Both the position numbers and the translations under genes were made by a program. Under the pieces are notes generated by a model. That model searched no databases, was not told the origin of the DNA, and was given only the letters and a program-made list of their open reading frames with translations. From Chlorops oryzae (Eukaryota > Arthropoda > Insecta > Diptera > Chloropidae): DNA of 64,000 nucleotides. Below are positions 1-64,000 of this stretch, piece by piece; the first letter of the stretch is position 1; each line of letters begins with the position of its first letter. The stretch covers positions 96,691,390 to 96,755,389 of the forward strand of contig CM035808.1 of NCBI GenBank assembly GCA_020466095.1. The letters run 5' to 3'.

Positions 1-932
1 TTACATTAGTCAATAGTTGACCGTCAATTCTCATTTTCAGTACAAAACGATAACATATCGTTATCGAAAAGTTGAGCGTTTTTTGGTTGCACGTACTCGC
101 TCAATCCGTCTTTGCTCCCTTTCGTTTATCGAACTTATCGATGGCTTGGAGAAAATTTCTGACATTTATTTTATTTGTTTTCGTTGTTCGTGGAGACAGC
201 ATCGCATGCTATTATATGTTATTACTTATTTTTCTTGATCAATATTTTAGGATCTTACATTCTTGTATAGACCGAAAACTATACATTGAAGGGTTATTTT
301 TATGCTATAAGAAATTAAGAAAAATGTGATGAATATAATTAAAATTTAAGGCGAAACTCCATTAACGACAGAAAGGACGTTTGTTGCGGTATACGCGGCA
401 AAGGTGAAAAAATTTGTGGTGCTCCCATTGAATCAATGTATTGAAATGTATTTAAATGGAAGCAGCTACATTTCTTCCGCCTAAAACGCTTGAAATGTTC
501 CGTTGTTTCTAGAGTTTCGCCTTTATTCTTTTGAACATATGAAAAGCGGCTAGATAGTTTACTCCTACCAATTGTATATAGAATTTATTTTCAAACAGAA
601 TAATTTAACAGCTACTCACTAAAAATTGGCTTTTTCAAAAAGCATTTTTAATTCAAGCATTTTGAAATACTCCTTAGCATCAATAATTAAATTCATTAAA
701 ACAAAACAGGTAGTGCTGTATTTATGCTTCTGCTATCAACCCTTAATCAGAGATACATATTTTAATTTGCTTGAATTTTATAAAATATCACCCCTGTGTT
801 GAAGAGGAAAATGTCATAAAAGGCAAACGAAGTAAGAATTGACTATCAATTCTTTCGAGTAAGTGTAAAAGCGAATGCAACTCCAAAAGGGAATATCGAT
901 AGGAATTGACGATCAACTATTGACTAATGTAA
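1..932. mobile_element. MITE-like element, left end at the window edge
   Basis: The first 30 bases (TTACATTAGTCAATAGTTGA...) reappear inverted at 903-932 with one mismatch, so 1-932 behaves as a non-autonomous DNA element with 30 bp terminal inverted repeats. The target-site duplication cannot be tested because the left flank is outside the window. The interior is AT-rich, and the short open frames in it show no recognisable protein. The superfamily is not assignable. Confidence 0.55.
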
Positions 933-965
933 AAGGCCTCAATGGGACCATCGATAGGTTTGCAG

Positions 966-1659
966 TAGTGATGGGCAATTCCGAAACCAGTATCGATACT
1001 TGGGTATCGCGATACTCAAGCCCAATCAGTATCGATACAACGATACTATCGCGGCTAAAGGAATCGATACCAAGATATAGTATCGAATAAATCCCCATTT
1101 TTATATCCGCTGCGCTGTGTAAATAAGTGCTTTGAAGCGCAATAATAGGCTAAACTCTTACTTACCCGCATTATCATTACGATGATCGTAAAGAAATTAT
1201 AAAATATGAAATACTTAAAAAATATTTTCGGGGTATGTATTTGAAATGTATGTATTATATATGCAAACCATATACAGTATTTTGAGCAGTTTTATTGAAA
1301 ATCCAAAAAAAAGCAAATTAGCATATTAAACCCTAAATTAGCATGAACTGTGAATTGGCTTATTGTTGGGAAAACCAATATTGTTGGTTCAGAGCAGCAA
1401 GGAAAATTCTTCTTTTCAAATGCTCTGGCGAAAGTCAATTCCCGCACTCATCCATTATTAAAGCCACCATTGAAAAAAGTCTTTCGCGAGGAACAGATGT
1501 TCCAACGAGTACCCAATTCAGACAGAATACTCAAAATTAAGTCTCCAAGTATCGATACTAGTAAGTATCGCGCTGCGAAAGAATCGATGCCAAATTTCGA
1601 TAGTATCGCCCCAAAAGTATCGATACCCGATACTATCGTATCGGTATCGCCCATCACTA
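966..1659. mobile_element. non-autonomous hAT element rich in TATCGATA sites
   Basis: Terminal inverted repeats TAGTGATGGGC/GCCCATCACTA are flanked by the 8 bp duplication GTTTGCAG (958-965 and 1660-1667), which is diagnostic of hAT transposition. Both ends carry clusters of GTATCGATAC, TATCG and CGATA motifs (about 985-1090 and 1548-1650). No transposase is encoded. The TIR belongs to the same TAGNGATGGGC group as the elements at 7390-9204 and 11254-16620. Confidence 0.85.
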
Positions 1660-1882
1660 GTTTGCAGCTCTATGTGGCGGTAGTTTGTTTTTGACTGTTT
1701 TCTGAGAAGGTTTTATTTTTACATCAACAAAATGTTGAAACGAAAGTACCTCGCAATGTTGGATTTTGGGCTCTAGCCATATGATTGAATGTATTGAAAT
1801 TTGTGTGCGTCTCGCATCAGGCTGTCGCAATATTGGATTTTGACCTTTAGCCACACTGTCATTCTTGATACTTCATAACGCT

Positions 1883-2506
1883 GCGCCTCGACGGGCAATA
1901 ATTATTGCTAGCAATCTGTCAAATTGCTTTGCCAGGTAGAGGCAATATTGCCAGGGTGGGATTTTTATGTTATGCCATCTTCATATTCAAAATGACGTCG
2001 AACAGGCTACTACTCTGCGCACGCGCTCTCGATGCCAACTTTGTGATGAGTGTGACAAAGAAGAAACTCTCCTATTTTTTTCTTCTCTGCGTAATAGGAA
2101 GTTCGCAAATTTTTAATATTTTTTTATTTTTTTTTTATTTCAACGTAGTCCTTTTTAATTTCCTTCGCCATTTGAAGCCACGCATTATTTTTTCATATCA
2201 GTACATATATATGATGGGGTTTTATAGCCCAAAGACATTCGAACTGTCGGTAAAAAATTATTATCTTATGAATATCGGCGACGCACCAATCCATTTTGAC
2301 GATATACACACTTTGAAAAATTCATAGAAATGAAATTCGGCTGTCAAATAGCAAAATGACAGCTCATTGCCAATCTCAAAGTTGGCAATCGCAGCGAAGC
2401 AATATTGCTTGCCATATATTGCCATCTTTTCAAAATGAGCGGTCTCCATTGGCAATATTGCTCAAGTTGGCAGATTGCTAGCAATAATTGTTGCCTGTCG
2501 AGGCGC
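1883..2506. mobile_element. MITE with about 40 bp TIRs
   Basis: The left end GCGCCTCGACGGGCAATAAT continues as ATTGCTAGCAATCTG and is matched inverted at the right end (2471-2506) with a few mismatches. The interior carries GCAATATTGCC palindromes at about 1940, 2400 and 2450. No convincing TSD is seen, so the superfamily is open. The 140-codon frame at 1905-2327 crosses the TIR and low-complexity T runs and is not credible as a gene. Confidence 0.55.
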
Positions 2507-4041
2507 CATGTTAGCCCGCGTGCAAGGAAAAACTTTTTGGGAATATGATTTAGAAGAAATTAAATAAAAAGGACATGGGTGACAAACTATTGGACACAAC
2601 ACAAGTGATAAATGGCATAGCAGTGTTATTGTCGTTCTTCGTTGGCTATAGATATGCACTGAAACGTTTCGAGCAAGTATTACAGTATGGGAAAGCCTGT
2701 CAAAATGCTATTTGGCTCCAAATGGTGTGGTGAAGTTGAGTACAAATCAGCTGACTGTCAAAAATAAGTCGAAGAATTTGCGATTTTTAAACATGCCGTA
2801 GCTTTATATTTTGACCCTTTTTAAGTAAATTTGAAGTTGCAAACAACAAAGTAGAGATGCTCCTTCATTTTAGAGTACATTTGAGTATCTGCGACCCCCG
2901 CAAATCGGTATTCAATATTGCATTTAAATTGAACGACTTCGTCAGCGATGCACAAATACTCTAAGCGCAAAGCTTTTATCGATACTGAACCGAGTACTCA
3001 AAAGAGTTCTTAAAACATAATAAAACCATATAAAAAGCAAGATAATTCGACATAAAAGGAATTTATATATTTTTAAAATGCATGTTTCAAAATGAAAAAA
3101 GTAAGGGTGTTATAGTAAAGCGAACCAGACCATAGTATACCCTACACAGATAAACAGCTATATATTTTTTAATCGGAGGCTAAAACAAAGCTCAAATTCC
3201 TCATTTCACAAAAATGTTTCGAAAGCCTGTGACTTTACACAATTCAGATGATTTTGGAGGCAGACTCTAACGCTGGAGGTACCCCTAAAAATCGGCCGAT
3301 TAAATCAATTTTTGTAGAGGATGTCAACGATTAAAAAAGAAGTATTTATGCCGTCTTTTTTTCAAGCGCCATCTGAATTTTGGGTGTAAAATTCAATTTT
3401 CGAATAACGCCTTTTGGCGCGGCCACTTTTCTATATTTGGAATCTACATTTTATACCCTTAACTAAGTCCAACTAAATAATTCCACTATGTATTTCAAAA
3501 AATTTTGGTTTTAGGGCAGCATTTATGAATTTTATAAAAAACCCTACAACGAAGGGATACCTTTGAAAATCAGACAGACAGAAAGTCTCATTTCTAAAAG
3601 CTAAACGTTCAAATTGTAGTCGGTTACTATTTTCACCATCGATTTGCACTATTGACTCGTTCCATTTGGCACCATCTGTTGCCCATGGATGCCAAGCTAG
3701 CGTCTAAATTAAACAAGACCACAAACTCGGAAATCAGTTTTTTGTAGTACGTGAATATTTCTATTACTAAAAAGAAAAAATAAATGTTAAAAAAAAATCT
3801 ACAGTTTAAAATGGTACAACCATTCTTAAAAAAATCTTTATAATATCTGATTTTCTCTGTTTATAAATGAAAAAAAATCCCTTAAAAAAACTAACTACTT
3901 GTACGTGCCCAATTTCTAGAGACGACAACAATGCCCAAAGAGGCATCGTGGTGGATTGCCTGGTATGCCGTGTGGTTGTTGTTGCCTTTGGTGAATTGCC
4001 TATTAGCTCGTTTCTCATACTGTAATACTTGGTTTCGAGTT
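2507..4041. other. unassigned AT-rich intergenic sequence
   Basis: About 1.5 kb in which I find no gene, no paired terminal repeat and no recognisable RNA. The 108-codon minus-strand frame at 3806-4132 has no family resemblance and runs into a transposon end. Confidence 0.5.
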
Positions 4042-4064
4042 CGCTAGGCATTAGTAGCCAGTAC

Positions 4065-4752
4065 CATATAGTACTATAGATGGCACTTGGCAAAAAACGT
4101 GTGTGTTGAATTGAAGTAGGCCCCCTGTGCATGCATTCTTATGGCAAAATCAAAAACGTAGCACGCCCCCTGAAAATTCCGGTTCCGGTCTAACAAATAA
4201 TTCATAATCTCGTAACATGAACTAAAATTTTTTTTTAAAAATCATCTTTATATAAGTGTTAATCAATGGTTTTTCATAAGAACTCATTTTATTTTTCAGC
4301 AAAATATGTTATTTTTATAAAATCAAAAATAATTAGACAAAATTTTGCTCATATTACTGAGGAACGCTAATGCAGAGTACTCATGCGTCGAATATGACCG
4401 ATTCTCAAAAAGTTTGAATTCCACCACTTCTGTGGTTGATATGAAATATTTAGTGATATCATAACTAAAATTGCTCGATACATAATTAGTGGCTCAAGTA
4501 CTTATTACATATCATGATAAATAGAATGCATAAACTATATATTTTTGGATCTCTTCAGAATGAAAAGGGTACAGAATTGCATAAACTATCATAAAAAAAA
4601 CTTAAAAAGTTTTACATTTAAAAGAAAACATAAAAAAATTTACACGCAAGTATGTTGAGTTACAAATTGAGTGAATACTCCAAAAATTATAGCATCACTA
4701 GTTCACCACGGAATTCGGTTGTTGTTGTAAGTGTCCCCTATATTACTATATG
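4065..4752. mobile_element. P- or hAT-like MITE, CATATAG family
   Basis: Ends begin CATATAGTACTATAG and, at the right inverted, CATATAGTAATATAG, and are flanked by the 8 bp duplication GCCAGTAC (4057-4064 and 4753-4760). Its length (688 bp) and TIR match the element at 55580-56273. An 8 bp TSD fits either hAT or P superfamilies. Open frames inside are short and unrecognised. Confidence 0.75.
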
Positions 4753-4765
4753 GCCAGTACGCTAT

Positions 4766-5471
4766 GCGCCCGTTTAGACGTATGTTCAACATCGTTCAAC
4801 ATATTATCAGATTCCCTTTTCATGTTTCGTTCGTGTCCACACAGCCAAAAACTGCTTCGTTCAACAAATGCTTCAACATTTTATATTTCGACGTTTCCCT
4901 CTTGCGCGTAGGAACGATGTTAGAAATGAAAGAAAATAAATTCCTTATGCATCTCTCAAAAAGGATTGATATTCCGAATGTATTGAACGCAAATACAACA
5001 ATGCAATTTCAAAAAAACAAAAACTATTTAATATTGCTTGGATATGTTTTTTTTTTATTTTCATCTAAATGTATAAATAGGAGAGATTGTAACAGTTATA
5101 AGTTTTATTTAAAAAAATCAAAAATAAATCTTATTGCTTGATTTATATTATTTTTCGTTCAAAAATAAAAATCAAATTTCGAATTTAAAATAATTAAAAA
5201 GCTTATAAAATGAAAAATATCAAACGAGATGCTAAAAAAAAAATAAATAAAATTTTAGCGAAGGCATTCGAACCTTTCCGCTCGAATGACAAAAATATTC
5301 GAAGCAAATGTAAAAATCGCACAGGGGTTGTTTTCAAGTTTCACGCTAAGAATATAGGCACAAAGAGAATAGCCGAGTACGTTCAACAAAAACCATCTTC
5401 CTCTCCCCGCTAGCGTCTCTCCAACGAACTGCGTTTTGTTGAACGATGTTGAAGCACGTCTAAACGGGCGC
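4766..5471. mobile_element. MITE with GCGCCCGTTTAGACG termini
   Basis: The left end GCGCCCGTTTAGACGTATGT and a downstream TTCAACATCGTTCAAC block are matched inverted at 5436-5471. The empty site, visible in the surrounding minisatellite (GCTATCCAG), gives a TSD of TAT or CTAT. The interior includes a 67-codon lysine-rich frame (5210-5413) without a recognisable domain. Confidence 0.65.
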
Positions 5472-5542
5472 TATCCAGCACGCCATTAGTAGCCAGTACG
5501 CTAGGCATTAGTAGCCAGTACGCTATCCAGCACCAAAGAGTA

Positions 5543-6421
5543 CAGTGAACTCTCGAAAACTCGAACACCCACAAACTCGAACCCCCGCAAACTCGAACAT
5601 TTTTTTTTCACCATTGACTATTCTAAAACTCGAACAAAGTTTGAAGGCTCTAAAACTCGAACAAAATTTTCTTCTTGTTTTATGTATTAAAACACAAATC
5701 AAAATACGTTTGTTGACATGTGATCATCCCTGTGTACACACGCTCATGTATTTGCCTGTCTTTCTCTTATTTTGTTTTGGTTGGGCAAGATCCACCGTTA
5801 GTTTCGCAAAATTTTTGTGAATCTTTCCACGTTGTTTACGTAGAGCAGTGCGAAACCATTCATGATATGAAATAGCCCAGCAGGACAAGTCACGGTGAAA
5901 CAATCTATGATTTCAGCATGACATTAGAGCCGCAACTCTTCCTGACTTTACACCAACTTTCTAATGAAAATTACACATAAGCGGCCGTCATAAAAGAACA
6001 TGTCACGAGTTGGTCATTGAAATTGGAGTAGATATGTATTTTAACTTGAAATGAAAGAAAGTAAACATGCTGCAATCGCTGCGCGAAAAGGCTGTTTTAA
6101 ATGCAGTAGCAATTAAGAAGCGACAATCGAAAATAACTTCTTTTTTTACATAAGCATGTACTTTTCAACAAAAAAATTAAAATAGTTTGAAAAAAGTCTT
6201 CGTTTTTGATTAATTTTAAATTGGAAATGGACTGTAGAAATCTTGAGAAGTTAAAAAGTTTAAGTATATTAAAATTTTCTATCAATATGCGAGTAAAGAC
6301 TGAATTTAAGATAAAAAAAACGCATAAATAAATAAAAAATATATGGCGTTCCAAAACTCGAACAATTCGTTAACTTGAACAGTGCCGGTTTTATTCAGTT
6401 CGAGTTTTCGAGAGTTCACTG
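5543..6421. mobile_element. pogo/Tigger-like MITE (TA target)
   Basis: TIRs CAGTGAACTCTCGAAAACTC are perfectly inverted at the right end and flanked by TA on both sides (5541-5542 and 6422-6423). The CAGT start and TA duplication fit the pogo branch of Tc1/mariner. Both ends hold repeated AAACTCGAAC motifs. No DDE transposase is present, so the element is non-autonomous. Confidence 0.8.
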
Positions 6422-6433
6422 TATAGATATAAT

Positions 6434-7240
6434 CAGTGATGCCATTTCAGCCTTTTTTTAGTCAGATCTAGCCGTTTTTAAATCGGCTTAGCCGGTAAAA
6501 ACATCTATTTGCTATTAGCTAAAAATCTAGCCTTTTTTTTGTGGTAAATAGCCTTTTTAGCTATTTTTTGTATTTCCTTGTTTTAAACCAAAATTTGCGG
6601 TGTGTTTCCGATGTGAACACAAAGATTTACAGTTTGGGACCGATTACACACCAAACCATGTCTACAGACTCGATATGCACGTCTATATCTTGCTAAATGC
6701 AAAAAATTAAGTACTCGCATGACATTCCGAACCGGATACCAGCTTTTATGCATTTCAACAAGGACTGGAACGATATACTATAAATGAAGACATACGCATA
6801 CTGGTATATACTTTTATCAATTTGTTGAATTTTGATTTCTTTGATATTGTTGTGTTCTGTGTACTTATATTATAAGACCATTTCTAAATGAATCTGCCTG
6901 GGATTTTTTTGCTTAGAAATTTTTCTCCGCGGAAAACAAATTGCCCTTAACGTCGATAATAGGAAGAGTTTGATGATATTTGCTGAAAAATTTTCGAAAT
7001 TCTTGCTCCTTTTACATTTCCATCTCTGCTTGCTTAGAATGGGAGAAGTTTTTTTCAAATCAGCAGGGAAAAATTCCTCGGGAACATTTAAAATCGGACG
7101 ATGTTTGATAAAGCAGAACCAAAATAAATTATAAAAATAACAGCCTTTATTTTGGCCGTTTTCAAGATTTTTTTGGCCTTTTTTAGCCTTTTTTTTGAGC
7201 TTATCTAGCCGGTTTTCATTCGTAAGAGTTGGCATCACTG
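6434..7240. mobile_element. non-autonomous hAT element, CAGTGATGCCA termini
   Basis: TIRs CAGTGATGCCA/TGGCATCACTG are flanked by the 8 bp duplication GATATAAT (6426-6433 and 7241-7248). Subterminal TAGCC repeats lie at both ends. A 122-codon minus-strand frame (6870-7238) ends inside the TIR and is most likely fortuitous. Confidence 0.85.
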
Positions 7241-7252
7241 GATATAATTCCA

Positions 7253-7372
7253 GTGAGTCGTGTTTTTTTTTTTTTTTAATTTAAGTTACTTCTTGGCTTC
7301 TTGGCTTCGAAGGATTATTTGGCCCCAATTCCTTACGGAATTATAACGCCACTCGGATGTGAGTCGTGTTTT
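7253..7372 (-). pseudogene. short retroposed fragment with poly(A) and TSD
   Basis: A 92 bp insert is bounded by the 14 bp direct repeat GTGAGTCGTGTTTT (7253-7266 and 7359-7372). Read on the minus strand it ends in a run of about 16 A. That is the layout of a 5'-truncated poly(A) RNA copied back into DNA by LINE machinery. The insert contains AAGCCAAGAAGCCAAGAAGT and could be the 3' end of a mRNA with a lysine-rich C-terminus, but I do not recognise the source. Confidence 0.55.
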
Positions 7373-7751
7373 GCCTTTTAATGCAGAACTAGGGATGGGC
7401 GATATTGTATCGATATATCGAGATATCGATACTTCCTGTCTGGATTATGAATATTTTTTATTCGATAATCAAATGGCACGATATCATCAACATCGATATT
7501 TTGCTTCGATGTTATCGAAGATTTAATTTTTGATTTTGACACTAAATCGATAGTCAGACACACGAACAAATGTTTTGAAACAATTAGTAAGTGGAGGAAG
7601 ACGTCCGAAGAAAAGAGATGGTTGTTGGTTAAATGCTCCGGAAAAATCTGTGCTGCTCTTTTTTTCTTATCCCAGTACCTAGATCATGACAAAACGAATT
7701 TAGTCCTTTTTTTATACATGTTTGTTTTTAGTTACGAAGTGAATAATGCTA

Positions 7752-8546
7752 CAGTTCCACTTATTCATTACCGACCCTTCATTAGCGCTAATGAAAAGTT
7801 AATGAGAAGAGGTTCCACTATCAATTAACCAATTTTTCATTAGCTAAACAGGTGATTCAAATTGTACGAGGGTGGCCTGAAAAGTTTGTGACCTAACAAA
7901 GATACGAGTCATATTATTTAAGTTTTTTTTTATATTTTTCTACATAATTTCCTTGACACATGGCGCCAAAACTCTGATTTTTAAACGCCACAGAGCGGCA
8001 ACAGAGCGTAATATATAACAACTGAGCGTCCTAAGTCCCTGAAATATTAGTGAGTACTCGTCAACAGAGACGCCATCTTCACGTTAAAGTCGGAAAATTT
8101 TCAGATAACCCTCGTACAAATCAAGAAATGACAGCTTGTCAAAGCAACATAACCAAAAGGCAAAGGGAAAAACTATATCAGCTAGCCTATTAACTGTTAG
8201 TTTTGGTCAGCGAAATCTCATTATGCGCTTTTTGCCTGACCACTGGCATTGCGAAAACAAGATTTATTTCGACAAAAAGCTTTTAAATTTTTTTTGGCGA
8301 AACCCATTTCTTTTGCAAATCAGCTGGTCTGGGAAAGTAGAGCTGCATTTTCACTTACTAGAGATGGCGATACATCCGATAAATGCAAGAATATGGAATG
8401 CAACGATGTTCATTAAACCTAATTAAAAGTTAATGTGTCATTACCACCTCATTATAGGCCAGCGTTTTGTATGGGTAATGGCAACTAAATGGCTTCATTA
8501 GCGCGGTAATGAGAAAATCCGCTAATGAGCCCAAGTGCAACCGGGG
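7752..8546. mobile_element. degenerate TA-flanked MITE with CATTAG repeats
   Basis: Ends of the form C(A/C)..GTT(C/G)CACTT are inverted and bordered by TA (7750-7751 and 8547-8548). Both ends contain repeated CATTA and GCTAATGA motifs. The match is imperfect, so this is a tentative Tc1/mariner-type call. A mariner fragment is nested in it. Confidence 0.4.
7867..8114. mobile_element. mariner-type MITE
   Basis: The left end CGAGGGTGGCCTGAAAAGTT is matched by an inverted, partly diverged right end ending in AACCCTCG, with TA on both sides (7865-7866 and 8115-8116). The ACGAGGGT..CTGAAAAGTT terminus is typical of mariner elements. At 248 bp it encodes nothing. Confidence 0.7.
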
Positions 8547-8712
8547 TATAAGAGATTTAGTTTTCCTTTTAAAATTATTTCATATTTTCCTAATCAAATC
8601 GTTATACTTATCCTTCTTAGATCCCCAAAAGTGTTTCGACACTTCATACAACGTTCAACAATTGAGAGCAAGTTTTTCTCTCCAAAAAGTATGGGCAAGA
8701 TTTAATGAACAG

Positions 8713-8956
8713 GTGGCTCTGGGATAGCGTAGGGGATGCGTGCTTTGCTCTTGATCCCAGGGTCCGAGGTTCGATTCCCGGCACAGGCAAAACGGAGTGT
8801 AATGTTCCAAGCCTAGCACTGGTTTTTCAAAAATCGCATGTTAGGGGCACACTACATAAAAAGACATACACTCACACAAACACAAGAAAACCTCCGTGGT
8901 ATCACAATGGGCCGATTAACGGCATAAGTGACAGCCACTGCAACCTACCTACCTAC
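8713..8956 (+). mobile_element. tRNA-derived SINE, copy 1
   Basis: The head contains a pol III A-box-like TAGCGTAGGGG and a B box GGTTCGATTCC. The body is about 160 bp and the tail is (CTAC)n. The insert is flanked by the direct repeat ATGAACAG (8705-8712 and 8957-8964). Three more copies lie at 12638-12882, 15516-15759 (minus) and 20678-20929. The head resembles a tRNA but does not fold as an intact gene. Confidence 0.85.
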
Positions 8957-9204
8957 ATGAACAGCTACATGGGTGATTGATCAGTAAAACTGAATGTTTA
9001 TTTGGCGCTTAGTCTAAAGTCAGACAACATGTTCCGGAACATTTAGTTCGTAAGTATGTCTGACTTTAGACTTATTCTTATATTTTGGCGATATATCGAT
9101 ATATCGGCATTTTCTGTGACAAAAATTCGATATATCGTATCGGCTTTATATAGGATACGGGCGATATAGAATATCGATATTCTAATGCTCGATGCCCATC
9201 CCTA

Positions 9205-10177
9205 TGCAGAACCCTACTTATATGTTGCTTAATGATATTTACGGGGGAGAACGTAGGAGAGAAGTAAAAAGTAAGAAGGCGCTAAAAATTTCGCCTAGGA
9301 TAAATTCTCTTTGCTAGTTCGCCGAGGGAATTTATATATTTATGTTTCCGAATTAATTTATTTATTTATGTTTCTAAAAATTTGTTTCTATAAAATGTAT
9401 TTTTTCGGCAGAAAAGGGTTAAAAAAAAAGGGTTAGCCCTTTACGTTTTTACATGTGAGAATTATGGATAATGGGTAAGTTTCATTACAGAAAATATTAT
9501 TATTTTCTAGGGAATGTAAAGACTGATGGCAAAAACGCATAAAAATATTGTTTTAACTACGTTTTTAACGGCCCTACACGTTAAAAAATAATATTCAGAG
9601 CTAACCAATTACTTTTATAACAACTTTCAAAAGAACATATATTTTCAAACAAGCATCTTACAGCCGACAAGACCTCCACTTTTCCGTAAATCGCTTGATG
9701 GAAGGCACTCTACAAAACCGAACGGCGGCTTCGCTGCGTTGCACGGGTAGCAACAGATAAACAACATAAGCAGAAGACTCGAAAAATGATTTTTTAATTT
9801 TGAAGCAGCCAAAAATGTTCGAAGCACACAACGTCCAAGTACAAACGTAGGCTAAGTGTAAGCGAACGTAAAGTGTACGTGAACGCACACTCTGCCGTTC
9901 TCATATTCCGTTCAATCGAAACGACAAAAAAATGAACACACAACGTGAGCGACGGCAACTCGCGAAATGCTAATGAGTGAAAGAGAAAGGAAAGCCAGAA
10001 CTGGTTTTGGTTGCAAAGCCATTTTTCGCATATTCTCTTTCCTTTCTCATCTTTGTTTTGTTTATGTTCTGTTGCGAAAAAAGTTCATATTCTTTCGATA
10101 TGCGTGAAAAACGAATGAGTGAAAAGCGTAGAGCGCGTAACGCGAAATGCCGCCTCTTCTATATCTATAGTCTTTGC
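9205..10177. other. unassigned sequence
   Basis: Nearly 1 kb between the hAT element and the second minisatellite array. It holds short frames on both strands (for example 9645-9888 minus and 9977-10213 plus) without domain similarity, and no paired terminal repeats that I can find. Confidence 0.5.
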
Positions 10178-10179
10178 CA

Positions 10180-10248
10180 GCACGCCATTAGTAGCCAGTA
10201 CGCTAGGCATTAGTAGCCAGTACGCTCCAGCACGCCATTAGTAGCTTA
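10180..10248. repeat. minisatellite array, second locus
   Basis: Three units of the CACGCCATTAGTAGCCAGTA / GCTAGGCATTAGTAGCCAGT type, as at 4042-5533. It ends about 40 bp before the first frame of the TTF/DUF4371 pseudogene. Confidence 0.65.
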
Positions 10249-10286
10249 GAAGTCCATTTCCTGTCATTCAGCGGAAGAGGTTAGTT

Positions 10287-11253
10287 GTGAAGCGTGACTT
10301 CTCAGAAAAAAAGGAGCCAAATATCAAGGCGGAGCAATTAAGAAAGCTTCTTATCGGAGGATTGGACCGATTGACCGCTTGGTGCGCTGGTCCTTTAAAA
10401 CCACAACGTCTACGATTTGTCGGTCCAATCCAATCGGGGCAGAAAAGCGCAAAGTCAAAAAACAAGTTGAGGAATCTGTGAAAAAGTTACCAACTGTAAC
10501 TGATTTCTTTAAATGACCCAATCCAGCGTTTGCAGTGGAATCGAAGGAGAACAAGTTTAAAAGGTTGTACTCGAATAATTTTACCCATGCCATTTTACAT
10601 TTATAAGAGTTTTAGTTCGTATTGGGTTTTATTTGCCCTTTTATAGATTTATTACAAGAAAATGCCAACGAATCGGTGCCAGAAGAAAGTGTTCAAAAAC
10701 TTTATGACGATTTATGTACCGACGCTTGTAGCTCCAGGAAAATTGAACTATCAAATGATTTAAGTACAGGTATGAGGGAGCACATTATGCATTTGAAAGT
10801 AAGAACATTGACGTAAGCTGAACCATAAATTATTTTATAGATGTCTACAAAGATCCCGGTCTATGGCCTTTAAAAATCAGCAAAAATGAACGTCAAAAAT
10901 ATTTAGAGAAATGATATGCCTATTTTCAAAACAAGGATTCCAGTTTTAAATCATCTAAACTTGAATTTAATACTCAAAGCAGATATTTCTCGCCAACCTT
11001 TTTTCAGCGAAATTTAAAAAACGGAGAAAAGTGTGAAAGAAAGTGGCTTTTGTATTCGGAAGCTAAAGGTTCGATTTTTTGCTATGTTTGCAAATTATTT
11101 TCACAAGGCGGCGCAAATTCGTTTTTAAAAGGATTTTCAAATTGGAAGAAAATAGATGAAAAAGTTCGTTCACACGAAAATAGTAATGAACATAACAACT
11201 GTATGATAACTTATATCGATTATTTAAAAAGCGAAACGCATATAGATACGAAC
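10287..11253 (+). pseudogene. TTF-type zinc finger/DUF4371 protein, 5' part
   Basis: Fragments in several frames lead into a TTF-type zinc finger of the hAT-derived ZMYM-like family. These include DPGLWPLKIS at about 10852, then NGEKCERKWLLYSEAKGSIF, CYVCKLFSQGG, KGFSNWKK and an HENSNEH motif up to 11253. The family order is TTF finger, DUF4371 RNase H-like core, then a C-terminal dimerisation domain. In-frame stops (for example TGA at about 10912) and the insertion of a 5.4 kb element at 11254 make it non-functional. The DUF4371 core resumes at 16629. I cannot tell whether the source was a domesticated gene or an autonomous transposon. Confidence 0.7.
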
Positions 11254-12637
11254 TAGAGATGGGCACGGGCCGGACCTAGGTCAAAAAATACGGGCTTCGG
11301 GTCAAAAAATCAAAAACGGGCTTTTTCCGTGCGGGCCCGGGCCTCAGGTTGAAATCCCGCAGGCCCGTAGGCCCGAAAAGAGGCCCGCTACATATTAAGC
11401 ACTGAACAATGTTTTTATCGGAAAGGCACTTATTTCATCTGCGGCCTTTTACATATATCGATTATTGGCCGATTTTCAATTTGAGAAGAGTGACAAGTTG
11501 ATTTTTTTACATAAAAATATGTAGGGAGATTTCTAGAATGATAGATATACAGATCACGAAATTAGAATGTTTTAGTTGTAAATGACGTTATTTGTTAAAT
11601 TTTTTCCTATGTTTGGGCTACGACATCTCTGTGTTCCTATGCCATTTTTAAGGCCGTTTTCTTTCATTGCGTTATTTCGGCAAGTGAAAAGTTTTTTATT
11701 AGAACTCAGCTTTGAAAATGGCTCAGGAGAACAAAGATGTCGCAGCCCAAACATGGGAAAAATGGAACAATAACGTCATTTACAACAAAAATTTCTGATG
11801 TCGTAATCTGTATTTATATCTCTCATTCTTGGAGAGATTTCTAATTTCATGATTTTTTTTAAGAGACTCCTTTTTTTAAGCTTAAATTTAATTTTGAGTT
11901 ATTTTTCTTCTATTTGAATGACTTTTGCTTTATTTTGTAGCTATAAAAGTATGTACTTATATGGGCATTTCCACAGAAATGTCAACCACAACTTAAAAAT
12001 TTTATGTGCTGCTAAGTCAAATTTTTTTATATATGGGTATTTCCATCGTAACTCACGCGACAGGCGTACGACTTCAAGGCTTGCTTACTCGAAAGTTTAT
12101 GTAATTAAGGTATAAAAAATTTGCAATGTACATATATCTTAGTAGAAGTACTAACGGTATGGTCTATCAAAATTGTCCTTGCAACAACTAACTAAGAAAA
12201 GCAAAGTTAAATGTTTTCGTAACCCACGCGACAAAAAAAGGAAGTGCGTTTTACAAGCAAAGTTACAAGTTAAAAATTTAGCGAATTTTTCGTACACAAC
12301 TTGCCTTTTTTTAAATTTTGAAATAATTATAAAACTGTGAAATATTATAATAAACCCACTTAGCCAATCAATTTTGGGTGTTCAATAATATATTGAGCTT
12401 TTAAAAAATACTAGCCGTAACACACGCGACATAACTCACGCGACAAAATTTCCGTTAAGAAAATTAGTGTTCAAATATTGAAAGTTTAGCTTTTAAACAA
12501 AGTTTTGTTTTATTAAATATTAAATAACATAACAAAAGTATATTTCATTACCAAAAAACAAAAAAAAAAGATAATTCAAAAATTTAAGAAGAAAAAAAAA
12601 ATCCATCAAAGATTCATATTACACTTACACGTCTATA

Positions 12638-12882
12638 GTGGCTCTGGGATAGCGTACGGGATGCGTGCTATGCTCTTGATCCCAGGTTCCGAGGATCGAT
12701 TCCCGGCACAGGCGAAACGGAGTGTAATGTTCCAAGCCTAGCACTGGTATTTCAAAAATCGCATGTTAGGGGCACACTCCATAACAAGACATACACTCAC
12801 ACAAACACAAGAAAACCTCCTTGGTATCACAATGGGCCGATTAGCGGCCTAAGTGGTAGTCACTTTAACCTACCTACCTACC
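12638..12882 (+). mobile_element. tRNA-derived SINE, copy 2 (left palindrome arm)
   Basis: Same family as 8713-8956. It is flanked by the direct repeat TACACGTCTATA (12626-12637 and 12883-12894). The mirror copy at 15516-15759 has the same TSD in inverted form, so the SINE entered before the arms were duplicated. Confidence 0.85.
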
Positions 12883-14019
12883 TACACGTCTATATCTTAA
12901 TGTTATGCTTTTTTGAATAAAAGGTTTTGGCGACTGCAATACTATTTTTGTTGACAAATGAAAAATAATTATTTTTTTTTTTTATTCCCACAATATTACG
13001 AATTTTGACCATTTGTGTCTTCCTATAATCTCTCCACTTTCCATCATTTTTTCTTAAATTCGATCTCCACTTCTTCATTCTTTCTTTGACTTTGTTGTTT
13101 TCTTCTTTCTTTTAAATATTTTTGCCCAAAATATAAAAACATTAAATATCATTGAAGCTTTCGTATTCGAATTTGCTCTTACCGTAACTCACGCGACAGA
13201 TTTCAACAGCAAATAATAGATATGTAAACAAAATATATAGGATCTTTTTTTATCACTTTTAGTTGTTAAACTTATTCTCTCTTTAGCCGCAAAAGATCTT
13301 GTACTGAAAATTTTTTTTTTTAAAACGCTGGTCAAAAATTACATATATTCGTAACTCACGCGACATAAAAATAGATATTAAAACAATATAAAAAATTTAC
13401 AGTTATTTCATAAACAAGCGCTCTCTTTGCATAGTGTGGCTATCATTCAAAACTATTAGACAAAATTTTACCCAATACCATTCCTTTTAACCAGCCGTAG
13501 GCTTATAAAATGTTCATACAAAAACTATATCAAGATTATCGAAAAATTTTGCCACAAGTTTCGACAAGGTTTTTTTGGGTTTAAATATTATGTAAGATAT
13601 TAAAACTTTCAGAATTAAAGCTTCATGTATAAGAGTATTCTAATATATAAAAAAATTTGACTTAGCAGCACATTAAATTTTTAAGTTGTGGTTGACATTT
13701 CTGTGGAAATGCCCATATTAGAATACTCTTATACATGAAGCTTTAATTCTGAAAGTTTTAATATCTTACATAATATTTAAACCCAAAAAAAACCTTGTCG
13801 AAACATGTGGCGAAATTTTTCGATAATCTTGATATAATTTTTCTATGAACATGTTATAAGCCTACGGCTGGTTAAAAGGAATGGTATTGGGTAAAATTTG
13901 GTCTAATAATTTTGAATGTTAGTCCCACTATGCAAAGAGAGCGCTTGCATATGAAATAACTGTAAATTTTTTATATTGTTTTTATTTCTATTTTTATGTC
14001 GCGTGAGTTACGAATATAT

Positions 14020-15053
14020 CGTCGCCTTACTTCCAAAACCTCGTATCTACAAAAATGCTGTTTTTCAGAAATCGAAAAAAACTGATTATCTTACGTAAAT
14101 TTCACTTTATTAACGATTTTACTTTTTTAAACCATAGCTAGGATATTTACTGAAGACTCTGAACTGAGTTTACGGTACGAAGCTCACTAAAGAAGTAGCA
14201 CTGGCTGATTTTGTCACTTACGTGTTTTGGGTCCTTTAGAAAATTACAAATGTTGTTACTTACGAGGTTTTGTGCGAACTAAAAACGACGTGGCTTAAAG
14301 TTTTCATTTCTTTTTAATGTAACTTAAGGCAAATATTTGGAACATAAAAAGAATAAAAATAACAATTTGAACTTAAATTCAATTATTTCAGTGAAAATAT
14401 ATGAAAAAAATTTGTCGTATAATTTCCCAATCTGCCACTTTGGTAAATATGAGCACTACAAGAGCTGTATTTCTCTAGATACACCACTGGTTTCAGCTTA
14501 ACTATAATTGCAGCCTAAATTTGCTTTTTCGCTTTTGTGTCTCTGTTTAAACCAGGACATTGAGACAACATAAGTGCATAATTCCCCAGTAGAAAACATC
14601 GCACTGAAACCATCAAAGGCATGCAATGATATTGAGAGTTATTGAAACTATAAGCTCTTTCGGTTGAGATGCCCTCTTTTTTATTTATTTTTATTTTGTT
14701 TCATATTGATAAATTATTGACTTAATTATTGCTAAAGACATTTCCTACTTGGTTACATTTTATTGTTTAGAGATGTTATATTCTAACCAACAACAAATTT
14801 GCCGTTTAAATGTCATATGAGCCACTTCAAGTTTATTTATAGAACAATATTTTACATATACGAGGTTTTAGAAGGAATTTTAAGGTAAGCTTGCAGATAC
14901 GAGGTTTTAAAATTTGCGATAATTATTTTTTTCTCATACAAAGTCACTGAGTTGGAAATGCCATGTGGGGCAAAATGGGTTTCTCTATTTTATAAGCTAA
15001 GAAAACCAATTTCATAAAAATGTCAGATACGAGGTTTTGGAAGTAAGGCGACG
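14020..15053. mobile_element. MITE with TACGAGGTTTT repeats
   Basis: TIRs CGTCGCCTTACTTCCAAAAC (continuing CTCGTATCT) are perfectly inverted at 15025-15053 and flanked by ATAT on both sides (14016-14019 and 15054-15057). The left palindrome arm supplies the empty site, confirming a 4 bp duplication. TACGAGGTTTT or near variants recur at about 14267, 14862, 14898 and 15028. The superfamily is not assigned. Confidence 0.8.
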
Positions 15054-15515
15054 ATATGTAATTTTTGACCAGTGTGATTATAAAAAAAAAGTTTCAGTGC
15101 AAGATCTTTTGCGGCTAAAGAGAGAATAAGTTCAACAACTAAAAGTGATAAAAAAAAATCCTATATATTTTGTTTACATATCTATTACTTGCTGTTGAAA
15201 TCTGTCGCGTGAGTTACGGTAAGAGCAAATTCGAATACGAAAGCTTCAATAATATTTAATGTTTTTTTATTTTGGGCAAAAAGATGGAAAAGAAAGAAGA
15301 AAACAACAAAGTCAAAGAAAGAAAGAAGAAGTGGAGATCGAATTTAAGAAAAGATGATGGAAAGTGGAGAGATTATAGGAAGACACAAACGGTCAAAATT
15401 CGTAATATTGTGGGAATAAAAAATAATCATTATTTTTCATTTGTCAACAAAAATTGTATTGCAGTCGCCAAAACCTTTTATTCAAAAAAGCATAACATTA
15501 AGATATAGACGTGTA

Positions 15516-15759
15516 TGTAGGTAGGTAGGATGAAGTGGCTGCCACTTAGGCCGTTAATCGGCCCCTTGTGATACCAAGGAGGTTTTCTTGTGTTTGTGTG
15601 AGTGTATGTCTTATTATGTAGTGTGCCCCTAACATGCGATTTTTAAAAACCAGTGCTAGGCTTGGAACATTACAGTCCGTTTCGCCTGTGCCAGGAATCG
15701 AACCTCGGACCCTGGGATCAAGAGCATAGCACGCATCCCGTACGCTATCCCAGACCCAC
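15516..15759 (-). mobile_element. tRNA-derived SINE, copy 3 (right palindrome arm)
   Basis: Inverted counterpart of the SINE at 12638-12882, with TSD TATAGACGTGTA on both sides (15504-15515 and 15760-15771). The B box reads on the minus strand near 15700. Confidence 0.85.
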
Positions 15760-16628
15760 TATAGACGTGTAAATGTAATATGAATCTTTGACTGATTTTT
15801 TTATCTTCTTAAATTTTGGAATTAACTTTTTTTTTTTGTTTTTTGGTAATGAAATACATTTTTGTTATGTTATTTTATATTTATTAAAACTTTGTTTAAA
15901 AGCTAAACTTTCAATATTTGAACACTAATTTTCTTAACGGAAATTTTGTCGCGTGAGTTATGTCGCGTGAGTTACGGCAAATATTTTTTAAAAGCTCAAT
16001 ATATTATTGAACACCCGAAATTGATTGGCTGAGTGGGTTTATTATAAAATTTCACAGTTTTCTAATTATTTCAAAAATTAAAAGAAGGCAAGTTGTGTAC
16101 GAAAAATTCGCTAAATTTTCAATTTGTAACTTTCCTTGTAAAACGCACTTCCTTTTTTTGTCGCGTGGGTTACGAAAACATTTAACTTTGCTATTCTTAG
16201 TTAGTTGTTGCAAGGACAATTTTGATAGACCATACCGTTAGTACTTCTACTAAAATATATGTACATTGTTAATTTTTTATACTTATACATATATAAAACA
16301 CTAATTTCCTCAAAATATTTCAGAAAGATTATATCCTCACTATTTTTAATATTTCTAAAATAAATGTAAAAAAAAACTACTTTTATATATAATACACTCA
16401 GTTATGTAGTCGAAGAAAAAATAAAAATATGTTTATATGTAATACACTCTGTTATATAGTCGAAGAACTTCTTACTACTGCAACTACAAACTAATTTTTT
16501 TTGATCATTTTTTTCGGGCCGGGCCGGGCCTCTTTGCAAATTTTCTGGGCCGGGCCGGGACAGGCCCGGAAAAATCTGCTTCGGGCCGGGCCTCAAAATT
16601 GAGGCCCGTGCCCATCTCTAATACGAAC

Positions 16629-17542
16629 CTTGTGCAAACGATCGAAAGCGAAGTGCAATATTGGGTGAAAGTTTTAAAAAGAGTTGTAGCAGGGATTCGG
16701 TTCCTGGCCGAACGAGGTCTTCCTCTGCGAAGAAAAAATGAAGTAGTAGGATCTCCTAATAACGGAAATTTCCTCGGTCTCATGGAATTGATTGCTGAAT
16801 TTGATCCTTTTATGCAAGAACATATTAAATTTTATTCTCATAAAGGACGAGGAACAGTGTCGTATTTATCCAAAACTATTTACGAAGATTTTATGGAGTT
16901 AATGGCCACAAAAGTATTGAATCGTGTTATAAGCGAAATCCAAAGTGCAAAGTATTGGGCAATTATTGTAGATTCTACGCCAGATATATCTCATGTTGAT
17001 CAGCTGTCCGTCATTTTTCGTTATTATTTAAATAGTCACATTTATGAGCGATTTTTTACTTTTGTAAAGATTGAAAGTCACACTGGTAGATTGCTTAGCA
17101 ATGTTGTGCTAGATTTATTACAAAAATATGATATTGATATTCAAAACTGTCGGGCGCAAACTTATGATAACGCATCAAATATGTCTGGAAAATATTCCGG
17201 CCTCCAAGCATGCATTAAAGAAAAAAACAAATTAGCCCATTACGTTCCTTCTGTCGGCCATTCGCTGAACTTAGTCGGAGAATGTAGCGTCGACGAATGT
17301 CTTGATGCAATAAATTTCTTCGGAGTTGCGCAGCGCTTGTACGTTTTTTTTAGTGCATCAACATATCGATGGAACGTCCTATTAACTTATAAATCGAGAG
17401 TAACGAATCTATCGCAAACAAGATGGTCATGTCGCGGAGATGCCACGAAGCTCATAGTTAAAGATTTTAATCACATTTATGAAGCTTTAAAAGTATTAGC
17501 GTACGATGTAAATCAAAAACGTGACACACGCCATGAAGCTTT
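16629..17542 (+). pseudogene. DUF4371 core of the split zinc finger protein
   Basis: A continuous frame resumes the gene interrupted at 11253. It holds a DUF4371-type core with VDSTPDISHVDQLSVIFRY, a following block ending in CRAQTYDNASNMSGKYSGLQ, and YVPSVGHSLNLVG, which are hallmarks of the hAT-related RNase H-like fold in ZMYM/TTF proteins. The frame then runs into reverse transcriptase sequence at 17543 because a truncated LINE is fused there. The C-terminal dimerisation domain is missing. The apparent 335-codon protein is therefore a chimera, not a gene product. Confidence 0.75.
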
Positions 17543-18890
17543 GGCAATGCAAAAACGATATGCTACGGTAGCAGCATTGTTAGACGTTGAAAAAGAGTTC
17601 GTCTGAATTCACGTAAAGGGTAAAGTTGAAAAACTATGGCATAAGCCAAAATCTAATAAAAATTATCTTGTCGTTTCTCACAAATAGAAAATTTAAATTT
17701 AAAATTAATAACAGTATATCCGAAACATTTAAAATTAAATCCAGCGTTCTTCAGGGAGCGCTGTTATCACCGTTGCTTTATAATATTTTTCTAGCTGACA
17801 TACCAAAACCAATAGATGAAAAAGTAAAAATAATCTATGCAGACGACATTGTGGTTTTCTCTTCAGGCCCCGCAATAAAAAATATAAGCCAAAGAATAAA
17901 CAATTCACTCCAAATTATAGTGTCCTATTACGACCATTGGGGGGTAAAAATAAACTCAAACAAATCTGAAACAATAAAATTTTTCAATAGGACTAACTGT
18001 TACCCTAATTGTAAAAAAAACACACCTCTAAAGATAAAACTTAAAGATACACTCATAGAAGAGAAGAAAATCATAAAATATTTAGGTATAAATTTCGATC
18101 AGAACCTAAATTTTAAAACACATATAGGGAAAATAAAGCAAAAAGCCATGTTTGCATACATAAACTGGTTCCACTTATTTAAAAATACCACTAAATTAAA
18201 ACAAAATCACAAGAAACTAATTTACTTGTCTTTCATTCGCAGCCAAATGACCTACGGGTACCCAATATGGGAAAAAGCTCCAACAGGGGCAATCAAGAAA
18301 CTTGGAGTAATCGAAAGGAAATGCCTAAGGCATATAACTAAGATGTATGGTTTCCTCGACCAAAGGGGAATATACCAAAGGCATAGTAACGGCAAACCTT
18401 ACGAAGCGGCGGGAGTGGAAACCATAGAAAAATTCCTAAAGAAAATTGGCGACAAGATGAAAATAAGACTGGAACTTCTAGTCAACCTATCCTAAAAGGA
18501 AAAATAACACTGGAAAGTCTAGACAACCTATCCTAAAAGGAGAAACAATTTTTGTTTTTATACAAAGAATGAATTTCTATATTATTTATTTTTAGTTTTA
18601 AGTTTTATTTTCGTTATCTAGTTATAAGTTTAGTAAATAAGTAAATATTAAATAGATGGTTTTTTCCAAAGTTTTCCATCCAGGTAAAAAACGTTAATAT
18701 GCAAATAACAACATAACCTTATAAAACGAATAAGTTTGAAAAAGTCATTAAATTAAAGCAAGTATATAAATGAAAAATTGTTTAAAAAACAATGTATTTA
18801 TAAGTGAAAAATGTAAACCAAAATGTTCATAGCATAAGCTCAAAACTTTGTACGAGATAATACTGAACAATAAAATTCAAATTCAAATTC
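17543..18890 (+). mobile_element. 5'-truncated jockey-like LINE, copy A
   Basis: It starts within the reverse transcriptase (same sequence as 28494 onward) and runs to a real 3' end. That comprises a 289-codon frame (17626-18495) with palm motif YADD, a short region after the palm, about 390 bp of 3' UTR, an AATAAA at about 18869 and an (ATTCAA)n tail. Relative to copy B it has a roughly 10 bp deletion near 17620 and lacks one codon before YADD. No RNase H domain follows, as in the jockey clade. It is the only copy here that preserves the 3' end. The flanks give no matching target duplication, so the junctions may be rearranged. Confidence 0.8.
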
Positions 18891-18961
18891 GGAACTCAAA
18901 AAGTGCAATACAGTGAAGTGTTAGTGTAAAATAAATAGTGAAAAGTGAAGAAGATTCGATA
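18891..18961 (+). promoter_or_regulatory. residual H2B 5' region
   Basis: Only 71 bp of non-LINE sequence precede the H2B start codon. It contains CAATACAGTGAAGTGTTAGT, a plausible start-site region. A TATA box about 30 bp further upstream would fall in the LINE tail. No H2A gene lies upstream, where fly clusters normally have a divergent one. Confidence 0.5.
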
Positions 18962-19333
18962 ATGCCGCCGAAAACTAGTGGAAAAGCAGCCAAAAAGGCT
19001 GGCAAAGCCCAGAAGAATATCACCAAGAACGACAAGAAGAAGAAGCGCAAGAGGAAGGAGAGCTACGCTATCTATATCTACAAAGTGTTGAAGCAAGTCC
19101 ATCCTGATACTGGTATTTCATCGAAAGCAATGAGCATCATGAACAGTTTTGTGAATGATATCTTCGAACGTATTGCCGCTGAAGCATCTCGTTTGGCTCA
19201 CTACAACAAGCGATCAACAATCACAAGCCGCGAAATCCAAACTGCTGTCCGTCTGCTTCTGCCTGGTGAGTTGGCGAAACACGCTGTGAGTGAAGGCACA
19301 AAGGCCGTCACCAAATACACAAGCTCGAAGTAA
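18962..19333 (+). CDS. His2B: histone H2B
   Basis: A 123-residue core histone, the usual fly length. A lysine-rich tail ([19 protein letters not shown]) precedes the histone fold with [40 protein letters not shown] and [20 protein letters not shown], and the protein ends AVTKYTSSK. It pairs with H2A in the nucleosome. An in-frame ATG eight codons upstream (18938) is less likely because [12 protein letters not shown] is the conserved N-terminus. The gene is intronless, and a replication-dependent 3' stem-loop follows at 19371. It is convergent with H1 (minus, 22762), as in Drosophila repeats. A LINE sits directly upstream, so expression is uncertain although the coding sequence is intact. Confidence 0.97.
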
Positions 19334-19370
19334 ATCGCTACGGTATGGAGAAATTTCATCGAAACAAAAA

Positions 19371-19386
19371 GGCCCTTTTCAGGGCC
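19371..19386 (+). terminator. histone mRNA 3' stem-loop (H2B)
   Basis: GGCCCTTTTCAGGGCC is the canonical 6 bp stem/4 nt loop bound by SLBP, 37 bp after the H2B stop. The AAAAGAGAT at about 19399 fits the purine-rich downstream element that pairs with U7 snRNA. Confidence 0.95.
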
Positions 19387-20548
19387 ATCATATTCTATCA
19401 AAAGAGATATTTTGTATTCAAAAGCAAAAACTGACGACTGTACTTTTTTAAATTTTATGTGTAGGTTTTCTATTAGTAAACGATTTTGAAGATCTTGCGA
19501 TCCAGTGATCTCGTTTTGAAATGAAATGTAGGTATATATATAGAATCAATTCATCAAAGAGAAGCTGCTTATGTGATGTGAAGTACTTTTGTTAAAATTG
19601 ATATAACGAGATTTTTAAAGTTTTTTTTTTTTTTTTTTACTAAGCCACTAAGTAAAGCTAATTACCCAGCAGTTATTTGTAACCGATGGTAATGCAAAAA
19701 GTCATTCAAAAGGCGTACTGTTTATGCATTACAGAATAGATTATTTTTAACACGGCGATGTCCTAGCGAATGTTATGCATGCCTATTTGCATTACCAGTT
19801 GTACGAAAAGTAATCGAAAATACTTGAATTCGTAATGCATTACTATTTGCATTCTCAAGTAATGCTATAGAAGTATGTAACGCTTTGCTTTGGGAGTGAA
19901 CATATTAGGCAACACATTACCTTTTCGATTACCTCTCCATGCAAATTTGTTCAATTTACTTTTCATTCCGAAGAAATATTCGTATTTTTATACCTTTTCC
20001 GAAGGAAAGGGTATATTAAGTTTGGCTCGGAGTATGTAACATACCAAAGGAGTCGCGATAGATATAGACATATATATATATTCTTGATCAAGGTGACAAG
20101 AGGAGTCGATCTAGCCATGTCTGTCTGTCTGTCGGTCACACTTTAGTTTTTCGTAATTTACTCCTAAGCCATGAAAGATATCATATTGAAATTTTTCATG
20201 GACTTGAACCAGGTAAATGTCCGAAAAACTGCATACAAATTTTTTTCGTAGTCCCTTCTTGGGTCGTGGGAAGTGGTTCAGAAGTTTCAAAAATCACGAT
20301 TTTTAACGTTTTTCGTGATTAACTTTTTTACTATACATCCCAGCTTATTGAAATTTGGTGTGTGTATAGCTACTATATAGACTTAAGCTTTCGCTGAAAA
20401 AAAATTGCGACATCGCTATAACTATGGTCAACATCCTACACATTAGAAAAAAACGCTCTCTCTTATTCTCATATCTGTATACAAAAATGATTTTTTTTGC
20501 TTCTTCCGATTGTGTATTTTGCCGCCAAATAAAGTCGTCACATAAGAT

Positions 20549-21151
20549 TAAAATTTGACCATGACCACAATTCACGAAACTCGCAAAAATTTGATTTTCA
20601 CTATTTTAAATTGAGTATTTCGCAGCTTAACAAAATGTCCTCTAAGGGTTAAAATTTTATCAAGACCACCATTCGCGGTGGCTCTGGGATAGCGTAGGGG
20701 ATGCGTGCTATGCTCTTGATCCCAGAGTCCGAGGTTCGATTCCCGGCACAGGCGAAACGGAGTGTAATGTTCCAAGCCTAGCACTGGTTTTTCAAAAATC
20801 GCATGTTAGGGGCACACTACATAAAAAGACAATACACTCACACAAACACAAGAAAACCTCCGTGGTATCACAATGGGCCGATTAACGGCCTAAGTGGCAG
20901 CCACTTCAACCTACCTACCTACCTACCTACCATTCGCGAAATTCGCGAAAATTTGATTTTCACTATTTTGAATTGAGGATCTCGCAGCTAGACAAAATGG
21001 CCTCTATCGATTAAAATTTGACCATAACCACAATTCGCGAAATTCGCAAAAAAAAATTTTTCACTATTTTGAATTGAGTATTCCGCAGCTAGATATAATG
21101 GCCTCTAACGGTTAAAATTTGATCAAGACCACCATTCGCAAAAATTTTGTG
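20549..21151. repeat. about 100 bp tandem repeats interrupted by a SINE
   Basis: Units start AAAATTTGACCATGACCACA or a variant, contain TTTTCACTATTTTGAATTGA and end ATGGCCTCTA. Copies start at about 20549, 20650 (broken by the SINE at 20678), 21014 and 21114 (partial). Confidence 0.7.
20678..20929 (+). mobile_element. tRNA-derived SINE, copy 4
   Basis: Same family as 8713-8956, with B box GGTTCGATTCC and a (CTAC)n tail. It is flanked by the direct repeat CCATTCGCG (20669-20677 and 20930-20938). The longest tail of the four copies suggests a fairly recent insertion. Confidence 0.85.
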
Positions 21152-21330
21152 CTTAATAATAATCTCGAGTTTTAGTAGCTAAATCGAAGTACAGATAAGG
21201 TATAAATAGATATCCAAGCTAGAACAACGAAAACGGCAGGAATTTTTGTTAAGGTAATGTTTTAACATATTTTCGGCTGAGGAAAAGGTATGTGTGCAAT
21301 CGGCTTAGCCGATGTAAACTTCTTTACTTG

Positions 21331-22407
21331 TTTTTTTTAAATTCAATTGGAGCAATAACACAGTTTTATTTTAAGTCGACTTCTGTAATTTTCCTGATAT
21401 TTTCAATAATATTCTGAATAAAGTGCATTTTGTATTTTTAAGAAATAATTTCTTCATTAAAATTCAAAAAGCAATACTGTTTTGTAACATACTGTACTAT
21501 TGATGACTTCGCTTTTGGTAAAACATTTCGCATTTCTACTCAATTTCAATAAAAATTTTTAAATGTAATTGTAATTGTAGTGAAAACAAATGAAATGTTA
21601 GTAATTGATGTCAATTTAATAATAAAAGAAAATGTATATGAAATAAAAAAAATTAAATTGAAAAAGGAAATGAAGACGACAAAGCAAAATAGTTGACAAA
21701 TGCAAGTATTACTTCGTGGTCTTGTACCAACGGCGAAAAATTTGAGATTTTAATGTTGTTTTGAGGAAAAATAACATTTTAAGTAGATATTAATGAAACA
21801 GTGACAATTTTAATAAACTTGAGCGATAAATAAGTCATATGTTTGCAATTGATTGCATTTTAGTCTTAAAAAAGAAGCAACAAAAAAACAAATTTTACAG
21901 GAGAGCGTTTTTTCTGAACCTTTTTGCATTGACTAGCATACAAATTATAAAACTTATCGTGCAATATCTCCGTTTCTATTGAGCTTATGGTCGTTATATT
22001 TTACTAGATGATGAGTTTCAGGCTGTAGAACATATTTTCATGAAAATGTCAATTTCGAAAAAAATGTCACTTATCTACATCAATTTGGCGGTTATGGCTT
22101 GATATATATACTTAAATAAAAACATTAAATTGAAAACATAATTGTAAATGAAAAAGCAAAAAAGTTGAAGAATTCGAATATTACTTCATAATCTTCTATC
22201 AAAGGTGATTAAAAAAATTAGATTTCCATGCTGTTTTGAAGAAAAATAAAATTTTAAGTATGTATTAATGAAACAATGGCAACTTGAATAAATTGGATTT
22301 GACTTGAAACAAATTTTTGCAATTGATTGCAATTTAGTTTTAAAGAAATAAATATTTAGGTATAAATAAAAAATTTTAATTGAAAAAAGAATTGAATAGG
22401 AAAATGC
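21331..22407. repeat. AT-rich histone spacer with diverged direct repeats
   Basis: Segments starting near 21655, 22125 and 22375 share AAAGTTGA(C/A)AAATGC-like starts. The first two also share about 170 bp further on (ATTAATGAAACA.TG.CAA, GCAATTGATTGCA.TTTAG). The third leads straight into the 5S gene. No coding sequence is seen. Confidence 0.55.
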
Positions 22408-22413
22408 AAAAAA
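22408..22413 (-). terminator. pol III terminator of the 5S gene
   Basis: Six T residues on the minus strand, about 10 nt past the mature 5S 3' end, match the standard RNA polymerase III stop signal. Confidence 0.75.
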
Positions 22414-22423
22414 GTTGACAAAT

Positions 22424-22541
22424 GCCAACAACACGCGGTGCTCCCAAGCGGTCCCCCATCTAAGTACTAACCGCGCCCGACGCTGCTTAATTTCGGTGAT
22501 CGGACGAGAACCGATGTATTCAGCGTGGTATGGTCGTTGGC
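22424..22541 (-). rRNA. 5S rRNA: 5S ribosomal RNA
   Basis: On the minus strand the sequence starts GCCAACGACCATACCACGCT and ends ACACCGCG-type TGTTGTTGGC, giving a 118 nt core with paired ends. It closely follows the fly 5S sequence. The internal pol III control region is intact (AAGCAGCGTCGGGCG, GGTTAGTACTT). A TATA-like box lies upstream and a T run downstream, so the gene could be functional. It sits between H2B and H1, 221 bp beyond the H1 stop codon and on the same strand as H1. This is an unusual location for 5S DNA, which in Drosophila is a separate cluster. Confidence 0.95.
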
Positions 22542-22560
22542 AAAGGCTGTGTAGAAAAGA

Positions 22561-22570
22561 ATTTATATAA
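22561..22570 (-). promoter_or_regulatory. TATA-like box of the 5S gene
   Basis: TTATATAAAT on the minus strand lies 20-29 bp upstream of the 5S start, where insect 5S genes carry a TATA-like element. Confidence 0.6.
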
Positions 22571-22711
22571 GTTTCACATTCACATAAGAGATTCATTAGA
22601 ATTATGATTTTGCATACTTATAAATATATAAAAGTAAATATAAATAATATAAAGTTTTTCTATGACTCATTTGTTGTGATTACAAATTTTCTCTTTGTTG
22701 AGTGGATTTGT

Positions 22712-22727
22712 AGCCCTGAAAAGGGCT
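22712..22727 (-). terminator. histone mRNA 3' stem-loop (H1)
   Basis: On the minus strand AGCCCTTTTCAGGGCT forms the SLBP stem-loop 34 bp after the H1 stop. CAACAAAGAGAAAAT (22688-22702) fits the U7 pairing element. Confidence 0.93.
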
Positions 22728-22761
22728 TTGTTATTGATACACGATTGATGTAATTAAGAAA

Positions 22762-23309
22762 TTACTTTTTGGCTGCAGTTTTCTTTGCTGCAGTTTTTTT
22801 CGGTGCTGATGCAGCCTTCTTTGGCTTTGCGCTGGCAGCTTTTGCTTTTGGTGCCTTTGCCTTCGCTGCGCTTGCCTTTGGTTTAGCTGGTTTCGCTTTT
22901 ACAGCGCCGCTCTTCTTAACAGCTTTAGCTTTTGCTTTTTCGCTCTTCTTCTTCTCACCAGTTTTCTTAGCAGCTGATGCCTTTTTAGGTTTCTTTTCTC
23001 CAGCGACGGCTTTTTTGACAGCGGACTTCTTCTTGGCTGGCGCGGCTTTCTTTACAGTTGACTTCTCTTTTGGCTTAGGTGTCTTTTTAGCTGACGCCGA
23101 CAATTTGAACGAACCAGATGCACCTTTACCTTTTGTTTGGATGAGTTTTCCACTGACAACAGCCGATTTCAAATAGCGCTTGATGAAAGGAGCCAATTTT
23201 TGAGCATCGCATTTATATGTTGCACTGATGTATTTCTTGATTGCCAACAGCGACGAGCCGCCTCGCTCTTTAAGACTCTTGATTGAAGCATCAACCATTT
23301 GATGAGTCG
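22762..23309 (-). CDS. His1: histone H1 (partial, N-terminus in gap)
   Basis: The visible part starts in the linker-histone globular domain ([40 protein letters not shown]) and continues into the lysine/alanine/proline-rich C-terminal tail. That tail ends [13 protein letters not shown]1 binds linker DNA at the nucleosome entry and exit. A 100-N gap removes the N-terminal tail and the first globular residues. The frame right of the gap (23410-23508, MDNSSENNLIAK...) lacks the basic, Ala/Pro-rich character of an H1 tail and I do not accept it as the same exon. A histone stem-loop follows the stop, as for a replication-dependent H1. Confidence 0.93.
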
Positions 23310-23409
23310 NNNNNNNNNNNNNNNNNNNNNNNNNNNNNNNNNNNNNNNNNNNNNNNNNNNNNNNNNNNNNNNNNNNNNNNNNNNNNNNNNNNNNNNNNNN
23401 NNNNNNNNN
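23310..23409. other. assembly gap (100 N)
   Basis: Exactly 100 N within H1. The round number suggests a scaffold join of unknown true size. Confidence 0.98.
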
Positions 23410-24093
23410 AAGTCTCCGCAATTTCATCAGCTGAAATCTCTTATTATCGGCACTAAAAATCAAAGCCGAAAGCTTTGCAATCAAATTGTTTTCGCTGGAA
23501 TTATCCATTTATTGTTTTAATTTCAAGAATAATTGCAATTTGTGTTGTTCGTGTTTTGCAATGTTGCCAATAGCAAAAATAAAAATTCCCTACAAACTAC
23601 AAAAAATTCCCTAAAATACTTTAAACATGGAAAATTCGAAAAAAATTAAGAATGCACGCAAGGCATAATCAAAAACCAAAAAAAAAATACATTATATCTG
23701 TTTTTTTAAAAAAAACTACTTGTGGAATTGTGGTAATTATTGTAGATGCGCAAAACGAAAAAATTTTAACTCGATACAAACAATCTTATTTTTCATTATT
23801 TTTGAATTTCTACTAAACTTTTTTTACACGTATAATTTTTATTTTGTCGTTTTAATTGATTGACAAGAAAAATATATCAAAATATATCTAATATTTTAGA
23901 ATATACCAAAAAATTCTCTACACTTTGCCGATTTTTCCCTTTTTCCCTTCAAGTGATTTTCCTACAAATGGCAACACTGCTTGCAATTGTAAATAAACAA
24001 ACAGCTGTCAAACATAAACACCTCGCATATGTGGAAACGCTCGAAGTGTTTAGCTAAACATCTCAGACTTAAACACCATATGGAAACGCACTA
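23410..24093. other. unassigned sequence right of the gap
   Basis: It begins with a 33-codon minus-strand frame (MDNSSENNLIAKLSALIFSA...) that I do not recognise. The rest is AT-rich without paired repeats. It should hold the H1 promoter if the gap is small, but I see no clear TATA box or H1 leader. Confidence 0.4.
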
Positions 24094-24816
24094 TAAAAAC
24101 TTAACTGTAGCATTGAAAGGGATGCAAGCAAGAAATCGATATTTTCATAACATCGATCTTTAAGTAATCCCGACACGATACTGAATTTCTTACTGAATTC
24201 TTATGTACGTGTTCAGTATGTTTGCACCGACACGTTACTTCGGTCAGCCGATTCAGTACGCAAAATCAAAACCATTTTGATTTTGCTTACTGAATCGCTT
24301 CACTTATTGTGAGACGCATACACATCTTATTTACAAAACTAAATTTGGCGTTGTCAATACGCATTTACACTTTAAGACATTTCGATATTCTAGAGCAGTA
24401 CTGCATCACGTGATGTTCAAAATTGGCCGTGAGACTGTGTGAGTAAGAAAAGAGCGAGCGCACAAAAAATTTTTTTTTGCACTAATTCCTCTATGCAGTG
24501 AAACGAAAAAGCTGTACAGATGCACGCGATGTTGTTTTTCTCTTGTTACCGACTGAAAAAAGAGCGTAAGCAATACGTGTGAAATGAGAGCCAACAAATA
24601 ATGTATGAAAAAAAAAAAATAAAAAAAAAATAAAAAATTAAATAAAATTAAAAACAAAAAGCAAATAAAAATAAAGCAAATAAATCAACTAAAGCCAATT
24701 AAAATAAACTTTAATTTTGATAAGCTGTGGAACTCTCGCAGTGGAAGGAGTTCCTAGCAAAAGGGCTAAAGCGCCCGACAAATCTCCTAAAGTAAAGGAA
24801 GCGGACATACCGGAGT

Positions 24817-26703
24817 GTGTTCATGGCGAACTTAAACGAGATATACATGGAACCGACCACGTCGGCGAAAGCTAAACTAGGCGCAAACCGATTTGAATTG
24901 CTGGCCGATCCTAACAATAACGATCCAAACAATGACGATGATGATTTTGATGACGCGTCAACTATAAGTGGAAATGGAAGCGCGGAAAGCATCAAAAAGA
25001 CTCCGGAAGCAAAGTTAAGTACAAACAAAGTCAAAACTCCTCAAATCATAATAAAGGGGTTTGTTAATTTAAAATCTTTGAGTGAAACTCTTTTGTTTAA
25101 AATAAAAAACAGGAACTTTTCTTTTATTCCGAAAAAAAATAATATCATCCTGAATGTTAAACATGCTCAGGATTTTGAAACTGCTTAAAAAATTCTACGT
25201 GATTTAGGCATAGAATTTAACACTTTTACCCCGAAATGGGAAAGACCTTTCACTTTTGTCCTAAAAAACTTTCCCACGTATTATACGGAGGAAGACGTCA
25301 TGAATGCGTTTGACATATTAAAATCTGACATAAAAATCGAAAATATCAAAAAATTGAAAAATGTCTGGCTCATCCAAGTCAATAAAAATTCCAATATTAG
25401 TATTCTTCTCAACATAAAGTACCTTAACCAAGTTATGCTATGTTCTCACTAGGCCGGGTTAGGGTTATCGGCGAAACCCAGGTTAGCGCAGAGTTGCATT
25501 TGAAATTTTCAGTTACATTTGCTAACACCGGGTACAAAAACCGGGTAAAAATTTAATACGACACTGGCAGGAAGCTTTCCCGTGCAGAAAATGAGTGGGG
25601 AAGGATGCACGTATTTGGATATGTAAATTTTAATCACAGGTCGTGGAACATTTTTTGTGATGCCGCTTTCACTATTAGCTCCATTAATCTTTTTTTTGTT
25701 CCTGCGGATATTGCAATGGTCTTCTAATATTATTGCTTCCAATATTCCTTTGGCTTTTTCAGCTTCTTTAAACATTTGTAATAAAGCAAATCCAATTTTG
25801 ATTTGCAATTTCTCGATGATATAGTATATCAGATATACCTTGCGCGTTTTTTATATTTCAAACTCCCAAGCCGGACATTATCGCATGCATGTAATGAAAA
25901 CAGCGGCCATCTCCCAAAAAACTTCATTAACAGTAAGGGTTAATAATGCGAGTAGTCGCAGTATGAATTTTCACCACTTCAGAAGTAGTGCAGAAGTAGT
26001 GAATTTTCCGGCTGGGTCATACGACGTTTGTTAACCTTAACCCGCTCTCCCTGATATGAACGCTTTGAGTTAAAGTATCGGGTTAAGTAGTGAGAACATA
26101 GCATTAGAGTGTATATAGAAAGGGCTAGAAAAAATGAGGCAACACAATGCAAGCGCTGCCAACGTTATGGGCATGTTGCAAGTAACTGCAACATGGCATT
26201 TCGCTATGTCAAATGTGGTCAAGGACATGGCCCAAATAACTGCACCATTCCTAATAAAGAGAAAAATACGGAAGTATTCACAGTAACCATGCAAGATAAG
26301 ATCGACGAAGACACAGATAGGGAAAAAGCTGCATTGTGCCTTATGCAAAAAGGATGGTCATACAGCCAATTACAAACAATGTGATGTATATTTAAATCTT
26401 AAAATGCGAAAAGAACAACAAGCACAAAATAAAAGAGTTTTGCTACAAAGTAAAAATCTTAATGTAAATGTGATAAAACATATCAGAGTGCAGGAAAACA
26501 TATCGTATGCACAAGCACTAAAAAATCCAAAACAAATCCCTCTGCCGCCGGACAATAGTTTAGGATTCATCACTGAAGAGTGCAAAGAGCTTTTTGGAAT
26601 GCCACTAAACAAATGTCTTGCAGAAACGAATTCATTTCTGCAAAATTATAACAAGAATGAAGCGAAAGAGCAGAGGCAAGAAAAGCTCTGCATTTTTTAT
26701 TGA
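24817..26703 (+). pseudogene. LINE ORF1 (gag-like RNA-binding protein)
   Basis: An acidic N-terminus (NDDDDFDDAS) is followed by a region of the usual jockey ORF1 type (IKGFVNLKSLSETLLFKIKN, WERPFTFVLKNFPTYYTEED). CCHC knuckles come next (CKRCQRYGHVASNC at about 26149; a diverged second with CGQGHGPNNC; a third in another frame near 26336). The C-terminal frame (26404-26703) has SYAQALKNPKQ. ORF1 proteins coat LINE RNA. Damage: an in-frame TAA at 25186, a frameshift near 26330, and the 668 bp MITE at 25436-26103. The copy at 61571 lacks the 25186 stop but has its own TGA near 61990. Confidence 0.75.
25436..26103. mobile_element. PIF/Harbinger-like MITE in LINE ORF1
   Basis: TIRs TGCTATGTTCTCACTA/TAGTGAGAACATAGCA are flanked by TTA on both sides (25433-25435 and 26104-26106), the target preference of PIF/Harbinger. 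Related LINE copies show the uninterrupted site (AAGTTAGAG). A 99-codon minus-strand frame (25509-25808) is unrecognised. Confidence 0.75.
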
Positions 26704-29312
26704 TATGTGCTCTAATGGAGGTAAATAAATTAAAAGTAATTCATGTAAACGTTAGATCTATCATCTCGGATAGAAAACGTTTTGAATTACACGAACTTAT
26801 CAAAAAACATAAGCCCCACATATTATATATCTGCGAAACAAGACTCAATTTTCGACATAGACTAAAAATTCCACAATACGAAGTTGTCAGGAAAGATAAA
26901 ATTAAAGACTTTGAAGTGGGAATAGCCTTATTAATCAGAAATGACATTAAGTTCACGGCGTTAAACATTATAAACATGGCCAGACTCGAAGTCTTGGGTA
27001 TAAATGTAGAGCTTATAAATGGCAAAACAATAAATATAGTCTCGGCTTATTACCCATGCACTTCCAACAAATTCATCAAAAGTGACATGAATAATCTATT
27101 AAATAATTTTCCCAGGAAAAATGTATTAGTATGCGGAGATTTTAATAGTCGACACACCTACTGGGGGGATTATGCTATTAATGAGAGATGAAGTGCTTTT
27201 TTCAGATGGTACGTTGAAAATAGCCTAGAGCATGACACAAAATTAATTTCAACCCTGAGCCCAACCTTTCAAAGCGGAAAAAGTACATCCCACATAGATC
27301 TTTTCATTGTATCAAACCAAATAGAAAGACTCCTATTGCAACCAAATGCAAAAGTCCCAGCCACCATAACCCAATCCAAATAGAACTATATGGTAGCAAA
27401 CCTAAAAAACCAAGCCCAACTATCTACTTAGATTTCAATAGAACTAACTTCAAATATTTTAATAGAACTCTAACAAAAAAAATCAACAGGATCAATATTC
27501 CGAAGAGCAATAACATAGCTAATGCAGACATCGACGAACATATTAAAAATTTTGCCATAGCCATATCAGATACAATAACCGAATGCACACCTAGAACAAG
27601 AGTCAATTCATATATAAGTCTTCTCCACAGACTACTAAATCTTATCAAACTCAAGAAAAAACTAAAACGAAAACTCTTTAGGAAGAGATTAGGCCAATCA
27701 TCGAACTAGAACAGCTAAAAATCCATTTAAAAACAGTAAATAGAAACATAGCAGCAGAATTAAACACAACAAAAACGAAAAAATTTGAGAAACAACTTCA
27801 AAATATTCATAATAACAATGTCTTTAAATTTTTCAAATCTAATAGCAAAACAGAAAGAATAGATATCCCACACTTAACTGACAATAACAAACTTGCAGTA
27901 ACTGATGCAGAAAAAGCACGTTATTTTGGCAAATATTTCGAAAACATTTTCTGTAATACAAAAAACATAAGCCCCATTAGAGAACAAGAAATAATACATT
28001 AAATAGAACCAATAACTGACAGCACGGACCAAATAATAAATCTCTCAGTAGGAAATCACACACTTAATGGACACACAATAAACAACCACTTCTTGAGCAC
28101 TGAACAATTAGAATCAAATATAAGGAATATAAATACTTAAAAATCAGCAGAGTTCGACAATATATCAATTTTTCTTATAAAAAAATGTGCCAAAAGTATT
28201 TCTAAGCCATTATGTTCAATTTTCAACCATTGTCTTAACAATAGCTACTTCCCGAATGCTTGGAAAGTAGCCAAAATTACGCCAATTTTAAAACCACAAA
28301 AATCACCAAATAAAACAGAGAGCTATAAGCCTATATCACTGCTTTCAAACTTAGGAAAGATTTTTGAATTGCATATCCTTCGCCTCCTTGAGGACGAAGT
28401 AGAAAATAATAACATATTACAAAATTTCCAAATGGGTTTCCGTAAAAAATTAAGCACTGTCCATGCTATGCACCATTTAAAAACATAAATTGAAAAGGCA
28501 ATGCAAAAACGATATGCTACGGTAGCAGCATTGTTAGACGTTGAAAAAGCGTTCGACTCTATTCACGTAAAGGAGCTGATATTAAAGTTGAAAAACTATG
28601 GCATAAGCCAAAATCTAATAAAAATTATCTTGTCGTTTCTCACAAATAGAAAATTTAAAGTCAAAATTAATAACAGTATATCCGAAATATTTAAAATTAA
28701 ATCCAGCGTTCCTCAGGGAGCGCTGTTATCACCGTTGCTTTATAATCTTTTTCTAGCTGACATACCAAAACCAATACATGAAAAAGTAAAAATATTAATC
28801 TATGCAGACGACATTGTGGTTTTCTGTTCAGGCCCCGCAATAAAAAATATAAGCCAAAGAAAAAACAATTTCCTCCAAATTATAGTGTCCTATTACGACC
28901 ATTGGGGGGTAAAAAGAAACTCAAACAAATCTGAAACCATAAAATTTTTCAATAGGACTAACTGTTACCCTAATTGTAAAAAAAAAACACACCTCTAAAG
29001 ATAAAACTTAAAGATACACTCATAGAAGAGAAGAAAATCATAAAATATTTAGGTATAAATTTCGATCAGAACCTAAATTTTAAAACACATATAGGGAAAA
29101 TAAAGCAAAAAGCCATGTTTGCATACATAAACTGGTTCCACTTATTTAAAAATACCACTAAATTAAAACAAAATCACAAGAAACTAATTTACTTGTCTTT
29201 CATTCGTAGCCAAATGACCTACGGGTACCCAATATGGGAAAAAACTCCAACAGGGGCAATCAAGGATCTTGGAGTAATCGAAAGGAAATGCCTAAGGCAT
29301 ATAACAAAGATG
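26700..29312 (+). pseudogene. LINE ORF2 (endonuclease-reverse transcriptase)
   Basis: The APE-type endonuclease (26700-27191) shows VNVRSI, YICETRLNF and CGDFNSRHTYWGD. After a damaged stretch, RT motifs follow at 28141-28998: KVAKITPILKPQKSPN, SYKPISLLSNLGKIFE, FQMGFRKKLSTVHA, LDVEKAFDSIH, PQGALLSPLLYNLFLADIP and ILIYADDIVVF. The thumb resumes after a frameshift near 28990 (GAIKDLGVIERKCLRHITKM). Target-primed reverse transcription is the family's mechanism. Stops occur at 27191, about 28138 and about 28486. Confidence 0.8.
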
Positions 29313-29958
29313 CAGAGCGTGTAAACGAAACAAATAACGTTCGGGTTATGGTTTTGGTTATGAAATGATTGTGGTTTCGAATACGGTTTCGTTCTGAAAA
29401 AAACTATTTCGGTTTCGGTATCGTTTCGTTCCGGTTACGGTTTTTCAAAGATTTTAAGAATCGCGGGAAAAATTCAAGGTATTAATCTCTCGCAAAGCAA
29501 ACCCGAAAGTTGTTCAGTTTTCAACTTTCGTTGCAATATATAAAAAATATTGACTACGAAATATAGACTTCAAACGCACCTTTACCTTTAAAAATTAAAA
29601 CTGAGATGAACAACAACATTAAAAATAATTTTTTTTTTACGAGATACCTCTCAATTATGCTTTACATTGAAATGAATTGAAAAAAAGGTTATTTTCAGTT
29701 CATATTTTTTATTTTATATAGTTTTAAGTTTCACGAAATTAAACCTTCTCTTTTATATAATAAAACAGTTCATTCTTTACAACAATATTTCGTACAGATA
29801 AAGATACAAAGCTTTTGAAATGTATCGAATTAAAAAACAAAAAATGAATTATGGTTGATTTCCAATAATGCAAGAATTTCTGCGCATCAATTTCTGCAAA
29901 CATTTTACACATACTAATATATAGAGTTAATAACAATCCAAAGCATAGTTGAATGAAA

Positions 29959-32815
29959 CTAACTCCATATGCTTGGATGCGTTGAATGTTTGCAGGAATT
30001 AATGCGCAGGAATTTTTGCACTATTAAGAATGAGGCATTATTTTCAGCTGGGTTAAATATCTGTAAGCCATACAAATGATTCGTTCTTATTAGTGAAATA
30101 GAATCCACCACATCAGCATTTAAACCATTTCTTGTGGGTGGCATAACAAATTTGAGACCGGAAAACAGCCTTTCAACACTTACCTGTGTCGCTGGCACAG
30201 CTAGGACTACTTTAGCTAGCTGCGCTTAAATAGGTTTTTTCAGAGACTGATTTTTCCAGTACTGGAGAACATTGATATTCTTGTCTTGACGTTTTTATCT
30301 CGAAAAGGCAAGCAAAAGAGGACGAAGATTTAACTGTTTCTGATCAATAATTTCATTTTGATCACGCTTTAAATCCAATTGCGACAGCATTAGCTCAAAA
30401 TCGTCAGATTCATTTACTGCACTCGCATTGGTTGCTTTTTCACATATTGAGCTCTCTGAAGTGCTTACGTTATATTCCTCTACAGTCATCTTCCGAAAAA
30501 GTTGTATCAGCAAGCATATAGCTTGCTCCTTTTGCTCACTTGTTAAAATGAGATTGAACCGAGGATCCAAGAAAATGGTCATCAAAAAGTCATCGTTTGA
30601 AAATAAAATAGTTTCTCTCCTGTCCATATCCGCACATAAAAGTGAAGATAACGACGAATTAATTTTTTTAGTTTTGGCCTTACATTGAGACTACAATGCG
30701 AAGAAGTCTCCAAGAACAAGCTGTCGACCTTGCATTTTTTTTGTTGTACAATAAGATGGTTCGAGAATCTCTACTATATTTTCGATTTTTTGCCATTCCG
30801 GAGAGTTCAAATGGAAATCTTTATTAGCCGCTGCTAGAGTCTTACAAAATGTTTGAAGTTGAGGATCTTTTAAAGCAGCGAGCATTTCAAAAGTTGAACC
30901 TCAACGTGTAATCACATCCACTGGTGGTCTTCGAATGCCCTGAATCTTTAAAAGAGTCATTGTATTCGGAGTTCGCAGCTTCTTTGCAATTTGCCTAGCT
31001 TTTGAAATAATACCATTGAATGGGGTATGCTTTAACGCAGAGTTGATTGCAAGCTGCAATGTATGGGCAGCACAATGTAAGCCTATAATAGAGAGGTTAT
31101 TCTTTGATTTGAATTTGCCGAAACTATTTCATTGAACTCAAAATTGTGATTTAATACAAAATACAAAAATGCTTACCAATGCAGTTACTTGACGTATCTT
31201 TTGCTACATTCTCCAGAAGTCCAATATAAATTAAATGAAACTATTTCATTGAACTCAAAATTGTGATTTAATACAAAATACAAAAATGCTTACCAATGCA
31301 GTTACTTGACGTATCTTTTGCTACATTCTCCAGAAGTCCAATATAAATTAAATTATATTCTTCGGTTTCTTCATTTGTCAAGTTCTTATCATCTTCTTTG
31401 TCCTCCAAAGAGTTCAAAATTGCGACTTCTTTAACTATATTGGCGCCACTATCAGTAGTGCAAGTGAAAAGGCGGTTAAGGGGAATGTCGAATTTGAGAA
31501 GTGTTTTATTAATAAATTTTTTTAAGTTTTCGGCAGTGTGCCTTTCGTGGACTTCTTGAAGCGATAAAGACCTCAACTGGACTTTAAAGTCATTGCCAAC
31601 AAACTGCATGTTGATTCCTATGAAAAACTTTTGAATTGGAAAATTAAAAAAAAAAAATAACAGACATTTCAAACCTAAAAAAGATCTGTTCAAGATCGTT
31701 ACGCAATCAAGTTTTAGCGATATAAGATTCCCCTCAATTTTGTTTTTGATTAGTTGTTGAACATTTTTTGCTTTTTCTACTATTCTTTCTCTGATGTTAC
31801 GTTTATTTACTGTGAGCCGTAATGACTTTAGAATCGGATCCAGAATTTTTAGAAAGCCCGAGTCGGTGACGATGGAGAAAGGTCTCCCGTTTACAGAGCA
31901 AATTTCCAGACAAGCCTCCTACACTGTTTGTTTCGATAAGTTAACAGAAACTTATGTATTCCAGACTTCATCAATTCTTCTTATATTCGGTTGCATTCCC
32001 ACACGTTTGTTTTGTTGTAAGGGCCTACTGTTAGCCATTTCGCTTGATTATGATTCTTCATGTGCATACTTTATATGCCTGGATAGATTTCCTCGATGAT
32101 CTCCCTAGAATCACACCAAAAAGGATTTTTGAAACGCAAACGATTCCCTATTATTCTTAGATCATTGGTTTGAACGTTTTCAAACCTATAAGATTTTTCC
32201 TCGGAAATGCAGCAAAACAGTGTTTTCCAGGGAATAACGCGCACATTTGTTGGAGCTTCTTATTACACGTTCACATTGTACATACATAAATATATATGTA
32301 TATATCCCACATGTTCTTTAAAAGTGAGAAATTAACACAAAAACGCCCGCTCAATTTAATATTTTTGTAAATTTCTGAACTGAACAAACGATATCCAAAG
32401 TATTTTAGGGAATGAGAAAGAGAAAGATTTCGAGTTATGTCACTTTTATTGAACGTGCGCACTATATGTGCATATGTGCTTTCATTGAATTCGTGCTTGG
32501 AAATTACAATCAATCTCTGTATGTATATACGTATGACCATATATATACATATGTATATATATATGCATGTGGTATCTTCTACAGCAAAAACATACAGTAA
32601 CGGTTTGTGCTTTTTCTTATAACACGATGAAGTCCATGGTCATTTGTTGCGAGACTGATATAAAAAGGGATTAAACAAACTTACCTCAATGGCTTTCGAA
32701 AACTGGTTCCCATCTTTAGTTTTAATTTGACAAACACTTTTGTTTGTTGCGACGTCATAGACAAAACATTGCCGAAAAGAATTGGTTTTTTGTCTTGGCA
32801 CATTTCGTTTCACTT
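29959..32815 (-). pseudogene. hAT transposase, copy 1
   Basis: Read from the right, there is a BED-type zinc finger split by an intron (donor at about 32684; the C-terminal half ends RHIKYAH near 32070). A core follows with FSIVTDSGFLKILDPILKSL, the block LRSLSLQEVHERHTAENLKK and FTCTTDSGANIVKEVAILNS, then LQTFCKTLAAANKDFHL. The hAT dimerisation domain closes it (ATQVSVERLFSGLKFVMPPT, 30100-30198). BED finger, RNase H-like core and C-terminal dimerisation are the hAT order. Several stops and frameshifts and a 117 bp internal duplication inactivate it. It is nearly identical to copy 2 at 52928-56361. Confidence 0.75.
31120..31353. repeat. 117 bp tandem duplication in hAT copy 1
   Basis: GAAACTATTTCATTGAACTC starts at 31120 and again at 31237 with the following 100 bp repeated. 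Copy 2 (about 54091) has a single unit. It duplicates a transposase exon/intron boundary (donor CATTG|GTAAG). Confidence 0.85.
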
Positions 32816-34093
32816 TAAAAACTTAACTGTAGCATTGAAAGGGATGCAAGCAAGAAATCGATATTTTCATAACATCGATCTTTTAGCAATCCCGACACGA
32901 TACTGAATTTCTTACTGAATTCTTATGTACGTGTTCAGTATGTTTGCACCGACACGTTACTTCGGTCAGCCGATTCAGTACGCAAAATCAAAACCATTTT
33001 GATTTTGCTTACTGAATCGCTTCACTTATTGTGAGACGCATACACATCTTATTTACAAAACTAAATTTGGCGTTGTCAATACGCATTTACACTTTAAGAC
33101 ATTTCGATATTCTAGAGCAGTACTGCATCACGTGATGTTCAAAATTGGCCGTGAGACTGTGTGAGTAAGAAAAGAGCGAGCGCACAAAAATTTTTTTTTT
33201 GCACTAATTCCTCTATGCAGTGAAACGAAAAAGCTGTACAGATGCGCGCGATGTTGTTTTTCTCTTGTTACCGACTGAAAAAAGAGCGTAAGCAATACGT
33301 GTGAAATTAGAGCCATCAAATAATGTATGAAAAAAAAAAATTAAAAAAATTAAAAAAAAATTAAATAAATTTAAAAACAAAAAGCCAATAAAAATAAAGC
33401 AAATAAATCAACTAAAGCCAATTAAAATAAACTTTAATTTTGATAAGCTGTGGAACTCTCGCAGTGGAAGGAGTTCCTAGCAAAAGGGCTAAAGCGCCCG
33501 ACAAATCTCCTAAAGTAAAGGAATTGAAGCGGACATACCGGAGTGTGTTCATGGCGAACTTAAACGAGATATACATGGAACCGACCACGTCGGCGAAAGC
33601 TAAACTAGGCGCAAACCGATTTGAATTGCTGGCCGATCCTAACAATAACGATCCAAACAATGACGATGATGATTTTGATGACGCGTCAACTATAAGTGGA
33701 AATGGAAGCGCGGAAAGCATCAAAAAGACTCCGGAAGCAAAGTCAAGTACAAACAAAGTCAAAACTCCTCAAATCAAAAACGAAAAAATTTGAGAAACAA
33801 GTTCAAAATATTCATAATAACAATGTCTTTAAATTTTTCAAATCTAATAGCAAAACAGAAAGAATAGATATCCCACACTTAACTGACAATAACAAACTTC
33901 CAGTAACTGATGCAGAAAAAGCACGTTATTTTGGCAAATATTTCGAAAAAATTTTCTGTAATACAAAAAACATAAACCCCATTAGAGAACAAGAAATAAT
34001 ACAATAGAACCAATAACTGACAGCACGGACCAAATAATAAATCTCTCAGTAGGAACACACACACTTAATGTACACACACTTAATGTACACACA
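32816..34093 (+). mobile_element. LINE copy C, 5' part with internal deletion
   Basis: It matches copy B from 24094 to about 25045 and then jumps, at 33775, to sequence equivalent to about 27773. About 2.7 kb, including the ORF1 knuckles and the endonuclease, is therefore missing. It continues to the equivalent of about 28080, where the BEL element begins. Confidence 0.75.
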
Positions 34094-34590
34094 AATAGGC
34101 GCATGGGATGCTTTGCTGATGCCAATTTTGATCAGAAAATTGGACCGTCAAAACAGATTCATGTATGAAACATTCATTTCAAATCCAAGAGAAATTCAGA
34201 ATTTAGACGATTTTTACATTTTTTGGAAACCAGATTCCAATCACTGGACGCTGTTGGATCAAAGGAGAAATCCAACTCAAGCAAGGCTCTTACTACAACA
34301 GTGGAGAGCACATGCAAATGTTGTAAACAACTAAACCATCCTTTGTATTCTTGCTCGAAATTTAAGCAAACACCAGTGAAGGAGCGAGTCAGTTTTCTGA
34401 TTAAAATGGAATATGCATCAATTGTTTAAAATCAGGACATCGAGCTAACACATGTTCTATGCGCAGTTGCACGAAGTGCTCAAAAAGGCACAATACGTTG
34501 CTTCACATCAACACTGAGGATTCAAAGAAGGACAGCACAAGTTTAAAGCCACAACCTTCATCGCAAAAAAATCCACCAAAGACCCAATCG
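34094..34590 (+). pseudogene. BEL gag, C-terminal part
   Basis: Two overlapping frames carry the BEL gag region WDALLMPILIRKLDRQNRFM and the zinc-finger part CKCCKQLNHPLYSCSKFKQ. A third frame has CLKSGHRANTC and CTKCSKRHNTLLH. At least two frameshifts are present, and a TAA at 34591 precedes the protease. Confidence 0.7.
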
Positions 34591-34596
34591 TAACAG

Positions 34597-37500
34597 TTGC
34601 CAAATACTGTATCATTGATGTCTACTGGTAACTCAAATAATGCATATGTTTTATTGGGTACAGCAGTCATTAACATTGTGAATCAACAGGGAAAAAGAGT
34701 GGAATGCCGAGCGTTATTGGATTCTGGATCACAAATAAACTTAATAACAGAAGGACTTGCAAGAAAATTACAATTACAATTCCAACCAGCATCAATCAAA
34801 ATAGAGGGAATCGGCAAAGGCAGCAAAGGTTCACAATTTTTCATTCAAACACAACTCCAGTCAAAATTGTCAGATTTTTCAGCGCCTCTTACCGCGTATG
34901 TCCTACCACATATTACATCAAAACAGCCATCTCAAACAATGGACGTTTCGAAATGGTCGCTGCCATCAGATATCCGGCTTGCAGACCCACAATTTGGTCG
35001 CCCCAGTAATGTAGATGTTCTGCTCGGTGCAGAATTTTTCTATCACTTACTAAAACCCCAACAACGAAGATTGGCACCTCATTTGCCAATTTTACAAGAC
35101 ACAGTTCTGGGATGGATTGTTACTGGCAAGATTGCACCAGTCCTACAAACTAAGGCATTTTGTGGAGTTTATACTGAAGAGGACCAGTCAATGGATGACA
35201 TGCTGACACGGCTCTGGAAAATGGACGAACTTGATTCTGAAAATCAAACATTATCGGTTGCAGAGCAACAATGTGAAAATCAATTTTGTCAAACAGTACA
35301 ACGCTCAAGAGAAGGACGTTTCATTGTTCAACTACCATATCAGGAAGAAGCAACAGTCTTAGGGCAGTCGCTACAAATGGCCACAAACCGATTTCTCGCC
35401 CTAAAACGAAGTTTAGCTAGAAACCCAGAAGTACAGAAGCAATACGTTGACTTCATGATGGAATATGAAAGGCTTGGACACATGAGCGAAATTGACTCAG
35501 AGGATGTACTAACACCACATTACTTTATTCCGCATCACTGTGTTCTACGTCCGGAAAGCAGTTCCACCAAGTTGCGAGTGGTGTTTGACGCATCAGCAAA
35601 AACATCATCACAAATCTCATTGAATGACATTTTGTTAAAGGGACCAACGGTACAAAGCACACTATTTTCAATTCTATTGCGATTTAGAATGCCGCGCTTT
35701 GTATTTACAACAGATATAGAGAAAATGTACCGCCAGATTCAAGTGCACCCAAAGGATCAGCAACTCCAGTTGATTGTATGGCGGCATGAACCCACTCAAA
35801 ATATTAAATACTACAGACTTCCGACTGTCACTTACGGTACAAGATCAGCACCATACCTTGCAACAAGATGTCTTAAGCAATTGGCAGTTGAGAACCAGTC
35901 TAACTTTCCTCTTGGATCAAAGGCACTCGAGAGGGATTTCTACGTAGATGATGCGTTAAGCGGTTCTGATAGTTTGGTCGAAGCTCGTGAGATCCAACAA
36001 CAGCTCCAAACTATTCTTGGCGACGCAGGCTTTAAGCTACGAAAATGGTGTGCCAATCACCCACAACTTTTGTGTGAAATCCCCCAAGAAGACAAGGAGA
36101 TAAATTTGGAACTTTCATCCGACATCGAAAAATCAGCTACAACATTAGGACTGGTCTGGACTCCAAAAACAGACAGCATTCGTATCAGAACAAACATTCC
36201 CGGCGCTCAAAGCATATCAAAAAGAGCAGTGGCATCCGATCTGGCAAAAATACATGATCCACTTGGGTTAGTAAGTCCAGTAGTAGTCAAAGCAAAAATA
36301 TTTGTTCAACAGCTCTGGACCTTAAAACTCGGTTGAGATGATCAACTATCACCGCAGCATCAGCAAGAATGGGCAGGGTTTCGAAAGGATATTGAATCAT
36401 TAAACGACACTTCAATACCAAGGCACGTATTCAACAAAAATATTCCCAAAGAAGTTCAAGTTCATTGTTTTACTGACGCTTCGGAGAAGGCATATGGTGC
36501 TGCTATATACATCCGATCAGTAAATAAGGATGGTACGATAAGCATAAATTTGTTATGTTTCAAATCAAGAGCGGCTCCCATCAAAACCCAGACAATTCCA
36601 AGGCTTGAATTATTAGCAGCGCAAATTGGAGCACAATTGACAAATCAAGTACAAAAGGATTTGAATTTCAAAGGACATATCTTTTTCTGGACCGACTCCC
36701 AAATTGTACTATGTTGGATCAACTCACACGCATCAGCCTTTCAAACCTTTGTATCTCATCGAGTGGCCAACATACAACGTTTGACCTGTCCTGAACAATG
36801 GCGATATGTCAACACCAAGGACAATCCAGCGGACGTACTCTCTCGTGGTTTGATGCCGAAAGAGCTTCCAAAATGCAATATATGGTTCTATGGTCCACTA
36901 TTTTTATATAGTAAGGAGAGAACCTGGCCAAGGGCAGTTATCAAAGGTCACCTTATTCATACTGACACTGAGAGAAAGGCTGAGAAAGCCACCTTAACCA
37001 CAACTGTTATCACAACAACAATGGAATCATTCATCTACGAATTAAATACAAGAAATTCATTTTATCGAATGCAACGAGTGCTTGGGTACATTGTGCGCTT
37101 CATCAACAAATGCCGGCGCAAGTCTCGAGAAGATCCAAATTCAAGCGAAGGTGCTGTTCTAAGTCCCAACGAACTAGAAGAGTCTCTGGCAATAATCATC
37201 AAAGCTATACAACATGCAGCATTCAAGGTGGAAATATCTAAACTTAGAGTTGAAAGGTCATTACCGAATTCACACTCGTTGAGCAGCTTGACCCCTTTTC
37301 TAGACGAGAAAGGCATTTTGAGAGTTGGAGGGCGATTATCAAATTCAAATCTCCCGTATGAAACAAAACATCAAATTCTTCTTCCATACAACGACGTTCT
37401 TGTGAAGTTACTTCTGACGGAAATGCATATTAAGAATAAACACTGCGGGCCTCAAGCGCTGCTTTATCAATCAAGACAACGGTTTTGGATAATCAAAGGT

Positions 37501-38634
37501 ATCGCAATGGCTAAGTCTGCAGTCAATCATTGTGTACGCTGCACAAGAACCAGGCCTACTCTATATCAACAAGTCATGGGAAATTTACCTCTCCCGAGAG
37601 TGCAAGCAGCTCGACCATTTATAAATGCTGGCGTGGACTTCTGTGGACCACTTACTGTGCACTATAAAATTAGAGGAAAACGTCCGACAAAGGTGTACAT
37701 TGCAATATATTGCTGCTTTGCAACCAAAGCAGTACACTTGGAGCTCGTAGGTGATCTAACAACGGAAGCATTCATCGGATCATTGAAACGATTCATTGCA
37801 AAGCGGGGTACCTGCGAAAATTTATATTGCGACAATGCTACAAATTTTGTGGGTGCAAGAAATCGATTACCGGAACCCAAGGACATAATATACTCAGACA
37901 AGGCACAAAAAAGCATTGGACAACAGTGCAGCAGCTCTGGAATAAATTTCAGTTTTATACCACCTCGAGCACCGCATTTTGGAGGCCTCTGGGAGGCTGC
38001 TGTGAAATCGGCAAAACATCTACTAATTAGAAGTGTTGGTGCCACTTCACTGACCTTTGAGGAATTAAACACGGTCATACATGAAATTTAGGCCATCTTA
38101 AATTCGAGGCCTATTACTCCAATGTCCAGCAACCCTAATGACCTCATCGCCCTTACACCAGGACACTTCCTCATCGGACAACCTCTCACGTCAATGCCAG
38201 AACATACAAGCAGTACACAGCAACCCAATTTACTAACAAGATGGGAACAAGTGTCATATATTAAAGGACAATTTTGGAAGAGATGGAGCTCCGAATACCT
38301 ATCAGGGCTTCAACAGAGACATAAATGGAAACAACCAAACCGAAATGTGGACGTCGGAACATTGGTCATCCTTAAAGAGGATAACAGCCCACCATTAAAA
38401 TGGCCATTGGGCCGCATCGTCAAGGTGTATGAAGGCGATGATCAAAGAGTCAGAGTTGTGGATGTAAAAACAAATTCAGGAGTATGCAAGAGAGCAATAC
38501 ATCGACTTGCACCACTGTTTCCAGAGGAAGAGTCATCACCGACCGTCAATTCAGACAAAATGTCAACGGAGGTACCTGCAAAAAGGAGACGCACGTCTGT
38601 GAGTTCGAATTTACTAACACTCATCGTATCATAA
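34597..38634 (+). pseudogene. BEL pol (protease, RT, RNase H, integrase)
   Basis: One frame throughout, interrupted by TGA at 36334 and TAG at 38089. The order is: aspartic protease (LLDSGSQINLI, about residue 41); RT with FTTDIEKMYRQIQVHP, VTYGTRSAPYLATRCLKQL and catalytic FYVDDAL; RNase H (HCFTDASEKAYGAAIYI, PRLELLAAQ); and the integrase zinc region (HCGPQALLYQSRQRFWI, HCVRCTRTRP). The DDE core follows (AGVDFCGPL, YCDNATNFVGA, HFGGLWEAAVKSAK), and then the BEL-specific C-terminal domain (ALTPGHFLIGQPL, FWKRWSSEYLSGLQQRHKW). The YVDD box and this last domain identify BEL/Pao rather than gypsy. The two nonsense changes kill it, though coding is otherwise well kept. Confidence 0.88.
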
Positions 38635-40184
38635 TTGATACTTCCAATAATTCTGGGAGCACAGATTGAAAATAAGGTATTTGGATCAAAATTAGGCGTT
38701 CACTTTGAAATGACACTAAAAAACGCTTGCGATACGCTCATATTACATTTCGAACACATTGAAGATGAATTAAAAATGGAAAGTGTACTTCTAGCCAGGC
38801 GAAGATCCCGACGAGGAGCGACTAATATGGTTGGCAACGTTGTGAATTCACTTTTTGGAATACTTGACTCCGAATACGCAGAAAATATGAGCCACACCAT
38901 TGCTCAAGTAAAGGAAAATGAGAATCACTTAATCCATTTGTTAAAAAATCAAACCTCGATAGTTGACTCCACTATCAATATACTAAAACATGATCAAACA
39001 GCGGTTAAGACGAAATTCGATCAACTAGACAATCAAATTCAGTTAATTCTCAACAGCGTACGAAGCAACGATGAAGAGCGATACCAAGAGAAGATGTACC
39101 ACACCTTTACTACATTGGCTATGCAGCTTACAATTATTGCAACGAATTTGCAGCGAATGCAATCATCAATGTTGGACGTACTCACGGACGCTCATCATGG
39201 AAAAATAAGCCCGCTGCTCCTTTCACCCAATCAGCTGCAACAGGAGGTTGCTAAAGTTAAAATGCACTTGCCTAGTTCGCTTGAGTTACCTGTAAATCAA
39301 GACGAATTATTAAAACTGTACACAATCATGAGTGTCAAAGGAGGACTGACAAAAGACAAGGTCGTCTTCAGCATAACTTTACCCTTAGTGAGTCATGAGC
39401 GCTTTGAGCTTTTTCATCTCATTTCAATTCCAATCTGGACCAACAACACGATGATAGCGATTGACATTTGCTCTCAATACTTAGCGATCAACAATCACAT
39501 CGACCAGTATTTTCCAATGAGCAGCTCCGAACTTAAATCCTGTATCATCATCAAAGACGGAAGTTACATGTGTTCCAAGCTTCAAGTTAGATATAACCAT
39601 GGCTCCACAGTATGCAAATGCGAGCTTAACCTCTTTAATAACTTCACCCAGTCCGATTGCCACTTGCAACGAATGTCTGAAGAATTCACGTGGATTTCAC
39701 TGCAACACAGAAATCAATGGATCTACGCAACGAAAAAGGAATCACGCGCAACAGTTGTATGTGGCAGAGAAATTACACAAATCATTTTAAAAAACTCCGG
39801 GATACTTACTCTTCAACCAGAATGTATGGTCAAGCACAATTTCATGGCCATTCAAGCTCATCAACAAGTGTCCTAGGAAATTTAACTGAAGTATCGCGTG
39901 TTGAACAATTGAAACCAATAGTAATGGAGGCAAATCCAAATAAGTACACGCCACAAATTGCTAATCTCAGTTTGTTGCAGTCTTCATTAGCAACAGAAGA
40001 ATTACTTCAACTACCAAATAAAATGGAAAATCAGAATTATCACCACATCGCAGTTGGTTACACTGCACTATTTGCAGCTCTACTTATCTTGATGTATGTC
40101 AAGTGCAAAAGAAAACAAAAATTTCTTCCAACTCCACGGCCTCATCAACAGCAAAACGAAACTGATTTCACTGTTCACATTTAG
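38635..40184 (+). pseudogene. env-like gene of the BEL element
   Basis: The first frame (38635-39876) has a dibasic furin-like site (RRRSRR) directly before GATNMVGNVVNSLFGILDS, the cleavage and fusion-peptide layout of insect retroelement envelopes related to the baculovirus F protein. A long heptad region follows (about residues 85-170). The stalk and cysteine region ends near LQPECMVKHN. A second frame (to 40184) supplies the C-terminal membrane span (VGYTALFAALLILMYV) and a short basic tail. The two lie in different frames, so a frameshift near 39860 breaks the gene. Nothing suggests current function. Confidence 0.75.
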
Positions 40185-40262
40185 AAACATCAAACAGCTT
40201 ACAAATCCCGAATCAGCAAATAATTTAACGGCTAAGTTGAGGAATGCTCAACGGGGGGAGTA

Positions 40263-40694
40263 TGTTATGAAGACAAAAACAAACTCGCTGCCCAGTGGCG
40301 ACGAAAACAAAACCAACCTACTGAACAAAATATGCCGATGCAGCAGTACGTCATGGTCACGACGTTGGGCTATTGACTTCACTTAAATTTGCTGAAACTG
40401 ATGAAGTTGTTTAAATGCTTTTTTTTAATTTAATTTTGTCAACTTTTCATTTATTTAATTTCCAAATTTCTGTGATCTGGCACTTTTATTTTAAACCAAT
40501 TTTGTATTGATAAACAAATTATTAGTATATTAGAAATCAATTAAATAAAGAATTTTTAGTGGCTTTCACAGTCAACAACTGTCATTGTCATTGCAAACGG
40601 AATTTCTTGATATAATATCAGAAATTTGTACAACGCAGACTGCAAGTTTTATTCAGGTCTAACCCGAATCAAACTACAAACGCAGTTCTAAACA
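40263..40694 (+). repeat. BEL 3' LTR
   Basis: It begins TGTTATGAAG right after the purine tract and ends TTCTAAACA at the return to LINE sequence, with the TG...CA borders expected of an LTR. No 5' partner is left for dating. Confidence 0.7.
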
Positions 40695-41188
40695 GTGGTT
40701 TTCTCTTCAGGCCCCGCAATAAAACATATAAGCCAAAGAAAAAACAATTTCCTCCAAATTATAGTGTCCTATTACGACCATTGTGGGGTAAAAAAAAAAC
40801 TCAAACAAATCTGAATCCATAAAATTTTTCAATAGGACTAACTGTTATCCTAATTGTAAAAAAACACACCTCTAAAGATAAAACTTAAGGATACACTCAT
40901 AAAAGAGAAGAAAATCATAAAATATTTAGGTATAAATTTCGATCAGAACCTAATTTTAAAACACATATAGGGAAAATAAAGCAACAAGCCATGTTTGCAT
41001 ACATAGACTGGTTCCACTTATTTAAAAATACCACTAAATTAAAACGAAATCACAAGAAACTAATTTACTTGTCTTTCATTCGTAGCCAAATGACCTACGG
41101 GTACCCAATATGGGAAAAAACTCCAACAGGGGCAATCAAGGAACTTGGAGTAATCGAAAGGAAATGCCTAAGGCATATAACAAAGATG
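40695..41188 (+). mobile_element. LINE RT fragment, copy C 3' part
   Basis: Equivalent to 28816-29312: it includes the region after YADD and a 69-codon frame (40991-41200) ending in ITKM, where the hAT terminus begins exactly as in copy B. Small indels near 40800 and 40860 break the frame. Confidence 0.85.
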
Positions 41189-41632
41189 CAGAGCGTGTAA
41201 ACGAAACAAATAACGTTCGGGTTATGGTTTTGGTTATGAAATGATTGTGGTTTCGATTACGGTTTCGTTCTGAAAAAAACTATTTCGGTTTCGGTATCGT
41301 TTCGTTCCGGTTACGGTTTTTCAAAGATTTTAAGAATCGCGGGAAAAATTCAAGATATTAATCTCTCGCAAAGCAAACCCGAAAATTGTTAAGTTTTCAA
41401 CTTTCGTTGCAATACATAAAAAATATTGACTACGAAATATAGACTTCAAACGCACCTTTACCTTTAAAATTTAAAACTGAGATGAACAACAACATTAAAA
41501 ATAATTTTTTTTTTACGAGATACCTCTCAATTGTGCTTTACATTGAAATGAATTGAAAAAAAGGTTATTTTCAGTTCATATTTTTTATTTTATATAGTTT
41601 TAAGTTTCACGAAATTAAAGCTTCTCTTATAT
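41189..41632 (-). mobile_element. hAT copy 2, left portion
   Basis: It starts CAGAGCGTGTAAACGAAACA and follows copy 1 closely until the gypsy LTR at 41633. The rest of the copy continues at 52725. Confidence 0.85.
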
Positions 41633-42145
41633 TGTTGTGAGGATTTTTCCGAAATCCCTCACTCGCCTATCGGACCGAATTTTCTAAAGAAAACGCTCTT
41701 TAGTTTTATAATTTATCATTATTTATTAAACGATTATCTACAACTGTTAACTGCAACTTATATTTAGCAACTGATTTCAACTGATTCTTAGTTTAGAATA
41801 CAAAAGCTTATATACTTATTATTCTATATATTTAAACCTAAGTCTGCGCTCTGCAGACGCTGATTTGTTCTTCGGGAACGGTGTCATGGGCCTGCTGACG
41901 GATGCTGATCTGTGCAGGTGTGCTTCCGGGTTTGTTGGTCGTTTTGTTCCCACGAACATTCGATTCTCATATTCGCATAATTCGCATGCTCGGCGATTCT
42001 GCGTAAGGTCACCTATGTTGTAAAGTTGCACTTGGCACGCTTGTATGAAGGTCCAAAATGCCAGCTTGCATTTTTGGCCGTCTGCCGTCGCTAGCGGTAT
42101 TTCGTAAGCTACAAGATGAGCTGCTCTGCTGTTTGACTCATAACA
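41633..42145 (-). repeat. gypsy 3' LTR
   Basis: On the minus strand it starts TGTTATGAGTC and ends CTCACAACA. A polypurine tract adjoins its start. It matches 52208-52720 over its whole length. Confidence 0.93.
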
Positions 42146-42159
42146 TCCCTCCCCCTTTT
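42146..42159 (-). promoter_or_regulatory. polypurine tract
   Basis: AAAAGGGGGAGGGA on the minus strand lies directly against the 3' LTR, the plus-strand priming site of the element. Confidence 0.85.
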
Positions 42160-42612
42160 GAAGACGATGCCACGTTTTGGCATTCAAATTAACGGTGGAA
42201 GGTAAGTTTGTCATTGCTATTGTAAGGATTGCCGCAAAAGCCATCTTAGTGTTTTGAGTCATCTGTTATAGGAAGATTGGCTGGTTGTTGGGATCCGACA
42301 GGAAAACTATTTATTTGGTCCCAAAATTTTAAGTGGTTTAACTTTCATATTTTTTTGTTGGTGCAACTCTGGAACTGCTCGAACTTCCGACTAACGTTTT
42401 GAGTTTTCTTGTTTCTGGTTCTGGTAGGTGATGACCTTACGCCATATTGGTTAATTACGAAGCTTGTGGTCAGCATCCCATCGATGTCCTCTCCTGCGTC
42501 ATTCTGCTATAGATTCGATTGAGACAGTTGGAGTGTGTTTTTATCACTATTTAATTTTTAATTTGATTTTTTTTTTTTTTTATAATTCTTTTTTTTTTTT
42601 TTTTGCATACTT

Positions 42613-42651
<39 letters not shown>

Positions 42652-43010
42652 ATGGGTTTCTCATGTTCAATTTATTTATTAATTTTCTTTCTTTTCTTTT
42701 TTTCATTAAATATTTTCTTTGTTTCAACTGTCTCCCACCTGTAATTTACAAAAATTTTACTTACAGATTATAATCTATATTTTAATTTTATAATATAATA
42801 ATTGTATAATATTCTTAATTATATAATTCAGTTTTAAGCTACTAATTTTTCGATTTTTCTTACAACTATATACATATATGTTATCGAAATTTTAGTCTTT
42901 TATGGCAATTTAAATTTTTACTATTAGTATGATCTATTTAAATTTCATGATTTCGAACATTTTGAATTTTAAATTTTGTATGTTTTTCCTCAGAATATTT
43001 TTCCATTCAA

Positions 43011-43054
<44 letters not shown>

Positions 43055-43224
43055 TTTTTAAATAATTTTGAATGATTTTATATATTTTATATTTATAATT
43101 TTTTGAATAATTCGCTTTTCTTTTCTTTAAACTTTGAAGTGCAACTAGTGGGAAATTACTCCTTTTTTTTATGTGAAGTGTAATGTCAAATTTTGTTAAT
43201 TTAGATACTTGATTTTTTTTATTT

Positions 43225-43257
<33 letters not shown>

Positions 43258-43968
43258 TTTTTTTTATATGTATATCTCCAATTTCCTCTTATTTTGTTTT
43301 TTTTTTTTAATAATTTTTTCTTACCAATCACTCTTCCCCTCTTCTTAGTTTGGAAACTAAATTAAATTTAGAAATTTCAACACTTTCAATTGAGTTTCCA
43401 AATTTTAGAAGGGAAATTTTACGTCTGATATCCATCGTTAAGCCTCATTGGTCTTCCTGAAAAGAAAAAGAAAACATGAAATTATTCCCTACCTGTGTTA
43501 CAACTATTCTCGTGTCCCTACCTTTATTTCGGCTGTTCAAATTGAACTTGACAGTTTTTAATTTTTGCATAACTACTTTCGAACTTGACCTATTTATTTT
43601 TCTTTTGACTGTCTTTTGGTGGTTTGAGTTCAATTATTATTTTCTTATTTTTTCCGATATTGCAATGTCAAGTGCACTATATAAAAGAAATTGTGTTTGC
43701 TCATCAACCATTTACTTCGCGGCTGGGCTTTAAACTGAACAGAATAAACAAAAAAATTATTTTGCTTTTATTGTGTCTTCGCTTGTTTTGATATGCGGAG
43801 CATTTTGTCTTGAACAGAAAATTGTTAATTTTTTATTTTTTTAAGATATGTAATTGTCGCGTGGTGGAGCTTTATTTCTGGTAGCGCCAGTTTGAAATAG
43901 GATCGCTTCGAAAATATAGAAAAAGCAAAGAATGAATTTATTCTATAAGTTTTCATTTAAGTAGTACT
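42160..43968 (-). other. AT-rich 3' untranslated region of the gypsy element
   Basis: Between the end of the PTP frame and the polypurine tract. It contains long T runs (42566-42648 and 43216-43310) and a (TA)n stretch (43015-43046). Open frames here are low-complexity; no env or further gene is recognised. Confidence 0.6.
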
Positions 43969-45942
43969 TTATAAGGGCCTGGTAACAAAATATTGTGTGG
44001 CGTTTGGAATTGCTTGCGCCCTTTGTGCACGTATTTTGTTTACTATTTCCCGTACCTTTATGTTCTTTTTATTTTCTTTCAAATCTAAGGCGATATTTAA
44101 AGCTATAAAAACGCATGTTCTACCTATGCCTGCAGCGCAATGAACTATCATCGGCGGCGGATTTGTTATATTAGTAGTTAACCTCTTTTGATTTTCCTTA
44201 TTTAATCTTATAAATTGCCATAATAGTTTAGCATTTGGTATGCCTTGATCGGCCCAACACCTAAATTGCCAATGGTAAATTGTTCTAGAAGTTTCTGATT
44301 TTTGATCGTATAGTTCTAACTCCGTACAAACAAAATTCTTGTTTTCATTTTTACTGAGCGTTTTAACGCGAAATTGGAAAAATATTTTGGTGGAATTTAC
44401 GTCAGCTTCCCAGTATCTAGCACACTCTCTCGACTTCGTGAGCATAACTATGGTATTACAATTTTGTTCCCATACCATTTGAAAGAAGTCTTGTATGGAA
44501 TTTTCGAGAGGTCCCTGCGTAGCTATATATGACTTCGTCTTTTTGTATCCATCCACAAAACTAGCATGAATATATCCTGACATGTTCTCGTGTTGTCGTG
44601 ATATTTTTACACGACTGTGGTCAAAACAAGGCACGTTCCTATAGCGATTTTTTTCTGAATTTCTTAGAAAATGTTTAAAAGATCCCTTGACTGGAATTCG
44701 AGTCATTTGTACATGCTCTTCGGTTAGCTTGCGGTTAATATCTTTTGCCTCTTTCCCTGCTTTTATGTATTGAGTGTTTGCTTTTTCCTGATTGACTTTT
44801 AACAAATTTCTGTGGAAGGTTTTTTCTTTGCCCTTGATTAAAATTCTAGCATTTACAGAAGTGGGAAGTGATACAACTCTATAAGGACCCTCCCAAATAG
44901 GCGAAAATTTATTCTTTCTGGTTTGGTTTTTCAGCCAGACCTTATCTCCTACCTTAAATTCTCTAATTTTCGATCCCTTATCATAGTATATTTTCGAATT
45001 TTGCTTTCCTTTTTCTTGATTTTGTCGAACTAATTCATGCGTTCTTTGAATCTGGTACTTTAATATTTTTGAATAATCATCAATATTGTATAGAGGAGCG
45101 GGCTTCCTTTTTAGATTAACAGGTACATCAAAATCGAAACCAAAAAGTGTTTTGCTAGGCGTTTGTTTCGTAGTGCTGTGTACAGTATTATTGTGTACAT
45201 GCATGGCATGATGAAGCCAATCATCCCAATTTGTACCGTCTTCTTTCGCAAAAGTTCTTAAAAATTCGGCTAATGGTCTATGGCTTCCTTCTAAAGCACC
45301 ATTGGCTTGCGGATGATATGGAGAAGTTTCTATTTTCTTAATTCCCATTAGCTTGCATACTTCCTTAAAAAGTTTTGAAGTGAAGTTTGTGCCATTGTCA
45401 GTGACAAGAATTCGTGGAATATTGAATTTTGAAATTACTTCGTTAAAGAACGCTTTTGCTACTGTCGACGATTCTGCATCGGGAATGCCTGTACATATGA
45501 AAAATTTTGAAAAATCATCTAAAAATGTAAGAATATATTTATTACCGCTTGAAGTGACTGGTAGGGGACCCACCATGTCCATATATATCTTATCAAAAGG
45601 ACGTTGGGATATCTTTGTGAGAACCATCGGCATTTTCTCGACTTTTGAACTTTTATTTTTCTGACAAAGTTCACATGTTTTCACGTAATCCTTTATTTGT
45701 TTTTGCATGCCTTGCCACTTAAATTGTTTTCTAATTCGCAAAAACGTCTTCATTGTCCCTTTATGACCTCCTATGGGTGAATCATGAAATGTTTTAAGGA
45801 CCTTTACAATCTCCTTTGGGTCAGTTAAAACTTGTGCCATGTCTTCTTCAATATTTTCATCAGTTATTTCATCAGGGTTTTCTTTAGCCTGAGCTCTTGT
45901 TACTACAGATATTGTGCTGTCGATATGTGGAATTCTACTCAA
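43969..45942 (-). CDS. integrase fused to a protein tyrosine phosphatase
   Basis: One open frame of 657 codons, continuing pol after a frameshift. Integrase: zinc-binding H53, H60, C90, C93; DDE core D122 (MDMVGPL), D182 (VTDNGTNF) and E218 (HPQANGALEGS); C-terminal GPY motif at about residue 352 (WEGPYRVV). A 35-residue linker follows HRNLLK. Residues 417-657 are a classical PTP domain: KNRYRNVPCFDHSRVK, YIHASFVDGY, YIATQGPL, FFQMVWEQ, then HWQFRCWADQGIP, HCAAGIGRT and QRAQAIPNATQYF. Integrase inserts the cDNA; PTPs remove phosphate from tyrosine in a cytoplasmic or nuclear setting. The usual WPD loop reads WAD, but the acid is kept. The frame stops soon after the Q-loop. The annotated start is only the first Met after the frameshift. 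Confidence 0.92.
   Translation of the reverse strand: MSRIPHIDSTISVVTRAQAKENPDEITDENIEEDMAQVLTDPKEIVKVLKTFHDSPIGGHKGTMKTFLRIRKQFKWQGMQKQIKDYVKTCELCQKNKSSKVEKMPMVLTKISQRPFDKIYMDMVGPLPVTSSGNKYILTFLDDFSKFFICTGIPDAESSTVAKAFFNEVISKFNIPRILVTDNGTNFTSKLFKEVCKLMGIKKIETSPYHPQANGALEGSHRPLAEFLRTFAKEDGTNWDDWLHHAMHVHNNTVHSTTKQTPSKTLFGFDFDVPVNLKRKPAPLYNIDDYSKILKYQIQRTHELVRQNQEKGKQNSKIYYDKGSKIREFKVGDKVWLKNQTRKNKFSPIWEGPYRVVSLPTSVNARILIKGKEKTFHRNLLKVNQEKANTQYIKAGKEAKDINRKLTEEHVQMTRIPVKGSFKHFLRNSEKNRYRNVPCFDHSRVKISRQHENMSGYIHASFVDGYKKTKSYIATQGPLENSIQDFFQMVWEQNCNTIVMLTKSRECARYWEADVNSTKIFFQFRVKTLSKNENKNFVCTELELYDQKSETSRTIYHWQFRCWADQGIPNAKLLWQFIRLNKENQKRLTTNITNPPPMIVHCAAGIGRTCVFIALNIALDLKENKKNIKVREIVNKIRAQRAQAIPNATQYFVTRPL
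43972..44694 (-). other. PTP catalytic domain (part of the integrase frame)
   Basis: About 241 residues, close to the length of a minimal PTP domain. The nucleophile is C602 and the phosphate-binding arginine is R608 in HC-A-A-G-I-G-R. The general acid is D565 in W-A-D, where families nearly always have W-P-D. The KNRY pTyr-recognition loop is at 431-434. The usual K-C-x-x-Y-W block is shortened to RECARYW. By eye the DHSRV and YIHA.FVDGYK wording is closest to insect PTPN9/Meg2-like phosphatases and to the PTPs carried by some insect viruses, but that is judgement, not a search. Activity is plausible but unproven. Confidence 0.9.
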
Positions 45943-48191
45943 AGCGTCAGCGTTTTGATTATTTTTTCCCGGCTTATAAAAAATTTCAAAATCGTACCTA
46001 AAAGTTTAAGGCGAAAACGACCTAGTCTCGAATCTTGTTCCTTTAAATTGGCTATACCTTTTAATGGCTTATGATCGGTGTATATTTTGAAAGGTCTCCC
46101 CAATAAATAGGTCCTAAAATTTTTCACAGCCCAAACTATTGCCAAAAATTCTTTCTCAATTGTAGAATATCGTTTCTCAGTTTCACTTAACGCTCTGCTG
46201 GCAAAATAAATAGGCAAATCTTCCCCTGGTTCTCCTTGCGAGAGAACAGCTCCTAAGGCTTCATTACTAGCGTCTGTTAGAATAAAAGTTTTCGAAAAAT
46301 CTGGATATTGAAATAAAGGAGGTGAGGTTACCGCAGCTTTAAGCTGTTCCATGGCCTTCTGACAATCATTGTTCCATTCAAACTTAACGCTTTTTCTTAA
46401 TAATTTGTTTAGTGGAACTGAAATTTTTGCCGCATTTGGTATAAATTTGCGATAATAATTGATTAATCCAAGGAAAGCTTGTAACTCTTTTACATTTCTG
46501 GTTGGTGATATTTTTTGTACACTTTCTACTTTTAGTGGATCTGGCAGCACGCCTGATTCCGAACATTTATGCCCTAAATATATAACTTCTTTTTTAAGAA
46601 ATTGACATTTCTCTGTTTGAAGTTTTAAACTGTTATGTCTTAAGACTTCAAAAACCTTACATAATCTTTCTTCATGCTCTTCTAAATTCCTAGCATAAGT
46701 AACGATATCATCAAGATAAACAAAACAATCAATTCCCTGCAAACCAGTGAGAATGCTATTCATTATGCGTTGAAAGGTTGCAGGTGCTCCCGTGAGCCCA
46801 AAAGGCATTCTGGTAAATTCAAAATGTCCCATTCCCGTGCTAAATGCTGTCTTCTCCTTATCTTTTTCTTCGATAAGCACTTGATGGTATCCGCTGGCTA
46901 AATCTAAAGTTGAAAAATACCTACTGCAACCCAACTGATCGAGAATTTCATCTATTCTAGGAATTGGAAAAACTTGTTTAATGGTAATATCGTTCAATTT
47001 TCGGAAATCTACCACAAGTCGCCATTTCTTTTTCCCATCGGCACCGGCCTTTTTCGGTACTAACAATATCGGAGAATTCCAAGGAGACTTGCTTGGAGAA
47101 ATAATGCCATCTTTAAGCATTTTGTCAACCTGTGAGGTTATTTCTGTTTTATGCACTTCTGGTAGTCTATATTGCCTAATATTAACTGGTGGCTGCCCTG
47201 GCTCTGTTGCAGTTTCGTGTTTAAGAACTGTCGTATATGAAAGCTTATCCTCACTCAAATGAAAAATATCAGAATATTCTCTGAATACGCTCTTCATAGA
47301 TTTTAATTCTTCTTCGTTTAAATTATTATCTAAACGTACTGTTTCCATAATCAATTGAAAACGATCATTCATTTTCTCATCCTTTTTGACAAAATTTATC
47401 CCTGTTTTTCCTAACTCCTCATAATCCCTAAGAAGAGTGTAATTTAGCTCCTTTAGCTGTCCAAATTTTACATTTTTTCTACTTGCATTCAGAACTGGTA
47501 CAAATCCTTTTCCCTTTTTGATTCTTGTTATTGCATTTCCAACGTATACTCCTTGCAAAATTTCTTGCTTATGTACCACTATATCTCCTGATTCAATATT
47601 AACCTTAATTGTAATTATTTTTGAAGTTCTAGCGTTTATCGTAATTGACTCAACTACGCATATTCTTCTAGTCTCTTGCTCTGAACAAAGTGGTAATCTT
47701 GCGATTTCCTTGCTATTTGCGAAAAATGAAATCGTCTTATTAACTACATTCGTAACCGAACGGGTCCACAGTTCATCTCTACCCAAAAGTCCATCTGCTG
47801 GTACTTTGCTACCAAATGGAAGTACGTGCATATTAAAATTTAATGCTTTGTTTTCTTGGTGAGATATCCTTACAGCTCCCTCTGTACTAATACTACCACC
47901 AAATGCTCCACCTAATTGCTTAACCTCTGACCTGTCAACTTCAACTTCTTCTTTTAAGACTTCAGATTTGAGCAAACTAGTGTCTGCCCCTGTATCGATA
48001 AGCAGAGTTAATTTATCATTTTTAGCTTGTCCACACGGAAATACTATAAATGCATCATCTGAACGACATCCCTCATCTATGGTTAAAGAATTTGTTGAAC
48101 TGTCAAAGTTGTTTAGCTTTAGGTCTTTGAGCAGCCTTTTCTTCTTAATTGACTCTGACTTACTCAATTTTCTATTTAAATGCAATTCCAT
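45939..48191 (-). pseudogene. gypsy pol: protease, reverse transcriptase, RNase H
   Basis: A 750-codon frame. Aspartic protease LLIDTGADTSLLK (residues 64-75). RT spans about residues 355-540 with WRLVVDFRKLN, FSTLDLASGYHQVLIEE, FEFTRMPFGLTGAPATFQRI and catalytic VYLDDI (491-496). RNase H starts with FILTDASNEALGAVLSQGE and includes YSTIEKEFLAIVWAVKNFRT and YTDHKPLKGI. This is the Ty3/gypsy order. A one-base shift near 46000 moves the conserved end of RNase H and the ADALSRIP motif into the next frame, which continues as integrase. Apart from that and the stop at 48213 the region is well preserved. Confidence 0.9.
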
Positions 48192-48212
48192 TGTTTTTCT
48201 TTCTAAAACAAC

Positions 48213-48800
48213 TTAACCCTTTGAAAGCGACTCTTGTAGACTAGTACACAAAATAATCAACATACTTAATAGTATGATCCATCCCTTGGTGAAAAATTGC
48301 TTTACACATGAATCACTAGAATATGATATTTCATAAACATCTCGTGGATAGGTATACTCAATAACTTGTTCAGAAAATGTAACCTTCTTATTATTTTCTT
48401 TTCGCTTTCTAACGGAACATATAGGCTCGCTTAGCCTAACGTATGTTTTTTCATTCTCCTTCATCTGCTCACTACTACAGAGTGGCTGACTTTTGTTTAT
48501 TTTAATAGTGGAGTCTTCGACTTCAATTTTATTTATATCCAGTTCCAATAGCGACTGTGACTGACAAGATAAGCTTGATTTTTCCTCTGTGCTTCTTTTT
48601 AAAATTTTTAATTCTATTTTCTTTAGTTCATTTTTCTGCACATTGCCGCCACCGGATACTGGAATAGGCCTTAATTTTTCTAATCTATTATCGGCTTTCC
48701 GGTCTACTGGCCTTGACCGGGCCGTGTATAGTTTCCCTGACTCTGAGTTGCGGACGGACAATTTGGTGAAATATGGCCAAACTGTTTGCATTTGTAGCAC
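48213..48800 (-). pseudogene. gypsy pol N-terminal extension
   Basis: Opens in the -1 frame relative to gag over the last gag zinc knuckle, the usual gypsy frameshift arrangement. It is in the same frame as the protease segment, separated only by a TAA at 48213-48215. It is charged and unrecognised up to residue 170, then carries a hydrophobic stretch (GWIILLSMLIILCTSL), odd for this part of pol. The annotated start is not a real start, because the frame is entered from gag. Confidence 0.65.
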
Positions 48801-51662
48801 TGCCTATTACACTAGTTTACAGAATTTAAAACTTTCGCGAGAGCACAGACGAAATGATGGTTTTAAGACTAAATTGGGGTCGCTGATCACGAAAATGGCA
48901 TCCGTTTTTTTCCCCAAAAAATAGTTTTTGAGATATGGGCAAAAAACGTGTTTTTTGGTTACTTAATGAAATTTTGCCAAATAACTCCAAAACGGCTAGT
49001 CTAAATAAAATAAAATTTTATCAGCATGAAGCAGAAAACTTTCCCCTTTGCAACGATATATAAGAGGTTTTCCAAATTTACTCAAATTTTAGTGCCCTTA
49101 TATTATGTACAAATTGGATTATTGCTTTCAGTGACGTTGAAGTGGACCGGTTGATTTTAGTACTGCGACGTCTATGAGTAAATTTGGAAAACCTCTTATA
49201 ACTTCTTTGGTTTCCAATCGATTTGGAAGAAATTTGGTTTTCTAATAACGTTAAATATATGTTTATCATTTTTAGTAACCGAAAAAAAAAAAAAAATTTT
49301 TTTTTTGCTTAAAAGTTAAAATGAAATTTTGAAAATTCAAAAAAAAACCCAAAGTAAGTCAACTTTTTTCAAGTTCAAATGCCTATAGCTCAAAAACTAA
49401 GACACCGATTGTAACAAATGATATATCGTTGCAAAGCGGAAGGTTTTCTGCTTCATATTGATAAAAATTTATTTTGTTTAGACGAGCCGTTTTGGAGTTA
49501 TTTGGAAAAATCTTGTAAAGTACCCAAAAAACACGTTTTTTGCCCATATCTCAAAAACTATTCTTTGGAAAAAAAAAACGAATGCCATTTTCGTGATCAG
49601 CGACCCAAATTTAGTCTAAAAACCAATTTCTTCGTCTCTGCTCTTTTTTTTGTAAACTAGTGTTATCAATTCTAAGAGCCCCTTGACCATTTTTGGGTAC
49701 ATTTTGACGATCGTTAAACCTGCTTTGCCCTCTATTGTCGTACGTAGTAGTGTTTTGGCTTTGTGTTTGATTGCTATTCTCTCTACTTGGATTCTGTGTT
49801 TGAAAATTATTCGCCTTCATACTGCAAAATTTATTAGCTAGGTGCCCGCCAATACGACATATGTGGCAATACATTTCTCTCAACTTTACTAGACAATTTT
49901 CGGCTAAATGGCCTTGTTTTTTACAAAAAGTACAACTTAATTTCTGGCGTTCCTCTTGGCCGCATTGCGTTCCTCTTTCATGACCGTAAATGCTACATTT
50001 TTCGCAAAAAGGAGTATTTAATCTTGTCTTACAGTGTGCATAAAAATGTCCTGATTTTTTGCAAAAACTACAAACGCTATCCTCTGTGAGCAGATCCTCT
50101 ACTAAATTGATTTCGTTTACTTTGCAGCCTATTCGTGACTGGATTCTTTCGACAAAATCTACTAACTGACCAATGGAATCGTTTTCCCTTCCGGCTAACA
50201 TTTGCTCAAGTGATCGGTCTCGCAATCCTTTAATAAAGGCATTTACCCCAAGATCCTTAAAAAATACCTCCATATTATCTAATCCATAGGTTTCTTTTAC
50301 GAATTCATTCGCTTCTTTTAATAATTCCTCTATCCTGCTACCAAAAAGGACCACTGGCTCACTTGGGCCTTGCCTAATGTTATCTAAGTCTGCCCTTATT
50401 TGGTCTAGAGTCCTTGCTTTAGCATAATTTTGTTTTATAAATTCGCAAAATTCGTCTATTGATGAAAATTTTTTCTCCCCAACCCGCTTATGCGCCTTTC
50501 CAAACAATCTCAGCTTTATGCATTCTATTGCGAGCTCTGTGTCCCCAGGTGAGACTTCTCTCTTCAACAATTGACACCCTTGTATAAATTTATCTACTTC
50601 TATTTTAAGCTCTGGGCAAGATGTTCCTGAAAAGATTGGCACTAGCATGTCAACTACCTTTTTCATTTCACTGACTAATGTTCTCATTGAAGACACGTTT
50701 ATGTGGTTCGGACGATTATATTCTCTGACTGCGATGGGCTCATTTACTTTTGGAATGTCACCGAAGTGCGAAACTCTCTCTTGTGAACTGTTATCTCTCA
50801 AACTATTGTCATTTCTTTGGTTAGCACCAAATTGAAAGAAATGTTCTAAATTAGCTCTCGCGGCTGAAAAATTTGAATCTGATTTGGTATGTTTGTTCTG
50901 CATCATATCAGTTTTCGGTCTTAACTGATTTGATTGACCTGCTGAGGGTGGAGGCGGGGGTGGCGGTATTTGTGTAGGTGTTGGCTGTGGAGTCAACGAA
51001 GGACTTAATGAATGTTCCCCTGAATATTCTATTTGACTTGGAGTCAGTTTTGAGATTTCGATACCAGCTTCTGATAATTCTTTTGATAATGGTGTTAAGT
51101 TACCGGTCGCTTCGTTATGTACTGTTAATTCGTTATTGTTAGACATTTGAGGACGACCAATGTTACTATTTTCGTGGTTGGCACAACGTAATCTCTCCTT
51201 CAAATGCTCTATTTCTGCTTTCTGTTCAGCGACCGTTTGTCTATTTTTTTCAAAATGGTTTAACTGTCCTGCGCTAAAATTTTCTTTCAATAAAAGTTCC
51301 CTTAGTCTGTCGTTTTCTAGTTTTTGTTCTTCCAAGGATGAATCTGAACCCGCTAACGCGTCCTTTAATTTTTTGTTCTGTGATTTCAATAATTTATTGC
51401 TAAGCTGTAATTTTTCTAATTCTTTTTCGAAAGCTTTACTCTTTTTATCACTTGCGCTTTCTCTTATATGTTCAAGTACTATGTCAAATTTCTCTTCTTG
51501 AGTTTTACCTTCTATTTCACTGCGAACTGAATTTAAAAATGATCTTTTCTTATTTACTGACTCTAGTACTTCCCACAATTGTCTAAAATAACTAGCAGTT
51601 AAACGTTCATAAGTGAATACTTCTTGCTTTAAATTTTCTATAATTGCGCTATTTCCTTCCAT
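48704..51662 (-). pseudogene. gypsy gag, split by a MITE
   Basis: Starts at MEGNSAIIENL (51662). Residues about 1-165 are heptad-rich coiled coil. A proline run (PPPPPPP) lies near residue 235. The capsid region includes FSGTSCPELKIEVDKFIQG and LDNIRQGPSEPVVLF. CCHC knuckles lie at residues 531-544, 553-567, 577-590 and 599-613. The frame then enters the MITE (48810-49662) and stops. On the far side, in the gag frame, lies a fifth knuckle (CYKCKQFGHISPNC) and a stop at 48704-48706. Gag forms the particle and packages RNA. Five knuckles and a long coiled coil are unusual, since gypsy Gags usually have one or two. The MITE makes this copy defective. Confidence 0.88.
48810..49662. mobile_element. 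foldback MITE inside gag
   Basis: TIRs CACTAGTTTACA/TGTAAACTAGTG are flanked by TTA on both sides (48807-48809 and 49663-49665). The interior is an almost complete palindrome: about 48870-49080 mirrors about 49405-49620, with an inner pair around AGAGGTTTTCCAAATTTACT. A 3 bp TTA target suggests PIF/Harbinger. No coding capacity. Confidence 0.8.
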
Positions 51663-52207
51663 TTGAATTTTAATAAATTAATATGGCTTTTCATGTACTT
51701 ACCATCGTGCTTGTGATAGTTAAATTCTATGTCCGATGCGGCGGCTTTGATGAATAAAAAGTTTATTTCGGGGATAATTTTTCGCGGACAATTTTTCGCG
51801 GATTATTTTCGTGGATTTATATTTTCGTGGATTTTTTATTTTTTTTTTTTCGCGACGAAAAGTACGTTTTAGTCTTTAATATAAAAACAAAAGTCCATTT
51901 AAAGATTAATTCGCCAAGGATTCTTTATTCTCCAAACAGGGAAAACCATGCGCTCTATAAATATAGCAATACCCTCGGTGCCTGAACACAATTCCCGGGC
52001 TCTGTTAGCAGTGCCTGAACACACATCCAACAGTTAGCAACATTTAATAGTGCAACAAGGCTTACTCTTGCAGAAGAATTTTGATTGAATACCAAGGACT
52101 ATTTCTCTTTTTAATGTCCCTAAAGGTGCAATACTTCGCGGACGCGATGTTGTACACGTAGGACGTCAACTACTTGGAGTAGTTGTAAAAACCGGCTGCG
52201 CCAATAA
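51663..52207 (-). promoter_or_regulatory. gypsy 5' leader with primer binding site
   Basis: About 545 bp between the 5' LTR and gag. Four bases inside the LTR, minus-strand TGGCGCAGCCGG (52192-52203) resembles the tRNA-Ser primer site used by many fly gypsy elements. The rest is untranslated leader. Confidence 0.7.
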
Positions 52208-52720
52208 TGTTGTGAGGATTTTTCCGAAATCCCTCACTCGCCTATCGGACCGAATTTTCTAAAGGAAACGCTCTTTAGTTTTATAATTTATCATTATTTA
52301 TTAAACGATTATCTACAACTGTTAACTGCAACTTATATTTAGCAACTGATTTCAACTGATTCTTAGTTTAGAATACAAAAGCTTATATACTAATTATTCG
52401 ATATATTTAAACCTAAGTCTGCGCTCTGCAGACGCTGATTTGTTCTTCGGGAACGGTGTCATGGGCCTGCTGACGGATGCTGATCTGTGCAGGTGTGCTT
52501 CCGAGTTTGTTGGTCGTTTTGTTCCCACGAACATTCGATTCTCATATTCGCATAATTCGCATGCTCGGCGATTCTGCGTAAGGTCACCTATGTTGTAAAG
52601 TTGCACTTGGCACGCTTGTATGAAAGTCCAAAACGCCAGCTTGAATTTTTGGCCGTCTGCCGTCGCTAGCGGTATTTCGTAAGCTACAAGATGAGCTGCT
52701 CTGCTGTTTGACTCATAACA
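52208..52720 (-). repeat. gypsy 5' LTR
   Basis: 513 bp, matching 41633-42145 with about seven substitutions by eye. It carries the promoter of the element, though I cannot point to a convincing TATA box. The ATAT target duplication follows at 52721. Confidence 0.93.
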
Positions 52721-52724
52721 ATAT

Positions 52725-55700
52725 ATAAAAAAACAGTTCATTCTTTACAACAATATTTCGTACAGATAAAGATACAAAGCTTTTGAAATGTATCGAATTA
52801 AAAAACAAAAAAATTAATTATGGTTGATTTCTAATAATGCAAGAATTTCTGCGCATCAATTCCTGCAAACATTTTACGCATACTAATATAAAGAATTAAT
52901 AACAATCCAAAGCATAGTTGAATGAAACTAACTCCATATGCTTGGATGCGTTGAATGTTTGCAGGAATTAATGCGCAGGAATTTTTGCACTATTAAGAAT
53001 GAGGCATTATTTTCAGCTGGGTTAAATATCTGTAAGCCATACAAATGATTCGTTCTTATTAGTGAAATAGAATCCACCACATCAGCATTTAAACCATTTT
53101 TTGTGGGTGGCATAACAAATTTGAGACCGGAAAACAGCCTTTCAACACTTACCTGTGTCGCTGGCACAGCTAGGACTACTTTAGCTAGCTGCGCTTAAAT
53201 AGGTTTTTTCAGAGACTGATTTTTCCAGTACTGGAGAACATTGATATTCTTGTCTTGACGTTTTTATCTCGAAAAGGCAAGCAAAAGAGGACGAAGATTT
53301 AACTGTTTCTGATCAATAATTTCATTTTGATCACGCTTTAAATCCAATTGCGACAGCATTAGCTCAAAATCGTCAGATTCATTTACTGCACTCGCATTGG
53401 TTGCTTTTTCACATATTGAGCTCTCTGAAGTGCTTACGTTATATTCCTCTACAGTCATCTTCCGAAAAAGTTGTATCAGCAAGCATATAGCTTGCTCCTT
53501 TTGCTCACTTGTTAAAATGAGATTGAACCGAGGATCCAAGAAAATGGTCATCAAAAAGTCATCGTTTGAAAATAAAATAGTTTCTCTCCTGTCCATATCC
53601 GCACATAAAAGTGAAGATAACGACGAATTAAATTTTTTAGTTTTGGCCTTACATTGAGACTACAATGCGAAGAAGTCTCCAAGAACAAGCTGTTGACCTT
53701 GCAGTTTTTTTGTTGTACAATAAGATGGTTCGAGAATCTCTACTATATTTTAGATTTTTTGCCATTCCGGAGAGTTCAAATGGAAATCTTTATTAGCCGC
53801 TGCTAGAGTTTTACAAAACGTTTGAAGTTGAGGATCTTTTAAAGCAGCGAGCATTTCAAAAGTTGAACCCCAACGTGTAATCACATCCACCGGTGGTCTT
53901 CGAATGCCCTGAATCTTTAAAAGAGTCATTGTTTTCGGAGTTCGCAGCTTCTTTGCAATTTGCCTAGCTTTTGAAATAATACCATTGAATGGGGTATGCT
54001 TTAACGCAGAGTTGATTGCAAGCTGCAATGTATGGGCAGCACAACGTAAGCCTATAATAGAGAGGTTATTCTTTGATTTGAATTTGCCGAAACTATTTCA
54101 TTGAACTCAAAATTGTGATTTAATACAAAATACAAAAATGCTTACCAATGCAGTTACTTGACGTATCTTTTGCTACATTCTCCAGAAGTCCAATATAAAT
54201 TAAATTATATTCTTCGGTTTCTTCATTTGTCAAGTTCTTATCATCTTCTTTGTCCTCGAAAGAGTTCAAAATTGCGACTTCTTTAACTATATTGGCGCCA
54301 CTATCAGTAGTGCAAGTGAAAAGGCGGTTAAGGGGAATGTCGAATTTGAGAAGTGTTTTATTAATAAATTTTTTTAAGTTTTCGGCAGTGTGCCTTTCGT
54401 GGACTTCTTGAAGCGATAAAGATCTCAACTGGACTTTAAAGTCATTGCCAACAAACTGCATGTTGATTCCTATGAAAAACTTTTGAATTGGAAAATTAAA
54501 AAAAAAAAAATAACAGACATTTCAAACCTAAAAAAGATCTATTCAAGATCGTTACGCAATCAAGTTTTAGCGATATAAGATTCCTCTCAAATTCGTTTTT
54601 GATTAGTTGTTGAACATTTTTTGCTTTTTCCACTATTCTTTCTCTGATGTTACGTTTATTTACTGTGAGCCGTAATGACTTTAGAATCGGATCCAGAATT
54701 TTTAGAAAGCCCGAGTCGGTGACGATGGAGAAAGGTCTCCCGTTTACAGAGCAAATTTCCAGACAAGCCTCCCACACTGTTTGTTTCGATAAGTTAACAG
54801 AAACTTATGTATTCCAGACTTCATCAATTCTTCTTATATTCGGTTGTATTCCCACACGTTTGTTTTGTTGTAAGGGCCTACTGTTAGCCATTTCGCTTGA
54901 GTATGATTCTTCATGTGCATACTTTATATGCCTAGATAGATTTCCTCGATATCTCCCTAGAATCACACCAAAAAGGATTTTTGAAACGCAAACGATTCCC
55001 TATTATTCTTAGATCATTGGTTTTAACGTTTTCAAACCTATAAGATTTTTCCTTGGAAATGCAGCAAAACAGTGTATTCCAAGGAATAACGCGCACATTT
55101 GTTGGAGCTTCTTATTACACGTTCACATTGTACATACATAAATATATATGTATATATCCCACATGTTCTTTAAAAGTGAGAAATTAACACAAAAACGCCC
55201 GCTCAATTTAATATTTTTGTTAAATTTCTGAACTGAAGAAACGATATCCAAAGTATTTTAGGGAATGAGAAAGAGAAAGATTTCGAGTTATGTCACTTTT
55301 ATTGAACGTGCGCACTATATGTGCATATGTGCTTTCATTGAATTCGTGCTTGGAAATTACAATCAATGTCTGTATGTATATACATATGACCATATATATA
55401 CATATGTATATATATATGCATGTGGTATCTTCTACAGCAAAAACATACAGTAACGGTTTGTGCTTTTTCTTAGAACACGATGAAGTCCATGGTCATTTGT
55501 TGCGAGACTGATATAAAAAGAGATTAAACAAACTTACCTCAATGGCTTTCGAAAACTGGTTCCCATCTTTAGTTTTAATCATATAGAACTATAGGTCTAA
55601 CTCTTCTTCTTCCTAATCCCTGCAATGTGTTAGAGCTACGCTGCTTCAACATAGGCATATAGCATGAGGAAAAGAGAAGCATGCTATGTCAGCGAAATCT

Positions 55701-56361
55701 TTAGCTCTGCTGTGGTGAAATGCATTGCCACTTTTATTTTTAATTTTGGGAGATTTTCGAGTTCATTACATATAAAATATCTACCAAAATCATAAAATGA
55801 TATGAAAAGCTTGAAAAACATAAAACTAATCAAGGAAACTCAATATCAAGAAGAAAAATAAATTGTTTTTTTAGTTCTACCCTGTCCACTTAACTTTTTG
55901 ATCACATTGTTTCAGCGAAAATACTAAATTCTATGTACAATCAAATTCGTAGCCGTAGTCAAAAATGTTTGTCAGTTTGTTACAAAATGAACACATTCGT
56001 GCACATTGAGCAAAAACATATCATAATACATTTAGTAAAGTTTCAATTATGAACTTTTCAAGCAATATAAAAAACAGAGCCGACGCCGTGTTTCTTTTAA
56101 AATTTTCTTGCAAGTGGCATCATAGTGCCACTTTTTGTCTGCCCGTATTGTTGTTGGTAACTTTCTGGTGAATTTCTCGAAAGAGTTGAATTTCCTATCC
56201 CTGCCTAATGGGGAGTTTCTTATTAGCGGCAGAGGCCTTTCGACGTCGACAGTTAGACCTATAGTACTATATGGTTTTAATTTGACAAACACTTTTGTTT
56301 GTTGCGAGGTCATAGACAAAAAATTGCCGAAAAGAATTGGTTTTTTGTCTTGGCACATTTC
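52725..56361 (-). pseudogene. hAT copy 2 and its transposase (right portion)
   Basis: Nearly the same sequence as 29750-32815: dimerisation domain at 52928-53167 (SVERLFSGLKFVMPPT), then 53264-53596, 53750-54028, 54120-54461 and 54496-54777. The BED-finger exons lie at about 54900-54960 and, beyond the insertion at 55580-56273, about 56290-56361. It lacks the 117 bp duplication of copy 1. Stops and frame breaks match copy 1 in most places, so both inherited an already dead gene. It ends at the same LINE join (56362). Confidence 0.75.
55580..56273. mobile_element. P- or hAT-like MITE, CATATAG family (second copy)
   Basis: Ends CATATAGAACTATAGGTCTA and, inverted at the right, CATATAGTACTATAGGTCTA are flanked by GTTTTAAT on both sides (55572-55579 and 56274-56281). 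hAT copy 1 shows the empty site at about 32727. It shares TIR type and length with 4065-4752. A 103-codon minus-strand frame crosses its right border and is a chimera. Confidence 0.8.
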
Positions 56362-57520
56362 GTTTCACTTTAAAAACTTAACTGTAGCATTGAAAGGGAT
56401 GCAAGCAAGAAATCGATATTTTCATAACATCGATATTTTAGCCATCCCGACACGATACTGAATTTCTTACTGAATTCTTATGTACGTGTTCAGTATGTTT
56501 GCACCGACACGTTACTTCGGTCAGCCGATTCAGTGCGCAAAATCAAAACCATTTTGATTTTGCTTACTGAATCGCTTCACTTATTGTGAGACGCATACAC
56601 ATCTTATTTACAAAACTAAATTTGGCGTTGTCAATACGCATTTACTAGTGTCCGATCGAAGGTGGATTTTTAGCCGAAGCCGAAGCCGAACAATCGGCAG
56701 AGTTGAAGACTTCGGCCGAAGACCGAAGGCCGAAGCCGAATGCAAAAAAATTTTTAGTAAGGAAACAAAATCAGTCTTTATTCATTTGACAAGCACAAAA
56801 AAAACCGCTGAAATTTTCTCTAAATTCTTTCGCTTTAGTCGCCCACAAAGTGAGAATTTACGGCAGTAATTCACTAGTGTAAAAGGTCTCAATGACCCGA
56901 GTACAAATATTTGTATTTATTTTGCACGCCCAAAGCACGCCCAAACTGGGCCCAAATAATGAACAGTATCTCGCCCAAATCGAGCCCAAACCGGGCCCAA
57001 ATCTAGAAAGAACGCGCCCAAATCGAGCCCAAACCACGCCCAAATAATGAACAGACTCGCGCCCAAATCGAGCCCAAAACGAGCATGGGTAGTGAACAAA
57101 CGCGCCCAAAATCGAGCCCAATGCGCGCCCAAATCAAGCCCCAATATAGCCAAAATGGGACCAAATTAAGAAAAACATTTTCAAAAAACGAGCCCGAAGC
57201 ACTTTCGAATTTAATATTCCCTCTCGGCACAGCCTTGCACCCGTCTTCGACGCTGGCTGCACGACTTGAACTAATCGTTGACGACACTTGCGAGACTAAA
57301 GCATAGGTGGCGTCGATGCAAAATTAATACAAATGTCGCGAGTTTCGTGCACGACACTTTGCAAGACATGTCATTCATGAAGTCATGCATCCCATGCGTG
57401 GAGGAAGTCATACATGACTGGTATTCCGTAATGCAAACATGAATAAGTTCTTACAATTTTTTAAAAATTTCAATAAAACGCTTATTTGACATGACATTGT
57501 AATATTTATTATATGTATAT

Positions 57521-60160
57521 ACATTAGACTGGTCCTTATTTTTTTATTTTTTATTTCTCAGCAAATTATATAAGCTTATGGTCCCAAACTACCAAATATG
57601 AAGTTTGGTTTCGATCCGATAATGTTTGATGGGCGCGGAAGTCACTCAAAGTTTAAAATTCCATTTGTATGAGAAAAAACCTGGGTTGTGTTAGTTTTAT
57701 CAAAATTTAACACATATAATATAATTTCTCTAACCAAATGTGAATGGTATTCCATTGACAATAGATTGGTCTTTCTTTGAAGCTATAACAACATAAAATC
57801 GGATTGTATTTGGCACAGCCAGGACTACTGAAAAACAATTTTTTAGGAAATTCAAAAGATGCTTCGACTTGGAGGTCTTCGATAGCCACAAGAATTACCA
57901 GAAATGTTTTTAATATTCATATTTGGAAAATATACAAAATAGCCCTTCGAATGAGCCTTATATGAAGAAAATCGGATTACTCTTTACTTTAGCTTGAACA
58001 TACTAAACAATTGCTATAGATTTTTTAGGACAAAATTTTAGGCTCTAAACTTTAGCGGGGTGAGAATTGGTCATGGTCTCAAATAATTTCAGTCTTCGCG
58101 TTAGATTCTAAACTTGCAATTCATTTCGCAACATTTGATACCAAAATCATGAAATTTGTTTGGCGGTTTCTGCTTATATGGATATGATTAAAATTTCAAT
58201 ATTTTTTTGGTTGTAAAAACAGCTGAATTTCACTGCTTTAAATGCATCAGACAGGTAAATGGTACAACATTTTTGGGAATTTATGCTTCAAAAGAAATGG
58301 TATTATGTGCAGAAATATATATGATATGGTTTTTTTACTATGATCTTCCACTTTTCCAAAATTTCATGAAAAACTGCGCATTTTAGGGAATTTTGGGGGA
58401 ATTTTTGGAAGATTTTTTTTCCTTTTTAGGAAATTTTGAAAATTTTCAAACTTTTAATTTTTTAATTTACAGCCGTTGTAAAGCTAAATTTAAAGCAGAA
58501 ATTATATTTTCGGAAGGTTTATTTAATTATTTGAAGAATATTTATTTGAAGAAAGTAAAATTCAGTTTTAGTGTTTAAAACATTTGGTCAATTGATAAGC
58601 GTACTTTTGTTGAATGAGGGGTATTTCTTACGATACGCCTCCACCAATTGAAGTATAAGTTGCAGTTCATCCCCATCTTGAGTTAACATTTTGTTGAAAT
58701 CTCTCACGAATTTAATGCCTCTTTCTGCAACGTCATTTACTACGTGAATGTTGCATAAAAAGCTCAGCGTTTCATCTACATCTTTCGTTTTCCAAACCGA
58801 TGGGTCCGATTCAAGAAAAGTTGTTGGAAGACCAAATGTATTAAAAAAGTCGAAGCTTCTTTGTGAAATAAAGTCGCTGAAAGAACATTTTGCGATTACA
58901 TTTAAATTTGGATGACTCCGGCCATTTTTTAATTTTACATTTGGTTCTTTTAGCTGCAACATTTTGATCATCTCTCGTTTTTGTTCAATAGGAACTTGAT
59001 CATCACGTAGTAAACGACGTTGCAGAAAGAGGCATTAAATTCGTGGGAGATTTCAACAAAATGTTAACTCAAGATGGGGATGAACTGCAACTTATACTTC
59101 AATTGGTGGAGGCGTATCGTAAGAAATACCCCTCATTCAACAAAAGTACGCTTATCAATTGACCAAATGTTTTAAACACTAAAACTGAATTTTACTTTCT
59201 TCAAATAAATATTCTTCAAATAATTAAATAAACCTTCCGAAAATATAATTTCTGCTTTAAATTTAGCTTTACAACGGCTGTAAATTAAAAAATTAAAAGT
59301 TTGAAAATTTTCGAAAAATCTATTTTCATAGTAAAAAAACCATATCATATATATTTCTGCACATAATACCATTTCTTTTGAAGCATAAATTCCCAAAAAT
59401 GTTGTACCATTTACCTGTCTGATGCATTTAAAGCAGTGAAATTCAGCTGTTTTTACAACCAAAAAAATATTGAAATTTTAATCATATCCATATAAGCAGA
59501 AACCGCCAAACAAATTTCATGATTTTGGTATCAAATGTTGCGAAATGAATTGCAAGTTTAGAATCTAACGCGAAGACTGAAATTATTTGAGACCATGACC
59601 AATTCTCACCCCGCTAAAGTTTAGAGCCTAAAATTTTGTCCTAAAAAATCTATAGCAATTGTTTAGTATGTTCAAGCTAAAGTAAAGAGTAATCCGATTT
59701 TCTTCATATAAGGCTCATTCGAAGGGCTATTTTGTATATTTTCCAAATATGAATATTAAAAACATTTCTGCTAATTCTTGTGGCTATCCAAGACCTCCAA
59801 GTCGAAGCATCTTTTGAATTTCCTAAAAAATTGTTTTTCAGTAGTCCTGGCTGTGCCAAATACAATCCGATTTTATGTTGTTATAGCTTCAAAGAAAGAC
59901 CAATCTATTGTCAATGGAATACCATTCACATTTGGTTAGAGAAATTATATTATATGTGTTAAATTTTGATAAAACTAACACAACCCAGGTTTTTTCTCAT
60001 ACAAATGGAATTTTAAACTTTGAGTGACTTCCGCGCCCATCAAACATTATCGGATCGAAACCAAACTTCATATTTGGTAGTTTGGGATCATAAGCTTATA
60101 TAATTTGCCTGGCAATTTTAAGAAACCCAGTTTTAAAAAAAATAAGGACCAGTCTAATAT
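57521..60160. repeat. palindrome carrying a mirrored gene end
   Basis: The left arm, about 57521-58760, is repeated inverted at 58997-60160; the right arm lacks about 110 bp near 59310. The spacer is about 240 bp. Both arms contain the same 60-codon frame (57707-57889 minus and 59780-59962 plus) and the same end of an unknown protein near the centre. Confidence 0.85.
58588..58971 (-). pseudogene. 3' end of an unidentified, probably transposon-derived gene
   Basis: A 127-codon frame with NIHVVNDVAERGIKFVRDFN and ILQLVEAYRKKYPSF. This wording recalls a repetitive protein family of unknown function found widely in arthropods, but I cannot place it firmly. The last 50 codons are duplicated in the opposite arm (59010-59160). 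A possible intron acceptor precedes a related stretch. It lacks an upstream part and is presumably a captured gene fragment. Confidence 0.4.
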
Positions 60161-60303
60161 ACATACATATATAATTCTTCTTCTTCTTGCGTGTTTAACT
60201 ATCCCGGTCTATCCCGGGGTCCGCAAGTATATACATATATAATTGATTATATTAAATCTATTTAACAACTATTAACAAATCAATATAGAACGTGATTGCC
60301 AAA

Positions 60304-60674
60304 CGAAATTATTATAATTATTATTATTATTATTCTAATTATACGTATTATTATTATTATTTGAGTATTGCGCCTTAATGAATTAAGACGCAATCTTAAA
60401 AAATATAGAGAGGCAGTAGCTTCTGAGTCTATCGGCCCTCGAATTTCTTGAAATAAACCCAAAACGGGAAAAATTAAAATAAAAAAAATTCCGGCCTTAA
60501 CAAGGCCCGGTGGTGTACACACATTTAATATCAAATATTGTTTTTCCCTATTTAAAATTTCAAATACCTTTTGTTTTTAAAATTGTTAATTTCTCGATTT
60601 TGATCTCCCTCGTCGTGGGATTTGAATCCCGGAACTCTCGACTGGTGGTCGAGTGCTCTTCCTCGACACCGTCT
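60304..60674 (-). mobile_element. second SINE family, (AAT)n tail
   Basis: On the minus strand, a tRNA-like head with an anticodon-like stem (CTCGACCACCAGTCGAG) and a B-box-like GGGATTCAAATCCC. A body with CCGGGCCTTGTTAAGGCCGG follows, then an (ATT/AAT)n tail. The direct repeat TTGCCAAA flanks it (60296-60303 and 60675-60682). It differs from the CTAC-tailed SINE. The head lacks a full cloverleaf, so it is not a tRNA gene. Confidence 0.65.
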
Positions 60675-62191
60675 TTGCCAAATTGAAAAGACTGGATTTT
60701 TTACGTTTATAAGTTTAAAGTCAAATTGTCAAAACTTTTCATAATTTTTTCAATGTTGGGCTTGATTTGGGCGCGCATTGGGATCAATTTGGGCCCATTT
60801 TGATTTTTTTTTGGGCTTGATTTGGGCACGCATTGGGCTCAATTTGAGCCCATTTTGGTTATGTTTGGGCGCGCATTGGGCTCGGTATGTGCACGTTTTT
60901 GTTAGATTTGTGCTTGGTTTGGGCTCGATTTGGGCGCGTATTGAATTTTGGGCTCAATTTGAGCTCGATTTGGGACTTTTTTACTTCCATTAAAATGCAA
61001 AAATATTCGGCTAAAATATTCGGCGTTTTCTAGCCGAAGCCGAAGCCGAATATTAAGAATTGGCCGATTATGCCGATTACCGAAGCCGAAGCCGAACCTT
61101 CGGTCGGACACTAGCATTTACACTTTAAGACATTTCGATATTCTAGAGCAGTACTGCATCACGTGATGTTCAAAATTGGCCGTGAGACTGTGTGAGTAAG
61201 AAAAGAGCGAGCGCACAAAAAAATTTTTTTTGCACTAATTCCTCTATGCAGTGAAACGAAAAAGCTGTACAGATGCGCGCGATGTTGTTTTTCTCTTGTT
61301 ACCGACTGAAAAAAGAGCGTAAGCAATACGTGTGAAATGAGAGCCATCAAATAATGTATGAAAAAAAAAAATAAAATAAAAAAAAAAAAAATTAAATAAA
61401 ATTAAAAACAAAAAGCAAATAAAAATAAAGCAAATAAATCAACTAAAGCCAATTAAAATAAACTTTAATTTTGATAAGCTGTGGAACTCTCGCAGTGGAA
61501 GGAGTTCCTAGCAAAAGGGCTAAAGCGCCCGACAAATCTCCTAAAGTAAAGGAAGCGGACATACCGGAGTGTGTTCATGGCGAACTTAAACGAGATATAC
61601 ATGGAACCGACCACGTCGGCGAAAGCTAAACTAGGCGCAAACCGATTTGAATTGCTGGCCGATCCTAACCATGACGATCCAAACAATGACGATGACGATT
61701 TTGATGACGCGTCAACTATAAGTGGAAATGGAAGCGCGGAAAGCATCAAAAAGACTCCGGAAGCAAAGTTAAGTACAAACAAAGTCCAAACTCCTCAAAT
61801 CATAATGAGGGGTTTGTTAATTTAAAATCTTTGAGTGAAACTCTTTTGTTTAAAATAAAAAACAGGAACTTTTCTTTTATTCCGAAAAAAAATAATATCA
61901 TCTTGAATGTTAAACATGCTCAGGATTTTAAAACTGCTAAAAAAATTCTACGTGATTTAGGCATAGAATTTTACACTTTTACCCCGAAATGAGATAGACC
62001 TTTCACTTTTGGGCTTAAAAACTTTCCCAAATATTATACGGAGGAAGACGTCATGAATGCGTTTGACATATTAAAATCTGACGTAAAAATCGAAAATATC
62101 AGAAAATTGAAAAATGTCTGGCTCATCCAAGTCAATAAAAACTCCAATATTAGTATTCTTCTCAACATAAAGTACCTTAACCAAGTTAGAG

Positions 62192-64000
62192 ATTTCTGTG
62201 AACTAAGCATTACCACTTGTAAAGTTTAGATTAAAAACTAGCTATTAATTTGTAGCTAATTTGTTGTAAATTTGTTGTAGAAAAAAAAAATTTGTAGCTC
62301 TTTTGTTTTAGAATATAACCCCTGGTAATGCTAACTTCATAGTGAAGTTAGCATTACCACCCTCAAATTTCTAAATTTTTGAATTCAAAATTAGTTAATA
62401 ATTTGTAGCTAATTTGTTGTAAATTTGTTGTAGAAAAAGAAAATTTGTAACTCTTTTATTTTAGAAAATAACCCCTGGTAATGCTAACTTCATAGTGAAG
62501 TTAGCATTACCACCCTCAAATTTCTAAATTTTTGAATTCAAAATTAGTTAATAATTTGTAGCTAATTTGTTGTAAATTTGTTGTAGAAAAAGAAAATTTG
62601 TAACTCTTTTATTTTAGAAAATAACCCCTGGTAATGCTAACTTCATAGTGAAGTTAGCATTACCACCCTCAAATTTCTAATTTTTGAATTCAAAATTAGT
62701 TAATAATTTGTAGCTAATTTGTTGTAAATTTGTTGTAGAAAAAGAAAATTTGTAACTCTTTTATTTTAGAAAATAACCCCTGGTAATGCTAACTTCATAG
62801 TGAAGGAATCAGAAACAGTCAAATTGATAATTAATCTACCCTTAATGTATGCATGGAAAATTATTTTGAATGTTTCCGACACTGCAAGTCATGCATTTTT
62901 CATATGCATACTTTTAGGCCAAAATTCTGGAAATTCGCAATCACTGACAATAGCGGTATTCACTATCCAGTGCATTTGTTAAGGCAGGTATAGGAATGCT
63001 CGTTGTTGGAAAATCATCGATATTGCAAATATTGTGAGCCTTACAAGGATTGCTGATTCTAAACAGAAATATAACTTCGATGTTGCCAAAAATGTATGCT
63101 ATTGCTCATTTACTCCGAGAATTTTATAACTGCAAAAATTGTGCCAGAACAACGGTGTTTTAACGTGGAACATCGATAATAGTCGAATATCGATCATAAT
63201 CAAGCACCTTTTTGAGCGGGACATGCACTTTTTTGCGCCGAAATAACGTCTTCGACGAGGGTGCACGACTTGAACAAATCGTCGACAACTTATTTTTATG
63301 TTCCAAAATAAATACATATCTCTGACACAAAGGTTCCACCATTCAATTCTATCTTTTGTGTTTTAAGTATGTATTTATAATTTAAAAAATTTTAAATATA
63401 CCCAGCACTCTATCGCCCAATTTTTTGACAAAGACTTAAATTTAAAACTCAACTTTAAGCGATTTAACTCGAAAATCTAGTGTGTTTGTTGTATTTTACG
63501 CCGAGATTTAAATAAATCGACACAAACAATAAGTTATCACGTAAAATTTCTCCAAATTACATTTTTGGCAACATCGAAGTTATATTTCTGTTTAGAATCA
63601 GCAATCCTTGTAAGGCTCACAATATTTGCAATATCGATGATTTTCCAACAACGAGCATCCCTACACCTGCCTTAACAAATGCACTGGATAGTGAATACCG
63701 CTATTGTCAGTGATTGCGAATTTCCAGAATTTTGGCCTAAAAGTATGCATATGAAAAATGCATGACTTGCAGTGTCGGAAACATTCAAAATAATTTTTCA
63801 TGATACATTAAGGGTGGATTAATTATCAATTTGACTGTTTCTGATTCCTTCACTATGAAGTTAGCATTACCAGGGGTTATTTTCTAAAATAAAAGAGTTA
63901 CAAATTTTCTTTTTCTACAACAAATTTACAACAAATTAGCTACAAATTATTAACTAATTTTGAATTCAAAAATTTAGAAATTTGAGGGTGGTAATGCTAA
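62192..64000. repeat. hairpin-bearing tandem repeat in a foldback structure (runs off the end)
   Basis: About 154 bp units (spanning 62205-62805) each carry a hairpin: GGTAATGCTAACTTCA, TAG, TGAAGTTAGCATTACC. The unit also has TTTGTAGCTAATTTGTTGTA. The last unit joins unique DNA (62806-63096), which is repeated inverted at 63558-63848 and followed by the array in opposite orientation to the window end. The spacer is 63097-63557. Tandem repeats in long inverted arms recall fly Foldback/Galileo elements. No gene is seen. Confidence 0.75.

What the first reader, a model, noticed from the sequence alone, without database searches (positions are those of the whole stretch)
43969..45942. A Ty3/gypsy retrotransposon whose integrase reads straight into a protein tyrosine phosphatase
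The frame with a complete HHCC-DDE-GPY integrase continues without a stop into about 240 residues of PTP with KNRY, YIATQGPL, HCAAGIGRT and Q-loop motifs. Gypsy elements usually end in integrase or carry env here; I know of no described family with a PTP. If other copies share it, the element captured a host or viral phosphatase and keeps it, perhaps to act on host tyrosine signalling or on Gag. The catalytic Cys and Arg and the acid Asp are all retained in an otherwise decaying copy, which hints at past selection.
Basis: partly seen in the sequence, partly recalled or inferred. Interest (0 to 1): 0.95.

Follow-up and report, generated by a model that had tools for sequence, protein, structure and literature searches.

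The report
Retroviral element with a tyrosine phosphatase
A retrovirus-like mobile element in an animal genome, probably an insect's, carries a tyrosine phosphatase joined to the end of its integrase and keeps it in many copies and families, so it may use the enzyme to interfere with cell signalling or with its own proteins.

Summary
Confirmed, and larger than described. On the minus strand (46005-43969) a Ty3/gypsy integrase reads without a stop into a classical protein tyrosine phosphatase (PTP; Pfam E 1.2e-65). It is not a one-off: 58 of 58 fetched copies with upstream DNA have integrase just before the PTP, 55 with it in the same frame, and at least 31 of 151 genome matches lie in stop-free frames of 1,500+ codons. 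Eight divergent families carry it, and a public metagenome protein (P0228) has the same order. Tree and fold place the domain with PTPN9/Meg2, minus that protein's CRAL-TRIO domain. Catalytic Cys and Arg are invariant (67/67), the acid Asp nearly so (65/67); dN/dS is well below 1. The Q-loop glutamine is lost in 63 of 66, which predicts slow turnover. Related families add a baculovirus-F-like env and a SENP/Ulp1-like protease ORF downstream; the window's family lacks both but keeps the PTP. My searches of an open-access library found no LTR element with a PTP. Its substrate is unknown; a slow or trap-like phosphotyrosine enzyme delivered with integrase is my best guess. One capture or two is unresolved.

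The parts
41633..42145 (-). 3' LTR, 513 bp, TGTT...AACA on the element strand
   Evidence: Pairs with 52208-52720; 7 mismatches in 513.
41629..41632 (.). target-site duplication ATAT, left
   Evidence: ATAT on both sides; a paralogue of the flanks without the element lies at 28816-31236.
52721..52724 (.). target-site duplication ATAT, right
   Evidence: As above.
52208..52720 (-). 5' LTR, 513 bp
52192..52203 (-). primer-binding site TGGCGCAGCCGG; its match to the 3' end of tRNA-Ser is recalled, not searched
   Evidence: Sequence.
42146..42159 (-). polypurine tract AAAAGGGGGAGGGA next to the 3' LTR
   Evidence: Sequence.
49611..51677 (-). gag frame, 688 aa; its 3' end lies in the inserted DNA
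   Evidence: Retrotrans_gag E 2.6e-4, 21.6 bits, below the cut-off of 24.1.
48840..49644 (.). insertion with inverted-repeat ends between gag and pol
   Evidence: Arms 48840-49061 / 49421-49644, 88.8% identical.
48213..48803 (-). start of pol, 196-aa frame, no accepted domain
   Evidence: aligns at 97-98% to the start of the pol frame of L020, L021, L023, L024, L025, L027.
45939..48212 (-). pol frame: protease, reverse transcriptase, RNase H (757 aa)
   Evidence: RVP E 4.1e-4, RVT_1 E 5.3e-35, RT_RNaseH_2 E 2e-33.
43969..46005 (-). pol frame: integrase plus PTP, 678 aa (the finding)
45646..45822 (-). integrase zinc-binding domain (residues 62-120)
   Evidence: Integrase_H2C2 E 4.4e-20.
45310..45606 (-). 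integrase core (residues 134-232)
   Evidence: rve E 2.8e-17.
43984..44661 (-). protein tyrosine phosphatase domain (residues 449-674)
   Evidence: Y_phosphatase E 1.2e-65; P-loop HCAAGIGRT, acid loop WAD, Q262 position Pro.
42146..43968 (-). AT-rich tail between PTP and 3' LTR, 1,823 nt; env and SENP-like ORFs found here in related families are absent
   Evidence: length; no env hit in the window element and no hit of the SENP-like ORFs of L014 or L022 printed for it.

Best explanation
Shown: a lineage of Ty3/gypsy elements, with env-bearing (insect-retrovirus-like) relatives, carries a PTPN9/Meg2-type PTP domain as the C-terminal domain of Pol, directly after integrase. The domain has been kept under purifying selection through the divergence of eight families in this genome, and at least one element from another source has the same layout. 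Inferred: the PTP is made in the same small amount as Pol, by -1 frameshifting from gag (a GGGAAAC heptamer lies in the right frame in L023), is carried in the particle with integrase, and binds and dephosphorylates phosphotyrosine on a host or element protein during the intracellular part of the cycle. Nucleophile, arginine and acid are kept but the glutamine that positions the hydrolytic water is lost, so I expect slow turnover with a long-lived phosphocysteine, that is, a phosphotyrosine binder or trap as much as a fast enzyme. The anatomy and selection are close to certain (about 0.95); the mechanism is a guess (about 0.35).
For: Fusion in 58 of 58 copies, 40 of 55 in-frame ones with no stop from integrase to P-loop. 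At least 31 of 151 matches in stop-free frames of 1,500+ codons. Cys 67/67, Arg 67/67, Trp of the acid loop 67/67, Asp 65/67. dN/dS medians 0.28 (43 pairs, dS 0.1-0.3) and 0.17 (2 pairs, dS 0.3-0.6). Element PTPs plus PTPN9 are one clade, 100/98, and grouping them with LAR-type domains is rejected, p 2.4e-5. The AlphaFold2 model (pLDDT 87) has PTPN9 as its top 11 PDB matches. P0228 has the same order. In PTP1B, mutating Gln262 cuts kcat about 100-fold and Q262A was used to see the phosphocysteine (passages of PMC10267100). The window family has lost env and the SENP-like ORF but kept the PTP, which points to a role inside the cell.
Against: No biochemistry, expression or proteomics. Whether the PTP is cut from integrase is unknown. 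Three of 66 copies (one family) keep Gln262 but have Leu at Gln266. The close relative P0229 has no PTP in its frame. The pairs behind dN/dS are not independent, and 1,477 of 2,080 pairs are saturated. The PTP and the SENP-like ORF diverge fast and recombine, so functions may differ between families.
Confidence: 0.65

Rival explanations
1. Counter-defence set: the PTP and, in related families, the SENP/Ulp1-like protease both strip regulatory marks from host proteins that restrain the element, for example SUMO-dependent piRNA silencing and tyrosine-kinase signalling.
For: SENP-like ORF downstream of the PTP in five of the eight families, with His, Asp, Gln and Cys in invariant columns of six sequences; 18 such matches lie 0.9-4.4 kb downstream of a PTP match on the same strand, against 0.15 expected by chance. 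Panoramix SUMOylation links piRNAs to heterochromatin (title of Andreev et al. 2022, seen only in the reference list of PMC13371464).
Against: The window's family lacks the protease; no substrate is known; the host pathway was not tested here.
Confidence: 0.3
2. The PTP is a structural or binding module, for example a particle or pre-integration-complex scaffold, and its catalysis is irrelevant.
For: Gln262 lost in 63 of 66, P-loop Gly to Asn in 6 of 67, acid-loop Pro to Ala in 21 of 67.
Against: Cys and Arg are invariant and Asp is kept in 65 of 67; a mere scaffold would not need the acid.
Confidence: 0.2
3. Passenger sequence or assembly artefact: a one-off transduction amplified by hitch-hiking.
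For: LTR elements do carry transduced host sequence (passages of PMC6431247).
Against: Eight families 44-68% identical in the PTP all keep it, with dN/dS well below 1; copies lie on several chromosomes and many contigs; the same order occurs in P0228.
Confidence: 0.03
4. Two separate captures of PTPN9-type domains, one in the ancestor of P0228 and one in that of this genome's families.
For: P0228 forms an unresolved fork with PTPN9 and the other elements; P0229, placed between them with weak support, has no PTP in its frame.
Against: Same place after integrase (48-65 residues to KNRY in the copies with a full integrase match, 72 in P0228); the captured piece starts at least 50 residues before KNRY in both, with z 6.4 for L014 and 5.7 for P0228 against Aedes PTPN9; a single element clade is not rejected, p 0.53.
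Confidence: 0.25

Closest known systems
Insect endogenous retroviruses / errantiviruses of the gypsy clade (PMC12992720, passages)
   Same: gag-pol, F-type env in related families, and lineages that lost env; tRNA-Ser primer site and ATAT duplication fit my recollection of 17.6 and 297.
   Different: No PTP: the words 'accessory' and 'phosphatase' occur 0 times in that paper. Here the PTP is part of Pol and a SENP-like ORF follows env.
PTPN9 / Meg2
   Same: Nearest host relative by tree and fold; 40% identity to an Aedes albopictus protein.
   Different: No CRAL-TRIO (SEC14) domain in the element frame, which PTPN9 has; Gln262 lost.
LTR retrotransposons with enzymatic ORF3 in bdelloid rotifers (PMC5408684, passages)
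   Same: Enzyme genes kept after pol, shared between families.
   Different: Those are DEDDy nucleases and GDSL esterases in a separate ORF; 'phosphatase' occurs 0 times.
Orchid Ty3/gypsy elements with an AlkB RNA demethylase (PMC9289625, abstract and one section)
   Same: A host 'eraser' enzyme captured and fixed in a gypsy lineage.
   Different: Plant, separate ORF, RNA mark; the section on their screen of 121 angiosperm genomes names no PTP.
Ginger1 DNA transposons (PMC2836005, passages)
   Same: A gypsy-type integrase with a C-terminal host-derived enzyme (OTU or Ulp1).
   Different: Cut-and-paste DNA transposons; protease, not PTP.
Baculovirus and bracovirus PTPs (PMC5704228, passages)
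   Same: Insect viruses that carry PTPs of likely insect origin.
   Different: DNA viruses with free PTPs; not compared by sequence here, and two scans of IMG/VR gave no relative.

Membership tests
Ty3/gypsy LTR element | LTR pair with TG...CA ends, target duplication, primer site, polypurine tract | tested here: met
   (window copy).
Ty3/gypsy LTR element | domain order protease-RT-RNase H-integrase | tested here: met
Insect endogenous retrovirus (errantivirus-like) | F-type env ORF, window family | tested here: not met
   No env hit in the window, L020, L021, L023, L024 or L027; a fragment in L025 lies behind a second element's PTP.
Insect endogenous retrovirus (errantivirus-like) | F-type env ORF, related PTP families | tested here: met
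   Baculo_F over cut-off in the ORFs of L012, L017, L022, L026; further tblastn hits in L011, L013, L018, L028; none in L014, L015, L016, L019.
Insect endogenous retrovirus (errantivirus-like) | placement in a tree with named errantiviruses | not tested
   The relatives found are unnamed metagenome proteins.
Classical protein tyrosine phosphatase | HCX5R P-loop, acid-loop Asp, KNRY | tested here: met
   Cys and Arg 67/67, Asp 65/67, Tyr of KNRY 63/67.
Classical protein tyrosine phosphatase | Q-loop Gln262 | tested here: not met
   Kept in 3 of 66.
Classical protein tyrosine phosphatase | activity on phosphotyrosine | not testable with these tools
   Needs protein.
PTPN9 / Meg2 | PTP domain nearest to PTPN9 | tested here: met
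   100/98 with PTPN9; PDB top 11 matches by fold.
PTPN9 / Meg2 | N-terminal CRAL-TRIO domain | tested here: not met
   Absent from the element frame, present in P0013 and P0120.
PTPN9 / Meg2 | recent derivation from insect PTPN9 | tested here: not met
   Elements grouped with Aedes and Zophobas PTPN9 rejected, p 0.008 and 0.005; long branches make this uncertain.

The most novel reading that the evidence does not exclude
A retrovirus lineage of animals has built a C-terminal phosphotyrosine-trapping phosphatase into Pol, so that it travels with integrase, and in most sampled families pairs it with a SUMO-protease-like ORF: two captured erasers of host protein marks, exchanged between families as modules, used against host control of the element.
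Probability: 0.3. Interest if true: 0.95.

Novelty: new variant of a known kind. Interest (0 to 1): 0.88.

Why it matters
Retroviruses and LTR elements are not known to carry tyrosine phosphatases as far as my searches reach. If the enzyme is active, it gives an element-encoded handle on tyrosine phosphorylation, a signalling layer not usually linked to retrotransposon control, and makes it testable which phosphotyrosine protein limits an LTR element. The natural loss of Gln262 with Cys, Arg and Asp kept is a rare natural experiment on what a PTP is for when fast turnover is not selected.

Tried and rejected
Assembly artefact or single insertion: rejected by 58 of 58 copies. PTP in place of env: rejected, since env lies further downstream in related families. 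Origin from receptor PTPs: the best PDB sequence hits by E-value are two-domain LAR-type receptors, because two domains add up (E 4.4e-77); by best single stretch PTPN9 leads (170 bits, next 135). The tree rejects LAR. Viral origin: two scans of IMG/VR found no relative; bracovirus and baculovirus PTPs were not in my tree, so that origin is not excluded. Fusion proteins in the protein database: none by name among 107 hits and none with RVT_1 or rve among the 120 of 6,282 shown; one of the 120 of 2,208 shown, P0228, has both. Species, host PTPN9 exons and PTP-less sister elements in this genome could not be searched: the genome search answered only and was busy in 27 others.

Full report
OBSERVATION. 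The finding is real, on the minus strand. Frame 46005-43969 holds 678 residues without a stop. Pfam reads it as integrase zinc-binding domain, integrase core and then Y_phosphatase (E 1.2e-65). The plus strand at the same place is full of stops.

THE ELEMENT. The window copy spans 41633-52720. Its LTRs are 513 bp with 7 differences, start TGTT and end AACA, are flanked by ATAT on both sides, and sit next to a primer site TGGCGCAGCCGG and a polypurine tract; that the primer is tRNA-Ser is recalled. A paralogue of both flanks lies uninterrupted at 28816-31236 in the same window (97.2% over 942 nt and 98.7% over 1,484 nt). On the element strand come gag, then protease, RT, RNase H, integrase and PTP. 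This copy is broken by a frame break between RNase H and integrase, an insertion with inverted-repeat ends between gag and pol, and a changed end of the PTP frame. Related copies have one open frame of 1,618 codons from the start of pol through the PTP (L020, L021, L023, L024), overlapping gag in the -1 frame; the overlap in L023 holds one slippery heptamer, GGGAAAC, in the right phase.

OTHER COPIES. A search of the genome (442 Mb, unnamed) with the PTP profile gave 151 matches from 596 candidates, of which only 150 were scored, so this is a lower bound; a few matches are host genes. At least 31 of the 151 lie in stop-free frames of 1,500 or more codons (counted by hand, leaving out two with a stop inside). 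I fetched 70 matches as L009-L078: 65 element copies and five others set aside as host-like (L009, L010, L029, L030, L036). Of the 58 copies that I fetched with upstream DNA, 55 have integrase upstream in the PTP's frame and the other three have it in another frame, so 58 of 58 have the pair; 40 of the 55 have no stop between the integrase match and the P-loop, 15 have one or more. The 18 long copies fall into eight families: integrase 74-92% and PTP 44-68% identical between their representatives.

OUTSIDE THIS GENOME. Searched with a piece from RT to PTP, the protein database gave 2,208 hits, only the 7,985 best candidates being scored; of the 120 shown one, P0228, has RT, RNase H, integrase and PTP (Pfam PTP E 4e-68). 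It comes from a JGI contig of 7,035 bases with no organism named. It is 76% (RT), 64% (integrase) and 34% (PTP) identical to the window, so it is none of the families fetched here. In a pol tree of 78 rows (FastTree) the order is P0235, then P0228, then P0229, then this genome's families; the forks that place P0228 and P0229 have support of only 0.46 and 0.63. P0229 ends right after integrase and shows no PTP. Either it lost the domain, its contig or frame ends there, or the PTP was captured twice.

ORIGIN OF THE PTP. In a maximum-likelihood tree of 58 PTP domains the element PTPs and PTPN9 form one clade (100/98), the 20 from this genome one clade (97/98), PTPN9 one clade (99/96), with P0228 on a long branch in an open fork between them. 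Holding all 21 element rows together is not rejected (p 0.53), nor are the two other arrangements of the fork. Holding the elements with LAR-type domains is rejected (p 2.4e-5), and so is placing them with insect PTPN9 alone (p 0.008 for 20 rows, 0.005 for 21), which argues against a recent insect source unless fast evolution misleads the tree. An AlphaFold2 model of the L014 domain (pLDDT 87.3, pTM 0.88; its alignment included PTPN9 sequences) matches PTPN9/Meg2 structures in its top 11 PDB hits (TM 0.88-0.90 on the query). The segment 50 residues before KNRY still resembles Aedes PTPN9 in L014 (z 6.4) and P0228 (z 5.7), but not in the other five copies tested against Aedes (z -0.5 to 1.6). 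PTPN9 proteins carry a CRAL-TRIO domain; the element frame does not.

CATALYTIC RESIDUES. In 67 rows (65 copies, the window, P0228): Cys215 67, Arg221 67, Trp179 67, Asp181 65, Tyr46 63. Gln262 is Gln in 3 of 66 (one family, which has Leu at Gln266) and Pro, Asn, Ser, Thr or another residue in 63. The Asn of YINA (labelled N111 in the script; N68 by recalled numbering) is His in 64. Numbers follow PTP1B from memory. PMC10267100 (passages) says that mutating Gln262 in PTP1B lowers kcat about 100-fold and that Q262A allowed the phosphocysteine to be seen. Hence my prediction of slow turnover.

SELECTION. Nei-Gojobori dN/dS over the PTP: 43 pairs with dS 0.1-0.3, median 0.28 (0.13-0.49); 2 pairs with dS 0.3-0.6, 0.16-0.18; 247 pairs with dS 0.02-0.1, median 0.24 (0-1.06); 5 pairs with dS 1.0-1.5, median 0.25; 262 pairs with dS 1.5-2.5, median 0.15; 1,477 of 2,080 pairs saturated. 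Integrase ends of the same pairs give medians of 0.15-0.17. The pairs share history, so these are descriptions, not tests. PTP distances exceed integrase distances also at synonymous sites (for instance 0.31 against 0.14 for L019-L060), and L017 and L028 are 81% identical in pol but 97-98% in the region of the env end and the SENP-like ORF: modules recombine between families.

FURTHER GENES. L012, L017, L022 and L026 have an ORF of 504-520 codons after the PTP that scores as Baculo_F (E 6e-7 to 7e-9), with a basic cleavage-like site and a hydrophobic stretch near the end seen by eye in L017 and L026. After it, an ORF of about 284-304 codons scores as Peptidase_C48 in L012, L014, L022, L026, L028 and, cut by the fetched end, L017; His, Asp, Gln and Cys are in invariant columns (that they are the catalytic set is recalled), the best PDB relatives are SENP7 (E 9e-14), and a low-confidence model (pLDDT 62) also matches SENP7, Ulp2 and SENP5. 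L014 and L015 share sequence through this ORF up to 9193, so it belongs to the element; their env is gone by a 2.6-kb gap against L012. C48 matches in the genome number 150 scored of 513 candidates; 18 of them, found by eye, lie 0.9-4.4 kb downstream of a listed PTP match on the same strand, against 0.15 by chance; other C48 matches, among them a group of near-identical scores, are not near a listed PTP and were not followed. The window family (window, L020, L021, L023, L024, L025, L027) shows neither gene, apart from an env fragment in L025 behind a second element's PTP. L016 and L019 show neither within the DNA fetched.

HOW IT LIKELY WORKS. Shown: translation-ready fusion, ancient retention, intact core residues, loss of Gln262. 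Inferred: low-level synthesis with Pol, packaging with integrase, action on phosphotyrosine inside the cell. That a family without env and SENP-like ORF keeps the PTP favours a step before or apart from spread between cells. Substrates could be Gag, integrase, or host proteins; nothing here chooses between them.

KNOWN OR NEW. Nearest concepts: enzyme ORFs in rotifer LTR elements (PMC5408684, passages), AlkB in orchid gypsy elements (PMC9289625, abstract and section 12), OTU or Ulp1 domains after a gypsy-type integrase in Ginger1 DNA transposons (PMC2836005, passages), insect endogenous retroviruses with F-type env (PMC12992720, passages). PMC6338049, on accessory domains, holds 'phosphatase' 0 times (passages). 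Eight searches of an open-access library listed no LTR element with a PTP; subscription papers and Repbase are not in it. I file it as a new variant of a known kind: an LTR retroelement with captured host enzymes, of a type not met before.

Noticed in passing
L012:107-964 (-), L014:6127-7017, L022:8696-9604, L026:1179-2030 (-), L028:2124-3035 (-), L017:9073-9699: SENP/Ulp1-like (Peptidase_C48) ORF after env in PTP-bearing elements; 38-53% identical between different families, with His, Asp, Gln and Cys kept.
   Followed up: partly
L012, L017, L022, L026: F-type env-like ORF (Pfam Baculo_F) downstream of the PTP.
   Followed up: partly
L017 and L028: Mosaic elements: pol 81% identical, env end and C48 region 97-98%, so gene modules are exchanged between families.
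   Followed up: partly
window 34594-40184 (+): BEL/Pao element whose third gene (38635-39876) scores as Baculovirus F protein, E 1.7e-34.
   Followed up: no
window 22762-23508 (-): Linker histone H1 ORF of 248 aa, E 5.4e-25, in otherwise transposon-rich DNA.
   Followed up: no
window 28816-32726 and 52722-55579: Two copies of a repeat that contains a hAT-like transposase end (52928-53194, Dimer_Tnp_hAT E 4.9e-7); the PTP element sits inside one of them.
   Followed up: partly
window 48840-49644: Insertion with inverted-repeat ends (224-nt arms, 89% identical) between gag and pol.
   Followed up: no
G000, C48 matches of 77.8 bits: A group of C48 ORFs of 297-325 codons with identical or nearly identical scores, not near a listed PTP match; possibly another element family.
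   Followed up: no
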